NCBI RefSeq assembly: GCF_018141545.1
Contig: NZ_CP064357.1
Coordinates: 1 to 64,000, forward strand
Direction: 5' to 3'
DNA: 64,000 bases
DNA from: Miltoncostaea oceani
Lineage (GTDB): Bacteria; Actinomycetota; Thermoleophilia; Miltoncostaeales; Miltoncostaeaceae
In this document: piece after piece, positions 1 through 64,000 of the stretch
How positions within the stretch are numbered: position 1 is the first letter of the stretch
Layout: each line of letters opens with the position of its first letter
The notes under the pieces: generated by a model
What the model was told of the DNA's origin: nothing
Seen by the model: only the letters and a program-made list of their open reading frames with translations
The model's database searches: none
Program-made: the position numbers and the translations under genes

Positions 1-1
1 C

Positions 2-2251
2 ACACCCTCACCGTCACCTTCTGCCCCGGTCGACGACCCGCTCGCGGAGATGGCCGAGCCCACGCCGGCTTCAGCCCCCGGTGCGGCAAGCCTCGATCCC
101 CTTGCGGATCTGATGGAGCCCGGCCCGTCGGCCAGCCCGCCCGAGGACGACATGTTCGCCCACCTGGATCCGGTCTCGCCCGGCCCTGCCGTCGAGGCCG
201 AGCCCGTCGAGACGCCTGTCCCCGCCATCGAGCCTGAGCCGCCGGTGCACTCAGCGCCGCAGGCCGCGGTGGAGCCCGACCTCGCCCCGGCTGTCGCCGC
301 TCCCATCCCGGCGCCCGTCGCCCCTGCCACGCCCCCGGCGCCCGTCGCCGAGGTTTCCCCGGCCGATGTCGCCGCGCTCCTTGCCCGCATGGAGCAGTCG
401 ATCGCGACGTTCGTGAACACCATGGATGCCCGCGTCGGCGCTCTCGAGCAGAAGCCGGCACACGCCCCTGCGCAGGAGAGCGAGATGGTCGCGCTCCCGC
501 CGGCGTCGACCCCCGTGGCACCTGAGGCGCCCGCTCCGGTTGTCGAGGAGTCCCCGGTGGCCGAGGTCGCCCCGGCTCCCGCGGCTGAGCTGACCCAGGA
601 GCCGGCCGATGCCGAGTTCTTCTCGCCCGAGCCTGAGCCCGCCTCGGCGGCCCCTGTGGCCGAGCCTGTGGCGGCCCCTGTGGCCGAGCCCGAGGTCGCG
701 CCTGAGCCCGACCCCGAGCTGATGGCCCGTCTGGAGGCCGCCCGCGCGGTCGCCGCTGAGCGTCGTGCCGCGGTGGCGAAGCGCGAGCTGCTGGACAAGG
801 CGCTGGCCAAGTTCGAGAGGGGCGCTGACCTCACCCCGATCGAGCGCGCCCTCCTTGAGTCCGAGGGTGTCGACCTGACCCCGCCCGCCCCCGAGCCCAT
901 CGCGGCACCCGAGCCGGTGATCGCCCCCGGGCCGACCCACGCCCCGGAGCCGGTGGACCTCGCCCCGGCCGAGGCCGAGCCGCCCTATGAGCCTGAGCCC
1001 CTGGTCTACGAGCCCGCAACCGCCCAGGGCGCCTGGGAGCCCGAGGGACCCGGTGCCGAGGCATGGGACGAGGCGCCTGCGCCCGACCCTCAGTGGGCCG
1101 CACCGGAGGTGCTTCCCGCCCCCCAGGGAGAGGAATGGGCCGACGACTTCAGCCACATCGCCCCGGCCTCCCACGCCGCCCATGACGACGGCCGCACCGC
1201 ACCCCCGGACCGCGCCCCGGTCGATCCCCTCTGGGCGATCGGCACCCGCGACTCCGAGGAAGAGGAGACCATCCGCACGACGCAGACCTCCGAGCGTCTG
1301 CGTGAGGACTCACGCGAGAGCAACCGCCGGGCGAAGAAGGGCGGCTCGAAGGTCAAGCTGCCGCGCCTGCCGTTCTCGACCCTCGTCAAGGGCGAGCCGC
1401 TGATCATCGCCGTCTTCAGCCCCAAGGGTGGCGCCGGCAAGTCCACGACCTCGGTCAACCTGGCGGCTCTGATGGCGGCCTCCGGCACGGCGTCGGCCGG
1501 CAAGGACGCCGAGCCCCCGCGGATCCTCGTGCTCGACGGCGACATCGCCAACGGCAACCTCGCGATCCGTGTGGCCGGCCGTCTTGAGCCGAACCTGCTG
1601 GAGCTGATCGACTACCTCGACAAGAGCGGTGCCCCGCTGACCGACTTCGAGAGCACGGACTCCCACCGGGCCTCGATGCGGGACTTCGTCCTCTGGCACG
1701 AGGACCTCCCGAACCTGAACGTGCTCGCCGCGCCCGACAACCCCGAGGCCTTCGACGACTTCGAGGTCGGCGACTACGAGCGGGTGCTCGCGATGCTCGG
1801 CCGCTTCTACGACGTCATCATCATCGACTGCGGCACCGAGGTCGTCATGCGCTCCAACCAGACCTGGCTGCGCGCGGCACACCAGGTGTTCCTGCTGACG
1901 CTCCCCGAGCGGGCCGCCCTCCACTCGGCCGGTAAGGCCGCCCGGGTGATCACGCGCGCCGGCCGCGGGCGTCCGGTCCTGGTGACCCCCGACCGCCTCC
2001 ACATCGTGATGATGCGCTCCGACGCCGACCTGGGCTTCGACCCGCGGGTCGGTATGCGCCAGACCTTCGAGTGGGCCGACGGCGCGCACACGACCTACTT
2101 CCGCGACTACGACCAGGAGACCGCGCGGGCGAACAACGCCGGCGACTTCCTGGCGCTCTCGCACGGCGCCTACGCCGAGGACGTCGGTGAGCTGGCCCAC
2201 GCGGCCTTCTCCCACTACGTCGAGCGGCGGCGCGCCGGCCAGGGGCAGTGA
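2..2251 (+). CDS. CpaE/TadZ-like ParA-family ATPase with long Pro/Ala/Glu-rich N-terminus (5' partial)
   Basis: Likely the pilus-localising ATPase of a Tad system, as it directly precedes cpaF. The reading frame is open to the window edge, so the true start lies upstream; the Met at 50 is internal to the same low-complexity sequence. The first 430 or so residues are Pro/Ala/Glu/Val-rich with repeated APVAEP-type units and no visible fold. The C-terminal third is a ParA/MinD domain: deviant Walker A KGGAGKST (K at about residue 459 counting from the Met at 50), switch I region VLDGDIANGN and Walker B VIIIDCG. Typical CpaE proteins carry a receiver-like N-domain; here it is replaced by the disordered region. 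The stop overlaps the cpaF start (GTGA), implying translational coupling. The ParA fold is certain, the Tad role likely. Confidence 0.85.
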   Translation, partial: TPSPSPSAPVDDPLAEMAEPTPASAPGAASLDPLADLMEPGPSASPPEDDMFAHLDPVSPGPAVEAEPVETPVPAIEPEPPVHSAPQAAVEPDLAPAVAAPIPAPVAPATPPAPVAEVSPADVAALLARMEQSIATFVNTMDARVGALEQKPAHAPAQESEMVALPPASTPVAPEAPAPVVEESPVAEVAPAPAAELTQEPADAEFFSPEPEPASAAPVAEPVAAPVAEPEVAPEPDPELMARLEAARAVAAERRAAVAKRELLDKALAKFERGADLTPIERALLESEGVDLTPPAPEPIAAPEPVIAPGPTHAPEPVDLAPAEAEPPYEPEPLVYEPATAQGAWEPEGPGAEAWDEAPAPDPQWAAPEVLPAPQGEEWADDFSHIAPASHAAHDDGRTAPPDRAPVDPLWAIGTRDSEEEETIRTTQTSERLREDSRESNRRAKKGGSKVKLPRLPFSTLVKGEPLIIAVFSPKGGAGKSTTSVNLAALMAASGTASAGKDAEPPRILVLDGDIANGNLAIRVAGRLEPNLLELIDYLDKSGAPLTDFESTDSHRASMRDFVLWHEDLPNLNVLAAPDNPEAFDDFEVGDYERVLAMLGRFYDVIIIDCGTEVVMRSNQTWLRAAHQVFLLTLPERAALHSAGKAARVITRAGRGRPVLVTPDRLHIVMMRSDADLGFDPRVGMRQTFEWADGAHTTYFRDYDQETARANNAGDFLALSHGAYAEDVGELAHAAFSHYVERRRAGQGQ

Positions 2252-3651
2252 GCGAACCGCCGGCAGGCGGGTCAGGCGGCTCCGAGCAGCGTCGCCGTCG
2301 CGAGCTGCTCCAGCAGTCGACACGTTCTGAGAGCAACGGCGGGATTGTCCGCCCCGCCGACATCTACCCGCAGTGGGAGGAGATCACCGATCAGGTGATG
2401 AGCGCCTACGTCTCCCAGGGTCGTGCGAGTGGGGACTTCAACTCCGGCATGGAGGACTCGGCCTTCCACCGCCTGGTGGACCGGGTCTGCGACCAGAACC
2501 CGCACTGGGGCGTTCCTCCCTCGGGCCGGAGCGACCTGGTGCGCTACCTGCGAGATGAGTTCTTCGGGTTCGGCCCGCTCGCTCCCTGGATGGGGATCGA
2601 CGGGCTCGAGGAGATCATGTGCAACCGCTTCGACACCGTCTTCATGATCGTCCACGGCAAGAAGCAGCGGATCGAGCCTTCGCCGTTTCGCACCGAGAAG
2701 GACGTCAGCGACTTCATCAGCCGCGTCTTCGCCGCCCAGGGGCGAGAGCTCACGCTCGCCAACCCGATGGAGGACGGACACCTCAGCGACGGCTCCCGGA
2801 TCCACGCCGAGATCCCCCCGATGGCGGTCAACGGCGCCTGCTTCGCGATCCGTAAGTTCAACCCGCGCCCGTTCACGATGCAGGAGTACGTGGACACCGG
2901 GATGTTCACCGAGGAGTTCCTGGCCGACCTCGAGGCCTGGACTCAGGGCAACCAGAACATGGTGATCTCGGGCGGGACCGCCTCCGGGAAGACGACGCTG
3001 ATCAACGCCATCGGTTGCCTGATCCCCCGAGAGGACCGTCTCATCGTCATCGAGAACACCAAGGAGCTGCAGATCGAGACCGATGACACCCTCTACATCC
3101 AGGCGACCATGCGAGGCGCGCACGAGGGTGCGGGGGAGAGGACGATCACCATCCGCGACGGCGTCCGAGGGGCGCTGCGGCTGACTCCGGATCGCATCAT
3201 CGTCGGCGAGGTCCGCTCACGTGAGGCGCTCGACCTCCTCCAGGCCCTGAACACCGGTCACGACGGCTCCTGGACGACCATCCACGCCAACTCGGCCGTC
3301 GACGCGATCTCCCGGCTGGAGAGCCTCGCCATCATGGCCGACGAGCTCCCGCTCGACGCGATCCAGGACCTGATCGCGCGCGCGGTCGACATCGTCATCC
3401 AGGTCGGGCGCTTCCGGGGCACCGCCTACCGGAAGATCCTCGAGGCCTGGCAGGTCTTCCACCCGCACCAGATCGACGCCGCTAGCCGCGAGCGTGTGAC
3501 GCGCATCAAGGAGGCAGGCCAGCTGCAGCACGTGCGTAGCCGCCTCTACATGATCCCGCTCTACACGATGGATGACGCGGGCGTTCTCGTCCGGCGCAAC
3601 GAGATCATCCCGATCGTCGGCAAGCGCCGACGCGCACCTGCGGGGGCCTAA
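2248..3651 (+). CDS. cpaF: Tad pilus assembly ATPase CpaF/TadA
   Basis: Secretion hexameric ATPase that powers assembly of Flp/Tad pili at the inner face of the membrane. 467 residues, the usual CpaF size. Visible motifs: N-terminal domain with FFGFGPLAPW, Walker A GGTASGKTT, Asp-box region RLIVIENTKELQ, Walker B region RIIVGEVRSREALDLLQALNTGH and His-box SWTTIHANS. The P-loop is uninterrupted, unlike the second CpaF-like gene at 19092. The GTG start overlaps the stop of the upstream CpaE-like gene by 4 bases. TadB and TadC are about 12 kb downstream, after unrelated genes, so the pilus cluster is broken up. The 3' end overlaps the convergent gene at 3648 by 4 bases. Confidence 0.95.
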   Translation: MSEPPAGGSGGSEQRRRRELLQQSTRSESNGGIVRPADIYPQWEEITDQVMSAYVSQGRASGDFNSGMEDSAFHRLVDRVCDQNPHWGVPPSGRSDLVRYLRDEFFGFGPLAPWMGIDGLEEIMCNRFDTVFMIVHGKKQRIEPSPFRTEKDVSDFISRVFAAQGRELTLANPMEDGHLSDGSRIHAEIPPMAVNGACFAIRKFNPRPFTMQEYVDTGMFTEEFLADLEAWTQGNQNMVISGGTASGKTTLINAIGCLIPREDRLIVIENTKELQIETDDTLYIQATMRGAHEGAGERTITIRDGVRGALRLTPDRIIVGEVRSREALDLLQALNTGHDGSWTTIHANSAVDAISRLESLAIMADELPLDAIQDLIARAVDIVIQVGRFRGTAYRKILEAWQVFHPHQIDAASRERVTRIKEAGQLQHVRSRLYMIPLYTMDDAGVLVRRNEIIPIVGKRRRAPAGA

Positions 3652-4211
3652 GCCCCCCGCAGCACCTGGTCCGTCTCCTCGGCCGGGCGGTGCCTGACCA
3701 CCTGATCGGCGAAGTCGAGCATGTCCATGTGGGTCAGGGCCCAGCCCACCCCGCGCAGTGAGGCGTTCACCTGGTCCAGGCGCCGGCCGATGCCGTTGTT
3801 GGCCGAGATCCAATCAGCCCCGCCGACGCGCGTGGAGAGCGCCTGGATCTCCTTCTGCCGCAGGTCATGGAGCTGCGAGACCTCCGCCGCCTTCATGCGC
3901 AGCTGTGCGATCAGGTTGCCGCGGTACTCCGCTGCCGCGTCGAGGCCGGCGATCCGCCACTCCTCGCGCTGGGACTCGCTCACGGAGGGGGACAGCCGTA
4001 GATCGCCCGCCGCTCCCTCCGGCCCGGACGTGGCGACCACCAGATCGCGTGCGACCAGGCGCTCCACCAACTGAGGGAACCCGGAGTTCATGCCGGTCCT
4101 CAAGTAGCGGGTGTAGGTCGCGTCCCAGGCTCTGCTGAAGGCGACCGGCTCTCCTGCGCTCAGCGCGAGCTCGGCCAGCAGGCGTCGTTCCGGATTCAGG
4201 CGCATCGCCAC
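3648..4211 (-). CDS. Hypothetical protein, winged-helix-like, tandem paralogue of the next gene
   Basis: 187 residues, no recognised family. The N-terminus (MAMRLNPERRLLAELALSAG, then a helix-rich stretch and LVERLVARDLVV) looks like a winged helix, and the C-terminal half is an amphipathic, partly coiled helix region. The upstream neighbour at 4224-4787 on the same strand has exactly the same length and a similar start (MAPRLN, VLWELAIADGQ, then RLEERGLIRVV), so the two are probably an ancient tandem duplication. They are 12 bases apart and likely co-transcribed. Possible roles are DNA-binding regulator or a small accessory protein; the function is unknown. Confidence 0.7.
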   Translation of the reverse strand: MAMRLNPERRLLAELALSAGEPVAFSRAWDATYTRYLRTGMNSGFPQLVERLVARDLVVATSGPEGAAGDLRLSPSVSESQREEWRIAGLDAAAEYRGNLIAQLRMKAAEVSQLHDLRQKEIQALSTRVGGADWISANNGIGRRLDQVNASLRGVGWALTHMDMLDFADQVVRHRPAEETDQVLRGA

Positions 4212-4223
4212 TCCCTCGGCCCC

Positions 4224-4787
4224 TCAGGCGGCCGGGTCGTTGTCGGGGTCATCGAAGTCCTCGGTGGCCTCGCAGGCCGCTGTGACGAGGTCAGCGCCCG
4301 GCAGCTTGTCGAGCCGCTCCAGCAGCCGTAGCGCAGAGACCATCTCGCTGAGCCGGCCGGGGCCCGCCAGGATCAGAGAAGCCTCATCGGAGGAGGCCTC
4401 AAAGCCGGGGTAGATCACCGTCGCCTCAGGGCGGACGGCGTCGAGCATGATGAGCGCGGCGACCTCCTCACGACCGGCGCGGATCCTCGCCAGCACCATC
4501 CGCCGGAAGGCGGCGGCGGCGGCGGCGGCGATCCCCTTCGCCCGGTGGGCCGCCGCGTTCTCACGCGCCTCGCCGGCGAGGAACACCGTCTGTGAGTAGG
4601 CCTTGTCCTCGGTGACGACCCGGATCAGCCCCCGCTCCTCCAGGCGGCCGATCGACGAGTGCGGGTAGAGGATGCGGTCGCCGAAGCGGTTCATCACGTT
4701 CGAGAGCGCCTGCGTCCTGAGCTGGCCGTCGGCGATCGCCAACTCCCACAGGACACGCTGATCGGTGAGGTTCAGTCGAGGTGCCAT
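4224..4787 (-). CDS. Hypothetical winged-helix-like protein, tandem paralogue
   Basis: 187 residues starting at the ATG at 4787. The frame stays open further upstream, but that part overlaps the divergent secreted-protein gene and looks non-coding. The N-terminus resembles a winged helix-turn-helix of the MarR/PadR style: VLWELAIADGQ, SNVMNRFGDRILYPHSSIGRLEERGLIRVV. The middle carries an alanine-rich helix (IAAAAAAAFRR) and the tail is acidic (EDFDDPDNDP). Length and start match the downstream paralogue (3648-4211). Divergent from the gene at 4903, leaving about 115 bases for promoters. The family is not recognised. Confidence 0.72.
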   Translation of the reverse strand: MAPRLNLTDQRVLWELAIADGQLRTQALSNVMNRFGDRILYPHSSIGRLEERGLIRVVTEDKAYSQTVFLAGEARENAAAHRAKGIAAAAAAAFRRMVLARIRAGREEVAALIMLDAVRPEATVIYPGFEASSDEASLILAGPGRLSEMVSALRLLERLDKLPGADLVTAACEATEDFDDPDNDPAA

Positions 4788-4902
4788 CGGGCGCTGCTCC
4801 GTCGTCGGGGAACCACTGACATCACCAAGATACGACGGGCCCGATGACAGGACCGGCGCAATGAAAGACGTGCGCGCCGGGCTCCTCGGCTTACATGGGG
4901 GC

Positions 4903-5541
4903 ATGCGATCCCGAACCGTTCCCCGTCTCATGGGCGGCGCTCTCATCGTCGCGGCGGCGCTGGCTGCCCCCGGCGCATCCGCCCTCGCAGAGAAGGGCTC
5001 AGAGCACCCACGCGGGGAGGGGTCGCGCGCCGAGCGACAGACGGGCGAGCGCCCCGGCGCCCGCGCCCAGGCCGGTCCCGGGTGCCGCATCTCCGAGGCT
5101 GATCTGCTCGGGGTCGACGACAGCCCGATCCTCGCCCGGGTCCGGGAGAACCTCGATGAGCGGGTCGAGAGGGGCAAGCTCAGTCCTGCTCGCGCGGACC
5201 GTCAGTTCGCTCGCACCGCGGTGCGCGTCACTGTCCACCAGACCCACACGCAGGCTCGGATCGCTCCGCTGTTGGCCCTGCTCGACATGGAGCCTGGCGA
5301 GTTCGCCCAGGCACGCCGCGACGGGCTCACCCTGCGCGAGATCGCCGAGGACCTCCGCCTCGACCGCAAGGAGATCCGGTCGGCGCTGCGTGAGGGGCGC
5401 CACGCCGCGCGCGCGGCCGTCGATGAGCTCTGTGGCCGCGAGGCTCGCGACAAGGCCCCCCGTTCATCTGAGGGCGAGGCCGGACCCGCCGGCGATCGCT
5501 CTCCCTCGCGCGGACGCGGGCCGGCGGCCGGTCGCGGCTGA
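4903..5541 (+). CDS. Secreted protein of unknown function with C-terminal HTH-like segment
   Basis: The start at 4903 gives a classic signal peptide: MRSRTV, a hydrophobic core GGALIVAAALAAPG, then ASALA as a likely signal peptidase I site. An in-frame ATG at 4861 would add an unlikely leader. The mature part is basic and Arg/Ala-rich with a conserved block around LLALLDMEPGEF, then LTLREIAEDLRLDRKEIRSAL, which reads like a helix-turn-helix although the protein should be exported. The C-terminus is a disordered Ser/Gly/Arg tail. The next gene (5707) encodes a shorter paralogue with the same block. No family recognised. Confidence 0.7.
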   Translation: MRSRTVPRLMGGALIVAAALAAPGASALAEKGSEHPRGEGSRAERQTGERPGARAQAGPGCRISEADLLGVDDSPILARVRENLDERVERGKLSPARADRQFARTAVRVTVHQTHTQARIAPLLALLDMEPGEFAQARRDGLTLREIAEDLRLDRKEIRSALREGRHAARAAVDELCGREARDKAPRSSEGEAGPAGDRSPSRGRGPAAGRG

Positions 5542-5592
5542 TCGCGCTGGCCTGATCGCTCGGGTTGATACTCACCGCGGATCTCGCGGCGC

Positions 5593-5621
5593 CTACAGGC
5601 CTGGCCTGTCGGTACCTGTAG
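5593..5621 (+). terminator. Inverted repeat after the secreted-protein gene
   Basis: 7-base arms CTACAGG (5593-5599) and CCTGTAG (5615-5621) with a 15-base loop, about 50 bases after the stop at 5541. It may be a weak terminator or a leader hairpin of the gene at 5707. No T-tract follows. Confidence 0.3.
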
Positions 5622-5706
5622 CTTCTCCTACCTTCAGTCACGGAGTTGTTGCGGGAGAGCGTAAATCCCTGCACAGGCGCCCAAGCGGCTGCGAACGTCG
5701 GCGACG

Positions 5707-6129
5707 ATGTCCCTGGTGATCCCCGCCCGCCGTCGGTTGCTCATCGCCGCAGTCGCCGGCGTCGTCCTGGTGGGCTCCGGATCTCCTCCCGCTCTCGCAC
5801 GTGGTCTGCGGGCGCCGTATCCCCCCATTCCCCTCGCCTGCCCGGAAGACGATCAGGGCGGCGGGGAACGGTCGGCGCAGCCTGCCGAGGTGGCGATCGC
5901 GCCGATCTGCGCAGGTGATCGCCGCGCCTTGTGCCGGCTTGCGCTGCGGGCGCCGCTCCTTCGCCTCTTCGAGATGAGCCCGGCCCAGTTCGAGCAGGCC
6001 CGGGAGGATGGTCTGCGGGTGGGGGAGATCGCGGAGGACCTCCGGATCGCCCCTGAGCGGGTCCGGGACGCCCTCACCCGTGGACAGCGCCGCGCCGAGA
6101 GGCTCCGCGACCAGCTGGGAGACCGCTGA
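5707..6129 (+). CDS. Small secreted protein, paralogue of the preceding gene
   Basis: 140 residues. An N-terminal signal peptide (ARRRLLIAAVAGVVLVGSG, then PPALARG) is followed by a short Cys-containing linker (ACPEDD, APICAGDRRALCRL). The conserved block LLRLFEMSPAQFEQ and LRVGEIAEDLRIAPERVRDAL matches the C-terminal region of the protein at 4903. Both therefore carry an exported helix-turn-helix-like segment. Tandem duplication with loss of the C-terminal tail is the simplest explanation. The gene ends 25 bases before the convergent dnaE stop. Function unknown. Confidence 0.7.
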   Translation: MSLVIPARRRLLIAAVAGVVLVGSGSPPALARGLRAPYPPIPLACPEDDQGGGERSAQPAEVAIAPICAGDRRALCRLALRAPLLRLFEMSPAQFEQAREDGLRVGEIAEDLRIAPERVRDALTRGQRRAERLRDQLGDR

Positions 6130-6154
6130 GACAACCGCCCGTGGGCGGAGACTC

Positions 6155-9100
6155 TCAGGTCTGCAGCGCCACTTCCTGCTCACCGATCAGCTGGCGGATC
6201 TCCGCGAGCATCGACGGGCCGATCTCGACCCGTGCCCCGAGCCGGCTGGGACGCCCGTCCATGATCAGCGAGACCGGTGAGGCCCCCGGGTGGGACTCAA
6301 GGATCTCCTGGAGGCGGGCGATCACCTGGGTGGTCCGGCGGTCGGCCGGGAGCGTGATCTCGAGCGGCTGGATGGGATCCATCTTGACCTGGTCCGGCCG
6401 CCACGGATAGACGGTGATCCCGTTCAGCTTGACGGCCTTCTCGGTGACGTCGGCTTCCGGGTCCTCTTCAGCCTCCTGACGTGAGTTTCGGAACGCGTCC
6501 TCGACCACCTTGGCCTTGATCACGCAGAGGGAACCCTCGACGAGCAGGTCCTTGGTCATGTCATCGAGAGAGTCGCTGAAGAACGTGACGGGGCGCGACC
6601 CTGTCAGGTCCTCGACCTCCACCTCGAGGCCGAACGTCTCCCCGGTCTTCTTCTTCAGGACGCGCTGGGCGGTGACTGAGCCCACTACCGTGACGGTCCG
6701 GCCGATCGCCGACCCGTTCAGCGATCCGATGGTGTGGCTGATGTACCGCCGCCACTGACGGCGGCTCTCATCGAGGGGATGTCCCGAGGCGTAGAGCCCG
6801 AGCACCTTGCGCTCGCGGCTGAGTCGCTCGAGCGAGGGCCAGTCGGGGCCGGTCAGAGCCACGAGGGCGAGTTGGTCGTCCATGGCGTCGTCGATCGAGT
6901 CCTCGTCATCGGGCGGGCGCGAGAGAACCGCCGCACAGGCCGCGCGCACGGGCTCGACGAGCGCAGCCAAGACGGCCTCGCGCTCGGGCGCACTCTCCTG
7001 GACCATCTCGGCCGCGCGGGCGTCAGGGTCCTCTGCGTCCTCCTTGCGGGCGGCGAGCCGGGCCTTCCTCAACGCCTCCTTCTCGAGGGCGGCTGCCACC
7101 AGGCTCGACGCGGCCGAGCGGCTCGGCACGGCATTCGCTGCGTATGAGGCCTTGGCGATCGCCTCGAGGCCGCGCTTCTCCTCGGTGCTGAGCTTGCGCG
7201 GCTTGCCGGCCCCCGCGGGGGCGTCGAAGAGGGAGGGGGCGGCGGCCGGCTCCGAAGAGGAGCCCCCAGCCGCCACGGCATCCGTTACCGCGGTCAGGAA
7301 GGCCTTCTCGGCGGCCTTCGCCGCCTTGCGCTGGGTGTCGAGGGTCGGCTCGATCGCGGCGGCCATCGCCATGCGCGAGTGCTTGGTGAAGTCCAGGGCG
7401 CCGGCGAGCACGAGGCGCTCGAGGACCGTCTTGTTCAGATCCGGCAGGCGCCGGATGAGGTCGGGCAGGGAGCGGTAGGGCCCGCGGGTCTCGCGCTCGG
7501 TGCGGATGGCGCGGATGACGTTGTCGCCGACGCCCTTGATCGCCTGGAGGCCGAAGAGGATCTCGAACCGCTTCACGGGGTCGCCCGCGGGGTCGGCGCC
7601 TTCGGCCTCCATCACCGCGAAGTCGCGCAGGGAGCGGTTGAGGTCCGGCGGCAACACCTTCAGGCCCATCCGCCGTGCCTCGGTGATGAAGAACGGCACC
7701 TTGTCCTTGGTGCTCGCGTTGAGACTCATCAGGGCGGCCATGTAAGCCGCTGGATGGTTGCACTTCAGGTAGGCCGTCGAGTAGGCGAGGAGACCGTAGG
7801 CGGCGGCATGGGCCTTGTTGAAGCTGTAGTCGCCAGCCTTCTCGTTGTCCGACCACAGCTGCTCGGCGTCGGCCTTCCGGACGCCGTTGGCGACGCAGCC
7901 TGCCACGAAGGCGGGCTTCAGGGTGGCCATCAGATCCTTGTCCTTCTTGCCGATCGCCTTGCGCAGCGTGTCCGCCTGGCCCGGGGTGAAGCCCCCGAGC
8001 TGACGGGCGGTCAGCATCAGCTGCTCCTGGTACACCGCCACGCCGTAGGTCATGCCGATGATCGACTCGAGGCGCGGGTCCAGGAAGGTGACCTCCTCCT
8101 GCCCGTGCTTGCGGGCGGCGTAGGTCGGGATGTACTCCATCGGGCCCGGCCGGTAGAGCGCCACCAAGGCGATGATGTCGTCGAAGACCGTCGGCTTGAT
8201 CAGCCGCAGGGCCTCACGCATCCCGCCCGAGTTGTGGACCACGACGCCGTTGGCGACATAGTTGTTCAGCGGCCCTTCCATCATGACATCGAAGGTCGGC
8301 TCGATCGCGTCCTCGACGATCTCGATGATCGGCTCGAACTCGAAGTGCGGCGGCAGCTTCGGGCAGTTCCATGCTGCGAAATCGGGATGGGCGAGCTCGA
8401 ACTCGGCGATCTCGTGTGCGCTGACCACCCGCAGCGGCTGATCGGGGAACTCGCGGCGGAACTGCTCGACCTTCAGCTTGCCGCGGCCGCAGAGGCCGGA
8501 CTTGCCCTTCACCTCTACCCAGAGACCGATCTCGCCCAGGTAGAAGTCCGGCGTGTAGCCCGATCCGTCGGCGAAGCGAAAGGTCCGCGGCTCATAGTCA
8601 TACGCGACGCCGGCCGCGATCAGTGCCCTGGCGAAGTCAGCCTCCCAGACCGAGCGCACCGGGTGGTCGAGATCGGGGAACTCGAGACAGGCGGCCACGG
8701 GCTCGTGACCCCACCAGGGGTTGTCGGCCCCACGCCGGATCGTCTGGCTCCACGCCTGAGGGTCTCTGGTGCGAGCCATGTGAGGACCAGTGCCAAGGTG
8801 GCGATTAGAGCAGGAACGGCAACGCACTCCCCGCGACTGCACCCGCTTGCCGCAGTCGGTGCATGCGCCGATCCGTGATGCGTCCCGTCGGTTGACCACG
8901 ACCTGGTCGCCGGGGGACAAGTCTCCGAGCCGCTGCCATCCCCGATCTGTGAGGATGCGGTGATCCTCGGTCGCGCGCAGCAGGTAGCCACCGGCTGTCC
9001 TCATTCGGTAGAGCCGCTTCTCACCTGTCGCGACCACCCGGAGGACGCGATTGCGCCGCCGCGCTCCCTCACCGAGGTCGACCGACAGCATCGCCTCCGG

Positions 9101-11119
9101 CGGGTTCTCATGGAGCTCAGCGATGGTTCGGCGTGGGTCACCGTTCAGAATCGTGTCTCCCGCCACGCACTCCAATTGGAACACCCCGATGGCCTCACCG
9201 CGCGACAGCATCTCGTAGGTCGCGAGGTCGTCCAGGGGCAGGCCGTAGGCGTCGAGCTCGATGCCTTCGGTGTGTCCGACGATCTCGATCGCGCGCTGGA
9301 TGATGTCCAGGTTGCGCAGGCCGAGGAAGTCCATCTTGAGGGCGCCGACGGCCTCGGTGCTCTTCATGTCCCAGCTCGTGGTGATCGGTGCCTCGTCACC
9401 CTTGCGCTGGATCGGGAGAGCCCGCTCGAGCGGCTGATCCCAGATCACGACGCCGGCGGCGTGCACTCCCTCTGAGCGGATGAAGCCCTCCATCCAGCCG
9501 GCGAGGGTGATCACCTCCTTGGCCTCAGCGTCGTTGTCGAAGGCGCGCTGGAAGTCCGGCACGGCTCGATAGACCTCGCGCAGGCTCATGCCGATCGGCT
9601 TGTCGGGGACCATCTTGCAGAGACGGTCTGCCAGTGAGATCGGCTTGCCCAGCACGCGGGCGGCGTCGCGCAGTCCGGCCTTCGCCTGGATCATCCCATG
9701 GGTGATGATCTGAGCGACCGCGGTGTCACAGCCCGCCAGCCCGTTGTACTTGGCGCGGACGTATTCGATCATCTCCTCGCGCCGGACAATCGAGACGTCC
9801 CAGTCGACGTCCGGCATCGAGATCCGGTCCGGGTTCAGGAACCGCTCGAAGAGCAGGTCGTACTGGAGCGGGTCGAGGTGGGTGATCCGCAGGGCGTAGG
9901 CGACGATGGCGCCCGCGGCGGAGCCTCGGCCCGGGCCGGAGGGGATGCCACGCTCGATCGCCTCGCGGACGAAGTCCCAGACGATCAGGAAGTAGTCGTT
10001 GAAGCCCATGTTGTCGATGACCCCGAGCTCGAACTCGAGGCGCTCACGCTGGGCCTCGGTCTGCTCGGCCCGCGGCCCGTAGCGGTCCTCCATCCCCAGC
10101 TCGCAGAGGTGGCGCAGGTACTCCTTGGAGGTCGGGAAGCCCTCGGGGAGGGGGAAGCGCGGGAGCATCGACTGGCCGTAGGCGATCTGCGCGTCGCATC
10201 GCTCGGCGAGGACGAGGGTGTTGGCGAGAGCCTCGGGGAACTCGGGCAGCAGCTCGGCGACCTCCGACTCCGTGCGGAAGTGGTAGTTCTTCGGCAGCAG
10301 CGAGAAGCGCCGGTTCTCCATGTCCGGCGTTCCGTCCGGACGACGGGCCTGCTGCTGGCCGGTCCCGACGCAGAGCAGGGCGTCGTGGGGGACCGCGTCC
10401 TCGGCGCGCAGGTAGTGCACGTCGCCGGTTGCGAGCAGAGGCACGCCGAGATCGGCGCAGATGAGCGCGAGCTCGCGGTTGGCCTCGGTCTGGGTGAGCG
10501 TGAACTTGCCGAGCTTGTGAGCGAGCTCGGAGTCGGCGGGGATCTGCTCGGTGATCCCGACGTTCTGGATCTCGCCGTAGACGTTCTCGAGGCCGAAGAT
10601 CTCGGTCAGACGCTTGGTGTAGGCCCGCGCCGCCTCGAGGTCGCCGCGGAAGATGCTGCTCATCACCGGGGCGGCCATGCAGCCGGTGAGGGCGATCAGG
10701 CCTTCGGAGAACTCGCCGAGCAGCTCCCAGTCGGCCCGGGCCCGCTTGTTGAAGTAGCCCTCCAGGTAGGCGCGCGAGGTGAGCGCGTAGAGGTTCCTGA
10801 GGCCCTCGGAGGTCCGGGCGATCAGACCGAGGTGCCAGGTGTTCGTGTCGCGCTTCTTGATCGCCCGGTCATCGGTGAGGTACGCCTCGACGGAGAGGAT
10901 CGGCTTGATCCCCTCCTTGCGGCAGGCCTTCTCGAAGGCCGGCAGGCCGGAGATGGTCCCGTGGTCGGAGAGGCCGAGCGCGACGTGACCGCGCTCCTTG
11001 GCGAGGGCGACCAGCTGGGGGATCTTGCAGGCTCCGTCCAGGCTCGAGTACTCCGAGTGGACATGGAGGTGACAGAAGTTCTCCGGCGTGGGCGCCGGCG
11101 CCTCGGGCTCTGATGACAT
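6155..11119 (-). CDS. dnaE: DNA polymerase III alpha subunit with intein
   Basis: Replicative polymerase. 1654 residues including a 313-residue intein, so about 1341 after splicing. N-terminal PHP domain with apparently intact metal ligands (CHLHVHSEYS, LSDHGT, GDVHYL), which in mycobacterial DnaE1 gives 3'-5' exonuclease proofreading. Catalytic core: GPGRGSAAG, PDVDWD carrying two acidic residues, and KMDFLGL with the third. Tandem HhH, OB fold (GRTVTVVGSVTAQRV) and C-terminal domain follow. The HhH-to-OB segment (about 6830-7370) is roughly 100 residues longer than in E. coli, with an Ala/Lys-rich insert. The intein interrupts VFQLE/SGGM, the well-known DnaE insertion site. The intact active site argues for a functional enzyme. 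Confidence 0.96.
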   Translation of the reverse strand: MSSEPEAPAPTPENFCHLHVHSEYSSLDGACKIPQLVALAKERGHVALGLSDHGTISGLPAFEKACRKEGIKPILSVEAYLTDDRAIKKRDTNTWHLGLIARTSEGLRNLYALTSRAYLEGYFNKRARADWELLGEFSEGLIALTGCMAAPVMSSIFRGDLEAARAYTKRLTEIFGLENVYGEIQNVGITEQIPADSELAHKLGKFTLTQTEANRELALICADLGVPLLATGDVHYLRAEDAVPHDALLCVGTGQQQARRPDGTPDMENRRFSLLPKNYHFRTESEVAELLPEFPEALANTLVLAERCDAQIAYGQSMLPRFPLPEGFPTSKEYLRHLCELGMEDRYGPRAEQTEAQRERLEFELGVIDNMGFNDYFLIVWDFVREAIERGIPSGPGRGSAAGAIVAYALRITHLDPLQYDLLFERFLNPDRISMPDVDWDVSIVRREEMIEYVRAKYNGLAGCDTAVAQIITHGMIQAKAGLRDAARVLGKPISLADRLCKMVPDKPIGMSLREVYRAVPDFQRAFDNDAEAKEVITLAGWMEGFIRSEGVHAAGVVIWDQPLERALPIQRKGDEAPITTSWDMKSTEAVGALKMDFLGLRNLDIIQRAIEIVGHTEGIELDAYGLPLDDLATYEMLSRGEAIGVFQLECVAGDTILNGDPRRTIAELHENPPEAMLSVDLGEGARRRNRVLRVVATGEKRLYRMRTAGGYLLRATEDHRILTDRGWQRLGDLSPGDQVVVNRRDASRIGACTDCGKRVQSRGVRCRSCSNRHLGTGPHMARTRDPQAWSQTIRRGADNPWWGHEPVAACLEFPDLDHPVRSVWEADFARALIAAGVAYDYEPRTFRFADGSGYTPDFYLGEIGLWVEVKGKSGLCGRGKLKVEQFRREFPDQPLRVVSAHEIAEFELAHPDFAAWNCPKLPPHFEFEPIIEIVEDAIEPTFDVMMEGPLNNYVANGVVVHNSGGMREALRLIKPTVFDDIIALVALYRPGPMEYIPTYAARKHGQEEVTFLDPRLESIIGMTYGVAVYQEQLMLTARQLGGFTPGQADTLRKAIGKKDKDLMATLKPAFVAGCVANGVRKADAEQLWSDNEKAGDYSFNKAHAAAYGLLAYSTAYLKCNHPAAYMAALMSLNASTKDKVPFFITEARRMGLKVLPPDLNRSLRDFAVMEAEGADPAGDPVKRFEILFGLQAIKGVGDNVIRAIRTERETRGPYRSLPDLIRRLPDLNKTVLERLVLAGALDFTKHSRMAMAAAIEPTLDTQRKAAKAAEKAFLTAVTDAVAAGGSSSEPAAAPSLFDAPAGAGKPRKLSTEEKRGLEAIAKASYAANAVPSRSAASSLVAAALEKEALRKARLAARKEDAEDPDARAAEMVQESAPEREAVLAALVEPVRAACAAVLSRPPDDEDSIDDAMDDQLALVALTGPDWPSLERLSRERKVLGLYASGHPLDESRRQWRRYISHTIGSLNGSAIGRTVTVVGSVTAQRVLKKKTGETFGLEVEVEDLTGSRPVTFFSDSLDDMTKDLLVEGSLCVIKAKVVEDAFRNSRQEAEEDPEADVTEKAVKLNGITVYPWRPDQVKMDPIQPLEITLPADRRTTQVIARLQEILESHPGASPVSLIMDGRPSRLGARVEIGPSMLAEIRQLIGEQEVALQT
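8231..9169 (-). other. DnaE intein, class 1, with zinc finger and PD-(D/E)xK-like endonuclease
   Basis: Inserted between E650 and Ser of the host motif VFQLES; 313 residues. It starts with Cys1 (CVAGDT), has block B ATEDHRILTDRGW and ends FDVMMEGP...VVVHN before Ser+1, so all standard splicing residues are present. The central insert is not LAGLIDADG. It shows a Cys4 zinc module (CTDCGK, CRSCSN), a NUMOD3-like GADNPWWG and a nuclease-like core WEADFARAL...TPDFYLG...WVEVKGK, i.e. E, D, ExK as in PD-(D/E)xK or Vsr-type enzymes. It probably encodes an unusual homing endonuclease. Confidence 0.9.
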
Positions 11120-11172
11120 CGGATCGAGAGTGCCAGCGAACCCACAGGCCTCGCGCGCTTCGTGCGCTCACA

Positions 11173-11202
11173 CGGACTCACACACGCGGACTGGTGAGTC
11201 CG
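11173..11202. promoter_or_regulatory. Perfect 9-bp inverted repeat upstream of dnaE
   Basis: Arms CGGACTCAC (11173-11181) and GTGAGTCCG (11194-11202) with a 12-base spacer, 54 bases upstream of the dnaE ATG. Located in the 256-base gap 11120-11375, which otherwise shows no gene. It could be an operator or an RNA hairpin in the dnaE leader. Confidence 0.45.
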
Positions 11203-11375
11203 AACCTTCGTGGGGCGGCGCCCGGGTCAGGTCTCTTCGGTCAGGACCTCAGCGGCGCCTGCCAGGCGACTGAGCGTTCGGCAGAAGCCGCCGGGGCTGC
11301 GTTGTGCTGGTCGCTGCGGGTGACGGTGTCAGCGACAACTACCCCGAGGATCTACGACGGCGACGCCGTCGCGGC

Positions 11376-12323
11376 CTAGAGGAGCAGGCGCGCTAGGTAG
11401 ACCACCGCGGCAATCAGCGCCGTGGTGATGACCCCGATGATGAGTTGCTGAGCGAAGGTCTGGGTCATGATGAGACTCTTGGCCCGAGCGGTGTAGTGCC
11501 CCGCGAGTCGCCTCGGTTTCCCCGGGGCCAACAGAACGGCGATAGTCATCGCGAGCAGTGAGACAAGAGCCACGAGCCAGAAGGTTCTCTGGTTCCAGAA
11601 AACAGGTGGATCGGCTGGTATGACCCGAAGCCTGGCATAAACAACCGCGTCACGGTCGAAGCCGGCGGGGAAGATCCCGTTCATGTTCACGTCTCCGATG
11701 AGAGCGCCCCGGTCTTCGACGATCTCGGAGGTGAGTCCATAGGTCCCGCTCTGTCGCTCGAGATAGGCGCTGCCCGGAACGTACTCGACTCTGAAAGGAC
11801 GGTCAGCGACAAGGTCCAAGGTGTCCTCGACCACCGTCGGGACAGCGTTGTCAGCCTCGATGTATCCCCGGATCCGGAGACCCGATCTTGTGCCGGTCGG
11901 CACCGTGATCCGAACTCGGGTGCCGGTCGCGGTGGTTCTCTCTCCCCAGAACTCGTTCGCGTTGTTGTTGACGTAGAGACGGACGACTATTTCCGTGTGA
12001 TCCCTGACATCGAGTGGATCGGCGATGAACGCGGCGCCTTCCTCCGAAGCCGGGTGCCCATCCAGGAATGCTCGCTCATCCCCGTACGATGGAGTGTTGA
12101 TGAACGAGTTGAAGACAGGGCCGTCGAGCGGGCCACAGCGGCTGTTCGCGGCCGTGGGATCTCCTGGGTCAGAGCAGTTGCCCGTCCGTGGCGTCTTGTC
12201 GTAGTCATAGATGGGCCGTGGGGGATACCACCCCGCGGAAGCCTGAGTGGGAGCCCAGAGAAGGACGGCCGCGCAGGCCAGCAGCAGTACACGCTGGTGA
12301 GAAGCCAGGTTACGCAGGCCCAT
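11376..12323 (-). CDS. Secreted or membrane-anchored surface protein
   Basis: 315 residues. Signal peptide VLLLACAAVLLWAPTQASAG. The extracellular region has a beta-rich module with RLYVNNNANEFWG, TRVRITVPTG, GYIEADNAVPTVVEDT and FRVEYVPGSAYL; from memory this resembles repeated DUF11-like surface modules of actinobacteria and CPR bacteria. Two C-terminal hydrophobic segments (FWLVALVSLLAMTIAVLLAPG and LIIGVITTALIAAVVYLARLLL) anchor it. Codon bias is less GC-rich at third positions than in neighbours, so it may be a later arrival. Ligand and function unknown. Confidence 0.75.
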   Translation of the reverse strand: MGLRNLASHQRVLLLACAAVLLWAPTQASAGWYPPRPIYDYDKTPRTGNCSDPGDPTAANSRCGPLDGPVFNSFINTPSYGDERAFLDGHPASEEGAAFIADPLDVRDHTEIVVRLYVNNNANEFWGERTTATGTRVRITVPTGTRSGLRIRGYIEADNAVPTVVEDTLDLVADRPFRVEYVPGSAYLERQSGTYGLTSEIVEDRGALIGDVNMNGIFPAGFDRDAVVYARLRVIPADPPVFWNQRTFWLVALVSLLAMTIAVLLAPGKPRRLAGHYTARAKSLIMTQTFAQQLIIGVITTALIAAVVYLARLLL

Positions 12324-12334
12324 GGATCACAACG

Positions 12335-12598
12335 CTACCAAAGGGTCGAGAGGGCCCTCGGCTCACGCCAGCGGTTGTCGGAGCGATCCCAGGCGCAGAT
12401 CGCCAGGTGAGGGGAGTCCGCGCTCGCGACCCGGATCGATAGCGCCCCCGCCGTGCATGAGAGGCTGCGGCCGGTGCGTCTCGCCTTGCCCAGGCTGGGG
12501 CGCTGAACCTCCACCGGAGAGGGTGCCCCCGCGAAGATCGCGCGCACGATGAAGTCGCCTTGGGCGTCCGGGTTGAGGGGCACCCCCGGGGTGACCAC
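12335..12598 (-). CDS. Small hypothetical protein
   Basis: 87 residues from a GTG start at 12598, two bases after the stop of the upstream gene (12601), an operon-like spacing. Third codon positions are strongly GC-rich as in true genes here. It contains two Cys residues (LSCTAG, AICAWD) and a C-terminal WDRSDNRWREP segment. No family recognised. Gene status is supported by codon use and spacing only. Confidence 0.55.
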   Translation of the reverse strand: MVTPGVPLNPDAQGDFIVRAIFAGAPSPVEVQRPSLGKARRTGRSLSCTAGALSIRVASADSPHLAICAWDRSDNRWREPRALSTLW

Positions 12599-12600
12599 CC

Positions 12601-13098
12601 TCAGGTGATCTCCCGGACGGCGGCGATCATCGACCGCGTGCGGGTAATCCGACGCTTGATCGCGGCCAATCCCTCCTCGAGCGCGGCGAGCTGGTCCTCG
12701 CTGAACTCGCCGTCCTCAGGCAGGGAGGCCACCAGCTTGCTGAGGTCATCCGCGGCGGCCACGGTCGCGAGGGTCCGCTCGCGGGCGCGGGCCGAGCCGG
12801 CCTCGCGGGCCTGCTGGGCCGAGTCGGCGGCGATCGCGGCGGCGTCGCCGGGCCAGGTTCCCGTCACCCGGTAGGAGCGGTACATGCCCGCAGTCGGCTG
12901 CGCCAGCCAGCCGAGCTCTACCGCCCGCTCGACGGCCTTGATGAGGGTCCTGTTCCCTGGCTTCTGGCCGCGACGGGCGACCTGGATGGGGTAGAGCTGC
13001 TTGGCCACCCGGTGGAGCTCGATCAGCCCCGGAGGCTGGGACGAGAACACGGCCATCAGCTCCTGGAGGAGCTCGTCGGCTGCTGATGTCTTTGCCAT
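12601..13098 (-). CDS. Hypothetical protein with helical N-terminal domain
   Basis: 165 residues from the ATG at 13098; a GTG at 13107 is a slightly longer alternative and neither has a well-spaced RBS. The N-terminal 60 residues look like a winged helix (LLQELMAVFSSQPPGLIELHRVAKQLYP, then TLIKAVERAVELGWLAQP). The rest is Ala/Arg/Glu-rich helix, probably coiled coil, ending in KRRITRTRSMIAAVREIT. Possibly a DNA-binding regulator. Co-oriented and nearly contiguous with the small gene at 12335. Confidence 0.65.
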   Translation of the reverse strand: MAKTSAADELLQELMAVFSSQPPGLIELHRVAKQLYPIQVARRGQKPGNRTLIKAVERAVELGWLAQPTAGMYRSYRVTGTWPGDAAAIAADSAQQAREAGSARARERTLATVAAADDLSKLVASLPEDGEFSEDQLAALEEGLAAIKRRITRTRSMIAAVREIT

Positions 13099-13152
13099 CC
13101 CCTTCACCGTAGGACGCCGGGATGCCCCGGCATCATCCAGCGATGATTGGAC

Positions 13153-14070
13153 TCAGCCCCGCGCCGAGCGACGCAGTGACTCCCTGACACCGTGGCTCGA
13201 CGAGACGACACTCTGCCGGGCAGGCAGGCTCTGCCCGGTCTGCTCACTCCAGGCGCTGGCGGTGAGCTGCACGCCGCGCAGCCAGAACTCATGTCGCCCG
13301 TCCGGGTACCGGACCGCCGGTCCGTTTTCGCGGTGAAGGTCCTCCGCGTCCCAGTACCGTTCCTCACCCTCCGGTGTCGCGGTCCGCATGAGATCACCGC
13401 GCTCGTACCATTCGAGATGTCCATCGCTCGTGCGGAGGGCGGGCCCGCCGATACGGTGGAGGCGCCCCTTCAGGTACCACGAGTAGCCTCCGTCGATCCC
13501 GGTGATCGCCGGCCCATCGACGCGGTGGAGCTTCCCCTTCGAGAACCAGAACTCGGTCCCGTCGGACTTGATCTGTGCGGGCCCGTCCTCACGGTGGCAT
13601 TCGCCGTGAAGCCACCATTCCGGGGCGCCCCGGCCGCCGCTGACCGCCGGCCCGCCCGCACGATGCCGCTTGCCCCCGAGCCACCACTCCTGACGGCCGT
13701 CCATCATGACGATCGCCGGGCCGTCGGCGCGGTGGAGCAGGCCCTTCCTGATCCACCTCTCACTACCATCGGGCGCGGTGACGGCCGGGCCATCCGCGCG
13801 ATGGAGCACGCCCCGGCGCCACCAGGCGCGGGTTCCATCGGCCCATGCGACGGCGGGGCCGCTCATCCGATGCCGCTCGCCGAGCTCCCACCACTCCCGC
13901 CCACCGTCCAGATGCTCGATGGCCGGCCCGTCCACCCGGTGGTAGCCCCCCTCCGGCGTGGTCCAGACCCTCGCGCCATCGTGCCGGGTCACGGCCTGCG
14001 AGGTCACCTTCGAGGATCGCCGCAGTGTCGCCTCATCAGCTGCGGATCTCGTTCTTGCTCCTCGCGCCAT
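13153..14070 (-). CDS. DGPA-repeat (MORN-like) protein
   Basis: 305 residues from the ATG at 14070; longer reading would run into the upstream gene. Residues 44-269 are ten repeats of 23 residues with consensus HRxDGPAvxxxDGxxxWWxxGxL; copy 9 is degenerate. The Trp/Gly/Asp pattern is MORN-like and similar repeats occur in YwqK-family proteins annotated as antitoxins, so an immunity, antitoxin or surface-binding role is possible. No signal peptide, so probably cytoplasmic. The N-terminus is Arg/Thr-rich and the C-terminus Ser-rich. The family link is by pattern only. Confidence 0.75.
   Translation of the reverse strand: MARGARTRSAADEATLRRSSKVTSQAVTRHDGARVWTTPEGGYHRVDGPAIEHLDGGREWWELGERHRMSGPAVAWADGTRAWWRRGVLHRADGPAVTAPDGSERWIRKGLLHRADGPAIVMMDGRQEWWLGGKRHRAGGPAVSGGRGAPEWWLHGECHREDGPAQIKSDGTEFWFSKGKLHRVDGPAITGIDGGYSWYLKGRLHRIGGPALRTSDGHLEWYERGDLMRTATPEGEERYWDAEDLHRENGPAVRYPDGRHEFWLRGVQLTASAWSEQTGQSLPARQSVVSSSHGVRESLRRSARG
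13264..13941 (-). repeat. Ten tandem 69-bp coding repeats (HRxDGPA units)
   Basis: Each unit encodes 23 residues beginning HR[VAIE]DGPA and ending WWxxG. Unit boundaries are kept exactly except in copy 9, where HRxDGPA has decayed to MRTATPEG. The DNA copies are diverged, so the array is old rather than freshly expanded. Confidence 0.8.
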
Positions 14071-14113
14071 CGTGCTGTGACGATAGGCCCGGTCCGTCAG
14101 GCCGCCGGGTTCC

Positions 14114-14623
14114 TCAGCGTCGCTTGCGCGCGGCCCGGGCCTTCTCCTTGGCCTTGCGCTGGGCAGGGGTGAGGGTCCGGGTTGCGCTGACGGCGCCACC
14201 GTCGACCACCCTGGCCGCGGCACGCTTCTCGCTGCGACCGAGGCCGAGAGCCTCGACGTCAACCTCCCCCAGGGCGTCGACGACGTCCACGTCGTCCATC
14301 ATCCGGCGCACCTGAGCCCGCTGGGCCGGGGGCAGACGGTTGATCGTCGCACGCATCTTCTCGGCCTCTTCGCCACCCTGCTGGTCGAGGGAGATCTCCA
14401 TGTCCGAGCGCCGCATCCCGAATTCGTCGGTGTCGGTCCCGGCCTTCTGGGCCTGACGCCGCTGCATCTTCATCGCGAGGCGTGTGATGGCGGCGAGCAT
14501 CCGCCGGCCGAGAGGGTGCTTGAGCAGGAGCGGGGTCGAGAAGCGGATCGCCAGGACGGTGAGCGCCGTCACGACGATCAGCACGACCAGGATGGTGAGC
14601 GGGATCAGGATGTAAGCGGGCAC
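14114..14623 (-). CDS. Single-pass membrane protein of unknown function
   Basis: 169 residues, GTG start at 14623 preceded by AGGAG at good spacing. One N-terminal transmembrane segment (ILIPLTILVVLIVVTALTVLAI) is followed by a basic cytoplasmic region and a helix (LPPAQRAQVRRMMDDVDVVDALGEVDVEAL). The C-terminus is very basic (RKAKEKARAARKRR). It lies between the DGPA-repeat gene and the gene at 14706 on the same strand. No family recognised. Confidence 0.7.
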   Translation of the reverse strand: MPAYILIPLTILVVLIVVTALTVLAIRFSTPLLLKHPLGRRMLAAITRLAMKMQRRQAQKAGTDTDEFGMRRSDMEISLDQQGGEEAEKMRATINRLPPAQRAQVRRMMDDVDVVDALGEVDVEALGLGRSEKRAAARVVDGGAVSATRTLTPAQRKAKEKARAARKRR

Positions 14624-14705
14624 GGGTCTCCTCTTGGTTCAGCCGGTGTCAGTCCGTGACAGTGGCGAAGGCCCAACCGCCGATGCTGCCATCTCGCCTT
14701 CCGTC

Positions 14706-15596
14706 TCAGAGAGCGTCGCGGCGGCGCCCGTCGCGGACGATCGCCCGGATGACCGTCGCCCCCGGGCGATCGAGCCCGAAGTGGATGCCCTGTCCGTCCA
14801 CACCCCGACCGAGGGGATGTTCCATCGGTGCGTCCTCGCGCTCACCCATCAGCTGCGACCAGCCGAGGAGGATGTCGCGCTCGATAGCGGAGAGGCCAGA
14901 GGGCGTCGACCCGAGACGCTCGCAGAGATCGCCCTCGCTCAGCCACTGGCCGGGGGCGTGGGCGAGGGCGCTCATCAGCGCCCGGGCTGGCTCGTCGAGG
15001 TGCCGCCAGAGGTCCGCGACAGGGTCATCCAGAGATCCGGCCCGCAAAGCCTCCTGCGTCAGGACGTCGAGGACCTTCTGCCGCGAGCTGTCAGGCAGAT
15101 CACGCAGGGTGTCGATAAGGACGGCCTCCTCGGGATCGAGGGCGTCCTCGACGGCGGGGGCGCCGATCCCAGCCTGCGAGTCGAGCGGCGCGCGCTGGAG
15201 GTGATCGAGCAGATCGCTGATCAGGAGCTCGAGCTCCTCCTCACTGAGATCCTCCGCTGACTGGCACCGGGATCCGAGGACGACACAGACCGCGCAGGCT
15301 CCGGAGTCGTTGAGGTCCCCCTGGACCTGGGAGACGGCGTGGCGAAGGACCTCCCGGGAGGCGCCGGCGAACAGGCAGGACAGAAGCTCCTCATCGAGGG
15401 ATGTCCACTCGGCGATCCGGCCACGTTCGTCGGCGCTCAGAGCGACGGGTTCGCCCCCGAGGAGGGCCTCGGCACGCTCGGAGCCGATCAGTCCCCTCAG
15501 CCAGCTTGCAGCGGCGGGCATCTCACCGCGGGTGCGGTCGGCGATGCGCCGGTTCAGGGTGCCGGCCAGGCGTGAAGCGAGCTCCGGGGACAGCAT
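14706..15596 (-). CDS. Hypothetical protein
   Basis: 296 residues, acidic and largely helical, no signal peptide or membrane segment. It contains CAVCVVLGSRC, a Cys-rich patch near residue 100, and a C-terminal segment VRAIVRDGRRRDAL. A winged-helix-like stretch (ALAHAPGQWLSEGDLCERLGSTPSGLSAIERDIL) suggests possible DNA binding. Divergent from tadB with about 105 bases between. Function unknown. Confidence 0.65.
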   Translation of the reverse strand: MLSPELASRLAGTLNRRIADRTRGEMPAAASWLRGLIGSERAEALLGGEPVALSADERGRIAEWTSLDEELLSCLFAGASREVLRHAVSQVQGDLNDSGACAVCVVLGSRCQSAEDLSEEELELLISDLLDHLQRAPLDSQAGIGAPAVEDALDPEEAVLIDTLRDLPDSSRQKVLDVLTQEALRAGSLDDPVADLWRHLDEPARALMSALAHAPGQWLSEGDLCERLGSTPSGLSAIERDILLGWSQLMGEREDAPMEHPLGRGVDGQGIHFGLDRPGATVIRAIVRDGRRRDAL

Positions 15597-15703
15597 CGAC
15601 GACGACGATAGGTCCGGCCCTGTACGCGCAGGCGCTTTTTCACCCAGCCCGCCGAGCGGAGAAACTCTCGGCGCGGCGGCACGCGCGGCACGATGAAGGC
15701 CGG

Positions 15704-16573
15704 ATGTCAGAACTCGTTCTGCCCATCGGTGTCTTCCTCATCAGCGGCCTGCTGCTGATGCTCGGTCTGCTCCGCAACCCCGCCGGCGATCCCTTCGAGA
15801 TGAAGGAGCGCCGCTCCAGTACCTCGCGCCAGCTCGAGAGGCGCCTGCGCCGGGCGGGACTGCTCGGCACGACCCCCGGCTTCGCCCTGGTTCTCGCAGG
15901 TGGGACGACCGCGATGATCTGGCTCGTCGCCACCCTGCTGACCGCCAGTCCTTACCCGGGCCTGGCGGCGGTCGTCATCGTTCCACTCGGCGGATGGTTC
16001 TTCCTCACCTTCCGAGAGCGCGGCTACGTCAAGCGGGCCTCATCGGAGCTCGTGCCCTTCCTGCGCAAGATCGAGTCGCAGATCCGCGCCGGTCGGCTGC
16101 CCCAGGCCGCCTATGCCCAGGCCGTGTCCGAGTCGGTCCACCTGCGGCCGGCGCTCGAGCAGTCGCTTGCTGAGCTCCGCCTCAGCCGCCCCTTCATCGA
16201 GGTCCTGCGCGAGTCAATGGCGCGGCTGCCGCTGCGCAGCTGGGAGCAGTTCGTGCGCCAGCTGGAGATCCACTCGGAGACCGGCGGGGATCTGGCGGAG
16301 ATCATCAGCGACGCGGTCAAGCAGATCGACCAGCTGATCCGTCTGCAGGCCCGCATGCGCGCCGAGTACGCGACCTTCGCCAAGCAGCAGATGGTCCTGG
16401 TCGCGGTGGCGATCGCCGTCTTCCCCGGCCTTCATCTGATGGGTCTGCTCGGTGAGCTCACCGGGACGCTCACCGGCTGGGGAGCGATCGGGGTCGCGCT
16501 GCTGATGATGGGCGCCGGAATCTTCTACGGGCAGCGTTCACTGCGCGACATCGAGAGGCGGCTCGAGTTCTGA
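15704..16573 (+). CDS. tadB: Tad pilus inner-membrane protein TadB-like (GspF family)
   Basis: 289 residues from the ATG at 15704 (upstream GAAGG as RBS). Platform protein that pairs with TadC to couple CpaF motion to pilus assembly. Membrane segments at the N-terminus (PIGVFLISGLLLMLGLL), in the middle (two segments near TTAMIWLVATLL and AAVVIVPLGGWFFL) and C-terminus (LVAVAIAVFPGLHLMGLL, WGAIGVALLMMGAGIFYG). The cytoplasmic GspF/T2SSF domain has LVPFLRKIESQIRAGRLPQAAY and HSETGGDLAEIISDAVKQI. The stop overlaps the tadC start (TGATG). Confidence 0.9.
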   Translation: MSELVLPIGVFLISGLLLMLGLLRNPAGDPFEMKERRSSTSRQLERRLRRAGLLGTTPGFALVLAGGTTAMIWLVATLLTASPYPGLAAVVIVPLGGWFFLTFRERGYVKRASSELVPFLRKIESQIRAGRLPQAAYAQAVSESVHLRPALEQSLAELRLSRPFIEVLRESMARLPLRSWEQFVRQLEIHSETGGDLAEIISDAVKQIDQLIRLQARMRAEYATFAKQQMVLVAVAIAVFPGLHLMGLLGELTGTLTGWGAIGVALLMMGAGIFYGQRSLRDIERRLEF

Positions 16574-17511
16574 TGCTGTTGCTCCTCACACTCCTGGTCT
16601 TCTTCCTCTCGGCGATCGTGCTGATGCGGGGGTATCTGCGCCGTGGCGAGGACCGCCCCATGACCGCCGCCGAGGAGAGCTACAGCCGACTCGTCGCCGA
16701 GACACTCGCCCGAGACAACTCCGACATGCGCCAGAGCGCGCCCAACAAGCCGAGCCGCGTCCGGCAGGTCACCAACTTCCTCACCGGGCGGGGTCTCTTC
16801 CGCTCGGAGGAGGCGCGCGACGTCCTCAGCTGGCTGGATCGCCAGCTGACCCTGGCCGGGCGCCCCGGAGGTTGGAGCGCCCAGGAGGCGATCGTCTTCA
16901 ACCTGATGATCTGGGCGGTCGGGACCCTCCTGGCGATCATGTCGATCAGCGCAGGCCTGCCCCGCTGGCTGGTCGTGGTCGTCCTGCTGACCGTCTTCAG
17001 CTACCCCTACCTGAAGCTGCGGGCGATGATCAACCGCCGCCAGGAGCAGGCCAAGCTCGAGATGCCGGCCTTCATCAACGACCTGATCATGGGCATCGGC
17101 TCCACGAGCGGAACCTTGGACGAGGCGATCGGCCGAGTCGTCCGCGACCCCACCGCCACCGGGTCGGACAGGATCCTCGTCCGCGAGTTCGCACAGGCCT
17201 TCGCGGAGTACCGCCACGGCAACCGCGACCGTGAGCAGGCCCTGCGCGCCGTCGCCGAGAGGCTCGGCGTCGACAACGTCCGCAACTTCGTCGAGGCTCT
17301 GATCGAGGGGCTCCGCTCGGGCACGAGCGTCAAGCACATCCTCCAGTCGCAGTCCACGCAGGCCCAGGCGGTCTTCGAGCAGGACATGAAGGCGTTCATC
17401 GCCCGCAAGGAGTCCTCGTTCATCATCGGCCTGGTGCTGATCTTCTTCGGGATCATCATCCTCGTGATGACCCCGCTGGTGCTGCGCCTCTCCGACGTCT
17501 TCTCCGCCTAG
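16573..17511 (+). CDS. tadC: Tad pilus inner-membrane protein TadC-like (GspF family)
   Basis: 312 residues, second platform protein. The T2SSF domain has FINDLIMGIGSTSGTLDEAIGRVV and NFVEALIEGLRSGTSVKHILQSQ. Hydrophobic segments at residues 1-20, about 105-150 and at the C-terminus (FIIGLVLIFFGIIILVMTPLVL). The start overlaps the tadB stop by one base, so the two are translationally coupled. Reads as an intact gene. Confidence 0.9.
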   Translation: MLLLLTLLVFFLSAIVLMRGYLRRGEDRPMTAAEESYSRLVAETLARDNSDMRQSAPNKPSRVRQVTNFLTGRGLFRSEEARDVLSWLDRQLTLAGRPGGWSAQEAIVFNLMIWAVGTLLAIMSISAGLPRWLVVVVLLTVFSYPYLKLRAMINRRQEQAKLEMPAFINDLIMGIGSTSGTLDEAIGRVVRDPTATGSDRILVREFAQAFAEYRHGNRDREQALRAVAERLGVDNVRNFVEALIEGLRSGTSVKHILQSQSTQAQAVFEQDMKAFIARKESSFIIGLVLIFFGIIILVMTPLVLRLSDVFSA

Positions 17512-17590
17512 CGGCACCGACCCGCCTCTGTCGTGCGGCAGCGGAGAAGCCCTCGGCAGACGGGCCCCTTTCGCCATGGTCGGGAAAGCA

Positions 17591-18472
17591 ATGGCACTCG
17601 ACCTGATCCACCTCTCGCAGCTCATGTCGGGCAGCCGCGACGGCGAGCTCTCGGAGGCCGGCAGGCGCCTCGAGCGTCGCCTCCAGCGGTCGTTGTCACC
17701 GCTCCAGACCGCACTGGTCTCCGCCATCTGCATCGCGGCACTCACAGCCGCTGCCCCGCTGGGATCGACGCTCGTTCCTCCGATCGCGGCCGGCGTGATC
17801 ATCACCTGCGCTGCAATGCTGCTGACCGGGCTGCGACGCGGCGCGCCGATGCGACTCGCCCGCCCCGGCCTCGAGCAGATCCAGCGTGAGTCCCTCGATG
17901 TTCTCGGCCGCCTTCCCGATGACCGGGAGCGCGAACCCGCCGGCCTCGCCCGCGTCGCCACCCTGAGCGTCCTGGTCGACGACGCTGCCCTGGCCATGGC
18001 CGCCGACCGAAGGGCCGCCCTGAACGCCTGCGGCCTCCTCGAACGGCGTGGTGGCCCCGACCACGACGGGTGGCTGTCCTCAGTCCTCGGGTACCTGCGC
18101 GCCCGCAGCGGGCTGGACGCCTGCCCGGCCGGGCGCGATCCCTCCTGGGGCGCCCTCATCGCGTGCCTCGAGCAGATCCAGGCCGATGAGGCCTACCGAG
18201 AGCGTCTCTGCGCCTTCGATGGCGAGCCCTGGTTCGAAGCGGCGAACCACGCACTCGCGCTCCTGACAAAGCAGCGGCCGCCAGCGCCCTATCTGGCTCC
18301 CGCGATGGTCGAGCAGGACGGGGAGAACCTGCGCGCGGCCTGCCGGATCCTCCAGACGATCGCCCGCCGCACCAGCCTCTTCCCGATCGGACCGGATGTC
18401 ATCACTGACAGCGGCAAGTGGCACGCCGTCGCGTCCCACCGGATCGCCGAACCCGCCAGGGAGATCACCTGA
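17591..18472 (+). CDS. Membrane protein of the Tad locus, unknown function
   Basis: 293 residues from the ATG at 17591, preceded by GGGAAAG; an ATG at 17576 is possible. Two adjacent hydrophobic segments (ALVSAICIAALTAAAPLGSTL and PPIAAGVIITCAAMLLTGL) near residues 45-85, then a long cytoplasmic helical domain with no known motif. Lies 79 bases after tadC in the same direction, so it may be a locus-specific pilus accessory protein. Not recognised otherwise. Confidence 0.65.
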   Translation: MALDLIHLSQLMSGSRDGELSEAGRRLERRLQRSLSPLQTALVSAICIAALTAAAPLGSTLVPPIAAGVIITCAAMLLTGLRRGAPMRLARPGLEQIQRESLDVLGRLPDDREREPAGLARVATLSVLVDDAALAMAADRRAALNACGLLERRGGPDHDGWLSSVLGYLRARSGLDACPAGRDPSWGALIACLEQIQADEAYRERLCAFDGEPWFEAANHALALLTKQRPPAPYLAPAMVEQDGENLRAACRILQTIARRTSLFPIGPDVITDSGKWHAVASHRIAEPAREIT

Positions 18473-18502
18473 GCACAGGCACGGCCCTAGCGTCGCGCTC
18501 AG

Positions 18503-19039
18503 ATGGGACCCCGACGCAGACTGACTCTCCTGCTCGCCACCGCCGCACTGCTGGCACCGGCGACGGCGAGTGCGGCGCCAGCGATGCCCGGGCCCGCCGC
18601 CTGCCCGGGGGCTGAACGGCTCGACCTCCCCGTCGCCGCACAGCAGAAGGCGATGACCTGCCTGGTGAACAGGACCCGCCAGGCCCGCGGTCTTGCGGTC
18701 CTCCGCCCCCACTCAGCCCTCGCCAGGAGCACCTCCTTGAAGGCGAAGGCGATCCTCCGGTGCGAAAGCTTCAGCCACACCCCCTGTGGCCAGGCATTCA
18801 CTGCGACGCTGACACAGTCGCGCTACCCGTTCCGCACCGCGGCCGAGAACATCGCCTACGGGGGCGGGCCATACGCCTCCGCCTGGTCCACCTACCGCAG
18901 CTGGATGGCGTCTCCCGGCCACCGGGCCAACATCCTGAACCACAAGGTCCGTGAGCACGCCGTCGTTGTCATCCCGTCCACGAGTATCGACGGCGCCGAC
19001 GACGTCGCGCTCTGGGTCCAGCAGTTCGCCGCCCGCTGA
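18503..19039 (+). CDS. Secreted CAP/SCP-domain protein
   Basis: 178 residues. Signal peptide RRLTLLLATAALLAPATASA. The CAP (SCP/PR-1) domain shows LVNRTRQARGLAVLRPHSALARSTSLKAK, CESFSHTPCG, AAENIAYGGG, SWMASPGHRANILN and a final LWVQQFA. The conserved His and Glu of the CAP cavity are present (SFSH, AENIA, GHRANIL). Bacterial CAP proteins are extracellular and of varied function. Positioned inside the Tad-like cluster, so it may be co-expressed with pili. Confidence 0.9.
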   Translation: MGPRRRLTLLLATAALLAPATASAAPAMPGPAACPGAERLDLPVAAQQKAMTCLVNRTRQARGLAVLRPHSALARSTSLKAKAILRCESFSHTPCGQAFTATLTQSRYPFRTAAENIAYGGGPYASAWSTYRSWMASPGHRANILNHKVREHAVVVIPSTSIDGADDVALWVQQFAAR

Positions 19040-19091
19040 GGATCGGGGGAACGCTCAAGGGCACGGAGGCCGGGGCTACTGTCGCGTGGAC

Positions 19092-21503
19092 ATGCCTGAT
19101 CCCCACTCGCGCGACTACCCAGCACCCCCTCCGATCGGCCGGTTCGGCGGCCCTCCTGCGCGCGACACCTCGGATACACGTGTGAGCGATCCGGGTGCTG
19201 ACATCCGGTTCCCCCTTCGGACCGAGGCCCCCGCGAGCGACCCCATGGTGCCGCTCCTGCCGATCGGCGACGGACAGGCCGAGAGCTTCACCCGCTGGTC
19301 GAGCCGTCGCGACGCCATCGTCGGGACCGGCGATCCCCGGGCCTTCGGGGCACGCGCGGTCGATCTACCTCTCAGCACCGATGACGAGCCGTCGACGAAC
19401 TCACAGGCGGCGATGGACGCGATCGCGGCCGGCATCGCATCCCCGCGCTGCAGCGAGATCCACGGATGCGGACCGGACCAGCTCTTTGCCAAGTTCGAGG
19501 GCACCTTCCATCGCATCGACGTCCGCTTCGACGATGAGGCGAGCTACAACAGCTGGGTCAAGGAGCAGGTCGACACCGCCGAGGCGGTCATCAGCTGGAA
19601 CGACATCACCGAGCGCCGGCGCGGGATCTTCCAGCGCGCCGACGGTTCGTCGATGACCGTCGTCCTGCCGCCCTTCGCCCCGTTCCAGGCCTTCAGCATC
19701 CGCAAGCAGACCGTCGGTGACTGGACCCTTGAGCAGCTCGTGGCCGGCGGGTCGATGAGCAACCAGATGGTCTCCTACCTGCGCGCCGTCGTCGCCGCCC
19801 GCGGCAACATCCTGATCGTCGGCGAGATGGGAGCCGGCAAGGCTCAGAGCCTCGACTCGAAGGTGCTCACTCCCACCGGCTGGACCCGGATGGGAGACAT
19901 CTCTGTGGGCGATCAGGTCATCGGCCGGGACGGCGAGCCGCACCGGGTGCTCGGGGTGTACCCCCAGGGTGAGCGCCAGTCCTATCGGGTGACCATGAGC
20001 GACGGCGGCACCACCGAGTGTTGTGATGAGCACCTCTGGGCGACCCTCTCGCCACTCCACAAGTTCCGGGGCAAGGAGGCAACGGTCCGACCGCTGAGTG
20101 AGATCCGCGAGCGCCTGCGCGACGGCGCCGGTAACCGCCAGCACTTCCTGCCCCTGTGTGAGCCTGTCCAGTTCGCACCGCAGGATGCCCCGCTTCCGCT
20201 CGACCCCTACCTGCTCGGCCTGCTGCTTGGCGACGGAGGCCTTACGTCGCGGACTCCGGTGCTCACCACCGCAGACCCGGAGATCGTTGAGACACTCGCC
20301 GCGATCCTCCCGGAGGGCGTCGTTCCCAAGCTCAGTGGGAAGTATGACTACCGGCTGAGTGGCGGCGTCCGCGGCCGGCCGAACCCGCTCACGGTGGCAC
20401 TCCGCGAACTCGGCCTGATGGGCAAGTACTCCCACGAGAAGCACGTCCCCGATGCCTACCTCTTTGCCTCGGTGGCCTCGCGCACCGCGCTGCTACAGGG
20501 GCTTCTGGACACCGACGGTTCGCCCACCGGCAGGGGCGGGATCGATTTCTCGGTGTCGTCCCCTGACCTCGCCGAGGCGGTCGTCTTCCTGATCAGATCG
20601 CTCGGCGGCACAGCCCGCCTGCGGCCGAGGACGACCACCCACCGGATGGCCTACCGCGTCACGGGCCGGGTGCCGAACGAGATCCCCGCCTTCCGCCTTT
20701 CGCGCAAGCTGAGGAACGACCCCGACTACGTGAAGTATGGGCCGTGCCGTGCCATCGACAAGGTCGAGCCCTGTGGGGTCAAGCAGATGGTGTGCATCTC
20801 CATCGACTCCCCCGACCAGCTCTATGTCACGGATGACTTCATCGTCACTCACAACACCAGCATGATCAACATGCTGAGCCACGAGTTCGCGCCGAACGAG
20901 CGCATCGCGGTGATCGAGGAGATCCCCGAGATCCAGATCGCCCAGCCCCAGGTCGTCTACCTGACCTACCAGCCGATGCAGGCGACCCTCGGCCTCAAGG
21001 AGGTCTTGGACTCCTCGCTCTACATGCGCTTCGACCGCGTGATCGTCGGTGAGGTCCACCTCGAGGGCATCACGAAGATGCTCGAGGTCTGGATGACCGG
21101 CTCTGACGGCAGCTTCTCGACCTACCACTCCGACTCGTGTGAGCGGGCAGTCGAGCGGATGAAGCTCGCGCTCCAGCTCGAGAACCCGAACATGACCGCG
21201 GAGACGGCGCTCGGCCTGATCCGCCAGGCCGTCGATGTCGTGGTCGTCCTCGACCGCGTCGGGGGCCTCCACCGGTGCACCGAGATCGTCGAGATCGACT
21301 GGCGCGAGAGCGGCGGTCCGGGGAAGGTCGGCCAGAACCGGATCTTCGCCCTCGACCGCAAGGCGGATCGGCACCTTGCCGCCGGCAAGCCCGATGAGAA
21401 GGGCAAGGTCATGGTCAAGGCCGCCAAGTACGGCATCCCGTTCTCCGCCGACTGGTTCGCGGCCCCCCTCGGGGAGGGCTTCGGCTCCCTCCCGCGTCGC
21501 TGA
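19092..21503 (+). CDS. Second CpaF/TadA-like secretion ATPase, interrupted by an intein in the P-loop
   Basis: 803 residues; 465 after removal of the 338-residue intein, the size of a CpaF ATPase. The start at 19092 excludes the overlap with the CAP gene. Host motifs: FSIRKQTVGDW, Walker A GEMGAGK followed, after the intein, by TS, then RIAVIEEIPEIQ, RVIVGEVHLEGITKMLEVWMTGSDGSFSTYHSDS. It is clearly diverged from cpaF at 2248 (for example FSTYHSDS in place of WTTIHANS). The P-loop is restored only by splicing, so activity depends on the intein. Probably the motor for a second pilus or for retraction; that role is inference. Confidence 0.88.
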   Translation: MPDPHSRDYPAPPPIGRFGGPPARDTSDTRVSDPGADIRFPLRTEAPASDPMVPLLPIGDGQAESFTRWSSRRDAIVGTGDPRAFGARAVDLPLSTDDEPSTNSQAAMDAIAAGIASPRCSEIHGCGPDQLFAKFEGTFHRIDVRFDDEASYNSWVKEQVDTAEAVISWNDITERRRGIFQRADGSSMTVVLPPFAPFQAFSIRKQTVGDWTLEQLVAGGSMSNQMVSYLRAVVAARGNILIVGEMGAGKAQSLDSKVLTPTGWTRMGDISVGDQVIGRDGEPHRVLGVYPQGERQSYRVTMSDGGTTECCDEHLWATLSPLHKFRGKEATVRPLSEIRERLRDGAGNRQHFLPLCEPVQFAPQDAPLPLDPYLLGLLLGDGGLTSRTPVLTTADPEIVETLAAILPEGVVPKLSGKYDYRLSGGVRGRPNPLTVALRELGLMGKYSHEKHVPDAYLFASVASRTALLQGLLDTDGSPTGRGGIDFSVSSPDLAEAVVFLIRSLGGTARLRPRTTTHRMAYRVTGRVPNEIPAFRLSRKLRNDPDYVKYGPCRAIDKVEPCGVKQMVCISIDSPDQLYVTDDFIVTHNTSMINMLSHEFAPNERIAVIEEIPEIQIAQPQVVYLTYQPMQATLGLKEVLDSSLYMRFDRVIVGEVHLEGITKMLEVWMTGSDGSFSTYHSDSCERAVERMKLALQLENPNMTAETALGLIRQAVDVVVVLDRVGGLHRCTEIVEIDWRESGGPGKVGQNRIFALDRKADRHLAAGKPDEKGKVMVKAAKYGIPFSADWFAAPLGEGFGSLPRR
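19842..20855 (+). other. Class 3 intein with LAGLIDADG endonuclease in the pilus ATPase P-loop
   Basis: 338 residues (host residues 251-588) inserted after the P-loop Lys (GAGK / TS). The first residue is Ala (AQSLDSKVLTPTGW), not Cys or Ser. The class 3 WCT triplet is visible: Trp66 in block B (CCDEHLW), Cys318 in block F (QMVCISIDSPDQLY) and Thr336 in block G (IVTHN), with Thr+1 after. Two LAGLIDADG motifs (PYLLGLLLGDGG and ALLQGLLDTDGS) retain their acidic residues, so the homing endonuclease looks active. Confidence 0.88.
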
Positions 21504-21594
21504 CCGCGCCTCCGTCTGGCGAGTGGAGAAGGAAGCGCCGGGTCTGATCCCGCACTTACCCTGATCCCAGGCCACGACAAGGAGCGCGTTCACA

Positions 21595-22119
21595 GTGGGT
21601 CTGAGGGAGAAGCTACTCGGTGCAGTGGGAGTCGACGTCGCTCCGCAGCCGACCGCTCGTGAAGAGCAGGAGGACGAGCTGCGCGACTCGATGTGCATGG
21701 CCTGGCGCTGGCTCCGCGCCCTGGTCGTCGACCGCGCGACGAGTCAGTACTTCGAGACCGGCGACACCGAGAACCTGCGCAAGTTCCTCGAGCCCGAGCT
21801 CGCCGATCGCATGATCGCCTACCTCGACGGGCTCCGCGACCAGGGAATGGCCGCGATCCCCGTTCGGAAGATCGATCGCGACGGCGCCGAGGTCAACATC
21901 ATCGACCGCCGCCTCAACAGCGACGGCACGGTGGAGCACTTCGTCGTCGAGGAGAGCTTCCGGGACACGAGCGGCCTGGTCATGGTCGAAGGCCAGCGCC
22001 CGATGTCCGACCCGCTGATCGCCTCAGGCGACCAGCGGATGCTGAGGGCGACGGTCGTCTGCACGGGGCCGCAGTCCTACCGCATCCGCGACATCCGCCA
22101 GGTCAGCATTGGGGAGTGA
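21595..22119 (+). CDS. Hypothetical protein of the pilus locus
   Basis: 174 residues, GTG start with AAGGAG about 10 bases upstream. Cytoplasmic; no signal or membrane segment. The layout LRKFLEPELADRMIAYLDGL, then KIDRDGAEVNIIDRRLNSDGTVEHFVVEESFRD, resembles a Tim44/NTF2-like alpha+beta fold, but this is tentative. Its 3' end overlaps the start of the prepilin peptidase gene by about 11 bases, suggesting coupling. No family recognised with confidence. Confidence 0.6.
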   Translation: MGLREKLLGAVGVDVAPQPTAREEQEDELRDSMCMAWRWLRALVVDRATSQYFETGDTENLRKFLEPELADRMIAYLDGLRDQGMAAIPVRKIDRDGAEVNIIDRRLNSDGTVEHFVVEESFRDTSGLVMVEGQRPMSDPLIASGDQRMLRATVVCTGPQSYRIRDIRQVSIGE

Positions 22120-23035
22120 CATCAGCCTGATCTCGGGCGACCCGGAGCGCAACCCGCTCCTGTCCCTCGCGATCCGTGGCTCGGTGCCGGGGACCTGGCT
22201 GGGCGCCCTCTTCGGGGTCCTGCTGGCCATCATGTGCCTGGCGAGCTTCTACGACCTCTGGCGTGGCCGGATGATCCCCCACTGGATCACGAACACGGTC
22301 CTCGTGACCGGCGTGGTGATTCCACCGCTCGCCTTCGAGGACTGGCGGGCCCACTACGTGATCGCCGGCGCGGTGCTGCTGCTCTTCGGCGCCTTCTACT
22401 GGCTCGGGGGTATCGGCATGGCCGACCTGAAGCTCTACATCGCCTTCGGTCTCCTCTTCGGGTTCACGGCGGTCTACATCATCGCCGCGACCCACGTCAT
22501 CGCGACCGTTGTCATGGTCCCGATCGCACTGAGAAAGCGCGACCGCAAGCTCGCCGCGCCCATGTTCCCCTTCGCCGCCGCCGCTCTGGTGCTCGTCTCG
22601 AACGGCATCGGAGCGCCCCCCTGGATGACGGCATCCGGTGCCGCGCTGCTTGCGGTCGCCGTCCTCTACGGCCTCTATGAGAGCCGTTTCAGGACGCCGC
22701 CGTCGATCACGGATCACCTGCCCCTGATGGAGGGACGCGACGAGATCCGCCTTCGAGCGGGCAGCCGTCCCCTCGAGCGGGACGCCGACGGCAACTGGAC
22801 CGAGATCGCATCGGCTCCTCGGGTCAGCGGTGCGGCACTCGACCGCGTCGTCTACCAGCTCGTCGGTCACGACCCTGATCTTCGTTCCCGCCTGGACCGG
22901 GGCGGTGAGCTCCGGATCGACCACGTCGAGGACGGTAGGCCCTTCTCTCTGACGGTGACGGAGACCACTCACAGCTACGCCGTCGTCATCGGACCGGGCG
23001 TATCAGCGCCGGTGCCGGACCCTCTGCCTGCCTGA
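22109..23035 (+). CDS. A24-family prepilin peptidase (CpaA/TadV-like) with C-terminal extension
   Basis: 308 residues from a TTG start at 22109; a GTG near 22174 is an alternative. Polytopic N-terminal region of about 190 residues with both catalytic Asp regions: FYDLWRGRMIPHWIT and GGIGMADLKLYIA (GxGDxK-like with Ala in place of the second Gly). It would cleave prepilin leader peptides at the membrane. It lacks the N-terminal zinc/methyltransferase domain of PilD. The last 110 residues are soluble (RLRAGSRPLERDADG...FSLTVTETTHSYAVVIGPG) and unlike known peptidases. Overlaps the preceding gene. Confidence 0.82.
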   Translation: MGSDISLISGDPERNPLLSLAIRGSVPGTWLGALFGVLLAIMCLASFYDLWRGRMIPHWITNTVLVTGVVIPPLAFEDWRAHYVIAGAVLLLFGAFYWLGGIGMADLKLYIAFGLLFGFTAVYIIAATHVIATVVMVPIALRKRDRKLAAPMFPFAAAALVLVSNGIGAPPWMTASGAALLAVAVLYGLYESRFRTPPSITDHLPLMEGRDEIRLRAGSRPLERDADGNWTEIASAPRVSGAALDRVVYQLVGHDPDLRSRLDRGGELRIDHVEDGRPFSLTVTETTHSYAVVIGPGVSAPVPDPLPA

Positions 23036-23084
23036 GGTCAACGAGGACGGTGCGCCGCGGCGCGCGCGGTCTAACATCGATCCG

Positions 23085-24629
23085 ATGGGTCGAGGAATGA
23101 CATCGCGCAGCCGCCCGGCCGTGCATCCGCGTGGTGGTCGGTCATCACAGGCATCCGCCGCCCCGCCGCCCGTCGACATCCTGGAGGGGCTCGACAACTC
23201 ATTCGCCCTCGCCGAGGATGGCAGCGTCGTCCCGATGGGCATCGCGATCATCGAGGACATCGAGCTCTCGGCCAAAGAGGCCGACGCGATCCTGCGACAC
23301 CTCGGAATCGGCGAAGCAGGGGTCAGGTGGGGCCGGCGCGAAAGCTTCCTCGCCGACCTGATCACGCCGCACTTCATCGAGGCTCTGACCCGGCGTGACC
23401 TGGCGCTCGCCCGCAGGATCGCTGCCGAGTACACCGCCAAGACAGCGGGGGCGGAGGCCGCGCGCGCGCGGATGACGGTCGACGACGAGACACTCGACGC
23501 AGCGCGGCGTCTGATCGTTGCCGCTGCCGGCCTCGAGCATGGCGGCGGAATGCGCCGGCAGAAGGTTCGGATCTGGGCCGACCCACAGAAGGATCGCAAT
23601 GCCTTCGGGGTCCTGAACCACCTCGAGAGCTGCAAGACCCTCCTCGACAGCCACCGTGATGCCTGGGAGGCAAGCCTGGAGAACAAGGGGCGTTGGACCT
23701 CTGAGGAGACGGGGGACCCGGCCGGTCATCGAACAGCGACGAGCGAGGACGAACTGCGCCACCTGGCGCGGAACGCTCTTGATGGAGGGCTCGAGTCCGG
23801 GCCGGGACAAGGCCCCCGCGTGATCGATCGCACCGTGACGGTCGACACCTCCCCGGAGGTGCTGGCGCACTTCTGTGAGCGCGCGCGGACGCTCTCGGGC
23901 TTCCGCGGCATCGTGCCGGCGATGGGGAGCCAGAATGGGCCTTCAGGACGCAGACTCCCGAGTGGTCAGTTCGGTCTCTTCGCACAGGCACGCCTCACTG
24001 CGGTCGTCGACGACGTCCCGACCGAGCTCGTCGTGAGGACGGAGCTGCCACCGACGGCAGCCAAGAGCGCGGCGGGCCTGCACAAGAAGCTCGTCGAGTT
24101 CGTGGAGGGGAACTCCATGTCGCACCTCCTCGGTGATCCCGACGCGGCCGTGCTGGCTGCCGGCTCTGCAGGCCTCGAGGAGTCCATCCGCTACGAGGAC
24201 GACCCCGACGACGGCACTATCAACCCGGCGGGCCTTTCGGCCATGTCCCTGGACGAGTTCCTCGGCCCTGACCGGTGCATCCATCCCTCGCCCCGCTGGG
24301 TGCCCCGCGAGCATGACCGGGCCCTCCACTGCGACGACTGCTATCGGATCGTGGCAGTGGTCCCGATCCATCAGCTCCCAGAATGGGACCACCAGCTCGC
24401 CCAGGTCCACCGGGAGAACTACATGGCGGTCCGACGTGCCTACGGCGCCCTGTTCGACGACCCTGAGCTCCAGGACGAAGCCGCCCAGGGGCTGACGTTC
24501 GACGGGCTCCGGCGGCGTGACGGAGCACTCATGCTCACGCGCGATGAAGGCGGAATCCGCCTCGTTCCCGTGCCGGTTGGCCGGGAGGCGAGAGGAGTGG
24601 CAAGTCTCCTTCGTGAGCGGGCCCGCTGA
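23085..24629 (+). CDS. Hypothetical protein with C-terminal CxH...CxxC zinc site (intact family member)
   Basis: 514 residues, no known family. The N-terminal 40 residues are disordered. The middle is alpha+beta, with VIDRTVTVDTSPEVLAHF and ARLTAVVDDVPTELVVRTEL. A C-terminal zinc-like site CIH...HCDDC is followed by VVPIHQLPEW, HRENYMAVRRAYGALFDD and GLTFDGLRRRD. The same C-terminal block occurs in the gene at 26681, so this is the intact member of a two-gene family. The stop overlaps the next reading frame as TGATG at 24627-24631, showing the second copy once began immediately after it. Confidence 0.75.
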   Translation: MGRGMTSRSRPAVHPRGGRSSQASAAPPPVDILEGLDNSFALAEDGSVVPMGIAIIEDIELSAKEADAILRHLGIGEAGVRWGRRESFLADLITPHFIEALTRRDLALARRIAAEYTAKTAGAEAARARMTVDDETLDAARRLIVAAAGLEHGGGMRRQKVRIWADPQKDRNAFGVLNHLESCKTLLDSHRDAWEASLENKGRWTSEETGDPAGHRTATSEDELRHLARNALDGGLESGPGQGPRVIDRTVTVDTSPEVLAHFCERARTLSGFRGIVPAMGSQNGPSGRRLPSGQFGLFAQARLTAVVDDVPTELVVRTELPPTAAKSAAGLHKKLVEFVEGNSMSHLLGDPDAAVLAAGSAGLEESIRYEDDPDDGTINPAGLSAMSLDEFLGPDRCIHPSPRWVPREHDRALHCDDCYRIVAVVPIHQLPEWDHQLAQVHRENYMAVRRAYGALFDDPELQDEAAQGLTFDGLRRRDGALMLTRDEGGIRLVPVPVGREARGVASLLRERAR

Positions 24630-24800
24630 TGAGCAGGGGACGCTCGTCGGGAGGTCGGAAGGGAGCAGGTCCGCGGCGACCGCGCGGAGTGCCCGGCGCG
24701 GACCCGATGGACGGATTCGGTGAGGAGACCTTCGCCGCCTACGCCGTAGCTCTGCGAGAGCGGGACTGGTCGCAGGCGCGCGTGAGTGACGGGACCCTCC
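24629..24800 (+). pseudogene. 5' fragment of a second copy of the zinc-site gene
   Basis: The ATG at 24629 overlaps the stop of the intact paralogue. It encodes about 55 residues, Arg/Gly-rich then EETFAAYAVALRERDWSQAR. The last part matches the paralogue segment PHFIEALTRRDLALARR. Homology is lost at about 24800, where the sequence changes to an extracellular-protein module. The rest of the gene seems to resume near 26640. The end coordinate is an estimate by eye. Confidence 0.55.
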
Positions 24801-25700
24801 GGGCCCACGCCCCAGACGGACCGACGGTGACATCGTCGTCGGCCGGCGTCATCACCAGAGACATCGATCTCGCGACCTACGCCGCTCCGGGCGAGACGAT
24901 CCGCTTCTTCCTGACGGCAACCGACAACGCGGGCCTGTCGCGTCAGGTCATCTCGGCCCTCGTCACGCGATCCTCACCGACCGTGGCCGGCGGGCCGGCC
25001 ACGACGATCATCGGGGGCGACGGACCCCTCGGCGATCCCGGGCGCATTGGGCCAGCGGGGCACCCTCCCGAACTTCTCGCGCATCGAGACCCGTGGCATC
25101 CGAGCCCACCAAGCGCGCAGCTACAGCCGGACCGGCCGCCTCCTGATCCCGCTCATCGCGTCGACGTACGGCCGCCCGGTGGCGGTCTCGGGCCGGTTCC
25201 TGCACGCGAGCGGGCGTGGCCTTCGTGGTGCCACCGTGTACCTCGTCGACCCGAAGGGTTTCACCGCGGTGACGACGCGGACTGACGGGCGCGGTCGCTT
25301 CACCTTCAAGATCCGGCCTCGCCGGAGCGGGACCTGGCGGGCGATCGCCCTCGATCGGCCGCTGGTCGTCGCACCTAGAGTCATCCAGCTTCGGTCGCTC
25401 GTCAAGTCGAGAATAGGCTCCCGCTCTCTCCGTCCGGGCGAGACGCTGGGCGTCAGCGGCGTGATCGCACCCCGCTCGGCCGGCCGCAGAAAGTTGGTGA
25501 AACTTGAGTGGCGGCTGGGTGGCGGCTGCCGCCCGCGCCAACTCGCCACGGCCGATCGGCGCGGTCGCTTCGCGCTGCGCTACCGCTTCAGTCCAGGTAC
25601 CGCCGCCTTCAGGGTCCCCATTCGTGTTGTCGTGCCGCGCGAGAAGGGCTGGTCGTTGCTCCCTATCGTGGCAAGGCGGTTCGATGTACGGGTTCGCTGA
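24800..25700 (+). pseudogene. Frameshifted remnant of a secreted surface protein
   Basis: Two overlapping frames together read as the C-terminal part of a large surface protein. The first (to about 25040) has RDIDLATYAAPGE, FFLTATDNAGLSRQ and a following Thr-rich linker. The second (25047-25700) has VAVSGRFLHASGRGLRGATVYLVD, RTDGRGRFTFKIRPRRSGTWRA and a second GETLGVSGVI...ADRRGRFALRY module, typical carboxypeptidase-regulatory-like repeats, ending RRFDVRVR. A frame change at about 25030-25050 and the lack of a signal peptide indicate a broken, truncated gene. Confidence 0.6.
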
Positions 25701-25781
25701 CTTCTTGAGGGGCGCCGACGCCTGCGAGCCTCCCCAGCTCGAGGGTCGTCAGAGGCCGTGCAGCTAGTCGACCACCGCCGA

Positions 25782-26387
25782 TCACGGGGCCAGACTGATG
25801 CCATGCGACGCGGCGATGTGCTGGAGGCGGGCAACGTCGCGCGGCAGCAGGCGCAGGTTGCCTGGCAGGGGCTCCGGAACCGTCACGCCGCCCTTATGGC
25901 TCCAATCGATGTGCAGTTCGCCGTTAGTACTAAAGACCAGCGCATACCGTGCCCCTCGGAAGTGTCCGAGTTGCGGGCTTGACTCCCACCGCTCCAGTTC
26001 AGGATCAGAGCCCCGACCTCCTGAGGGTTTGCGCAGCGGCCAACCGATGACCCTCGGTCGAGAGCGGAAGAACCTTCCGAGGCCTGCCCCTGACGAACCG
26101 AAAAACGTCTTGGCGCCGGGGTTGCCAGCCGCCGCCATTGCGGCAAGAAAGCTTGCGGCCACCTGGACTTCCGATTCCCGCTGAGTTTCCTCATAGGCAC
26201 GTGAGGCCTCCCGCTGCTTCGCATACTCGGCATCGCGCGCGGCACCGCAGTGCACACACAGATTGGATGACGCCGGCGCTCCGAGCGGGTGGTCACGGTG
26301 GGACGTACAGAAGGCTTGACCGCAGCTGATGCACCGCCCGATGGCCACAACGCCACACTGACAGAGGGCCGGTCCGGACGTACTCAT
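25782..26387 (-). CDS. Hypothetical protein with N-terminal Cys/His zinc domain
   Basis: 201 residues. N-terminal metal-binding region CQCG, CISCGQAFCTSHRDHP, CVHCGA looks like a B-box or treble-clef finger. A helical segment (QREASRAYEETQRESEVQ) and an alpha+beta C-terminus (GARYALVFSTNGELHIDWSH, LRLLPRDVARLQHIAASHGI) follow. Codon use is noticeably less GC-rich than surrounding genes, a sign of separate origin. It lies inside the inferred insertion. No function can be assigned. Confidence 0.7.
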   Translation of the reverse strand: MSTSGPALCQCGVVAIGRCISCGQAFCTSHRDHPLGAPASSNLCVHCGAARDAEYAKQREASRAYEETQRESEVQVAASFLAAMAAAGNPGAKTFFGSSGAGLGRFFRSRPRVIGWPLRKPSGGRGSDPELERWESSPQLGHFRGARYALVFSTNGELHIDWSHKGGVTVPEPLPGNLRLLPRDVARLQHIAASHGISLAP

Positions 26388-26680
26388 GCGGGTGGCGGGG
26401 CCATCACACAGCCACGTGGTGCTGTCTGTGCCCCCAGAGCGCCGTACGGCTCCATGTAGTTGACCTCACAGGCTAAAAGCTGGCTGGGTGGTTGAGGCGC
26501 CAGTTGGTCTCAATCTTGAGGTGGGTCTATTCCCACCGAACCTATGCGATGTCATCGGCTCGTAGAAGCCTAACGCAATCGAGCGCGATCCGGTGGACCT
26601 AGGCTCAGCTGTCCCAGAGTCAGGGCGAGGGGGTTAGCCACTTCACGGCCGCGATAGATGGCAGGATCATCACCCAGGCG
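26388..26680. other. Lower-GC stretch with no gene
   Basis: About 290 bases that look clearly lower in GC than the window, with scattered stops in all frames. No promoter, hairpin or repeat stands out. The frame of the following gene is open from the TAG at 26600, so the last 80 bases probably code for part of the truncated paralogue. Confidence 0.6.
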
Positions 26681-27829
26681 ATGGAAGGGACCGACTCCCT
26701 CCTCCACGGGGCCGGAGTCAACGATGACGACCTCGAGGCCGCGCGGACGCTCCTCGATGTCCTGCCGTGGATCGGCCTCTGTGGTGGAGACTCGGAGGAG
26801 ACCGGGCTCGCGAAGTTCGAAGTCCTGCCCTCGGACCCGCTCAACGGGGCGGGCGGGCTGCTCAAGGACCCGCGCGGGGCCGCCGGCCGCCTGGCGGAGA
26901 TGAGCGCGAGGATGCAGTTCCGGGTCGACCTCGAGCGCGAGTTCCCGCCCCACCGAAGCAAGCTCGAGCTCCGTCGGTTCGAGGACCTGAGGGGCGTCGG
27001 CCACGCCCTCCGATACGCGATGCGGCGAACCGCCGGCGAGGATGTGGACGAGAGGGTCGTTGCGGTCCACGCGGCATCGGAGACGCTGATCGACTTCGCC
27101 CGCCGCAACGCGAACCGCGAGGGCTTCTCCGGGGTTCAGGTGGTTCACGGTCCGGGCCCCGGCGACAAGGGCGGCCACATCTGGATCACGGCCGCGGTCG
27201 ACTGCCTGATGGATGGGATCCCGACCCGCGTCGAGGTGCGCGCCGGCCCGATCCTGTGCCTGGGCGATGAGCGCGCGGGACTCATCGACGTCCTCGACCG
27301 GTTCGATGCCCTCGATCTCATCTGCGAGCCAAGCGAGTCCTTGGCCAACCTCGGCCCGGCGGGTCTGCGTGTCGCGCATCTCGGCCAGCGCCTGCTCCCG
27401 AGGGACGTCGAGGTCCGCGAGAGTGCGAGTGTCGACCAGCTGACCGGTCCGGATGTCTGTGATCACCGCGACCACAGGTGGTTGACGGGCGTCTCTGAGG
27501 TCGCCCTCGCCTGCGATTCCTGCCTGACGATGTCAGTGAGGATCCCACTCCATCAGCTGCCCGACGGACACCCGGACCTGGCCGGCATGAACCAGGAGAA
27601 GTACATGGCCGAGCGCCATGCGCGGGGCGCCCTGCTGGACGATGAGGTGCTGAAGCGCGAGACGAGGGAGGGCCTCACCTTCGAGGACCTCCGGCGGCGG
27701 GATCCGGTGATCGTGGCCGATGCGCGCGCCCATGAGCGCCGGCCGCCACGCGAGGAGTACGCCGGCGCAGGCAGCGTCCGTGACCTTCTGCGCGGGCGCT
27801 CCCGCGCCGGCGCCTCAGCCCACCGCTAG
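26681..27829 (+). CDS. 5'-truncated second copy of the zinc-site family
   Basis: 382 residues from the first ATG. Aligned by eye with the protein at 23085: VNDDDLEAARTLL matches VDDETLDAARRLI near residue 130 of the intact copy; LIDFARRNANREGFSGVQVV matches LAHFCERARTLSGFRGIVPA; the tail CDH...ACDSC, IPLHQLPDG, NQEKYMAERHARGALLDD, GLTFEDLRRRD matches throughout. So about 115 N-terminal residues are missing, and in-frame homology seems to continue upstream of the ATG to about 26640. It may be expressed as a shortened protein or be a pseudogene. It overlaps the convergent doc stop by 4 bases. Confidence 0.7.
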   Translation: MEGTDSLLHGAGVNDDDLEAARTLLDVLPWIGLCGGDSEETGLAKFEVLPSDPLNGAGGLLKDPRGAAGRLAEMSARMQFRVDLEREFPPHRSKLELRRFEDLRGVGHALRYAMRRTAGEDVDERVVAVHAASETLIDFARRNANREGFSGVQVVHGPGPGDKGGHIWITAAVDCLMDGIPTRVEVRAGPILCLGDERAGLIDVLDRFDALDLICEPSESLANLGPAGLRVAHLGQRLLPRDVEVRESASVDQLTGPDVCDHRDHRWLTGVSEVALACDSCLTMSVRIPLHQLPDGHPDLAGMNQEKYMAERHARGALLDDEVLKRETREGLTFEDLRRRDPVIVADARAHERRPPREEYAGAGSVRDLLRGRSRAGASAHR

Positions 27830-28239
27830 AGCGCCAGGCGGGCGATCACTCCCGGGTGCCGGACAGCGAACAGCTCGCCCGGGACGCCGGGATGGCAGAG
27901 CGAGCTCATCACGGTTGGGAGAAGCGCCTCGTCGAGCCCGCCAGAGGCCGCGCCGAGCACGAGTTCGACGAGTTGGTCCTCTGAACCATCCAGGTGCCGA
28001 TCGTTCTCGGTGAGGAAGGCATCGGCCAGCATCACCGAGGCGCGCTTGTTGCCGTCGATCAGGGGGTGGGTGCGGTTCACCGCCCACAGCAGCGCCGCGG
28101 CGAGCACGACCGGGTCGGACTCATCGGCGTAGTGGTGGAGGAACTCGGGCCGGCGCACCGCGCTCTCGAGGCTCGCCCCGGCGCGAAGCGCGCCGTCATA
28201 GGGGGCACATGCAGCGGAGGTGTCGAGGAATCGGATCAT
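27826..28239 (-). CDS. doc: Doc/Fic-family toxin (death on curing)
   Basis: 137 residues from the ATG at 28239. Fic-fold signature HPLIDGNKRAS at residues 58-68 (family HxFx[DN][GA]NKR), with helical surroundings LLWAVNRT. Doc proteins phosphorylate EF-Tu and normally act with a small Phd antitoxin encoded just upstream. Here the upstream neighbour is the replication gene at 48 bases distance, and no antitoxin reading frame is visible. It may be an orphan, or use a protein in trans. Plasmid maintenance would fit the location. Confidence 0.85.
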   Translation of the reverse strand: MIRFLDTSAACAPYDGALRAGASLESAVRRPEFLHHYADESDPVVLAAALLWAVNRTHPLIDGNKRASVMLADAFLTENDRHLDGSEDQLVELVLGAASGGLDEALLPTVMSSLCHPGVPGELFAVRHPGVIARLAL

Positions 28240-28287
28240 CACCAAAGCGTAGGCCGGACACCAACGACTGACTCTGGGGGGGGAGAG

Positions 28288-29466
28288 CTACCCGGCAGCC
28301 TGGTCCGGTGCGGCTCGGCGACTCTCGCGGCGATCCTTCTCGGCGCGGCCGATGGCGCTGTTGAGAAGAGAGGCGAAGTTTTCGCCGAGGTCATCCGGAC
28401 TGCTCAGCGCGCGAGCCTCCGCGAGGCACCCCCGCATCCACTCACGCCCGATCGTGAGTAGCGCGCGCCGGTAGAGCTGGAGGTGATCGTGACGGCACGT
28501 CTCGATCATGAGCGAGCGGATCCACTCCTCATCACGAGCTGGGAGAGTCCGCGCCTTCACGAAGTCGACACCGAAGCGGTAGGTGATCTTGCCGTCGGCG
28601 ATGACCGGTGAGCGGGCGAGGAAGGGGCTGTCGACGAGGCGTTCATGTGCGTCGTCGAGGCGCTCGAGCAACTTGAAGGGGCGCAGCGGCTTCCCATCCA
28701 TGGTGATCGCCGGGAGCGCCTGCGCCAGGCTCTCGAGTGAGATCGTCAGGGTCGGACGCTCGTTCGCGCGCTTGCCGAGCAGCCGCACCAGGCGAAGTCC
28801 GTATGGCGGCAAGGAGAAGGCGAAGTCCGGCACCAGGCGCCCACCCTGCCCGCGCAGGCTCTCGGTCACGTAGCCCGAGAACTGGCGCATGCTTGCCCGC
28901 CGGATGCGACGGGGGCCGTGGAGGGGGAAGAGGGGCAGCTGATGCTTGAGCCCCTCCTCCTCGAAGTTCGAGACCCCGTCGCCCCCGAGCAGTCGGTAGA
29001 GGGTTACCGGCGTCCGATCCAGCCCGGCGGTGATGCGGCGGCCCATGTTGTGGGCCGCGCGGCTCGGAGCGACAGCCGGCCCGGCCAGCGGCGCGCCGTG
29101 GACGTAGATGCGGATGGAGTCGAGCTGCTCGATCCCGACGGTGAGCCTCGCCCTCATCGACCCCGAGCTCGCGCCACCCAGGCCGAGGATGCCGGCCAGC
29201 TCCGGGACGTTGTAGAAGACCCGGCCGTCTTCGGGGCGTCCCTGCTCGTCGTAGAGCTTGAGCAGCGCCAACCACAGGCGCTGGGCGAGATCGCCCGGCC
29301 AGGGGTGGTGGCTGTCGGCGTGGATCCTCCAGGAGCGGGTCTTCTGATGCCAGAGGTACTGCTCCATCCGGGCCGAGCGATGGCCGAGGTAGAAGCAGGG
29401 AGCCTCCTCGAGGTGGATCGGAACCCGAACCGAGGCCCCTGACCAGATGGGGGAGGGGTCAACCAC
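28288..29466 (-). CDS. Plasmid replication initiator (RepA-like)
   Basis: 392 residues, GTG start at 29466. Sequence style of the plasmid RepA/RPA initiator family: EEAPCFYLGHRSARMEQYLWH near the N-terminus, LWLALLKLYDEQGRPEDGRVFYNVPELAGILGL (winged-helix region), then LTVGIEQLDSIRIYVHG and a second winged-helix-like half with PYGLRLVRLLGKRANERPTLTISLESLAQAL. The C-terminus is helical and basic. It would bind iterons and open an origin; the repeats directly upstream (29467-29760) fit this. Family assignment is from memory of related sequences. Confidence 0.7.
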   Translation of the reverse strand: MVDPSPIWSGASVRVPIHLEEAPCFYLGHRSARMEQYLWHQKTRSWRIHADSHHPWPGDLAQRLWLALLKLYDEQGRPEDGRVFYNVPELAGILGLGGASSGSMRARLTVGIEQLDSIRIYVHGAPLAGPAVAPSRAAHNMGRRITAGLDRTPVTLYRLLGGDGVSNFEEEGLKHQLPLFPLHGPRRIRRASMRQFSGYVTESLRGQGGRLVPDFAFSLPPYGLRLVRLLGKRANERPTLTISLESLAQALPAITMDGKPLRPFKLLERLDDAHERLVDSPFLARSPVIADGKITYRFGVDFVKARTLPARDEEWIRSLMIETCRHDHLQLYRRALLTIGREWMRGCLAEARALSSPDDLGENFASLLNSAIGRAEKDRRESRRAAPDQAAG

Positions 29467-29480
29467 CTCTAAAGAAGGTC

Positions 29481-29527
29481 CTTTGCAGTTACCTTGGGAG
29501 ACTTAGGCTCGCGGAATCCCTGCAAAG
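29481..29527. repeat. 8-bp perfect inverted repeat next to the initiator start
   Basis: CTTTGCAG (29481-29488) and CTGCAAAG (29520-29527), 31-base spacer. Located 15 bases upstream of the repA GTG, so it may be an autoregulatory operator. Confidence 0.5.
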
Positions 29528-29538
29528 AGCAATGTTCT

Positions 29539-29562
29539 CGCCCCGCCAAGGGGACGATGAAG
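29539..29562 (+). repeat. Iteron-like unit 1
   Basis: CGCCCCGCCAA followed by a 2-base variable spacer and GGACGAT. It matches the unit starting at 29615 at 18 defining positions. Confidence 0.55.
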
Positions 29563-29614
29563 GCTCTGGGGAGGCCGTTCGGAGCCGGGCTCGCAGTCCG
29601 TAGAACGGACGATC

Positions 29615-29638
29615 CGCCCCGCCAACAGGACGATACGA
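29615..29638 (+). repeat. Iteron-like unit 2
   Basis: CGCCCCGCCAA, a 2-base spacer, GGACGAT, then an A-rich stretch (ACGAAAAATGAAG) that could be the melting region of an origin. Confidence 0.55.
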
Positions 29639-29760
29639 AAAATGAAGTAAGGCTCCGGGAGGATGACACGGCCGACAGTATGTCCGGGCGGGCGGACGAT
29701 GAGCGCAAGTGGCGCTGGGCGAGTGCTTCTGACGCGACGAGCAAGGGGAAATGGCCGCTG

Positions 29761-30429
29761 ATGCGTCGAAGTGGCTACCTGAGTCCTCTCCAGGTGTCGG
29801 AGCGTTCGCTAGCCTGCGGCCCGGTGACCGAGCGCGCTGCCAGCCTGTCGGACGAGGAGCTCGAGCGGCTTCTGGAACCCCGCGCACTCCCCTGGGAACG
29901 TGCCGTTCTGCGCGGCCAGCTCCTGGTCAGCCTGATCGTCGAAGCGGGCCTTCGGATCGACGAGGCCGCGCGCCTGCGGGCGGTCGACTTCCCGGACGAT
30001 TCAGGCCCCCTCTCGGCTGCCGAAGTGCCGGCCCGGACCCGCTCGCTGATCGAGCTCGCCATCTCCGGAGCGGACCGCCGCCACCTGCTCGCATCACGCG
30101 CCGACCGCCCGCCGAGCCCGCGGGCCCTCCGGGAGCTGGCTCTGAGGTTCGGGGCCGGCCGGGGCGTCGAGGGGGTCAGCCCGGAGCGCCTCGTGCGCAC
30201 CTATGCACGGCGGGCCTGGACGGCCGGCGTTCCTGAGCGCGTGATCGCTCGCCGCCTCGGCATCCGGGAGGTCCCCTCGCTACGACGCAAGCTGCGAAAG
30301 GACCCCCTCTGGGTGGCCGCGGCTCAGGTGGGGGTGGTGGCGGGCGCCGGGGGTGGGGCGGAGGGGCGGGCCGCCGTCCCGACGGGTCCCGCGGGACCGG
30401 ACTCGAGCCGGGAGAGCAGCGTCTCGTAG
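29761..30429 (+). CDS. Tyrosine-recombinase-like protein lacking catalytic residues
   Basis: 222 residues from the ATG at 29761; in-frame starts further upstream (29680, 29494) would run through the repeat region. LIVEAGLRIDEAARLRAVDF matches the box I region of tyrosine recombinases including its Arg. ERLVRTYARRAWTAGVPERVIARRLGI matches the HxLRH...LGH region, but the His and Arg are replaced, and there is no following Tyr motif. Probably catalytically dead; it could be an architectural or partition protein. The 3' end overlaps nucS antisense by 106 bases. Confidence 0.55.
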   Translation: MRRSGYLSPLQVSERSLACGPVTERAASLSDEELERLLEPRALPWERAVLRGQLLVSLIVEAGLRIDEAARLRAVDFPDDSGPLSAAEVPARTRSLIELAISGADRRHLLASRADRPPSPRALRELALRFGAGRGVEGVSPERLVRTYARRAWTAGVPERVIARRLGIREVPSLRRKLRKDPLWVAAAQVGVVAGAGGGAEGRAAVPTGPAGPDSSRESSVS

Positions 30430-31055
30430 TTGAGGCGGACGAACCCCAGCCGGTGTTCAGCGAGCGCCGCGCTCAGCGGTCGGCTGAGCCCCGGGGCGAC
30501 GAGGATCCCCCGCACCGTGGCGCCGGCCCACTGGGGGTCGGCTCTGATCGCATCCTGGTAGCGGAGGATCTGGTAGGCGACCTCGACGCCTTGGGCGGGC
30601 CGCCTCTTCACCTCGATCACGACGGGCTCCCCGTTGGCATCCAGCGCGAAGAGATCGACCGGGCCGACCTTGGTGCGGTACTCCCGCGCGACGATCGACA
30701 GGCCCACCTCGACCTCATCGGGCGCGCAGCTGATCAGGTCCGAGAACTCGCGCTCACTGCCGAGCTTGATCAGGCGGCCGTTGAGCTTGGGCTCGAACTG
30801 CCGGCTGAACGAGGGGCCGTCTGAGAGGTAGATCTCAAGGCGCTCGCCGCGGCGCTCATGGGTCACGGTGATCAGTCCCGGGCTCTCGACCCATTCGGAG
30901 CCGGCCGGCATCCAGTTACGCGGTTGCAGGCCCGTCGCTGCGTGCAGGACCACCGTTCCGTCCTCCTTGCACAGGATCAGCCGGTCCCCGAGTTCCAGCT
31001 CTGCGTCTATGCGTCCCGTGTAGCGGACGGTGCAGGTGGCGAAGATGACCCTCAC
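30324..31055 (-). CDS. nucS: Endonuclease NucS (EndoMS) for mismatch repair
   Basis: 243 residues, GTG start. Cleaves both strands at mismatched bases in actinobacteria and archaea that lack MutS/MutL, with beta-clamp help. N-terminal domain RVIFATCTVRYTGRIDAEL and PRNWMPAGS; C-terminal RecB-like nuclease with GPVDLFALD and VVIEVKRR carrying D and ExK, plus YQILRYQDAI. The C-terminus adds a Pro/Ala-rich tail. Convergent with the recombinase-like gene and divergent from recQ. AGGAG lies directly against the GTG, so initiation spacing is unusual. Confidence 0.93.
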   Translation of the reverse strand: MRVIFATCTVRYTGRIDAELELGDRLILCKEDGTVVLHAATGLQPRNWMPAGSEWVESPGLITVTHERRGERLEIYLSDGPSFSRQFEPKLNGRLIKLGSEREFSDLISCAPDEVEVGLSIVAREYRTKVGPVDLFALDANGEPVVIEVKRRPAQGVEVAYQILRYQDAIRADPQWAGATVRGILVAPGLSRPLSAALAEHRLGFVRLNYETLLSRLESGPAGPVGTAARPSAPPPAPATTPT

Positions 31056-31163
31056 CTCCTCACGCTAGGCAAGGGCCTGGTACGGGCCCGCTGTTTCTCG
31101 CCTTATCCTCGGACCGAGTTCTCGGCGAGGAGCACCGGCTTCGTGGCATCCCTTGCAGCGCCC

Positions 31164-33101
31164 ATGGATACGCCGACCCTCGACGCGGGTTCTCTCGACG
31201 CCGCACTCACAACGCTGGGAGTGGAGTCACTCCGCGATCAGCAGAAGCTCATCATCGACCACGTGCTGGCCGGCGATGACACCCTGGCGGTCATGGCGAC
31301 GGGCGCCGGTAAGTCCCTCTGCTACCAGGCGCCGGCACTCTGCCTCGACGCCCCGACGCTGGTGATCAGCCCTCTGCTCGCCCTGATGGGCGATCAGGTC
31401 GCACGCCTGCGTGAGCACGGCGTCCCGGCGGCGATGCTCGGCGGCGAACCCGACCCGGCCGCGACCCGCGAGATCCTCGAGGACCTCGAGCAGGGGCGCC
31501 TGCGGGTGCTCTTCTGCTCTCCGGAGCGGCTGGCCCAGCCGGATCTCCAGCGGATCCTCTCCGGGATCGAGATCGGCCTGCTCGCGATCGATGAGGCCCA
31601 TTGCATCGTCGAGTGGGGAGACGACTTCCGCCCCGAGTACGCCCGCCTTGGCGAGTGGCGAAAGCACCTGTCCATCCGGAGCACCCTCGCCCTGACCGCG
31701 TCGGCGACACCCGACACGCTCACGCAGATCGCCGAGCGCCTGGGGATCGAGAGCCCCGAGATCGTCCGGGGCGGCGTCGACCGTCCGAACATCCGCTTCG
31801 AGGTGCTCGACATCGACGGCGGCCCGGGCCTCTACGCCCGGAAGCTCGATCAGCTGGTCGGGGCGCTGATGGGCCCGGGAACCCTCTCCGCGGTGATCTA
31901 CGCCGGCACCCGCGCCGAGAGCGAAAAGGTCGCCGCCAGCCTCGGGGAGACGGGCTTCACGGCGGCGGCGTACCACGCCGGCATTCCCCAGATCCTGCGC
32001 GAGGAGCGCCAGGCCGAGTTCATGGCCGGTGATCTGGAGGTCATCTGCGCGACCAGCGCCTTCGGGATGGGGGTGGACAAGAAGGACGTCCGCACGGTCG
32101 TCCACTGGAAGATCCCGGGGTCACTCGAGGCCTACTACCAGGAGGCCGGCCGGGCAGGTCGAGACGGGGAGCCCTCGCGCGCGCTGCTTCTCTCCTCTCG
32201 AGGTGACCGGAGCCTCCACGTCTTCAACAACACCCGCGAGCGGCCGGACGCCTCCGCGGTCGACGATTACCTCGGCCGGCTCTCGAGCCACGAGTTCATC
32301 CTGCTCGCCGACGATCAGGCCGACGAGCGGCTTGCGCAGTCGCTGCTGGCGCGCGTCGGCGCGCTCGAGCCCCACTGTGCCCCGGACGGGGTGGTAACGC
32401 TCCTTCCGCGCCAGACGCGGCTCGACCAGGTCCAGTTGCTGGAGATCGACGGCTGGCTCGAGGCAGCCGCGTCCCGGCGCTGGGATCGCTACGAGCAGAT
32501 CGTGGCCTTCGTCGAGTCCTCCGGATGCCGCCGACGCATGCTGCTCGACCACTTCGAGGACGTCTCGGACTCCTCACTACCCGCGGGCGGACGCTGCTGT
32601 GATGTCTGCGACCCGATCGAGCCGGCCCCTCCGGGCCTCGGGGCGACGCGGCTCGGATCACCGCGCGAGCGCGAGCTCTGGTTCCGTCTGTGCTCCTGGC
32701 GTCACGGCCTCGGACCGGTGGCGGGTTCCGTGAGCGATGAGCTACTGGCGACGCTCCGCTTCCACTGGCCGACGAGCATCGAGCAGCTGCGCGCCTGCCC
32801 GGGCGTCGGCCCCCTGTTCATCGAGCAGCTTGGCGATGAACTGCTCCAGCTCACCAGCGGGCAGGAAGGCGGCGACGAGGGACCGAGCGCCCGCCGCCGG
32901 CGCCGTCGGCGTGCTGAGCTCGCTGAATGGTGGGCTGAGCGCGAGCCGGACGCCGAACCCCTCGCCGATCGCGTACTCGTCGCCCTCGCCGACAGCTGGC
33001 CGAGCAACCGCGACGACCTGGTGGGGATCCCCGGCCTCGACAGCACCCTGATCCGACGCCATGGGCGAGCCCTCGTGCGCTTCTGCGGTTCGGTCGAATG
33101 A
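31164..33101 (+). CDS. recQ: ATP-dependent DNA helicase RecQ
   Basis: 645 residues from the ATG at 31164; a GTG at 31143 is a possible earlier start. 3'-5' helicase for recombination and fork repair. Motifs: ATGAGKSLCYQ (I), SPLLALMGDQV (Ia), DEAHCIVEWGDDFRPEY (II), ALTASATPDT (III), ATSAFGMGVDKKDVRTVVHW (V), YYQEAGRAGRDGEPS (VI). A zinc module CRRRMLLDHF...CCDVCDP is present but the RQC winged helix is very short. Two HRDC-like domains follow (around SIEQLRACPGVGPLFIEQLG and RDDLVGIPGLDSTLIRRHG). The ATGA overlap with the next gene implies coupling. Confidence 0.93.
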   Translation: MDTPTLDAGSLDAALTTLGVESLRDQQKLIIDHVLAGDDTLAVMATGAGKSLCYQAPALCLDAPTLVISPLLALMGDQVARLREHGVPAAMLGGEPDPAATREILEDLEQGRLRVLFCSPERLAQPDLQRILSGIEIGLLAIDEAHCIVEWGDDFRPEYARLGEWRKHLSIRSTLALTASATPDTLTQIAERLGIESPEIVRGGVDRPNIRFEVLDIDGGPGLYARKLDQLVGALMGPGTLSAVIYAGTRAESEKVAASLGETGFTAAAYHAGIPQILREERQAEFMAGDLEVICATSAFGMGVDKKDVRTVVHWKIPGSLEAYYQEAGRAGRDGEPSRALLLSSRGDRSLHVFNNTRERPDASAVDDYLGRLSSHEFILLADDQADERLAQSLLARVGALEPHCAPDGVVTLLPRQTRLDQVQLLEIDGWLEAAASRRWDRYEQIVAFVESSGCRRRMLLDHFEDVSDSSLPAGGRCCDVCDPIEPAPPGLGATRLGSPRERELWFRLCSWRHGLGPVAGSVSDELLATLRFHWPTSIEQLRACPGVGPLFIEQLGDELLQLTSGQEGGDEGPSARRRRRRRAELAEWWAEREPDAEPLADRVLVALADSWPSNRDDLVGIPGLDSTLIRRHGRALVRFCGSVE

Positions 33102-33622
33102 CGGACGCTCGTCCTGGCGCCCGGCCGGAGATCGGTCCATCCGTCGTGCTCGCCGCTGCCATCTATGCGGGGACGCTGACCTGGGCCGCCTTCCTGCTGA
33201 CCTGCGTCCTCTCGGGCGCCGAGGGGCTGACGGTGGAGGTCGACGACCTCTACGGCGGAGGGATCACCGCGATGCTCGAGATCCTCGGCGTGAACCTGAT
33301 GATCTTCGCTGGGATGAGCCTGCTCGGCGTGCTGCTCTGGCGCCGTCGCACGCGACGGACGACCCGGCCCATCATCGTGTTCGCGATCCTCTGGATCTGT
33401 GGGAACTGGGCCGTTCGCGGAGGGCGCCAAGCCGCGGAGCTCGGACTCGGTGGGGATCTGGGTGCGTTGGCGCTCGCCACCGCCCCCCACGCGATCGGTG
33501 AGCTCGGGATCCTCTGCCTGCCGCTCCTGATGGCGCTCAGCCACCTGCGGCCGCGGGTCTCGATCTTCCTCGGGGGTACGGCCGGCCTGATCGCCTGCGC
33601 CGTCCTCGAGACCTACCTGTGA
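33098..33622 (+). CDS. SpoIIM/DUF95-like integral membrane protein
   Basis: 174 residues with four to five hydrophobic segments: SVVLAAAIYAGTLTWAAFLL, LEILGVNLMIFAGMSLLGVLLW, IIVFAILWICGNWAV and a last pair around ALATAPHAIGELGILCLPLLMAL. NLMIFAGMS and the PHAIGELG motif recall the SpoIIM family (N...G, PHGxxE). The start overlaps the recQ stop. Function in this context is unknown. Confidence 0.6.
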   Translation: MTDARPGARPEIGPSVVLAAAIYAGTLTWAAFLLTCVLSGAEGLTVEVDDLYGGGITAMLEILGVNLMIFAGMSLLGVLLWRRRTRRTTRPIIVFAILWICGNWAVRGGRQAAELGLGGDLGALALATAPHAIGELGILCLPLLMALSHLRPRVSIFLGGTAGLIACAVLETYL

Positions 33623-33681
33623 GCGATCAGTAAGCACGAAGAGCGCGTCACTGACATCGGCGTCGGCACTGTGCAAGCGCC

Positions 33682-34218
33682 ATGGACTTCGATCACGACC
33701 GGGCTCAGCTGAGAGCCCTGATCTCGAGCACCGAGGAGCCGGCCCTCGTCGTCGACCAGGCAGCCGACGGCGATCAGCTGACCCTGCGGATCGCTCGCGG
33801 CTCGTCCGCCGGCCTCATCCTCCACCTCGAGGACGTCACCCACCAGCTCGAGCTCGGAGCCGTATCCACGGGTGAAGATGACCTGCTCGGCATGCAGGTC
33901 GGCATCGCCGGGGATCAGCTGGATGCCATCGGCCGGGGCCGGCCGGTGACGATCCTGCTCGACGGCCCCGTGCGCCGGCGGACGCTTCACGCCCGTCGCG
34001 CGCGGATCGGACCGAACCACAGTGAGGGATGCCCCGTCTGTGCGAACCGGTCTTCCTTCGTGCGCCGGGGTCAGGCCGAGCAGGTGATCGACCTCACCAC
34101 GACGGAGGCCCCGCGGTTCGGGTCGTCCACGCTCTACTGCGCGGTCTGCGCTGCGCCTCTTGAGGACTGGCGACTGCCACGGATCTTGATCGCCTCCGTT
34201 GCCTCGAGCGCCGCCTGA
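33682..34218 (+). CDS. Hypothetical protein with two CxxC motifs
   Basis: 178 residues. The N-terminal two thirds is beta-rich and acidic (PALVVDQAADGDQLTLRI, LILHLEDVTHQLEL). The C-terminal third carries CPVCANRSSFVRRG and YCAVCAAP, probably one zinc ribbon. The 3' end overlaps the convergent secA2 by 85 bases, an unusually long antisense overlap. No family recognised. Confidence 0.6.
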   Translation: MDFDHDRAQLRALISSTEEPALVVDQAADGDQLTLRIARGSSAGLILHLEDVTHQLELGAVSTGEDDLLGMQVGIAGDQLDAIGRGRPVTILLDGPVRRRTLHARRARIGPNHSEGCPVCANRSSFVRRGQAEQVIDLTTTEAPRFGSSTLYCAVCAAPLEDWRLPRILIASVASSAA

Positions 34219-36329
34219 CGGGCGAGCTGGCGCGTCTGGGTGAACAGGCGTCGCGCCTCGATCGAGTACTCGACGATCGGCTGACGCTGGGCGTATGCGC
34301 GAAGACCGATCGTCTCGCGCAGCCCCGCCATCGATTCGATGTGTCCCTGCCAGGCGCGATCCAGTGCATCGAGCACGGTCCGCCGCGCGAGGAAGCGCCA
34401 GACCTCGGGGTTGAGATCGATGGCGGGGAAGAGAGGGTCCGTATGCGGGGAGGTCCGGTCCGGAAGGGACTCGACCCACTCACTGATGAGCTCCTCGATG
34501 CGAGGGTGCTCGAGGACCCGGGTCCGCTCCTCGAACCAGGAGGTCTGCTGGCGCTGGAGGGCACGCTCGAAGAGGTGGAGCCGCACACGCGCCTTCGACT
34601 GTCCTCGCTCGGCCACCTCCTGGGCGGCACGCACGGCCTTTGCGAGGGGCCGGCTCTGGATCGCCGAGCCCGGCTCCCCCGGTCGAAGCGAGAGGAGCTT
34701 GGAGATCCGCTGGCCCCCGAAGTCGCGCACGAGCGCGTCCTCGGCGGAGATGAGGAAGATCGATGAGCCCGGCTGTCCCTGACGACCGGCCCGTCCGATC
34801 AACTGATCGTCCTGACGCCGGGCCGGGTGCCGTCCCACTCCGATCACGCCGAGACCCCCCGCCTCGAGCGCCTCCGGGGAGCAGATGATGTCCACTCCGC
34901 GTCCCGCCATGTTCGTGGCGACGGTGACCTGCCGGGAGCGGCCCGCCTCGGCGATCACCCGCGCTTCGCGTCCGACGTCGCGGGCGTTGACCACGTTGTG
35001 CGGGATCCCCTCCCAGCCGAGAGCGTGGGAGACCGACTCGGAGACCGTGACGCTCGGAGTCCCGACAAGGACCGGGCGCCCCAGGGCCCGCAGACGGCGG
35101 ACCTCGGCGATCACGGCCCGGAGACGTGAGCGGTCGTCGCGGTAGATCAGATCCGGCTGATCGACCCGGATCCGGGGCTGGTGGGGCGCGACCTCGACGA
35201 CACCGCTGCCGTACACACGCTCGATCTCCTCGCGCTCCTGGCGCGCCGTCCCGGCCATCCCGCCGAGCACCTCGTAGGCACCGAGGAACCCCTGGACGGT
35301 CATGGTCGCGAGCGGCCGCGCCGCCGGGCTGAGGATGAGGCCCTCCTTTGCCTCGACGGCCTGCTGGATCCCGTGCGCCCAGGTCTTCGACCCCTGGACC
35401 CGGCCCGTCAACCCATCGATGATCCGCACCCGCTGATCGGTCACCAGGTAGTGGACGTCGCGCACCAGGAGAGCCTCCGCCCGAAGCGCCGCCGCAAGCC
35501 CGCCGGCGAGGTCCCCTCCGCCGTCGTAGACAGATGCCGTGAGGGCCTCCTCGACCTTGTCGATACCTTCCGGGGTCGGCACGACGGTGTTTCCGGCCCG
35601 GTCGACGACGTAGTCCTCACCCTCGACCAGCGTCGCGACGACCCGGCTGAGGGCGATCGTCGCTGAGGAGCCTGTTGATTCGCGGCGGGTGATCGCCAGG
35701 GGTGCCGTCGCCTCATCGATCATCACCGCGTCAGCCTCGTCGACGAGCGCGAAGCCGAGGCCTCGCTGGACTCGCTCTCCGAGGTCGTTGCTGATCGCAT
35801 CGCCCAGGTGGTCGAAGGAGAACTCCGAGAGGGTCCCGTAGACGACGTCGGCCCGGTAGGCGGCGGCGCGGGCGCTCGGGCTCATCCGGGCGTCGAGGTG
35901 AGAGACCTCGATCCCGAGCAGACGGTAGGCCGGGGCCATCTCGCGGGCGTCCCTGTGGGAGAGGTAGGTGTTCGCGGTGATCCCGTGGGTCGTCCTCTGA
36001 CATGCGTGCGCCGCGAGGGCGAGGGCTGCTGCGAGGGTCTTGCCCTCACCCGTGTCCATCTGTGCGATCTCCCCTTCTGCGGCGGCGAGTGCGCAGAGGA
36101 TCTGGCCAGAACGCGCCTCGAGACCGATCGTCCTCCGGGCCGCCTCAGCCGCCAGCGCGATTGCCGCGTCGACCCGCCCGGCCTCGGGGAGCCCGCCAGG
36201 TCGGCGCAGCTGCAGGTAGCTCGAGGCGAGGGCCGCGTCGGACTCACCGCGCAGCGCGCGGCTGAGGGACTCGACCCCGCGGACGCGTTGAGCGCGCTCG
36301 GGGGTGCGCAGAAGGCCGGGGATCCTCAC
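34134..36329 (-). CDS. secA2: Accessory protein translocase ATPase SecA2
   Basis: 731 residues, clearly shorter than housekeeping SecA (about 850-950). DEAD motor: QMDTGEGKTLAA (Walker A), ALVDEADAVMIDEATAPL (Walker B and start of the preprotein cross-linking region), VTVATNMAGRGVDI and LIGRAGRQGQPG. The helical scaffold (LARRTVLDALDRAWQGHIESMAGLRETIGLRAYAQ) is present, while the C-terminal linker and zinc finger are absent. Accessory SecA proteins export selected, often surface or glycosylated, substrates. No SecY2 is nearby. The upstream region looks coding from ATG 36329. Confidence 0.88.
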   Translation of the reverse strand: MRIPGLLRTPERAQRVRGVESLSRALRGESDAALASSYLQLRRPGGLPEAGRVDAAIALAAEAARRTIGLEARSGQILCALAAAEGEIAQMDTGEGKTLAAALALAAHACQRTTHGITANTYLSHRDAREMAPAYRLLGIEVSHLDARMSPSARAAAYRADVVYGTLSEFSFDHLGDAISNDLGERVQRGLGFALVDEADAVMIDEATAPLAITRRESTGSSATIALSRVVATLVEGEDYVVDRAGNTVVPTPEGIDKVEEALTASVYDGGGDLAGGLAAALRAEALLVRDVHYLVTDQRVRIIDGLTGRVQGSKTWAHGIQQAVEAKEGLILSPAARPLATMTVQGFLGAYEVLGGMAGTARQEREEIERVYGSGVVEVAPHQPRIRVDQPDLIYRDDRSRLRAVIAEVRRLRALGRPVLVGTPSVTVSESVSHALGWEGIPHNVVNARDVGREARVIAEAGRSRQVTVATNMAGRGVDIICSPEALEAGGLGVIGVGRHPARRQDDQLIGRAGRQGQPGSSIFLISAEDALVRDFGGQRISKLLSLRPGEPGSAIQSRPLAKAVRAAQEVAERGQSKARVRLHLFERALQRQQTSWFEERTRVLEHPRIEELISEWVESLPDRTSPHTDPLFPAIDLNPEVWRFLARRTVLDALDRAWQGHIESMAGLRETIGLRAYAQRQPIVEYSIEARRLFTQTRQLARQAALEATEAIKIRGSRQSSRGAAQTAQ

Positions 36330-36373
36330 CCACCGGATCGTGGCAGCACCGCCCGGGCGCAGGCAGGGATCTC

Positions 36374-36793
36374 CTAGGAGCTGAGCAGGCCGCGCTGCGC
36401 GGTGCGGGCGATCATCAGCGCCTGCCCGAGCGCCGCCCGCCTCTCCTCCTCGTCCTTCGCCCGGAAGGAGTCCATGAAGGCCTCGTGGGCGATCGCCTGC
36501 GCGGGGTTCGGCAGCTTCGAGATCTCGGACTCGACCGCGGTGACCAGGTCGATCAGGGGATCCGCGGTCTCAGCCGGCGCGGACTCCCCGTGCTCCACAC
36601 CATCGTCCAGATAGGGGCTCAGCACGATCCACACCGCCGCCAACCCGGCAGCACCCGCGGCGACCGGCTCTCCGACCAGGATGAGCGTGACGACGGTCGC
36701 GGCCGAGACGGCGCCGGCGGCGACGCGTCCCAGTCGTGCGAAGGAGAGCGTCACCAGGGTGATCCCGATTGCACAGAGTGCGAGCAGCAGCAT
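36374..36793 (-). CDS. Small membrane protein of unknown function
   Basis: 139 residues. Two N-terminal hydrophobic segments (LLLALCAIGITLVTLSFARLG and AVSAATVVTLILVGEPVAAGAAGLAAVWIVL) and a soluble helical C-terminus (LIDLVTAVESEISKLP, AIAHEAFMDSFRAKDEEERRAALGQAL). Located 44 bases upstream of secA2 on the same strand, so probably in one transcript with it; a role in accessory export is conceivable but not shown. Confidence 0.65.
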   Translation of the reverse strand: MLLLALCAIGITLVTLSFARLGRVAAGAVSAATVVTLILVGEPVAAGAAGLAAVWIVLSPYLDDGVEHGESAPAETADPLIDLVTAVESEISKLPNPAQAIAHEAFMDSFRAKDEEERRAALGQALMIARTAQRGLLSS

Positions 36794-36913
36794 CAGTCAG
36801 AGCCTCGATCGTGTCGGTGAGAAGTCCAGAACCTGACAACGCTACGACGTCTACTCTCAAACGACGGTAGAGATCACCGATGGCCGGGGTGGAGCGATGC
36901 CTACTCTTGCTCC

Positions 36914-38494
36914 ATGGAAACCTTCACCGCCGAGGAGGCACGCCGCCTGGCGCCCTTCGTCACGAACCTCGACCAGCCCGTCTTCTGCCTGCGGAACCTG
37001 CCGGCGGCCATCTCAGCCGGGGCGTTTGCGCGCTACTCGCGCAGCCCGAAGAGCCTCCGGCGGCTGCTGCTCGATGAGCTGCTCCCGAACGACACCGCCG
37101 TCCCCGATCACGGGGAGGTCGATGACGCGGAGGCCCGGGCGCTGACAGAGAGGGTGATCGCCGCCTACGGCGATGACAGTGTCGGGCAGCTGGCCGCGGT
37201 GTCAGTCGCCTTCGAGGGTGTCAGCAACATCCTGACCAAGGTGATCGAGTGGGGGAGGCTCGGCAGCTACCTCGAGCAGTCGACCCGCTACATCGACTTC
37301 TCGGACCGACCGGGCGGCCGCTACCGCTACCACGTGCCGGCCGAGCTCACCGACCACCCGCAGCTGCGCCGTCGCTTCATCGAGACCATGGACGGCCTGT
37401 TCGGGTCCTACATCGACCTGATGGGTCCGATGGAGGCCTTCTGCGACGCCCACACGCCGCCGGCGGGGCCCGGCGCCTCGGCGGGGCGCTCACGTGCGGT
37501 GAAGGCCCGGGCCCTGGATGCGGTCCGCGGTCTGCTGCCGGCGGCGACCACCTCGAACGTCGGCGTCTTCGCCTCCGGGCAGGCCCTCGAGTCCCTCCTT
37601 GTGCGCCTGCTCTCCCATCCGCTCGCCGAGGCGCGTCAGCTCGGCGCCCTCGCCCTCGCCGAGGCGCGGATCGTCATCCCGAGCTTCCTCACCCGCGTCG
37701 ACCGCCCCGACCGGGGCGTCGCGACCGCGGCCTACCGGCGTGAGTGCCTGGTCTCGAGCCGCGACCTCGTGCGGGATCTCGTTGCCGGCCAGCCGGCGAG
37801 CCCTGCCGGGGCGCCCCCGCTTGTGCGGCTGGTCGAGCACGACCCCGCCGGCGAGGACCGGATCCTCCGCCAGATCGTCACCGGGGTGTCGGACCTGGAT
37901 CACTCCGGCGCCGCGGCGCTCGTCGCAGATCTCTCCACCACCCGCAGGCGTGATCTGATCGAGGCCTACGTCGGCCGGCGATCGGACCGCCGTCATCGCC
38001 CCGGCCGCGCCTTCGAGGCGACCGACTACACCTTCGAGATCGTCTGCGACTACGGCGCCTACCGCGACCTCCAGCGCCACCGGCTGCTGATGTTGCAGGC
38101 CCAGCCCCTCGGCGCAGGCCTCGGGGTCGTCGTGCCCGATGACATCGAGGCGGCGGGCTTCGCGCCGCGCTGGAGGGAGGCGCACGGAACCTCCCACGAC
38201 CTCTGGCGGGATCTCAGCCAGGTGGTACCCGAGGTCGCTCCCTATGCGGTGAGCATGTCCCACCGGATCCGGTTCACGATCCAGATGAACGCACGCGAGG
38301 CGATGCACCTGATCGAGCTGCGAAGCCAGCCCCAGGGGCATGAGGCCTACCGCCGGGTGGCGATCAGGATGCGCGAGCAGATCCGATCGGTCGCCGGCCA
38401 CAGCCTCGTCGCGGGGGCGATGGAGTTCACCGACGAGCGCATCCGGACCGACGGCCGCCTCGACGCTGAGACCCGCTCAACCCGAAGGGTCTGA
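36914..38494 (+). CDS. Fused tandem ThyX-like (FAD-dependent thymidylate synthase) protein
   Basis: 526 residues, twice the size of a normal ThyX (220-250). Both halves look like ThyX folds. The canonical signature RHRxxSxNExSxRY is divided: the N-half has WGRLGSYLEQSTRY (S123-R125), keeping S, E, S, R, Y but losing RH; the C-half has RHR at 388-390 but continues LLMLQAQPLG without the SxNExSxR part. The IQMNAREAMHLIELRSQPQGHEAYR segment matches ThyX C-terminal helices. It may methylate dUMP as a pseudo-dimer or have a changed function. Large ThyX-like proteins are known; the exact activity here is uncertain. Confidence 0.8.
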   Translation: METFTAEEARRLAPFVTNLDQPVFCLRNLPAAISAGAFARYSRSPKSLRRLLLDELLPNDTAVPDHGEVDDAEARALTERVIAAYGDDSVGQLAAVSVAFEGVSNILTKVIEWGRLGSYLEQSTRYIDFSDRPGGRYRYHVPAELTDHPQLRRRFIETMDGLFGSYIDLMGPMEAFCDAHTPPAGPGASAGRSRAVKARALDAVRGLLPAATTSNVGVFASGQALESLLVRLLSHPLAEARQLGALALAEARIVIPSFLTRVDRPDRGVATAAYRRECLVSSRDLVRDLVAGQPASPAGAPPLVRLVEHDPAGEDRILRQIVTGVSDLDHSGAAALVADLSTTRRRDLIEAYVGRRSDRRHRPGRAFEATDYTFEIVCDYGAYRDLQRHRLLMLQAQPLGAGLGVVVPDDIEAAGFAPRWREAHGTSHDLWRDLSQVVPEVAPYAVSMSHRIRFTIQMNAREAMHLIELRSQPQGHEAYRRVAIRMREQIRSVAGHSLVAGAMEFTDERIRTDGRLDAETRSTRRV

Positions 38495-38507
38495 GCGCGG
38501 CGCCGCG

Positions 38508-38524
38508 CCCCCGGAGAACGGGGG
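38508..38524 (+). terminator. Candidate terminator hairpin after the ThyX-like gene
   Basis: Stem CCCCCG / CGGGGG with loop GAGAA, 14 bases after the stop at 38494 and before the prepilin gene. No T-run, as common in high-GC genomes. Confidence 0.45.
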
Positions 38525-38559
38525 GTGCGGGAGAGGTATGGGCCTATGGTCGCCTCGCA

Positions 38560-41010
38560 ATGGGACCGCCCCGACTCCGCAGCCGTCGCGCCTTCACCTT
38601 GGTCGAGATCGTCGTCGCTCTCGGCCTGGTCATGGTGGCCGCACTCGGCAGCCTGATCGTCTTCAGCTTTGCCGCAACCTCGCAGGGGGCCAGCCAGCGC
38701 AGCACCGACGCCCTCGAGGTCGCACAGGGTGAGCTCGAGAGGCTTCGCTCGAGCCCGCGGCTGACGGTCGCCTTCAACCAGACCCAGTACAACGCGATGC
38801 AGGCCAACACGAGCGCGCGCACCCAGTGGTTGGAGCACCTGGGTACCGACGTCGCGCTGGTGCGCACCGACGGGACCATCGCCCCGCGCTCCACCGATGT
38901 GAACGGCGAGTTCACGGTCCTGCGCTATGTCAGCTGCGGGATCACCTCGGCCACCTGCGCCAGCGGCAGCAACCCGCTGACCCGGACCGCCCGGGTCGTG
39001 GTGATCGGCCCCTCGATCAAGGTCACCCTGACCAGCCGGATCAGTCCCAAGCCGGTCGGTGCGACACCCTCGACCGGGTCGGCTCCGAGCGCGGTGACCG
39101 GACTGACGGCCGCCCAGCTCGGTGATGATGTCCTCCAGCTCAACTGGACCGCATCTCCGCGCGCGGCGAGCTACAGGATCACCCGCAACGGTGTCTTCCT
39201 CACTGACACCCTGGCGAACGTCTATCCGGTCTCGGATGTCGCGATGCGCGCGGCGGGCGCGGCAAGGACCGCGACCTTCTGTGTGATCGCCCGCAGTTCG
39301 GACCGCATCTCATCGGCGGGAACCTGTGTGACGATCCTCCTGCGGCCAGCGAGCCTCAGCGCGAATGCCAACTCGGCCACCAGCGCCTCGCTCAACTGGC
39401 AGTCCGGCAGCCTCGGCTCGGGGATCCTCGGTTACCGGGTCGAGCGAAAGCGCACCTACGCCGACGTGATCATGGCTGACCGGCCGATCGCGTACTACCC
39501 CTTCGACGAGGCGAGCGGGGCGACGAAGGCCGCGGACGCGACCGGTCGCGGCGCGGACCTGAACTACCTCGTGCCGCCTGTCCTCGGCGAGCCGAGCCTC
39601 CTGCCGGGCCAGTCCGCGGGATCCTCGGCGCGCTGGAGCGGCGCCGACAAGCTCGCCTTCCGTCCGTCAACTCCGGCCGGCCTCGCCGGTGGCTTTGCTG
39701 ACACCCAGGGCATCACGATCGAGACCTGGATCAAGTTCACCGGCGCTCCGAGCACCACCGGCGGGACGTTCGTCAAGGTCGGCGGCACGGACAACGGATG
39801 CGGGCCCGCCAACGGCGTCGGGTTCGGCATGGGCTCAGGAACGCTCGATACCCGGGGCTACGAGTTGGTCGCAGTCTTCGACTGCGTCCGCTGGGTCCCG
39901 TCGGGGTACTCCTTCCCGAAGGCCGGGACCTATCACGTCGCCATGACCGTCGACGGCGCAGGCTCAGCCCGCTTCTATGTGAACGGTGGCCTGGTGGCGG
40001 TCAACCACGGAGCCGGGCCTCGCAACATCCTGGTGTCGGAGCCGATGGCCATCGGCTACAACCCGAACCCACTCTCCAGGGGGCTCCACGACGTTGCCCT
40101 CGACGAGATGGCGATCTTCGCTGGCGTCCTCCCCCAGGCGCGGATCGAGGCGCACTACCAGGCTGGCATCTCCGGTGCGCCGTGGCTGGCTGACAACCCG
40201 GTTGGCTACTGGCAGCTCGGCACGCCGGGCAACGTCGTCAACGACCTCTCGGGCAACGGCAAGCACATGACCTGGTACGGCGGGGCGACGACCAACACCA
40301 CCGCCTTCGCACCGTTCGCCGGCCAGCGGGCTCGACAGGCGAACGCCGCCCAGTACGGCGTTGCTCCACCGATCGACCTCCGCAACTCCAGCTTCACTGT
40401 CGTCTTCTGGTATCGCGCCACCCACCTGGGCGGCGGGGCGACCTTCAGCACCTTCTCCGGCAGCTACGCCAACAACCAGGTGATCGTCGCCCAGAACATC
40501 GGCGATGGCAGGATCAACTTCGCCTACTGGGGGGATGACTTCTTCTCGAGTGTCGGCGCCATGGACACCAGCGGCTGGCATCTGCTCGCCTTCACCTACT
40601 CGCAGGGGAGTGACACCTCCAGGATCTACGTCGACGGGGTGCTGCGGGGGAGCGGTCCGCAGGGAGGGTTCACCGGGGCCGGGGTCCAGAACTTCAACGT
40701 CAACTACTGGTACGGGCCCAGCCAAGGTGCCGTCGGGGAGTTCGGAGACTTCGCCGTCTTCAAGTCCGACCTCACCCAGAGCCGCATCCGCGAGATGTAC
40801 GAGCAGCGCACCGATCCGCTCTACAGCGGCGACTGGCGAGTCATTTCCGGAGCGAGCCTTCTGAGCGCGGCATCCTTCACCGACAACGCCGCAGGCTGTG
40901 ATGCGCGCTACCGCGTCCGGGTCTACCGCAACACCCCGGCCGCCGGGCAGACCGAGGGCAACCAGTTCGCCACCTCGAGCGAGGTCCGCCCGAGCGGTGG
41001 TCCGTGCTGA
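38560..41010 (+). CDS. Giant type IV prepilin with LamG-like adhesin domains
   Basis: 816 residues. N-terminal class III leader and pilin helix: RRAFTLVEIVVALGLVMVAALG, with cleavage expected before FTLVE (Ala in place of the usual Gly at -1). Then a pilin-like region, a fibronectin-III-like segment (AVTGLTAAQL...LNWTASPRAASYRITRNG) and two concanavalin/LamG-like domains: first around IAYYPFDEASGATKAADATG...TIETWIKFTG...RFYVNGG, second around VGYWQLGTPGNVVNDLSGNG...FTVVFWYRATHLG...RIYVDGVLRG. It ends with a second fibronectin-like strand. It would be a minor pilin carrying an adhesin head. The stop overlaps the next prepilin gene by 7 bases. Confidence 0.87.
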   Translation: MGPPRLRSRRAFTLVEIVVALGLVMVAALGSLIVFSFAATSQGASQRSTDALEVAQGELERLRSSPRLTVAFNQTQYNAMQANTSARTQWLEHLGTDVALVRTDGTIAPRSTDVNGEFTVLRYVSCGITSATCASGSNPLTRTARVVVIGPSIKVTLTSRISPKPVGATPSTGSAPSAVTGLTAAQLGDDVLQLNWTASPRAASYRITRNGVFLTDTLANVYPVSDVAMRAAGAARTATFCVIARSSDRISSAGTCVTILLRPASLSANANSATSASLNWQSGSLGSGILGYRVERKRTYADVIMADRPIAYYPFDEASGATKAADATGRGADLNYLVPPVLGEPSLLPGQSAGSSARWSGADKLAFRPSTPAGLAGGFADTQGITIETWIKFTGAPSTTGGTFVKVGGTDNGCGPANGVGFGMGSGTLDTRGYELVAVFDCVRWVPSGYSFPKAGTYHVAMTVDGAGSARFYVNGGLVAVNHGAGPRNILVSEPMAIGYNPNPLSRGLHDVALDEMAIFAGVLPQARIEAHYQAGISGAPWLADNPVGYWQLGTPGNVVNDLSGNGKHMTWYGGATTNTTAFAPFAGQRARQANAAQYGVAPPIDLRNSSFTVVFWYRATHLGGGATFSTFSGSYANNQVIVAQNIGDGRINFAYWGDDFFSSVGAMDTSGWHLLAFTYSQGSDTSRIYVDGVLRGSGPQGGFTGAGVQNFNVNYWYGPSQGAVGEFGDFAVFKSDLTQSRIREMYEQRTDPLYSGDWRVISGASLLSAASFTDNAAGCDARYRVRVYRNTPAAGQTEGNQFATSSEVRPSGGPC

Positions 41011-42557
41011 GGCGCCGGGCACACCGCGCCGGCTACACGCTGGTCGAGATCATCATCGCCGGGCTGGTCGGCGTGATCCTCCTGCTGATCATCGGGACCC
41101 TCCTCTCCTCCGGGTTGCGCTCGCACATCTCGGTCGTCGAGTCGAACCGCCAGGCGGGCGAGCGCCGGAGCGCGATCTCCGTTGTCACGACCAAGCTGAG
41201 CCAGGCCGAGCTCCCGCTGCGCCAGGCCTTCAGCAACCGGGTCGAGTGGCGCCTGGATGAGGGGGACGGAAAGCTCTTCCACCTGATCTGGGCCGACTGC
41301 CTCGGCTCGGACGGTCCCGTCCTGCGCTACTCCAAGCGCGCGGCCCCCTTCTCCGGTGCGTTCCCCCCGAGCACCCTGAGCTCCGACCCGGGCGAGGGGA
41401 TCAGCCTCGCACGCCTGCGCTCCTGCGCCGCCGCAGACTTCTCGGTCGTCTACCGCGACGCCGCCGGGGCCGAAGTGGCTCCCGCCCCGGCTCCTCCCTC
41501 AGGGTCTCCTACCTCGACGACCTTCGGGGTCTCGAGCCAGGGCACCTCGGGCTGGTTCAGCCCCGGTAACGAGTCCATCAGCGCCTCAGCGTTCGTCTCC
41601 CCGGTCTCAGGCTCCCTGACGCAGATCTCCGTCTACCTCGACGGCTTCGGCCCGGCCGCCAGCGGCTCCCAGAATGCCCGCGCCGTCCTCTACAACGCCG
41701 GCGCCTCGGGGGATGCGAAGATCGCCGAGAGCAGCACAGTGAACATCGTCAAGAACCGCGCGGCCGGATGGGTCACGTTCGCCTTCCCCTCCCCGGTCGA
41801 CATCACGAACCGCAACTACTACCTCGCCCTGCAGACTGCCGGTCCCAACCAGATCATCCGACACGCCTACGCGACGGTCACGAACAGCGCCTCCCGCGGC
41901 CTCGACTCCTTCACCGATGGCGCCGCGGCAAACCTCGCTGCGACGAGCACCGACAACCGCCAGTTGTCGATCCGTGGACACGTCAGTGTCCCGCCTGCCC
42001 CGGCGGCACCGCCGGCCGAGGAGGCCGTCGCCGTCTCACCGCGGCTGCGGCTCGCACGGACCATCACCATCACCTATCAGCCGCCCAAGGGCCCACCGGC
42101 CGTCCTCTCAACCGGCATCGGACTCGACGGGATCCTGATCGCTCCGACCGAGATCCCCGAGGGGGACTTCGACCTGCCGGCGCCGGGTCCGACCTTCGAG
42201 ACCTGGGTCGCGAGCCCGGCCAACGGTCTCACCACGACCGAGAGCGGCTCGGGGTCTGCGGCTCGGCTCGTGCCGGCCTCCGGCGCTCAGACCGTGGTCC
42301 TCGACTCCCGGTTCTTCACCGCCCAGGGGGACAACCTGCAGGTGGAGGTCCGCCCCGAGTCAGCGCAGTCGAACTGCCAGGTGTCTCTGCTGAACCCGGT
42401 CGGGGACGCGGTGTACCGACAGGCGCCATCTCTTCCGGTCGCTGAGTGGTCGGTGCTGACAGTGCCGATGGCAACCCTGACCGGGCAGACGCTGCGTCTG
42501 CGCCTCACGGCGCAGGGCGAGGCGTGCCAGTTCGACAACGTCGTCTCTCTCGGCTGA
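41004..42557 (+). CDS. Large type IV prepilin-like protein
   Basis: 517 residues, GTG start overlapping the previous stop. Leader RRRAHRAG then YTLVEIIIAGLVGVILLLIIGTLL, so cleavage after Gly. The stalk region (SHISVVESNRQAGERRSAISVVTTKLSQAEL) is PilW/PilX-like. The C-terminal 350 residues are beta-rich: a Ser/Thr-rich module with GWFSPGNESISASAFVSPVSG...NYYLALQTAG, and a last jelly-roll-like module (FETWVASPANGLTTTESGS...NCQVSLLNPVGD). Carbohydrate-binding or structural tip function is plausible. Co-transcribed with the giant prepilin. Confidence 0.83.
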   Translation: MLRRRAHRAGYTLVEIIIAGLVGVILLLIIGTLLSSGLRSHISVVESNRQAGERRSAISVVTTKLSQAELPLRQAFSNRVEWRLDEGDGKLFHLIWADCLGSDGPVLRYSKRAAPFSGAFPPSTLSSDPGEGISLARLRSCAAADFSVVYRDAAGAEVAPAPAPPSGSPTSTTFGVSSQGTSGWFSPGNESISASAFVSPVSGSLTQISVYLDGFGPAASGSQNARAVLYNAGASGDAKIAESSTVNIVKNRAAGWVTFAFPSPVDITNRNYYLALQTAGPNQIIRHAYATVTNSASRGLDSFTDGAAANLAATSTDNRQLSIRGHVSVPPAPAAPPAEEAVAVSPRLRLARTITITYQPPKGPPAVLSTGIGLDGILIAPTEIPEGDFDLPAPGPTFETWVASPANGLTTTESGSGSAARLVPASGAQTVVLDSRFFTAQGDNLQVEVRPESAQSNCQVSLLNPVGDAVYRQAPSLPVAEWSVLTVPMATLTGQTLRLRLTAQGEACQFDNVVSLG

Positions 42558-42611
42558 GCCTGCGCAAGAAGGATCCAGCGGCATGTAACCGCGCTGCTAC
42601 GGTCGCTTGTG

Positions 42612-44981
42612 ATGGCACGCGGGCGTCAGACAACGACAGGCCGCTCGTCGCGGCACGCCCCTCCGTCGGATCCCGCACAGACATCTCTCGATGTCATCAT
42701 CGAGAAGATCTTCTGGGCCGCCAAGGACTCCGAGTTCAAGATGATGGCCTGCCGGGTCAACGGCGCCGGCCAGGACATCGTGGTCAAGGGACACGTCAAC
42801 GCCAGCGAGGGCGATCGCCTGCGCATCAGCGAGGGCAAGTGGAAGTTCGACGCGCGCTATGGCTGGTCGTTCCAGATCTCCAAGCTCGACCACTCGGACC
42901 CGACCGACCTCGCGGGGCTGGAGTCCTACCTCCAGAGCATGCCGGGCATCGGACCGGTGCTCGCCCGGCAGATCCTCGACCAGCTCGGCACTGACTGCCT
43001 GAGCAAGATCGACCAGGACCTCGATCTGCTGCGCACGGTGAAGACCAGTGGCGGCCGCGGACTGCGCGCGGCGGAGCTCGCGGAGATCATGGCCAACTGG
43101 GAGTACCTGCGCGGGGAGCGCGCGGCGATGCTCTACCTGGGGAGCCTGGACATCTCGAACGCGATGGCGAGCCGCCTCTACGGGCACTACGGCTCGGCGA
43201 TCGTCGAGATCCTGAAGACGAACCCCTACAAGATCACCGAGGTCGACCGGATCGGCTTCCGGCTCGCCGACCGGATCGGCCGGGCCGCCGGCCTGCCGGC
43301 GAACCACCCCTCGCGCCTGGCCGCCGGCGTCGAGTACTCGCTCGAGGTCGCCGAGTCGTCCGGGCACATCTTCATGACCCGGGATCAGCTCCACGAGAAG
43401 GCCGCAGAGCTGTTGGGCCTCGGCGCCTCCGCCCGCCCCGAGGAGATCGACGCGGCGATCGGGACGATGTCCGACGAGCACCGGGTGATCGTCGAGACCT
43501 TCCAGGGAGAGGAGCGGATCTACACAGCGGAGCTCTTCGAGGTCGAGTCCAGCCTGTACGAGCTGCTGCAGAACCGGCTCCCACGCGCCCCGCGCCCGGG
43601 AGTGGCCCAGAGGATCACCATGAACGGCTTCACGCCGACCGAGCAGCAGTGGCGGGCTGTCGACAGCGCCGTCGCCGAGCCGGTCTCGATCATGACCGGC
43701 GGCCCTGGGGTGGGGAAGACGATGACCCTCCAGGCCATGGTCGCGACGCTCGAGGCGAAGGGCCTGACCTACTCCCTCGCGGCCCCGACCGGCAAGGCCG
43801 CCAAGCGCATGTCCGAGGCGACAGGCCGCAAGGCCCAGACCATCCACCGCCTGATCGGCTTCGACGCACTGGTCTCATCCAAGCCCGGCGGGCCGATCAG
43901 GCAGATGGGCGGGGACGTGCTGATCGTCGATGAGGCTTCGATGCTCGACATGCGGATCGCCGAGCGCCTGCTCGCGGCCTGCCCGCGCGAGATGAACGTG
44001 GTCTTCGTCGGGGACCCGGATCAGCTTCCGCCCGTCGGCGCCGGCAGTGTCTTCCTCGACATGATCTCCTCGGGCCGGGTCCCCTCGACCCGTCTCACCC
44101 AGGTGTTCCGCCAGTCCGAGGACTCGATGCTGCTGGCCAACGCCAACCGCATCAAGGAGGGTCTCGAGCCCTTCTGGTCGAAGGACGAGGCGGAGGCGGC
44201 TCTCGGGCGCCCGGTGCGTGCGGACTGGCAGTTCATCGAGACCGACACCCCGGTGCAAGCGGCGAAGATCGCGGTCGAGGCAGCCGAGCGCCACGAGCCC
44301 GAGGATGTCCTTGTCGTCTCCCCGACTAAGAACGGGGACGCGGGCGTCCACGCCCTGAACACGCGCATGCAGGAGGTCATCAACCCCGACGGCGCACCGC
44401 TCGGTCCGAAGACCCCGCTGCGTCAGGGGGACACCGTCCTGTTCACGCGCAACGACTACGCGCTCGAACTCGTGAACGGCGATCTCGGGCAGGTCGAGAC
44501 CTACGACGCGGCGGAGAAGACGGTCACGGTCGTCCTCACCGACGGGGAGAGCCGCACGATGTCCCTGGAGCAGCTGAACGACCTCTCACAGCTCGGCTAC
44601 GCGATCACCGTCCACAAGTCCCAGGGGTCCCAGGCCCCGCACCTGATCTCGACGCTGACCACCGGAGCCGGTGAGCGCATGCTCTCGCGGAACCTCATCT
44701 ACACCGCCTGGACGCGGGCCCAGCGGTCATGCACCGTCATCGGCAGCAAGGAGGCCCTGCGCGCGGCGCTGAAGGTGGATGGCTCGCGCCGGGACACGAC
44801 CCTTGACCTGCGGGTCGCGACGGTGCGCGCCCGCCTCGATCAGCGCCAGGCTGTCCGGACCACGATCCGCAAGGTCATGGACGCACGTCGCCCGGCGCCG
44901 AAGCCCGGCGCCCCGCCGGCGAAGTCGCGCTCCACCACCCGGCCGGTTCGTCGCGGGATCCCTATCTCCAGCCGCGGCTGA
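42612..44981 (+). CDS. recD2: RecD2-like DNA helicase (no intein)
   Basis: 789 residues from the ATG at 42612; an adjacent GTG at 42609 is equally possible. SF1B 5'-3' helicase related to Deinococcus RecD2. The N-terminal OB-like domain and HhH pairs (LQSMPGIGPVLARQILDQLG, NPYKITEVDRIGFRLADRIG) precede motor motifs: MTGGPGVGKTMTL (I), APTGKAAKRM (Ia), IVDEASMLDM (II), VGDPDQLPPVGAGS (III), LTQVFRQ (IV) and YAITVHKSQGSQ (VI region). The P-loop is uninterrupted. A paralogue with an intein exactly at this P-loop lies at 48602. Role: end processing or recombination outside RecBC. Confidence 0.92.
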   Translation: MARGRQTTTGRSSRHAPPSDPAQTSLDVIIEKIFWAAKDSEFKMMACRVNGAGQDIVVKGHVNASEGDRLRISEGKWKFDARYGWSFQISKLDHSDPTDLAGLESYLQSMPGIGPVLARQILDQLGTDCLSKIDQDLDLLRTVKTSGGRGLRAAELAEIMANWEYLRGERAAMLYLGSLDISNAMASRLYGHYGSAIVEILKTNPYKITEVDRIGFRLADRIGRAAGLPANHPSRLAAGVEYSLEVAESSGHIFMTRDQLHEKAAELLGLGASARPEEIDAAIGTMSDEHRVIVETFQGEERIYTAELFEVESSLYELLQNRLPRAPRPGVAQRITMNGFTPTEQQWRAVDSAVAEPVSIMTGGPGVGKTMTLQAMVATLEAKGLTYSLAAPTGKAAKRMSEATGRKAQTIHRLIGFDALVSSKPGGPIRQMGGDVLIVDEASMLDMRIAERLLAACPREMNVVFVGDPDQLPPVGAGSVFLDMISSGRVPSTRLTQVFRQSEDSMLLANANRIKEGLEPFWSKDEAEAALGRPVRADWQFIETDTPVQAAKIAVEAAERHEPEDVLVVSPTKNGDAGVHALNTRMQEVINPDGAPLGPKTPLRQGDTVLFTRNDYALELVNGDLGQVETYDAAEKTVTVVLTDGESRTMSLEQLNDLSQLGYAITVHKSQGSQAPHLISTLTTGAGERMLSRNLIYTAWTRAQRSCTVIGSKEALRAALKVDGSRRDTTLDLRVATVRARLDQRQAVRTTIRKVMDARRPAPKPGAPPAKSRSTTRPVRRGIPISSRG

Positions 44982-44995
44982 GATAGGGCCGCGCC

Positions 44996-45754
44996 TCAGG
45001 TCCAGAGGACCTCGGCGCTGCGGGTCCGGTTCTGGATCCTCGGCCGGCTCGACCAGTGTCCGTCCTGTGCGTGGATCCGTGCGAGGAACGCTGGGCTGAT
45101 GAACTTGTAGCGGCCGGCCACGCGCCCCGCGGCCTCGTGCTTGATGTAGAGGCCCTCCATCATCTGATCCGCCGTGATCCACGACTCGGCGCGCGCGACG
45201 GGGACCCGGGCCTCGGTGGATGCCTGGGCGAAGGCGTCCCGCCAGTCGCTCGAGATGGCCGCCGAGCGACCGGCCAGGTCTCTCAGGTCCTCCGGCCTGC
45301 CGTGCGGCCCGTGGTGGAGCACGGGTACCGGGATGAGGACATCGCCGAGCAGCTCCCGGCGCGAGGGCGTGTCGAGGTAGTGGCCGCTGGAGAGCTCACG
45401 CACATCGCACTCCCAGAACAGATGGGGGAGGCAGTCGTAGAAGACGGCGTGAGTCCTCTCCATCCACATGCCCGTCACGGCGAAGTCCTCGCCGATGCGC
45501 GCGCGCAGGGCGGGGGCGATGAAGGCGCCCCAGGCGCCGATCAGTCCGATCCCGGGTGTGAGAGGGGTCGTCCGCGCCGCCATCCTCGGCATCGGATCAC
45601 CGGACTCGAACCAGATGGTGATCTCCTCACCATCGGCCTTCTCCTCGACCACAAGCGTCTTGCCGGCGAGCGAGTGCCAGCTCTCCCCTTGGTCCGGGCG
45701 GCCCGCGGAGCCGGCCATGTGGAGGGTCCGTGGAGTGCGCGGCGGCTGAGGCAT
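44996..45754 (-). CDS. RNA ligase (nucleotidyltransferase) family protein
   Basis: 252 residues. Adenylation-domain motifs: PRTLHMAGS near the N-terminus, VVEEKADGEEITI (motif I KxDG), WECDVRELSS (motif III region), EGLYIKHE (motif IV) and GRYKFISPAF (motif V). It would adenylate itself on the Lys of KADG and seal 5'-P/3'-OH RNA ends. No C-terminal extra domain and no kinase-phosphatase partner nearby. Such small RNA ligases occur in phages and in bacterial RNA-repair modules. Convergent with recD2 (14-base gap). Confidence 0.85.
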   Translation of the reverse strand: MPQPPRTPRTLHMAGSAGRPDQGESWHSLAGKTLVVEEKADGEEITIWFESGDPMPRMAARTTPLTPGIGLIGAWGAFIAPALRARIGEDFAVTGMWMERTHAVFYDCLPHLFWECDVRELSSGHYLDTPSRRELLGDVLIPVPVLHHGPHGRPEDLRDLAGRSAAISSDWRDAFAQASTEARVPVARAESWITADQMMEGLYIKHEAAGRVAGRYKFISPAFLARIHAQDGHWSSRPRIQNRTRSAEVLWT

Positions 45755-45922
45755 ACCCCAAGGGTAGGCCGCGGAGTGCGAGGGGCCGCCGCAGGCACAG
45801 CTAAGCCTTCGGACAGTGAGAAGGGTTGCGAATCGCGCCCCTTCGGCACCTCATCCGTCACCTGACTTATCAGCCGTCGAGAGGCCAGGGCCTGGGCGCC
45901 TCGGCGTTGCGCGATTCCTCAC

Positions 45923-45952
45923 TTGACATCTCGTACGTCCTGAGCAGAGGAT
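45923..45952 (+). promoter_or_regulatory. Candidate sigma70-type promoter for the secreted peptide
   Basis: Perfect -35 TTGACA at 45923-45928, 18-base spacer, -10-like GAGGAT at 45947-45952, then an RBS AAAGG and the ATG at 45985. The gap 45755-45922 otherwise holds no gene. Confidence 0.4.
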
Positions 45953-45984
45953 CCGCCAGTTCTCACAGCGAAAGGCAGCCGCAC

Positions 45985-46326
45985 ATGTCCCGAGCGACGA
46001 ACCGCCGCCGGATCTTCTCGACGTTGGTGACTTCGGCCGTTGTCGCCGGGGCCATCCTCATGTCTCCGAGCGCGGCCAACGCCGGTCCGTACCGCTCCGG
46101 CTGCCATGCCTGGGCCCATTCGACCAGTGCGTTCACCAGCGGCGTCACGGCGAAGTGCTCCGGCGGTCCGACGAATGTCCAGTACCGAGTCGTCGGGCTG
46201 TGCGTGAGTCGGTTCACCGGAAGCTCGAGGTGGGTCTACGGCTGGTGGATGAACACCGGTCTGTCGCACTACGGCTGTGGGCGCACCGAGACCGCGGGGC
46301 GCAACCCCTACTACCAGACGCGGTAG
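45985..46326 (+). CDS. Small secreted Cys/Trp/Tyr-rich protein
   Basis: 113 residues from the ATG at 45985 with AAAGG upstream. Signal peptide RRRIFSTLVTSAVVAGAILM, cleavage near ANAG. The mature protein of about 80 residues has four Cys (SGCHAWAH, TAKCSGG, GLCVSRF, YGCGRTE) and many Tyr/Trp, suggesting a disulfide-bonded extracellular protein. It has its own promoter-like sequence and terminator hairpin, i.e. a monocistronic unit. Function unknown; a secreted peptide or antimicrobial-type protein is possible. Confidence 0.7.
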   Translation: MSRATNRRRIFSTLVTSAVVAGAILMSPSAANAGPYRSGCHAWAHSTSAFTSGVTAKCSGGPTNVQYRVVGLCVSRFTGSSRWVYGWWMNTGLSHYGCGRTETAGRNPYYQTR

Positions 46327-46370
46327 AGGCTCCTCCGTCGCTGACTGACGGCCGGCTATGGTGTGACGAG

Positions 46371-46395
46371 AAGGGGCCGCTGATCGCGGCCCCTT
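46371..46395. terminator. Bidirectional terminator hairpin
   Basis: Perfect 10-bp stem AAGGGGCCGC / GCGGCCCCTT with a 5-base loop TGATC, between the convergent secreted-peptide gene and the AAA ATPase gene. Confidence 0.8.
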
Positions 46396-46422
46396 CGGTC
46401 CATCAGGTCCCTCCCGGCCAGG

Positions 46423-48420
46423 TCAGCGGCCGATACTCCCGGTCCCGAGCGCCTCGATGCGGTCGCCGTAGTAGGGGGCCATCGTCTGGACGAGGGCGTC
46501 GTAGCGATCCTCGGCCGGCAGCGTCTGGTCGTACATGAAGTCCAGCAGGCGCATGCCGAGCTTGGCGCCCGAGACGGTCGCGCCGGCTTCCGCGGCACCC
46601 TCACTCGGGAAGTGGTCGTTGCAGAGCACCGAGGTCAGGAACCGCGCCAGGGTCGTCGTGTCCATGTAGTGCTGGAGGTCGTCCTCCTGGAACTGACGGC
46701 GCATGTGCGTGGCCATCTTGGCCGCGATCCGGCACTCGCGCTCCAGGTCCGGGCACTGCTCACGCATCGGGACGAGGACCGGCTGGCCGTCGGGGCCCGG
46801 CTTGGTCATGTCGGGGTCGAAGTCCCAGCGCGCTCGGACGGCCGGGTCATCGACGCCCTCGAGGAGGCGCTCGACGGTGCCGTAGGTCACGTTGCAGAGG
46901 CGCTCGACCTCCTCGTCCTCGCTGCCGTACTCGATCGAGAAGGTCGCCATGCGGCGGGCGACGGCCGGCGGCGGGCGCTCATCGGCCCGGCCCGGGTTCC
47001 AGGTGAGGAACTGGAGCGAGTCGGGGTCGATCTCGACCCGCACCGACTCCCCGCCCTCGCCGGTGTCGATCCCCTCCGGCGCCTTGAAGGTGATGAAGCG
47101 GTTGACGCTCTGGTCGGCGCCCGAGCCGAGGATGTTGTGGAGGGCCGTCATCTCCTCGTCCTTGGCGGAGACGATCTCGTTGTAGACCGCCACCACGCCA
47201 CCCTTGGCGCTGAGGGCACGGGTCAGCGTGCCGAGCTTCAGGCGGGTGTTGCCGTCCTCGAGGGCGATGTCGCCGAGGAGGTCGCGGATGCTGTCGCCCG
47301 CGGAGAAGTCCACCTCGAAGACGGGCATGCCCTTGGCCGCGGCGAGCTCGTTGATGAAGGTGTTCTTGCCGGTCCCGGGCGGGCCCGCGAAGCCGAAGGC
47401 CCGGGTGCCCGTGAAGGTCAGGTCGTTGATCAGGGCGCAGGCGTCCTGGATCCCGGCGGTGAAGACGAACCGCGGGTTCTCGGTGTAGATCTTCAGGCCG
47501 AGCTGGCGAGCGGTGCGGTTGCGGGCGGCGAGGGTGATCGGCGCCGGCGTGCCGCGCAGACCGAGCTCGTCGAACTCCGTGGAGAGCGCGTCCAGGTCCT
47601 CCTTGGTCTTGGCCTTCTCGACCTTGGCGGCGAACTCGGGCATCTCGTAGGTCTCGGCAAGGGTGGTGAGCGCCTTGCGCATGTCCGGGGCGTCCCAGTC
47701 GTCGATGTTGAAGGCCATCGCCTCGCGCACGACGGCGGCCCGGCTCCCGTAGAGCAGAGCGCCGATCGGAGAGACGCGCGGGGGCAGTCCCTCGGCCTGA
47801 CGGCGCAGCCAGAGCGGGACCTGACCGGTCTCCTCCATGGAGCGGCGGACCGCGTCGAGGCGGGCGCTCTCCTCGGTGGGCTCGTCGCCGTCGACGAGCA
47901 CGTAGAAGGCGTCGGCGCCGGCCAGGACCTTCTCGCCGGCGCTGGCGGCGATCGCCAGGCTGGCCAGGTCGGTGCGGTCGGCGTGGTAGTTCTCGAGCGC
48001 GGCGACCAGCTCCGGCGGGGCCGAGGGGTCGAGCGCCAGCGCCTCGTAGAGCGCGGCGATCGCCTCGGGGCTCGGGTTGCCGGGAGCGTCGGTCTGGACC
48101 GTGCGGGTGGAGAGGTTGACGATTGCGGTGGTGCCGTTGGCGAAGACGACGAGAACGGTGCCGTCGGGCTGCGGGGTCACGCTGACCACGCCATCGAGGC
48201 CGGTCATGCCGTAGCGGCCGACGCTGACGCCGGCGATCCGCTGACCGACGGTCGCGCTGCCGGCGAGCTCGAAGTTCAGCAGCATGCCTGCCGCTGAGGG
48301 GTCGTGCTCGTGGGTTTCGAGGCTGATGCCACCGATCGTCGGGACTGACGCCGAGGCGCCGCCCGCTGATCTCACACCCGCTGTCGCTCCCCGTGCCACA
48401 CCGCTCTTGCCACGCGCCAT
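46423..48420 (-). CDS. MoxR/CbbQ-like AAA+ ATPase with variant Walker B
   Basis: 665 residues from the ATG at 48420. The N-terminal 350 residues have a beta-rich start (VGRYGMTGLDGVVSVTPQPDGTVLVVFANG) and a helical middle. The AAA+ domain has AFGFAGPPGTGKNTF (Walker A), GGVVAVYNEIVSAKDEE (Walker B position, with Asn where Asp is usual) and FLTWNPGR as sensor I region. MoxR/CbbQ proteins act as chaperones that remodel partner complexes. No VWA-domain partner is present nearby. The N instead of D in Walker B may slow hydrolysis. Confidence 0.82.
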   Translation of the reverse strand: MARGKSGVARGATAGVRSAGGASASVPTIGGISLETHEHDPSAAGMLLNFELAGSATVGQRIAGVSVGRYGMTGLDGVVSVTPQPDGTVLVVFANGTTAIVNLSTRTVQTDAPGNPSPEAIAALYEALALDPSAPPELVAALENYHADRTDLASLAIAASAGEKVLAGADAFYVLVDGDEPTEESARLDAVRRSMEETGQVPLWLRRQAEGLPPRVSPIGALLYGSRAAVVREAMAFNIDDWDAPDMRKALTTLAETYEMPEFAAKVEKAKTKEDLDALSTEFDELGLRGTPAPITLAARNRTARQLGLKIYTENPRFVFTAGIQDACALINDLTFTGTRAFGFAGPPGTGKNTFINELAAAKGMPVFEVDFSAGDSIRDLLGDIALEDGNTRLKLGTLTRALSAKGGVVAVYNEIVSAKDEEMTALHNILGSGADQSVNRFITFKAPEGIDTGEGGESVRVEIDPDSLQFLTWNPGRADERPPPAVARRMATFSIEYGSEDEEVERLCNVTYGTVERLLEGVDDPAVRARWDFDPDMTKPGPDGQPVLVPMREQCPDLERECRIAAKMATHMRRQFQEDDLQHYMDTTTLARFLTSVLCNDHFPSEGAAEAGATVSGAKLGMRLLDFMYDQTLPAEDRYDALVQTMAPYYGDRIEALGTGSIGR

Positions 48421-48601
48421 ATCAGTGAATCCTCCCGTCAGGTCCGCAGATGACTTTACACCTGCCTGACCACCCTGCAGACATTCGTCAAGCTCTCGCT
48501 GAGCTCTCTTGCGAAGGGTCACGCGCCCGTGCAAGTGCCGCCCGCGCCGGCTGTGAGTAAGCTGGGCAGCCCGGCCTCTGGCCCGTGTTATCGTCTCTCA
48601 C

Positions 48602-51600
48602 ATGGCAACGACCCAGCCCCGCCAGACGAAGGGTAAGCGCCCCTTCTGGATGAACGCCAGCGGCGGGCGCGCTGACACCCCGCCGGTTGATGCAAGCGAG
48701 ACCACCCTCCGGGTGACCCTCGAGGGCAACGCCCCGCGGTTCTCCTCACCCGATGGCAGCTTCGCGATTTGGAACGCCAGCCGCGACAGCGACGGGGCGC
48801 GCGTGACCGTCAAGGGTCCGCTTGCGCGCTGCGCCGGCGGGGAGCTGCTGGCATGCGACGGTCGCTGGCAGGAGCACGCCCAGCACGGGTGGTCCTTCAG
48901 CGTCGTCAACTACCAGAGTTCGCTGCCCCAGAGCGCCGAGGGCATGCAGAAGTGGCTGCAGGCTCGTGTCAGTGGCATCGGCCCGACCTTCGCCAAGGCG
49001 ATCACCGATCAGCTGGGCGACAAGGCCTTCGACCTGATCGACCAGAACCCCGAGGTCCTGCGCTCGATCCGGAGCGCCAAGGGTGTCGCCTTTCCGAGCG
49101 CCTCCGTCGAGAAGGTGATCGAGGTCTGGGCCGAGGTCCGCGCGATGCGCCAGATCGAGACCTGGCTCTTCGGCGCGGGTGTGACGGCGAACCTGGCCGG
49201 GCGCCTCTACCGGCGCTACGGCGCCGAGGTCGTGGAGATCCTGACCGACAACCCGTACGTGATGATCGAGATCCCCGGGGTCGGCTTCAAGCAGGCGGAC
49301 AAGATCGCCCTCGGGCTGGACTGGCCGAAGGACGACCCACGGCGGGTCCAGGCCGGGATCCTCCATTGCATCGAGGAGGCCGAGGGGGACGGCAACACCT
49401 TCGTGACCCTCGAGCAGCTCTTCGCGCGCGCCGGGAACGAGCTCGGCGTCGGCGACAAGCCCCTGATCGCAACCCAGGCGACAGAGCTCCTGAAGTCCGA
49501 GGTGCTCGTGGTCGAGGCGACCGAGAACACCCAGCGGATCTACCGGGCCGAGACCTGGAACCTGGAGGCCCGGGTCGCCCGTCGGGTGCGCAACCTGCTC
49601 GAGGCCGCCGGCGGACCGATGATCGGGAACCTGACCCGGCCGAGCCTCCCAGCCGGCATGACCGAGGACGAGGCGCGCGCCAACCACATGTACGTCCCGA
49701 CCGACCAGCAGTGGGCGGCGCTGGAGATGGCCTTCGCGAACCGGATCGCCCTGCTCACCGGTGGTCCGGGCGTCGGCAAGTGCGTCGGGCCGCAGACCCC
49801 TGTGCTCGTGAACGGCGCCGAGCACCAGGCCGCCGAGATCTGGCAGACCATGGCCGGGGATGACCGCACCCCCGACGCCGACGGCGAGTGGGCGACTCCG
49901 CGCGAGCCGCTTACCACGGTCAGCCTCATGGACGACGGCCGTCTGGCGCCGGCGGCCATCACCAAGCTCTACCGCCAGCCGGTGCGCGAGACGCTCCGGA
50001 TGGTCCGGCTCGCCGACGGGGCACAGATCCTGATCACCGGCGAGCACCGGCTGCTGACCGAGACCGGGTGGAGCAACGACCTGTCGGTCGGCGTCCGGGT
50101 CGCCGTGCCGGGCCATCTCCCGGCGAGCGCGCGTGAGCCGGAGATCCATCCCGAGCTGGCCGGGCACCTGGCCTGCCAGTCGGCCCTGACCCGCGATGCC
50201 GTGCGCCAGCTGATCCCGGCCTGCGTGGTCGGCGGCGGCCCGCGGACACGGGCGGGCTTCCTCTCACAGTTCATCGAGCTGGCCAACGAATGGGAAGACC
50301 CGGCCCGGATCGACATCACGAGCGACTCGCGGTCCTTGCTCGAGCAACTGCGCCTGATGCTCGGGCGCTTCGGGATCCGCCTCGAGATCGAGCCCTCAGG
50401 GTTCACCTGGCGCGCGCGTCTGGGCGCCGAGGCCACGGCGCGCTACCGGGAGCAGGTCCTCTCCGGATCCTTCACCGAAGAGGACGGTGGCGAGGGCGCG
50501 ATCGCCTTCAGTCCGATCGTCGCGATCGAGCTGGTGGACTACGAGGGCTTCGTCTACGACTTCGAGGTCGCGGGCCCCCACAACTACCTCGCCGGCGGCC
50601 TGGTCGCCCACAACACCGCCTCCCAGGACATGATCATCCAGTCGGCCCTCACCGCGGGCAAGACGATCGCCCTGACGGCTCCCACCGGCAAGGCCGCGCG
50701 CCGGATGACCGAGATCACCGGGCAGCCGGCGACGACCATCCACCGTCTCCTGGAGTGGTCCCCGATCGAGGGTGGCTTCTGCCGTGACGAGTCCTCGCCC
50801 CTCGAGGTCGACCTGGTCGTCTGCGACGAGGCCTCGATGCTCTCTCTGGACCTCGCCGAGGCCCTTCTGGCGGCGATCGGGCCGGGGACCCATCTGCTCC
50901 TGGTCGGCGACCCCGATCAGCTCCCGCCGGTCGGCGTGGGCAAGTTCCTCGCCGACCTGATCGACTCGGAGAAGGTGCCGCGCACCCACCTGGACCGGGT
51001 CTTCCGGCAAGCAGCCAGCTCGATGATCATCACCAACGCCCACCGCATCAACCGCGGCGAGCTGCCCTACCGGCGCCACGCCGAGGCGGAGGCGGCCGAG
51101 GGTCGCACGATGCAGATGGATTCGTTCTGGATGCTGCGCGACACCCCTGAGGAGACCGCCGAGCTCGTGATCGAGCTCGCGGCCGAGCGGCTGCCGCGGA
51201 CCTACGGGCTCGACCCGGTGGCGGACGTGATGATCCTCGCCCCGATGTACAAGGGTGCCTGCGGCCTCGAGGTCCTGAACGGGCGCATGCAGGAGTTCAT
51301 GAACGAGCACGGCAAGCCGATCGGGATGCGCAACATGCGCGTCGGCGACCGGATCGTCCAGAACCGCAACGACTACACCCACGGCCGCGAGACCTCCAAC
51401 GGTCAGATCGGGATCGTCAAGTCGTTCGACCCCGAGGCCCTCGAGGCCCACGTGCTCCTGGATGACGAGCGGACGATCGTGCTGCCGGTCGGGGACATGG
51501 AGACCTGGTCCCTCGCCTGGGCGCTCAGCATCCACAAGAGCCAGGGATCACAGTGGCCGGCCGTCGTCACGGCCGTCTCGACGGCCCACTACGTCATGCT

Positions 51601-51769
51601 CTCGCGCTCCCTCACCTACACCGCCGTCACCCGCGCTCAGAAGCTCGTCGTCGTGGTCGGCGAGGCGAAGGCGATGCGGATGGCGGTCGCGAAGGTCGAC
51701 CTGCGCAAGCGCAACTCGACCCTGATCGAGCGGATCCTCGACCCCGAGCTGTCCGGAGAGCTCTTCTAG
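48602..51769 (+). CDS. RecD2-like DNA helicase interrupted by an intein
   Basis: 1055 residues including a 278-residue intein; about 777 after splicing, matching the paralogue at 42612. N-terminal OB-like region (DGRWQEHAQHGWSFSVVNYQ), HhH (VSGIGPTFAKAITDQLGDKA, NPYVMIEIPGVGFKQADKIA), Walker A GGPGVGK / T split by the intein, APTGKAARRM, VCDEASMLSL, VGDPDQLPPVGVG, LDRVFRQ and WALSIHKSQGSQWPAVV. It probably works in duplex unwinding like the other copy. The divergent AAA gene shares a 180-base upstream region. The 3' end overlaps mutM by 4 bases. Confidence 0.92.
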   Translation: MATTQPRQTKGKRPFWMNASGGRADTPPVDASETTLRVTLEGNAPRFSSPDGSFAIWNASRDSDGARVTVKGPLARCAGGELLACDGRWQEHAQHGWSFSVVNYQSSLPQSAEGMQKWLQARVSGIGPTFAKAITDQLGDKAFDLIDQNPEVLRSIRSAKGVAFPSASVEKVIEVWAEVRAMRQIETWLFGAGVTANLAGRLYRRYGAEVVEILTDNPYVMIEIPGVGFKQADKIALGLDWPKDDPRRVQAGILHCIEEAEGDGNTFVTLEQLFARAGNELGVGDKPLIATQATELLKSEVLVVEATENTQRIYRAETWNLEARVARRVRNLLEAAGGPMIGNLTRPSLPAGMTEDEARANHMYVPTDQQWAALEMAFANRIALLTGGPGVGKCVGPQTPVLVNGAEHQAAEIWQTMAGDDRTPDADGEWATPREPLTTVSLMDDGRLAPAAITKLYRQPVRETLRMVRLADGAQILITGEHRLLTETGWSNDLSVGVRVAVPGHLPASAREPEIHPELAGHLACQSALTRDAVRQLIPACVVGGGPRTRAGFLSQFIELANEWEDPARIDITSDSRSLLEQLRLMLGRFGIRLEIEPSGFTWRARLGAEATARYREQVLSGSFTEEDGGEGAIAFSPIVAIELVDYEGFVYDFEVAGPHNYLAGGLVAHNTASQDMIIQSALTAGKTIALTAPTGKAARRMTEITGQPATTIHRLLEWSPIEGGFCRDESSPLEVDLVVCDEASMLSLDLAEALLAAIGPGTHLLLVGDPDQLPPVGVGKFLADLIDSEKVPRTHLDRVFRQAASSMIITNAHRINRGELPYRRHAEAEAAEGRTMQMDSFWMLRDTPEETAELVIELAAERLPRTYGLDPVADVMILAPMYKGACGLEVLNGRMQEFMNEHGKPIGMRNMRVGDRIVQNRNDYTHGRETSNGQIGIVKSFDPEALEAHVLLDDERTIVLPVGDMETWSLAWALSIHKSQGSQWPAVVTAVSTAHYVMLSRSLTYTAVTRAQKLVVVVGEAKAMRMAVAKVDLRKRNSTLIERILDPELSGELF
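49781..50614 (+). other. RecD2 intein, class 1, with decayed LAGLIDADG domain
   Basis: 278 residues (host residues 394-671) inserted after the P-loop Lys. Cys1 (CVGPQTPVLVNG), block B ITGEHRLLTETGW, block F FVYDFEVAGPHNYLAG and LVAHN before Thr+1: splicing residues intact. The linker still shows an endonuclease outline (HPELAGHLAC, RAGFLSQFIELAN, SLLEQLRLMLGRFGIRLEI), but the acidic residues of the LAGLIDADG motifs are missing. It probably splices yet no longer homes. Confidence 0.87.
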
Positions 51770-52644
51770 GAGTCCGGCTCGGGCTGGCAGGTGGGGCACC
51801 AGACGCTCACGCGCCCGGCGATCCGGTCCTGCTCCAAGGCCGCCCCACAGATCAGGCAGGGCTGGCCGCCCCGTCCGTAGACGTCCAGCTGGTTCTGCAT
51901 CGACCCCTCGGACCCGTCGGGGCGCCGGTAGTCGGAGATGCTCGCCCCACCTGCGATCACTCCGGCCTGGAGGACGGCTGAGACCGCCGCAGCGAGCCGC
52001 TTCGTCTGCCCATGGCTGAGGTCCTCGCCCCGGGTTCGAGGATGGATTCTGGCGCGGTAGAGGGCCTCGTCGGCGTAGATGTTGCCCACCCCGGCGACGA
52101 AGGCCTGATCAAGGAGTAGGCCCTTGATCGTGCCGCGCCGGCCGATGAGCGCGGCACCTAGATATCTCCTGTTCCAGTCCGCGCCGAGCGGCTCGGGTCC
52201 GAGCCTCGCGTCGAGGAACTGCGCCGCGGCGGCCGCGTCCTCCATGACGCCCCACCAGCCGAAGCGGCGCACGTCCTCATAGGACACGGAGACCCCGTGA
52301 CCGGTGGGCGTCGCTCCGGCGAGGGTGGAGGCCCACTTCAGTTCCGCCCCGTGGTCGAGGTCGATCACAGCGCGACGGTGCGCGCTAGGGCGTGCCGGGT
52401 GGACGTAGACGCCGGTCATCCGAAGATGGCTGAGGAGGACGGGGCCGTCGAGGGTGATGACGATCCACTTCCCGCGCCGCGAGACCTTCTCGATCCGCCG
52501 GCCGGTGAGCTGACGCTCGACCAGGCGTGGGTCGACGGGACGGGTCAGGCGCGGGTCCTCGATCCGGACTGCGGTGATCCGTCTGCCGTGAAGCGCGCCT
52601 CTCAGGTATCGGGCGACGAGCTCGACCTCTGGCAGTTCTGGCAT
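51766..52644 (-). CDS. mutM: Formamidopyrimidine-DNA glycosylase MutM/Fpg
   Basis: 292 residues. Removes 8-oxoguanine and other oxidised purines. N-terminal MPELPEVE with Pro2 nucleophile and Glu3; Lys of RRGKWIVITL; H2TH region RGTIKGLLLDQAFVAGVGNIYADEALYRARIHP; C-terminal zinc finger CLICGAAL and CPTCQP with the Arg of GRVSVWCPTC near the usual position. Complete and typical length. Convergent overlap of 4 bases with the RecD2-like gene. Confidence 0.95.
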   Translation of the reverse strand: MPELPEVELVARYLRGALHGRRITAVRIEDPRLTRPVDPRLVERQLTGRRIEKVSRRGKWIVITLDGPVLLSHLRMTGVYVHPARPSAHRRAVIDLDHGAELKWASTLAGATPTGHGVSVSYEDVRRFGWWGVMEDAAAAAQFLDARLGPEPLGADWNRRYLGAALIGRRGTIKGLLLDQAFVAGVGNIYADEALYRARIHPRTRGEDLSHGQTKRLAAAVSAVLQAGVIAGGASISDYRRPDGSEGSMQNQLDVYGRGGQPCLICGAALEQDRIAGRVSVWCPTCQPEPDS

Positions 52645-52755
52645 CCCCCGAATCTACGTGCGCCCTCGCGCGCGCCGCCGATCACTCACACTCATGGCCC
52701 GACGGCGATAGTGACTTCGCCCGTGGCGCGTTCTCGCGGGCCTACCGTCGGCGCC

Positions 52756-53889
52756 ATGTCCCCTGAACAGATCGCCGAGATCCGAGCCGCTGCGCGCCAC
52801 CAGGACTGGCATGACGTCCGCCACCGCCTCGCCGAGTTCGCACGATCCTTCGATGGGGCTCCCGCAGAGCCGCTGACACCCGAGCTGCGTCTCGCAGAGG
52901 CGGACGCGATGAGGGGGCAGGGTGACCTCGCCGCGGCAAGCGCCGCCTATGAGCGCCTCGCCGACGGCGGCCATGGGCGCTGGAGCGCACGGGCGATCCA
53001 CGGACTCGGCGCCTGCCACCTCGAAGTCGGCTCGCACGAGCGCGCCGCCCAGCTTGCGCAGATGGCGATGGACCAGAGTCCGGATGACCACGGATTGATG
53101 GAGCGCGGCCGGATCCTCTTTGCCCGCGCCGGCGCCCGCACGGACCTGCCAGCGGCCACCAGCTACCTCCAGAACGCCCTCTCGAGGTCGGTAACGCCCG
53201 GTAGCGCCCGAGCGCACGGACGGCTGGTCCTCGGGGACATGTTCCTGCTCGCCGGCGCCCACGGCCGGGCGCTGCGGGAGATCCGCCTGGCCCGCGCCGA
53301 CGCCCGGGCTCTCGACGCCCCGCGGACCCTCGCCGACGCCCTGCGCCTCGAGGCCGAGATGTACGTGCGCCTCGGGGACCAGGCGAAGATCGGCGCGGCC
53401 ATGCGCGAGCTCGTCCACGCCGAGAACCTCTACCGGGGCATCGGCGACCAGGGCATCTGCGCGCTGCTGCTCTGCCGCGGCAACGCCCACCGGGCCCTCG
53501 GGCAGAACAGGATGGCCGAGCGCGAGCTGATGCGCGCGAGCGTCCTCGCGAGCGGCGCCCAGAACCAGATCATCCACGCCCACGCGCTTCTTGCCCTCGC
53601 CGACCTCGCCCGCGTGTCAGGCGACCCGGACCCCGAGAAGCTGCGGCGGGCCAGCGCGATCTACCGGCGGATCTCCCACGAGCGGGGGATCCACTACTGC
53701 CACCTGCTCCTCGGCCTCGGCGCCGCGAGCGCCGGGCGCCCCGAGGTGGCTGCCCAGGCCTTCGCATCCGTCGCCGCCCACGCCGACGCGACGCCGCAGA
53801 TCTTCACCGATGCCGACCGGCGACTTGTCAGCGAGGCCGCGGCGGGCTCCCTCGACTCACGACCGATCGCCTTCGCCTTCCTGATCTGA
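52756..53889 (+). CDS. TPR-repeat protein
   Basis: 377 residues from the ATG at 52756, no signal peptide. Series of helix-turn-helix TPR-type repeats: AEADAMRGQGDLAAASAAYERLAD, IHGLGACHLEVGSHERAAQLAQMAMDQ, GRLVLGDMFLLAGAHGRALREIRLARAD and LRLEAEMYVRLGDQAKIGAAM. Likely a scaffold for protein interactions, similar to the sensor half of SARP or LuxR-type regulators but without a DNA-binding domain. It precedes the main pilin gene by 134 bases. Confidence 0.8.
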   Translation: MSPEQIAEIRAAARHQDWHDVRHRLAEFARSFDGAPAEPLTPELRLAEADAMRGQGDLAAASAAYERLADGGHGRWSARAIHGLGACHLEVGSHERAAQLAQMAMDQSPDDHGLMERGRILFARAGARTDLPAATSYLQNALSRSVTPGSARAHGRLVLGDMFLLAGAHGRALREIRLARADARALDAPRTLADALRLEAEMYVRLGDQAKIGAAMRELVHAENLYRGIGDQGICALLLCRGNAHRALGQNRMAERELMRASVLASGAQNQIIHAHALLALADLARVSGDPDPEKLRRASAIYRRISHERGIHYCHLLLGLGAASAGRPEVAAQAFASVAAHADATPQIFTDADRRLVSEAAAGSLDSRPIAFAFLI

Positions 53890-54023
53890 GCGGCGCCCGG
53901 GGTCTCACACCTGGCCGTCGGTATAGGCCGGTGGGGGACTTAGGGAGAAACGGTGTGCGGGCGCACGCACTCACGCACCTTCTCTTCAACCCCTACAGCA
54001 CAGAAGATGGAGGTGATTACATA

Positions 54024-54455
54024 GTGCGTAACATCTTTCGTAAGCGTGACGGCTTCACCCTCGTGGAGCTCATCGTGGTGATCGCGGTTCTGATCATCCT
54101 CATGGCGATCGCGATCCCGGCGTACCTGTCGGTTCGTGATTCAGCGAGCGACACCGGCGTCAAGTCCGACCTCACGGTCGCGTACAAGAACGCCGCGGTG
54201 GCGCTGGCCGAGGAGGGCGCCGGCAACTTCGGCGACTACCCCGGTGCTGACGACGCGGCCAAGTCGGCTGCTCTGGTGGCCTACCTGGCGGATGCGGAGC
54301 CGGGCCTGACCTTCGAGGTCGACGACGCAACCTACGACGGCGAGACGATCGACGTCGAGGTCGCTGCTGGTGTCCTGACCATGACCTCTGCTGGTTCGGA
54401 GGACTACGTGATCGGCATGAGCGCCGCGGGCGTCCAGACCATCAGCTGGCAGTAG
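54024..54455 (+). CDS. Major type IV pilin
   Basis: 143 residues from the GTG at 54024, chosen because GGAGGTGATT lies 5-15 bases upstream, an exceptionally strong RBS that indicates high expression. Short leader RNIFRKRDG, cleavage before FTLVELIVVIAVLIILMAIAIPAYLSVRD, the textbook type IV pilin helix. The C-terminal globular domain of about 90 residues is small and acidic, with no Cys pair (YPGADDAAKSAALVAYLADA). A strong terminator follows. A leader of about 130 bases with a small hairpin precedes it. Confidence 0.93.
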   Translation: MRNIFRKRDGFTLVELIVVIAVLIILMAIAIPAYLSVRDSASDTGVKSDLTVAYKNAAVALAEEGAGNFGDYPGADDAAKSAALVAYLADAEPGLTFEVDDATYDGETIDVEVAAGVLTMTSAGSEDYVIGMSAAGVQTISWQ

Positions 54456-54491
54456 TAGGAGCTTCGGCTTCTAGTTCCTGTCTTCTTCTGA

Positions 54492-54519
54492 CTGTAGGGC
54501 CCCGATCGGGGCCCTACAG
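54492..54519 (+). terminator. Strong terminator of the pilin gene
   Basis: Perfect 12-bp stem CTGTAGGGCCCC / GGGGCCCTACAG with loop GATC, 36 bases after the pilin stop. It is the strongest hairpin I found in the window, in keeping with a highly expressed monocistronic gene. Confidence 0.85.
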
Positions 54520-54549
54520 CGTTGCAGGGCCGGATCGGGCGCGGCGGGG

Positions 54550-55431
54550 CTAGGCCAGGCGTGGTGTCGCGTGGAGCTTGTCGAGGCGCCGGCGCAGGTT
54601 CTCGGGGAAGGGAGGCAGCTCGGGGAGCGGCGGGTCGTAGTCGGTGAGAACGCAGACGGATCCCGCGCGCAGGCGCAGCTGGGAGAGTGGGTAGCGGCGG
54701 AGGACGACGTCGACCTGCCCGAGCTTCGGGTCGCCGGCGCGAGCGAGCTCGATCACCTCGGGCCGGACGTGGAGCAGGAGGATCTTCGGCAGGCGCTCCC
54801 CGGAGGAGAAGCGGTCGTCGATCTGGTCCGGGGCCACGTACATGAGTGCGCGTCCGCGGGAGAGCAGAGCCGTCTCGACGGGGCCTAGTGTGGCCTTGCG
54901 GGTCGGGCGAGTAGCGGCGCCGCGGAGGGTGAGAAGCGACGCGCTCCTCATCCAGAGCAGAGCAACCCCCTGATCCTCCATCGCATCGAGGAGATCCTCG
55001 ACGCGTTGACGCTCCATCTCCGTCTCCTGCACCTCGACCGCGAGGCGCAGGCCGCGGCCGCTGACGGCGGCGACATCGGCGAGGAAGCACTGGTCGGGGA
55101 ACTCGACCCGCTGCTGGACCTGGGCGGAGGGGACGATCTCGCCGAGGCGGTTCGCGATCGCGTTCACGGCCGCCTGGTGACCGGGGCTCGGCGGGTCGTG
55201 GCAGAGCGTCGCGCCCGGCGAGTGGCTGAAGTGGGGCGGGGGCCCGAGCCGGATGGTGAGGGCCTCACCGCAGGACAGGCAGGTTATGCGCCCCTCGCGG
55301 CGCAGGACGTTGATCCGCTCGACGCTCAGCCTCTCGGCGTCCGCCGGGACGCCGTCCACGCGGGCGTAGCGGAGCGGCAGGCTGAGGCGGCTCGGTGTCT
55401 TCGAGCCGCGCCGGCGTGGGCCGGGCGTCAT
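54550..55431 (-). CDS. CoiA-like competence nuclease
   Basis: 293 residues. N-terminal zinc site CLSCGEAL...HFSHSPGATLCH, then SPGHQAAVNAIANRLGE and a nuclease-like core FLADVAAV, LRLAVEVQETEMERQRVEDLLDAME, GVALLWMR, giving the D and ExQ residues typical of CoiA in the PD-(D/E)xK superfamily. CoiA is needed in naturally competent firmicutes for handling incoming DNA. Convergent with the main pilin gene, which hints at DNA uptake. Overlaps the upstream membrane-protein gene by 4 bases. Confidence 0.75.
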   Translation of the reverse strand: MTPGPRRRGSKTPSRLSLPLRYARVDGVPADAERLSVERINVLRREGRITCLSCGEALTIRLGPPPHFSHSPGATLCHDPPSPGHQAAVNAIANRLGEIVPSAQVQQRVEFPDQCFLADVAAVSGRGLRLAVEVQETEMERQRVEDLLDAMEDQGVALLWMRSASLLTLRGAATRPTRKATLGPVETALLSRGRALMYVAPDQIDDRFSSGERLPKILLLHVRPEVIELARAGDPKLGQVDVVLRRYPLSQLRLRAGSVCVLTDYDPPLPELPPFPENLRRRLDKLHATPRLA

Positions 55432-56048
55432 CCGCCGCGGTTCAGGGTGACGTGCTGGCGGGCGACGGTGCGGACCAGGGAACGGGTGCCGGCGAGCTGG
55501 CCGCGCGGCACCGAAGATTCGACGACGATCGCGAGGGTGGGGGACACGGAGCGGACCGCGATCACTCGGGCCCGCTTGTAGAGCCGGTAGTCGAGGGAGT
55601 AGAGCATCCCCGGCGCCCCGGCGATCTCAGTGCGCGCCACTGTGACAGCGGCGCCGGTGAGGTCACGGTCCTTGCGGGCCTGCCGAAGCGGACCGAGGAG
55701 TTCACTCTGGGCTGCTCCGGCGCCCCGGATGAGGCTGACGCTGATCTGAGGACGCCCCGGGTCCGAACCGGTGAGCTCGAACTGCTGCAGCGTGTCCGAG
55801 CCAGGGAGGTCGCTCAGCTCATAGCCATCCGGGGCAGTGACCTCGAGCATCGCGAGCTGCTTCGGCGCGGTCGGCGGCGCCGGGTTCGGAGCAGGAGTCG
55901 GCACGGGTGCCGTGGTGGTGTCTGTCTGTGGTCCACGGACCAGAGTCGGGCCGTCATCGGAGCGGCCGGTCAGGAGCATGATCAGGAGGACTGCGAGCAC
56001 GATCAGGACGAGCGCGGCGCCCGTATAGGCGAGATGTCTCAGTGTCAC
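55428..56048 (-). CDS. Membrane-anchored extracellular protein
   Basis: 206 residues. One N-terminal transmembrane segment (YTGAALVLIVLAVLLIMLLTG) with a short cytoplasmic start, then a Pro/Thr-rich linker (TTTAPVPTPAPNPAPPTAP) and an extracellular alpha+beta domain (YELSDLPGSDTLQQFELTG, ISVSLIRGAG, YSLDYRLYKRARVIAV). The outline resembles MttA/LpqN-like actinobacterial surface domains but I cannot place it in a family. Translationally coupled to the CoiA-like gene. Confidence 0.68.
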   Translation of the reverse strand: MTLRHLAYTGAALVLIVLAVLLIMLLTGRSDDGPTLVRGPQTDTTTAPVPTPAPNPAPPTAPKQLAMLEVTAPDGYELSDLPGSDTLQQFELTGSDPGRPQISVSLIRGAGAAQSELLGPLRQARKDRDLTGAAVTVARTEIAGAPGMLYSLDYRLYKRARVIAVRSVSPTLAIVVESSVPRGQLAGTRSLVRTVARQHVTLNRGG

Positions 56049-56154
56049 GCCCGCGAGTGTAGGTCCGCAGGTTCTCGCCTAGTCGGTTTTGCGCTCCCTC
56101 TCATATAGGCTTGCCCCGCCCGGGCCCTGTCGTGAGATGAGGGGGCCCGGGCGC

Positions 56155-56823
56155 CTAGGTCAGGTCGTTCTCGACGTCGAGGTCGAGGTGGATCAGGCTG
56201 CGGACGTGGACCGGGTCGCGGACACCCCAGAACAGCAGGTGCTTGTCCGCCGGGTCGGTGCCGCTGGCGGTGTCGAAGTCGATCGTCCCGACACCGAGGA
56301 TGCGCTGGATGATCGAGATGTCGACGCTGATGTTCTGCACGCGTCGAAGCGGGGCCTCCTCCTGGTGCTTGGCGACGATGCCCCATTGCTTTCGGACGCG
56401 GCGGTTGCTGACGTGGTAGATCGTGGTCTGACGGATCAGCTTTCCGATGAACCAGACCGCGGCGAAGCCGAGCAGGGACGCGAGGACGACCCAGCCGAGG
56501 GCGATCACGCCGCTCATCGAGACGGCGTATCCGAGAGCGGTCGCGATCGCGACGATGCCGAACCACTTGATGTGGTAGCCGATCATCGCCCGCCAGTGCG
56601 GGTGGCCGGTGTAGACGACCTGCTCGGCCGGCCGGCGCCGCGGAGGAGCGGGCATCTCACCGAGGTCCTCGGTCAAGTGGTTGCGCTCACGGTCGTCGAG
56701 GTAGCGGCCGGGCGTCTCGGGCCAGCGGTCGCCGTCCCTCTGGAGGCGGGCACTCTCGGCGGCGCCGGAGAGGCTCGGCGGCTCGTCGTCATCCCAGGGG
56801 GTCCGAGGCGGGAGCTGGCTCAC
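56155..56823 (-). CDS. Membrane protein with bacterial PH domain (bPH2/YdbS-like)
   Basis: 222 residues. Acidic N-terminal 60 residues, VVYTGHPHWRAMIGYHIKWFGIVAIATALGYAVS and VIALGWVVLASLLGFAAVWFI as two membrane segments, then the bPH2 domain: TTIYHVSNRRVRKQWGIVAKHQEEAPLRRVQNISVDISIIQRILGVGTIDFDT. This arrangement is common in actinobacterial membrane proteins of unknown function. The start overlaps the stop of the prepilin-peptidase-like gene by 4 bases. Confidence 0.85.
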   Translation of the reverse strand: MSQLPPRTPWDDDEPPSLSGAAESARLQRDGDRWPETPGRYLDDRERNHLTEDLGEMPAPPRRRPAEQVVYTGHPHWRAMIGYHIKWFGIVAIATALGYAVSMSGVIALGWVVLASLLGFAAVWFIGKLIRQTTIYHVSNRRVRKQWGIVAKHQEEAPLRRVQNISVDISIIQRILGVGTIDFDTASGTDPADKHLLFWGVRDPVHVRSLIHLDLDVENDLT

Positions 56824-57215
56824 GGTGAGTCCTCCTGCCCGGACTCGGGTCCGTGCTTGGCGGCGAGGGCGAGGGGGATAGCGATCGCAGCGATCGCGAT
56901 CACCACCAGCAGGTACAGGTGGATGAAGATCGCGACCGCCCCGACCGCCGCGCCGGCGAGCTCATAGGCGAGCTCACGGCGTGGGATGGGCTCATGGCAG
57001 GTGCGGCAGCGGCCGCGGAGCATCAACCAGCCGAAGAGGGGGACGTTGTCGCGGCCGGCGATCTGGGACTGACAGTGCGGGCAGATCGAGCGGTCGCTGC
57101 TGATGTTCATCCGCCGGGGGATCCGGTAGGCGCAGGCGCTCAGCCAGCTGGCGAGGGCGGCGCCGACGGCGCCTCCGATGACGAGGCAGATCCATGTCGG
57201 AACCGAAGCGAGCAT
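56820..57215 (-). CDS. Stand-alone N-terminal (zinc/methyltransferase) domain of prepilin peptidase
   Basis: 131 residues. Matches the DiS_P_DiS domain that begins PilD: SWLSACAYRIPRR, CPHCQSQI, DNVPLFGWLMLRGRCRTCHEPIPRRELAYEL, with both CxxC pairs. After it come only a transmembrane segment (VGAVAIFIHLYLLVVIAIAAIAIPLALA) and a short tail; the A24 catalytic region with its two Asp residues is absent. The separate A24 protein at 22109 lacks this domain, so the two may together form a split PilD. Coupled to the bPH2 gene. Confidence 0.8.
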   Translation of the reverse strand: MLASVPTWICLVIGGAVGAALASWLSACAYRIPRRMNISSDRSICPHCQSQIAGRDNVPLFGWLMLRGRCRTCHEPIPRRELAYELAGAAVGAVAIFIHLYLLVVIAIAAIAIPLALAAKHGPESGQEDSP

Positions 57216-57278
57216 GCCGGCGAGGCTACGCGCGTTCTCTCACACGGGCGCGAATCCCCCAGGGCGAGAGGCCCTCTC

Positions 57279-58616
57279 TCAAGCAGCGGGGAGGAGGGAG
57301 ATCAGGGTCTCCTTGGTGTTCACTGACGGATCGACGATGACCTGAGCGAGGAGGCCTCGCAGAGCCTCACCGAGCGCCGGCCCCGGAGCGATCCCGGCGG
57401 CGATCAGGTCCGGGCCGACGACGGCCAGCTCCCGGATCGAGGTCGCCTCGCCGCGGGAGATGACGCCCCGGAGCTCGGCGACCTCGGAGGGGTCGGTGTT
57501 CATCCCGTGGCGAACCGCGATGAAGGCGTCGACGTCGTCACGGCCGAGGCTCGAGATCAGGCGCCGTGCCGCCTCAGGTGTGACCGCCGGGGCCTGTCCG
57601 GTGTGCCGGACGAGGTGGGCGACGCCGTTGGCGGTGCGGTTGGGGAGCTTGAGGTCCGAGAGCAGGACGCGCGCCGCGTCGGCACGCGCGCCGGCGTCGG
57701 GGTGGGCGGTGCAGCTGAAGAGGCTCGCCAGGCGTGCGTTCGGGTCGGCGCTGACGGCGCTCGTGGTCAGGAGGCGGCGGTTGGCCGTCGCCGCGCGCTC
57801 GTCGTCGGCGTAGTCGGGGATGATCTGCTCGAGCACCTGGGTGCGACGCGCGAGGGTGATGCCCGCGGCGGGCCGCGCGGTCCCGATCAGGCTGATGAGC
57901 TCCTCGCCGATCCGTCCGGGGGCGAGATGACGCAGGCTCGCGGCATGCTCGCGCATCAGGTCCATGGTGGCCGTGTCCGGGTCGAGTCCATGGCGGGCGT
58001 GGGCCCGGAGGGCTCGAAGGATCCGCAGGGGATCCTCGGGGAACGCGCGGGGGGAGACGCAGCGAAGGACGCCGGCCTCGATGTCGCGCGCGCCGCCGTA
58101 AGGGTCGGTGATCTCTCCGGTGATCGTGTTCCAGGCGATGGCGTTGCAGGTGAAGTCGCGCCGCAGCAGATCGTCCTCGAGCGAGAGGGCCGGGTCGTAG
58201 GCCACTTCGAAGTCGCGGTGCCCGGCGCCGGTGGAGGTCTCGGTGCGCGGGAGAGCGACCTCGACCTCTGACCCGTCGCGGTGGCGGTAGCGGATGACGC
58301 CGAAGCTCTTGCCGGTCTGCATCGCCCGGCCGGGGGCGTTCCCGTTCAGAAGGGTCTCGACCTTGTCGGCCTCGATGCCCCGGACGAGCAGGTCGACGTC
58401 CTTGGGGGAGTCGTGGCCGAGCAGGAGGTCGCGGACGGCGCCGCCGACCACGTGAACCTCGCCGTGCTTCTGGAGGACCCTGATCGCGTGGCTCGCCGCT
58501 GGGTCGCGGGCGATCGCGGCGTTCATCCTCTCGTCGATGACGACCGGCTCACCGCCGCGCCGCCCGGAATGCGCGAGTCGGCTACCCCCGTGGGTGTGTC
58601 CGCGTCCGCGTGCCAT
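57279..58616 (-). CDS. cca: CCA-adding/poly(A) polymerase family nucleotidyltransferase
   Basis: 445 residues from the ATG at 58616. Class II nucleotidyltransferase: VVGGAVRDLLLGHDSPKDVDLLV (GG...DxD catalytic site), RRDFTCNAIAWN, DPYGGARDIEAGVLRCV and EDPLRILRALRAHARHG as nucleotide-specificity region. The C-terminal helical body is HD-less but of usual length. It would add or repair CCA ends of tRNA; I cannot separate CCA-adding from poly(A) polymerase activity by eye. Not obviously in an operon. Confidence 0.85.
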   Translation of the reverse strand: MARGRGHTHGGSRLAHSGRRGGEPVVIDERMNAAIARDPAASHAIRVLQKHGEVHVVGGAVRDLLLGHDSPKDVDLLVRGIEADKVETLLNGNAPGRAMQTGKSFGVIRYRHRDGSEVEVALPRTETSTGAGHRDFEVAYDPALSLEDDLLRRDFTCNAIAWNTITGEITDPYGGARDIEAGVLRCVSPRAFPEDPLRILRALRAHARHGLDPDTATMDLMREHAASLRHLAPGRIGEELISLIGTARPAAGITLARRTQVLEQIIPDYADDERAATANRRLLTTSAVSADPNARLASLFSCTAHPDAGARADAARVLLSDLKLPNRTANGVAHLVRHTGQAPAVTPEAARRLISSLGRDDVDAFIAVRHGMNTDPSEVAELRGVISRGEATSIRELAVVGPDLIAAGIAPGPALGEALRGLLAQVIVDPSVNTKETLISLLPAA

Positions 58617-58731
58617 CTCCACAGAGTGTGTGGGAGGTCGCTTCGGCTGCTGAGTTCTCCTGGGAGGCACAGGCCGCCGGTCTGATCGCCAGACGACGGC
58701 GGCCCCGGCATGCCGGACCTATCGTCGGCGC

Positions 58732-59157
58732 GTGCCTGCCCACTACGTCATCCACACTCCCAGCGATGCCATCCTCGGCTCGGTCCTCGGAGACCCGGCG
58801 CGAGCCGTCGCCTCGGCGCTGAGGGTCGCGCTGGCGAATCCACCAGGACTCATCCGTCCCTTGCGTGTCTCGCGCATCACCTCATCGGGCCACCGGCAGG
58901 AGATCGCCTTCCTGCTCGTCGAGGGGGCGACCGGAGCCCTCACCGAGATGTTCGAGGTCTACGACCCTCGGGACCCCGACCGCGTCCTCGCCTCCTACTC
59001 GCAGCTCGAGCTGGCGGCCGGCTTCGCAGCGGCGCGGGCGTACGACCTGGCCGTCGGCCTCCCGGTCGCGGTCAGGCCGCACGGCGGCCCGGTGATCATC
59101 GGCCTGCAGCCCGACTACGCATTGATCATCGAGCGCGACCTCGAACTCGTCGCCTGA
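58732..59157 (+). CDS. Hypothetical protein
   Basis: 141 residues from a GTG at 58732, without a clear RBS. Soluble, alpha+beta, with VVHTP-like start, FLLVEGATGALTEMFEVYDP and ending VIIGLQPDYALIIERDLEL. No Cys, no membrane segment. Good codon bias supports a real gene. Divergent from cca (115-base gap). Unknown family. Confidence 0.65.
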   Translation: MPAHYVIHTPSDAILGSVLGDPARAVASALRVALANPPGLIRPLRVSRITSSGHRQEIAFLLVEGATGALTEMFEVYDPRDPDRVLASYSQLELAAGFAAARAYDLAVGLPVAVRPHGGPVIIGLQPDYALIIERDLELVA

Positions 59158-59161
59158 GAAG

Positions 59162-59186
59162 GGGCGCGCCCAGGCAGATCGCGCCC
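59162..59186. terminator. Terminator hairpin between convergent genes
   Basis: Stem GGGCGCG (59162-59168) / CGCGCCC (59180-59186), 11-base loop, directly after the stop at 59157. A second, smaller hairpin GGTCTC / GAGACC lies at 59206-59223 and may serve the convergent gene. Confidence 0.6.
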
Positions 59187-59247
59187 ATCCACCCCGGCGG
59201 CCGGAGGTCTCAGTGCCGAGACCCCCAGCCAGCGGGCGGGCCTACCG

Positions 59248-59394
59248 CTACGAGCTGGTGTTGCGACGACGACGGACCCGGCGGCGCGGCTTGCGCCTGC
59301 GGCGGCGCTTCGGGGCGTCCGAGCTCGAGTTCGAGTTGGAGGCGGCGGAGTAGCTGCGAGAAGCGGGGACCATCGAGGTGAACTTGGCGGCCAT
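59248..59394 (-). CDS. Small Arg-rich basic protein
   Basis: 48 residues, ATG at 59394 with AGGAG seven bases upstream. The first half is Ser/Ala/Asn-rich (MAAKFTSMVPASRSYSAASN). The second half is almost only Arg/Lys (APKRRRRRKPRRRVRRRR) and ends NTSS. It resembles tiny nucleoid- or RNA-binding basic proteins of high-GC bacteria. Flanked by hairpins downstream and a palindrome upstream, so it looks like an independent expressed unit. No homologue known to me. Confidence 0.65.
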   Translation of the reverse strand: MAAKFTSMVPASRSYSAASNSNSSSDAPKRRRRRKPRRRVRRRRNTSS

Positions 59395-59464
59395 CGGAGG
59401 GCTCCTGTGGTCGGGTTGACGAGAGGAACCCTAGGTGCGCTTCGTGAGCTCTCTGTGAGCCGCA

Positions 59465-59482
59465 GATGAGAGTGATCTCATC
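59465..59482. promoter_or_regulatory. Candidate operator palindrome
   Basis: Perfect arms GATGAGA and TCTCATC with a 4-base centre GTGA, 71 bases upstream of the basic small-protein start (minus strand) and 146 bases upstream of the gene at 59629. The stretch 59395-59628 otherwise contains no gene. Confidence 0.45.
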
Positions 59483-59628
59483 GGTGTCGGCAGTTCCCGA
59501 GCGCCCCCGCTCCCGGCCCGGATCCCGTGCCCGGAGGGTCGTGCTCAGGTCCCGTACCGCGCCCGAAGCGGGCCCCCTGTCTCGTCCTATGTTGGGTGTG
59601 AGAGAGCCCCCGAGCGTTGGAGAGAGCA

Positions 59629-60156
59629 ATGCCCAACTGGTGCCAGAACCGTCTGACGGTCATCGGGGATGGTGAGCGCGTCGCGGCCTTCCGTGAGGCG
59701 ATCAGCGGCGCGGACTCACCGATCTCCTTCGCGCGCATCGCGCCGGAGCCCGAGGGGCTGCTCGACACCATTGATGGCACCCTCATGGACACCCTCGCCG
59801 AGCTGACCGGGCCGAACCCGAGGACCGGGTATGGCTGGCGGGTGCAGAACTGGGGCACGAAGTGGGAGGTCCGGGACGCGATCGTCGAGGACGGCCCGGT
59901 TCCAGGGCACCTGGTGATCCTCTTCGACACCGCCTGGTCACCTGCGCTGCCGATCGCCGTTGCGCTGATCGAGCAGTGGCCCGACCTCGAGATCCAGATG
60001 CTGTGGGCGGAGCAGAGCGCCGACGCCGGCGGCCGCATCCGCGGCTTCGCGGGCGATGTCACCTCCGAGGAGGAGGTCCCGGACGGCCGCGAGCGCGAGT
60101 GGTTCATCGAACGCGGCTGGGATGTCTGGTCCGACCCGGAGGAGGGCGAGGGCTAG
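59629..60156 (+). CDS. Api92/YubB-like ferredoxin-fold protein
   Basis: 175 residues from the ATG at 59629, with GGAGAGAG upstream. Signature MPNWCQNRLTVIGDGE, PISFARIAPEPEG, VQNWGTKWEVRDA and a C-terminal DTAWSPALPIAVALIEQWPDLEIQMLWAEQ, the pattern of the Api92-like (YubB) family found mainly on phages and plasmids. Function unknown. Its presence fits the idea of a mobile replicon. Confidence 0.85.
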   Translation: MPNWCQNRLTVIGDGERVAAFREAISGADSPISFARIAPEPEGLLDTIDGTLMDTLAELTGPNPRTGYGWRVQNWGTKWEVRDAIVEDGPVPGHLVILFDTAWSPALPIAVALIEQWPDLEIQMLWAEQSADAGGRIRGFAGDVTSEEEVPDGREREWFIERGWDVWSDPEEGEG

Positions 60157-60174
60157 GAGGTCGGGCCCTTCTCC

Positions 60175-61539
60175 TCAGCCTCCGAGACGAGGCCGCCCCG
60201 GCCCGGTCCAGGAGGGGGAGGGGAGGGTCGGAAGGCGCGGGGCCCAGCCTGAGCGCAGGATCCGGCCGACCTGCCGGGCGCGCAGGAGAGGCTGCGGTCC
60301 GTAGGTCCCATCGACGCGCGGGCGGTTCACGGCGTAGCGGGCGAAGTCATCGGCCCACTGCTCCTCGTCCGACAGGCACCAATCACGCCGCGGGGTTTCC
60401 GCGTCGACGACTGCGGGGTTGATGACGCAGCGCCACCCTCCGGCGTGGCGCATCGTCCGGCTGACGCGCGAGCGGCTGGCCGGGGTCAGCCCGGCGCGAT
60501 CGGCGACGTGCCCGAGTTCGTGGAGGAAGGTAACCGAGAGGACCCGGTCCGGCTGGGCCAGATGCTCGGGGGAGAGCGAGATCAGGAAGCGGTCGCCGAT
60601 CGTGTCCGTGCAGGAGGCGAGCGCGGGGCAGGACCCATTCCCTCTCGTCACCTCGATGCGTGAGCCGAGGTGTGCCCAGATCCGGCGGACCTGTCCGGGC
60701 GCCCGGCGGAGCGAGCGGAGGACGACGGCACGCTGGCGGACGCTCAGACCGCGGATGACCGGCCGGCCCCCGCCTGCTGCCTTGGCCGTGATCGACCCGG
60801 CAGGCAGGGCGCCGATGCGGACCCGGTAGACAGCCCCGAGGGCGACCGGCGGCAGCTGACCCTGGGGGTCCGGCCCGATCACCGACGCGCCGCCCCCGGC
60901 CACGCTTGTCTGCAAGGTGAAGTCCCGGCCCGATGAGAGCCGGCCACCGGCCCCCTCCAGACTCAGCCTGGAGGGCGCGCCGGCCGGGATCAGTACGCGG
61001 AGGCGGCCGACCTCATCGTCGGCGAAGGAACGGGGCCAGACCACCGGGGCGGCCAGGGGCAGCCGTGGGTCGACCCGGGCGATGAGGGAGAGCGTCTGCC
61101 CTGACGAGGCGGCGGACAACGAGACCAGCCGCGGGTCGAGCAGGATCATGGCGGCGCTGCGGTCGGTCTCGAAGAGCGCCCTCGCGTCCCAGCCGAGGTG
61201 GGAGACGATCTCCCTCAGCACCGTGCCGTCAGGGCCAGGAAGAGGAGAGGAGCGACAGGCCGAGCAGAGGTATCCGGGCCCGAGCGCCGGTGCGTTGCCC
61301 TCGATCGCCCGCGCGTCGGTGAGGAACGTGGTCTGGTCGCCTGCGCGGGCGGCGAGGGCCTCGGCCTCAGGTTGGTCGAGGCCTTGAGAGGGGACCGCCG
61401 GAAGGCCTTCAGCGGCGCGGAGGCTGGAGAGGGAGTCGGCAAGCGGCGCCGGCAGGGGCTGAGCGGTTGCCGCCGTCGCCCCGGCGCTGATCAGCGCGAG
61501 GCATGAGAAGAGGGCGGTTGTCAGAATGCGTATGTGCAA
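60175..61539 (-). CDS. Secreted zincin-type metalloprotease (HELGH)
   Basis: 454 residues from a TTG at 61539, the only start that keeps a proper signal peptide (HIRILTTALFSCLALISAGATAATA). A beta-rich middle with LRVLIPAGAPSRLSLEGAGG is a possible pre- or C2-like domain. The catalytic domain has VTFLHELGHVADR (HExxH), followed 60 residues later by SDEEQWADDFARYAVN with a likely third ligand. Disulfide pairs CSACR, CPALASC and CVINP...WC. Related to the anthrax-lethal-factor/ATLF-like style of zincins, but not assignable to a family with certainty. Confidence 0.72.
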   Translation of the reverse strand: MHIRILTTALFSCLALISAGATAATAQPLPAPLADSLSSLRAAEGLPAVPSQGLDQPEAEALAARAGDQTTFLTDARAIEGNAPALGPGYLCSACRSSPLPGPDGTVLREIVSHLGWDARALFETDRSAAMILLDPRLVSLSAASSGQTLSLIARVDPRLPLAAPVVWPRSFADDEVGRLRVLIPAGAPSRLSLEGAGGRLSSGRDFTLQTSVAGGGASVIGPDPQGQLPPVALGAVYRVRIGALPAGSITAKAAGGGRPVIRGLSVRQRAVVLRSLRRAPGQVRRIWAHLGSRIEVTRGNGSCPALASCTDTIGDRFLISLSPEHLAQPDRVLSVTFLHELGHVADRAGLTPASRSRVSRTMRHAGGWRCVINPAVVDAETPRRDWCLSDEEQWADDFARYAVNRPRVDGTYGPQPLLRARQVGRILRSGWAPRLPTLPSPSWTGPGRPRLGG

Positions 61540-61691
61540 GGCGGCGACGGTCGGCGTGCCCTGATCAAGTGCCGGTGCTTGTACGTCGCGGGGGCCTGCG
61601 CGCTTCCACGGGGGGCGGCCCTTTCTCAGCAGAGAACGGACGAGGGGGCGCCCGGCGACGTGAACGCGCCCCCCGTCGTCCTGACCGGCGG

Positions 61692-62405
61692 TCACAGCAC
61701 CCGGAGGCGCGCGGCGATCTCCTCGAGGGTGGACTGACCGAGCTCTCCCACCGCCTCGTTCAGAACCGCGCCGTCGCCATCCATGACGAAGCAGACTCCA
61801 TCGAGTTCGAGCCACTGATCCGATCCGCTGGTGCGGAAGGTCCGGGCCTCCTGGTCGAGGGCCACCACCTCGTGCTCCAGGTGGAGCCCACTCACCTCAC
61901 CCTCGTGGACGGAGATGAAGGAGATCGGCTCGCCCTGGATGAACGCGCCCCGGACCAGGGCCCAGTTCATCTCGCGCAGGTCCTGCTCGCGCCGCGCGGC
62001 GGCCTCGCGCTCGGCCTCGATCGCGCGGAACAGCTCAGGGGAGATCATGAACGGCACCGGCCGCACCTCCGCGTCCGGGAAGTCGCTCTTGCGGGCGACC
62101 TCGGCGAGCGCCTCCGCACCCTCCGCGGTTGATGTGAGCGCGAGCTGGGTGCCACCGTTGAGGACCGTGAAGGCCATCGCGACATCGGTGAAGGTCTCCC
62201 CGCGCCGTCCCCGGCGGACCCATTCGGCCTGGTCTAGGCAGGCGCGCATGCGCGGCAGCTGATCCCAGTCGAGCTCGAGGCGGCCGTAGTCGGGGTCGCC
62301 GTAGGTCGTCATCACCGCAGTGGGTCCGGTGATGACCACGCTCGTGGTCCGGACCTCGATGCTGAGGCGTCCGGTCTCGGGGATCTGCTCGGGGATGAAG
62401 CCCAT
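61692..62405 (-). CDS. Hypothetical protein
   Basis: 237 residues from the ATG at 62405 with GAAAGG upstream. Soluble. Alternating strands and helices: TTSVVITGPTAVMTTYGDPDYG, VAMAFTVLNGGTQLALTSTAEGAEALAEVARK and a C-terminal half with FISVHEGEVSGLHLEHEVVALDQEARTF. Two similar beta-beta-alpha halves suggest internal duplication. Unknown family. Located between a secreted protease and a lipoprotein gene. Confidence 0.62.
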   Translation of the reverse strand: MGFIPEQIPETGRLSIEVRTTSVVITGPTAVMTTYGDPDYGRLELDWDQLPRMRACLDQAEWVRRGRRGETFTDVAMAFTVLNGGTQLALTSTAEGAEALAEVARKSDFPDAEVRPVPFMISPELFRAIEAEREAAARREQDLREMNWALVRGAFIQGEPISFISVHEGEVSGLHLEHEVVALDQEARTFRTSGSDQWLELDGVCFVMDGDGAVLNEAVGELGQSTLEEIAARLRVL

Positions 62406-62522
62406 CAACGCGACCTTTCGTGCAAGGGGATGAGCCTCGAACGTAAGGCGCCCTCGGGACACTGCACGTGAGACGCGATGATCAGGTGTGGCGACTCACA
62501 CGGAAGTCCGGGAGCGGGGCTA

Positions 62523-62551
62523 TTGACGTGGCGCCGCCGCCGGACTTTTAT
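62523..62551 (+). promoter_or_regulatory. Candidate promoter of the lipoprotein gene
   Basis: TTGACG at 62523-62528, 17-base spacer and AT-rich TTTTAT at 62546-62551, with the RBS GGAGAGGGAG and GTG start at 62581 following. Confidence 0.4.
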
Positions 62552-62580
62552 GGCGTCCTATCTGGAGAGGGAGAAGCGCA

Positions 62581-63399
62581 GTGAAAGTGCGTCCTCGATC
62601 GACCTCTGTGCGAGCGCGGACAGGGGCGGTGTTCGCCGCCCTCTCCCTCCTGCTGGGCGGAATCGCGCTGACCGTCGGCTGCGGAGATGACGATTCCTCG
62701 GCGGACGTGCCGCCGCCGCCGCCGACCACGCAGACGCGCGTGCCGGATGCGGGCTGCACCGAGTCGACACCCAAGCGGATCGAGTGGAACCCACCCGAGG
62801 CGGGCGTGTACGTCGTCGGCTGTTCGACGGACGGAGGGGGTCAGGTCGTCCTCACGAGCACGACGGCGCAGGTCCTGCGGGTCTGGTCTCCAAGCGGAGG
62901 GCAGGTCGATTCGTATCCGCCCCCGAGCGGGGATGCCTCCGCGCTCGCTGTCGCGAGCGTGATCCCGACGTCGCCGCTCCCGAACGGCTCGACGCCGCTG
63001 CTTCCAGGAGGGTCGGCATCGATCTTCGGGACTGCGCCGGTGACCGTGACCTTCGAGGCGGACCCCGCCCTGACACACGAAGCGGCCGTCGCCGCTGCCT
63101 TCGCCTCATGGGCGCAGGGGAAGCTGGCTCAGCCCGGTCGACGGCTCGCGATCGGAGCGGCGGCGTGTGCGGATGCCTCGTCTCAAGTCCTCCAGACCCA
63201 GTCCTACTTGGAGGACTCGATCCGGGCGTCCTTCGGGATCTTCGAGTGCACCGACTTCGTGCGCGCGATCCAACGTGAGGTCGGAGACGCGGCGCCGCCC
63301 GCTTCCGTGCTCGATGATGTCCTGTCCACGGGTAGACGCGTCATCGGTCCGAGTTTCCGTGACGAGGTCATCCGGGTGCTCTACCGGCTCGCGTCCTAG
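62581..63399 (+). CDS. Lipoprotein of unknown function
   Basis: 272 residues, GTG start with GGAGAGGGAG upstream. Hydrophobic signal VFAALSLLLGGIALTVGC; the lipobox LTVGC gives a lipid-anchored Cys followed by GDDDSS. The extracellular part has a Pro-rich linker, a beta-rich domain (GVYVVGCSTDGGGQVVLTSTTAQVLRVWSPSGG) and a helical C-terminal region (EAAVAAAFASWAQGKL, DFVRAIQREVGD). The 3' end overlaps the convergent HD-hydrolase gene by 4 bases. Confidence 0.75.
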   Translation: MKVRPRSTSVRARTGAVFAALSLLLGGIALTVGCGDDDSSADVPPPPPTTQTRVPDAGCTESTPKRIEWNPPEAGVYVVGCSTDGGGQVVLTSTTAQVLRVWSPSGGQVDSYPPPSGDASALAVASVIPTSPLPNGSTPLLPGGSASIFGTAPVTVTFEADPALTHEAAVAAAFASWAQGKLAQPGRRLAIGAAACADASSQVLQTQSYLEDSIRASFGIFECTDFVRAIQREVGDAAPPASVLDDVLSTGRRVIGPSFRDEVIRVLYRLAS

Positions 63400-63947
63400 C
63401 GCAGGAGCTCTTCGATCCGGGCCCACATCGCCCGGAGCTCCCCCGGTCTCTTGAGGGCGTGGCGAAAGCCGTCCTGCTCCTTGCGGTACATGCCGAGGAG
63501 GGTGCCGCCGGCCTCGAGGTTCGCAATCCGGTCGGCGAGCTTGACGATGACGGCCCGCTCGCCGGCGGCACGGATGCGGGGGTAGGTCAGGGCGTGGCGT
63601 GTCTTGCGGTTCGGGCCCTGGCGGTTGGTGACGGCGTCGACGAGCCGGGCGACCTCCGGCCCGAACGTCTCTCGAACCTCATCGAAGGTGATGGGGGTGT
63701 CCTCGATCACGTCGTGGAGTTGGGCGGACATCCTCAGCTCCAGGTCGGCGCCGAAGCCGAACCGCACGAGCACAGCCTCGACCGCGTCCAGGTGATGCCG
63801 GTAGGGGCGGCCGTCTCCGTAGCGTTGATCGGCGTGCGCCGCGATAGCGAACGCGCGCGCCTCGGCGAGTCGTGCGCGCTCGGATGCCGGCAGGTCTGTG
63901 ACAGCCGGAGCGCCAGCCCCCTGTCTCTCGGAGAGCCCCCGGGCCAC
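63396..63947 (-). CDS. HD-domain hydrolase (RelA/SpoT, MESH1-like)
   Basis: 183 residues, GTG start with AGGAG nine bases upstream. HD metal motif: H of AAHADQRYGDGRPYRHHLDAV, HD of AQLHDVIEDT and D of VKLADRIANLE, the arrangement of (p)ppGpp-hydrolase domains. No synthetase domain, so perhaps a small alarmone hydrolase or other nucleotide phosphohydrolase. The start overlaps the stop of an upstream gene by one base (TAGTG), so the two are coupled. Confidence 0.85.
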   Translation of the reverse strand: MARGLSERQGAGAPAVTDLPASERARLAEARAFAIAAHADQRYGDGRPYRHHLDAVEAVLVRFGFGADLELRMSAQLHDVIEDTPITFDEVRETFGPEVARLVDAVTNRQGPNRKTRHALTYPRIRAAGERAVIVKLADRIANLEAGGTLLGMYRKEQDGFRHALKRPGELRAMWARIEELLR

Positions 63948-64000
63948 TATGAGAGCTCCTCGTTGACATCGACCCGGAGTGCTCCGGGGGCAATCTTCAT
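63947..64000 (-). CDS. C-terminal end of an upstream gene (partial)
   Basis: On the minus strand the frame reads MKIAPGALRVDVNEELS then TAG at 63947-63949; the Met may be internal because the frame is cut by the window edge. The stop overlaps the GTG of the HD-hydrolase gene. Too short to identify. Confidence 0.5.
   Translation of the reverse strand: MKIAPGALRVDVNEELS

Follow-up and report, generated by a model that had tools for sequence, protein, structure and literature searches.

Class 3 inteins are a rarer kind of intein, and the archaeal KlbA proteins, some of which host class 2 inteins, are members of the secretion-ATPase superfamily. Inteins of class 3 are defined by Trp at B:12, Cys at F:4 and Thr at G:5, by a position 1 without a nucleophile, and by Ser or Thr at +1, with a single known case of Cys+1 (PMC5222942, PMC5050341). 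Inteins of class 2 have Asp at F:4, Ser at G:6 and Cys at +1 (PMC4031507). The GK^ position of Walker A (^ marks the insertion point) is the classic site of P-loop inteins (PMC5050341), whereas the class 3 intein of Bvi IcmO sits at LGF^C and not in Walker A (PMC5222942). A Snf2 intein of Deinococcus radiodurans has also been cited as class 3 (PMC6195587).

The DNA analyzed here (the window) is the initial 64 kb of contig C2, which is 815,643 bp long and belongs to a 4.54-Mb genome whose contig C1 measures 3.68 Mb. We are highly confident that the window encodes a genuine class 3 intein, equipped with a LAGLIDADG homing endonuclease, and that this intein separates Lys from Thr in the Walker A motif of a secretion ATPase that is CpaF/TadA-like but divergent (Table 1). 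This explanation is built on residues, homology, predicted fold, site, an intact frame and endonuclease motifs. The precursor lies in an uninterrupted open reading frame of 850 amino acids (18951–21503, forward strand), and a later start at 19092 is favored because a gene for a CAP-domain protein (18503–19039, forward strand) overlaps the 5' part of this frame. Translation of 19842–20855 (forward strand) gives 338 residues without stops, and direct indexing places Ala1, Trp66 (B:12), Cys318 (F:4), Thr336 (G:5), His337 and Asn338, followed by Thr+1. Block B reads C60-C61-D62-E63-H64-L65-W66 and block G ends in T336-H337-N338; a preceding sequence-only reading of this DNA had given the same Ala start, the same three WCT residues and the same borders, exact to the residue. 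It had also described the P-loop as interrupted, and this is what we find: the N-extein ends in LIVGEMGAGK and the C-extein starts with TSMINML, and leaving the intein out yields GEMGAGKTS within a single continuous secretion-ATPase domain. Pfam profiles match the precursor as T2SSE and LAGLIDADG_3 (PF14528) with a weak Hint match. HMM matches to the host domain are split at the intein borders (precursor residues 161–300 and 635–841) and dozens of homologues align with the intein over its full length at about 35–54% identity, so the resemblance is not due to chance. The intein has only two Trp residues (positions 14 and 66) and a GC content of 67% compared to 69% for the window; a point against the above explanation is Ser at position 3, where 54 of 58 aligned sequences have Pro.

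Table 1. Coordinates of the intein locus and related features (window positions unless marked C2).
Feature	Position	Strand	Remarks
TadZ/ParA-like gene	50–2251	+	separate from the intein locus
Canonical intein-free TadA, Walker A GGTASGKTT	2248–3651	+	paralogue without intein, within the window
Two T2SSF (TadB/TadC-like) membrane platform genes	15401–17511	+	Pfam; first scores just below cut-off; upstream of host
Precursor gene, CpaF/TadA–TrbB-like secretion ATPase plus intein	19092–21503	+	first ATG at 19092, frame open from 18951
N-extein part of Walker A, GEMGAGK	19821–19841	+	direct indexing, alignment with relatives
Class 3 intein, 338 aa	19842–20855	+	Ala1, block B, C318 (F:4), block G
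LAGLIDADG homing endonuclease region	20211–20519	+	first to second motif; domain limits approximate
C-extein Thr+1 and next Ser, completing Walker A (GEMGAGK^TS)	20856–20861	+	direct indexing, alignment
A24 prepilin peptidase	22109–23035	+	Pfam; downstream of host
C2 tRNA loci L203, L210, L219	C2: 351–363 kb, 489–502 kb, 671 kb		

Without the intein, the host has its best solved matches in CpaF (8RKD at 1e-26; 8RJF and 9E24 likewise at about 1e-26), followed by VirB11, archaeal GspE and FlaI, in agreement with the CpaF-like host that had been proposed. Yet it stays under every NCBIfam cut-off, including that of the curated CpaF/TadA family: TrbB ranks before VirB11 and TadA with 132 bits (cut-off 304.55), TadA scores 110.7 (cut-off 373.15), and the broad Pfam T2SSE cut-off is the only one reached. 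Because all NCBIfam scores are this far below threshold, we call the host, as judged from its sequence, a divergent member of the CpaF/TadA–TrbB–VirB11 superfamily. Aligned to eight relatives, it keeps the Walker A Lys-Thr, the Walker B Glu and one His of the His box; its Walker A reads GEMGAGKTS as opposed to GGTGSGKTT or GGTASGKTT in intein-free relatives. ATPase activity does not seem assured, since GEVR of the Tad consensus is changed to GEVH and TGHDGS to TGSDGS at positions conserved in relatives. No closer orthologue of the host was found among 61 relatives plus its own genome and the 396 genomes of the phylum (best about 30–35% identity), nor in viral contigs. The T2SSF genes and the A24 prepilin peptidase provide a Tad/type IV pilus gene context and speak for a Tad-like pilus rather than conjugation; no pilin gene was recognized in this context.

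An AlphaFold2 model of the intein built on a 58-row alignment is confident (mean pLDDT 96.6, pTM 0.94). Its whole-chain structural neighbors are LAGLIDADG inteins with PI-SceI in first place (Z 26.6, 2.9 Å over 315), and among HINT-only structures the class 3 DnaB inteins 6BS8 (Z 20.6, 1.4 Å over 123 residues, 35% identity) and 6RIX (Z 20.0, 1.8 Å over 126) rank first and second, ahead of gp41-1 (Z 18.3). The endonuclease domain is PI-SceI-like by sequence and structure matches. Both of its motifs, LLGLLLGDGG (intein residue 124) and LLQGLLDTDG (residue 217), are intact with their acidic residues present, and the homing endonuclease thus appears to be intact.

Ala1 and a host from the broad ATPase superfamily that includes KlbA might also suggest a class 2 intein, but we regard this reading as next to inconceivable. 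Where class 2 has Asp at F:4, Ser at G:6 and Cys at +1 (PMC4031507), this intein has Cys318, His337 and Thr and so shares none of the features of that class, while every sequence feature that defines class 3 is present (W66, C318, T336, Ala1, Thr+1), in line with the class 3 assignment of the sequence-only reading. An alignment with known class 3 inteins, suggested as a check, points the same way: in a phmmer comparison with Msm DnaBi1, intein residues 3–69 and 316–338 align, and W66, C318 and T336 fall on its Trp67, Cys118 and Thr137 (numbering from PMC6195587). W66, C318, T336, H337 and N338 are invariant in the 58 aligned sequences, where the conservation of W66 is partly built in because ECCDEHLW was a recruiting pattern, but C318 and T336 are part of no such pattern. 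Relatives from a full-length search of whole genomes likewise keep Trp at B:12. Moreover, all 142 related loci placed by a pattern that also permitted Phe at B:12 and Ala, Val or Ser at G:5 have Trp at the former (142/142) and Thr at the latter (142/142), followed by Thr (133) or Ser (9) at +1. The inteins that RecD2 and DnaE carry in this window differ: they begin with Cys, have no Thr at G:5 and, by reading, seem to carry Asp at F:4 (VYDFEV and TFDVMM).

Two further readings accept class 3 and differ in what the intein does. It could be a splicing-dead or cleavage-only remnant in a redundant, decaying host gene, as the divergence of the host, its substitutions at conserved positions and the intein-free paralogue nearby might indicate; however, the 850-residue frame is unbroken, no catalytic residue is missing, both LAGLIDADG motifs are preserved and the intein model is confident (pLDDT 96.6), making this very improbable. 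It could also be conditional, with Cys318 serving as a redox switch, perhaps via C60-C61, that would withhold active ATPase until conditions are reducing. The Cys48–Cys118 disulfide of Msm DnaBi1 (PMC6195587) is a precedent, and C60 and C61 are present in 58/58 and 57/58 aligned sequences, respectively, though these counts are biased by the recruiting pattern ECCDEHLW; with A60, S61 and D61 variants occurring among genome-wide relatives, we think such a switch unlikely.

For an active class 3 intein, characterized members of the class lead us to infer how it splices, that it homes and that the host is inactive until spliced. Cys318, and not Ala1, would attack the Lys-Ala junction to form a branched thioester at block F, the N-extein would be transferred to Thr+1, Asn338 would cyclize with assistance from His337, and an O-N acyl shift would join GEMGAGK to TS and restore the P-loop. 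Before splicing, the host ATPase would be without normal ATP binding; homing would be made possible by endonuclease cleavage of alleles that lack the intein and match in their Walker A sequence. The claim that ATP binding by the host depends on splicing is thus probably right. Piliation may depend on splicing as well, but the companion claim that pilus function does so is too strong given the canonical intein-free TadA (2248–3651) in the same window and two further T2SSE-family ATPases on C2 (at 794.6 and 796.5 kb), with more of them on C1.

Relatives of the intein were found as 93 stretches (80 kept) in 84,980 species genomes and elsewhere as 48 loci in viral contigs, 660 phage records and 39 plasmids, and 22 of 396 genomes of the same phylum have them (the window's own included); sampling was incomplete, with the named-genome scan using six peptide patterns and the phylum searches covering 396 genomes. 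The view that class 3 inteins belong mainly to DnaB-type helicases and actinobacteria does not hold for these relatives, which are spread over many phyla and phages: their hosts, assigned by Pfam, record annotation or sequence reading, include SNF2/SF2 helicases, DarB-like proteins, RecD2, RecG, PhoH, Lon, AAA proteins, TerL and TraD besides DnaB. As in this locus, where the intein interrupts Walker A at Lys^Thr, GK^ is the site in 84 of the 90 relatives examined, supporting the view of class 3 inteins as Walker A specialists that move among unrelated P-loop NTPases. In PhoH proteins of several genomes of the same phylum (L009, L150, L156, L161 and others), class 3 inteins lie outside the P-loop, at MRGR^T. 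A KlbA-like position, as had been suggested, finds no support because KlbA-type inteins of class 2 have Cys+1 (and Ser at G:6; PMC4031507), so that the residue after them cannot be the Walker A Thr/Ser.

In a tree built without any class 2 sequence, the intein falls among class 3 inteins of SNF2/SF2 helicases (nearest L015, L013 and L014) but has no supported sister, and we therefore claim no donor. Co-conversion of a helicase-like GEMGAGK P-loop from a donor is unlikely: with Tad-like residues on either side of the motif, it would require a tract of about 20 nt; a pre-existing match of the host P-loop to the endonuclease site would be simpler. The named-genome, genome-wide, plasmid and viral loci yielded no second CpaF/VirB11 protein with a class 3 intein. 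None of the plasmid records spans 80% of the precursor, and a CpaF-family HMM gave no match to the ORFs of class 3 loci (best E 0.47) with controls recovered; this search covered the loci of class 3 relatives. We also found no paper joining inteins with CpaF, which is weak evidence with the subscription literature mostly outside the search. Mechanism, site and intein lineage are thus all known, and the host family is new as far as searched.

More surprising than the class 3 intein itself is the intein-rich 816-kb contig around it. C2 has at least seven inteins, in DnaE, the CpaF-like ATPase, RecD2, ribonucleotide reductase (two), a MoxR/AAA_5-like ATPase and a VirD4/HerA-like protein, while none was detected on C1 with PF14890, PF14528 or the intein of the CpaF-like host as query. 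Four of them (CpaF-like, RecD2, MoxR-like, VirD4/HerA-like) are inserted at Walker A GK^Ser/Thr. The intein of the RecD2 helicase (48602–51769, forward strand) belongs to class 1 (Cys1) and, at GPGVGK^T, interrupts the P-loop where the class 3 intein of the CpaF-like host does too, and the two Lys^Thr inteins of one window offer a paired comparison of two splicing mechanisms in one genome; no intein was seen in a second RecD2-like gene (42609–44981). DnaE (6155–11119, reverse strand), which shares 48–59% identity with the intein-free DnaE of C1, has a Cys1 intein in which, by reading, a Cys-rich Zn-ribbon-like part and a PD-(D/E)XK/VSR-like stretch (YTPDFYL..WVEVKG) seem to replace LAGLIDADG. 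A class 3-type intein with Ser1, H-N-W, VRCIAV and PTHN^S is found at RTGTGK^S in locus L222 (12070–17046; C2:736070–741046), in a putative VirD4/HerA-like ATPase without a Pfam match at 1e-3. Two ATPases of the secretion or transfer type on C2 would then host class 3 inteins, the second of them by reading.

C2 also encodes about 40 tRNAs, with most of their genes arranged in arrays, as well as a tmRNA and a tRNA-SeC; next to the about 45 tRNA matches on C1 this is nearly a second set. A profile search for Terminase_6N gave no match. The contig is probably a secondary replicon but could be an assembly piece and not a separate molecule. Tentatively, and with more doubt than conviction, one may see C2 as a reservoir of inteins of two classes in which class 3 endonucleases tolerant of many Walker A sequences spread from helicases to pilus and transfer motors. 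If true, the assembly of surface machines would be tied to protein splicing.

The present locus adds the CpaF/TadA–VirB11 motor family to the list of class 3 hosts and makes available a confident model of a class 3 intein whose homing endonuclease appears intact. Compared to described systems, it shares WCT residues, P-loop site, HINT fold, the lack of a nucleophile at position 1 and Ser/Thr+1 with the mycobacterial DnaB inteins (Msm DnaBi1, 6BS8; Mch DnaB1, 6RIX), which have a different host. Msm DnaBi1 is, furthermore, a mini-intein without endonuclease and with Asp at B:7 (PMC6195587), whereas our intein has a full endonuclease and Cys61 at that position. Class 3 inteins of SNF2/SF2 helicases (L013–L016, L018 and L019) have equal size, the AQ-LD start, block B ECCDEHLW, block G YVTDDFIVTHN, a LAGLIDADG domain and the GK^T site in common with it at about 48–54% identity, and differ in their helicase host. 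The class 2 inteins of archaeal KlbA share Ala1, but their Asp at F:4, Ser at G:6 and Cys+1 (PMC4031507) indicate a different mechanism, and the +1 residue also implies a different site. Secretion ATPases as class 3 hosts have precedents in Bvi IcmO and, with a related class 3(-like) intein, IncF TraD (KR827394), both plasmid-borne type IV secretion ATPases; these are coupling proteins, however, and not motors of the CpaF/VirB11 type.
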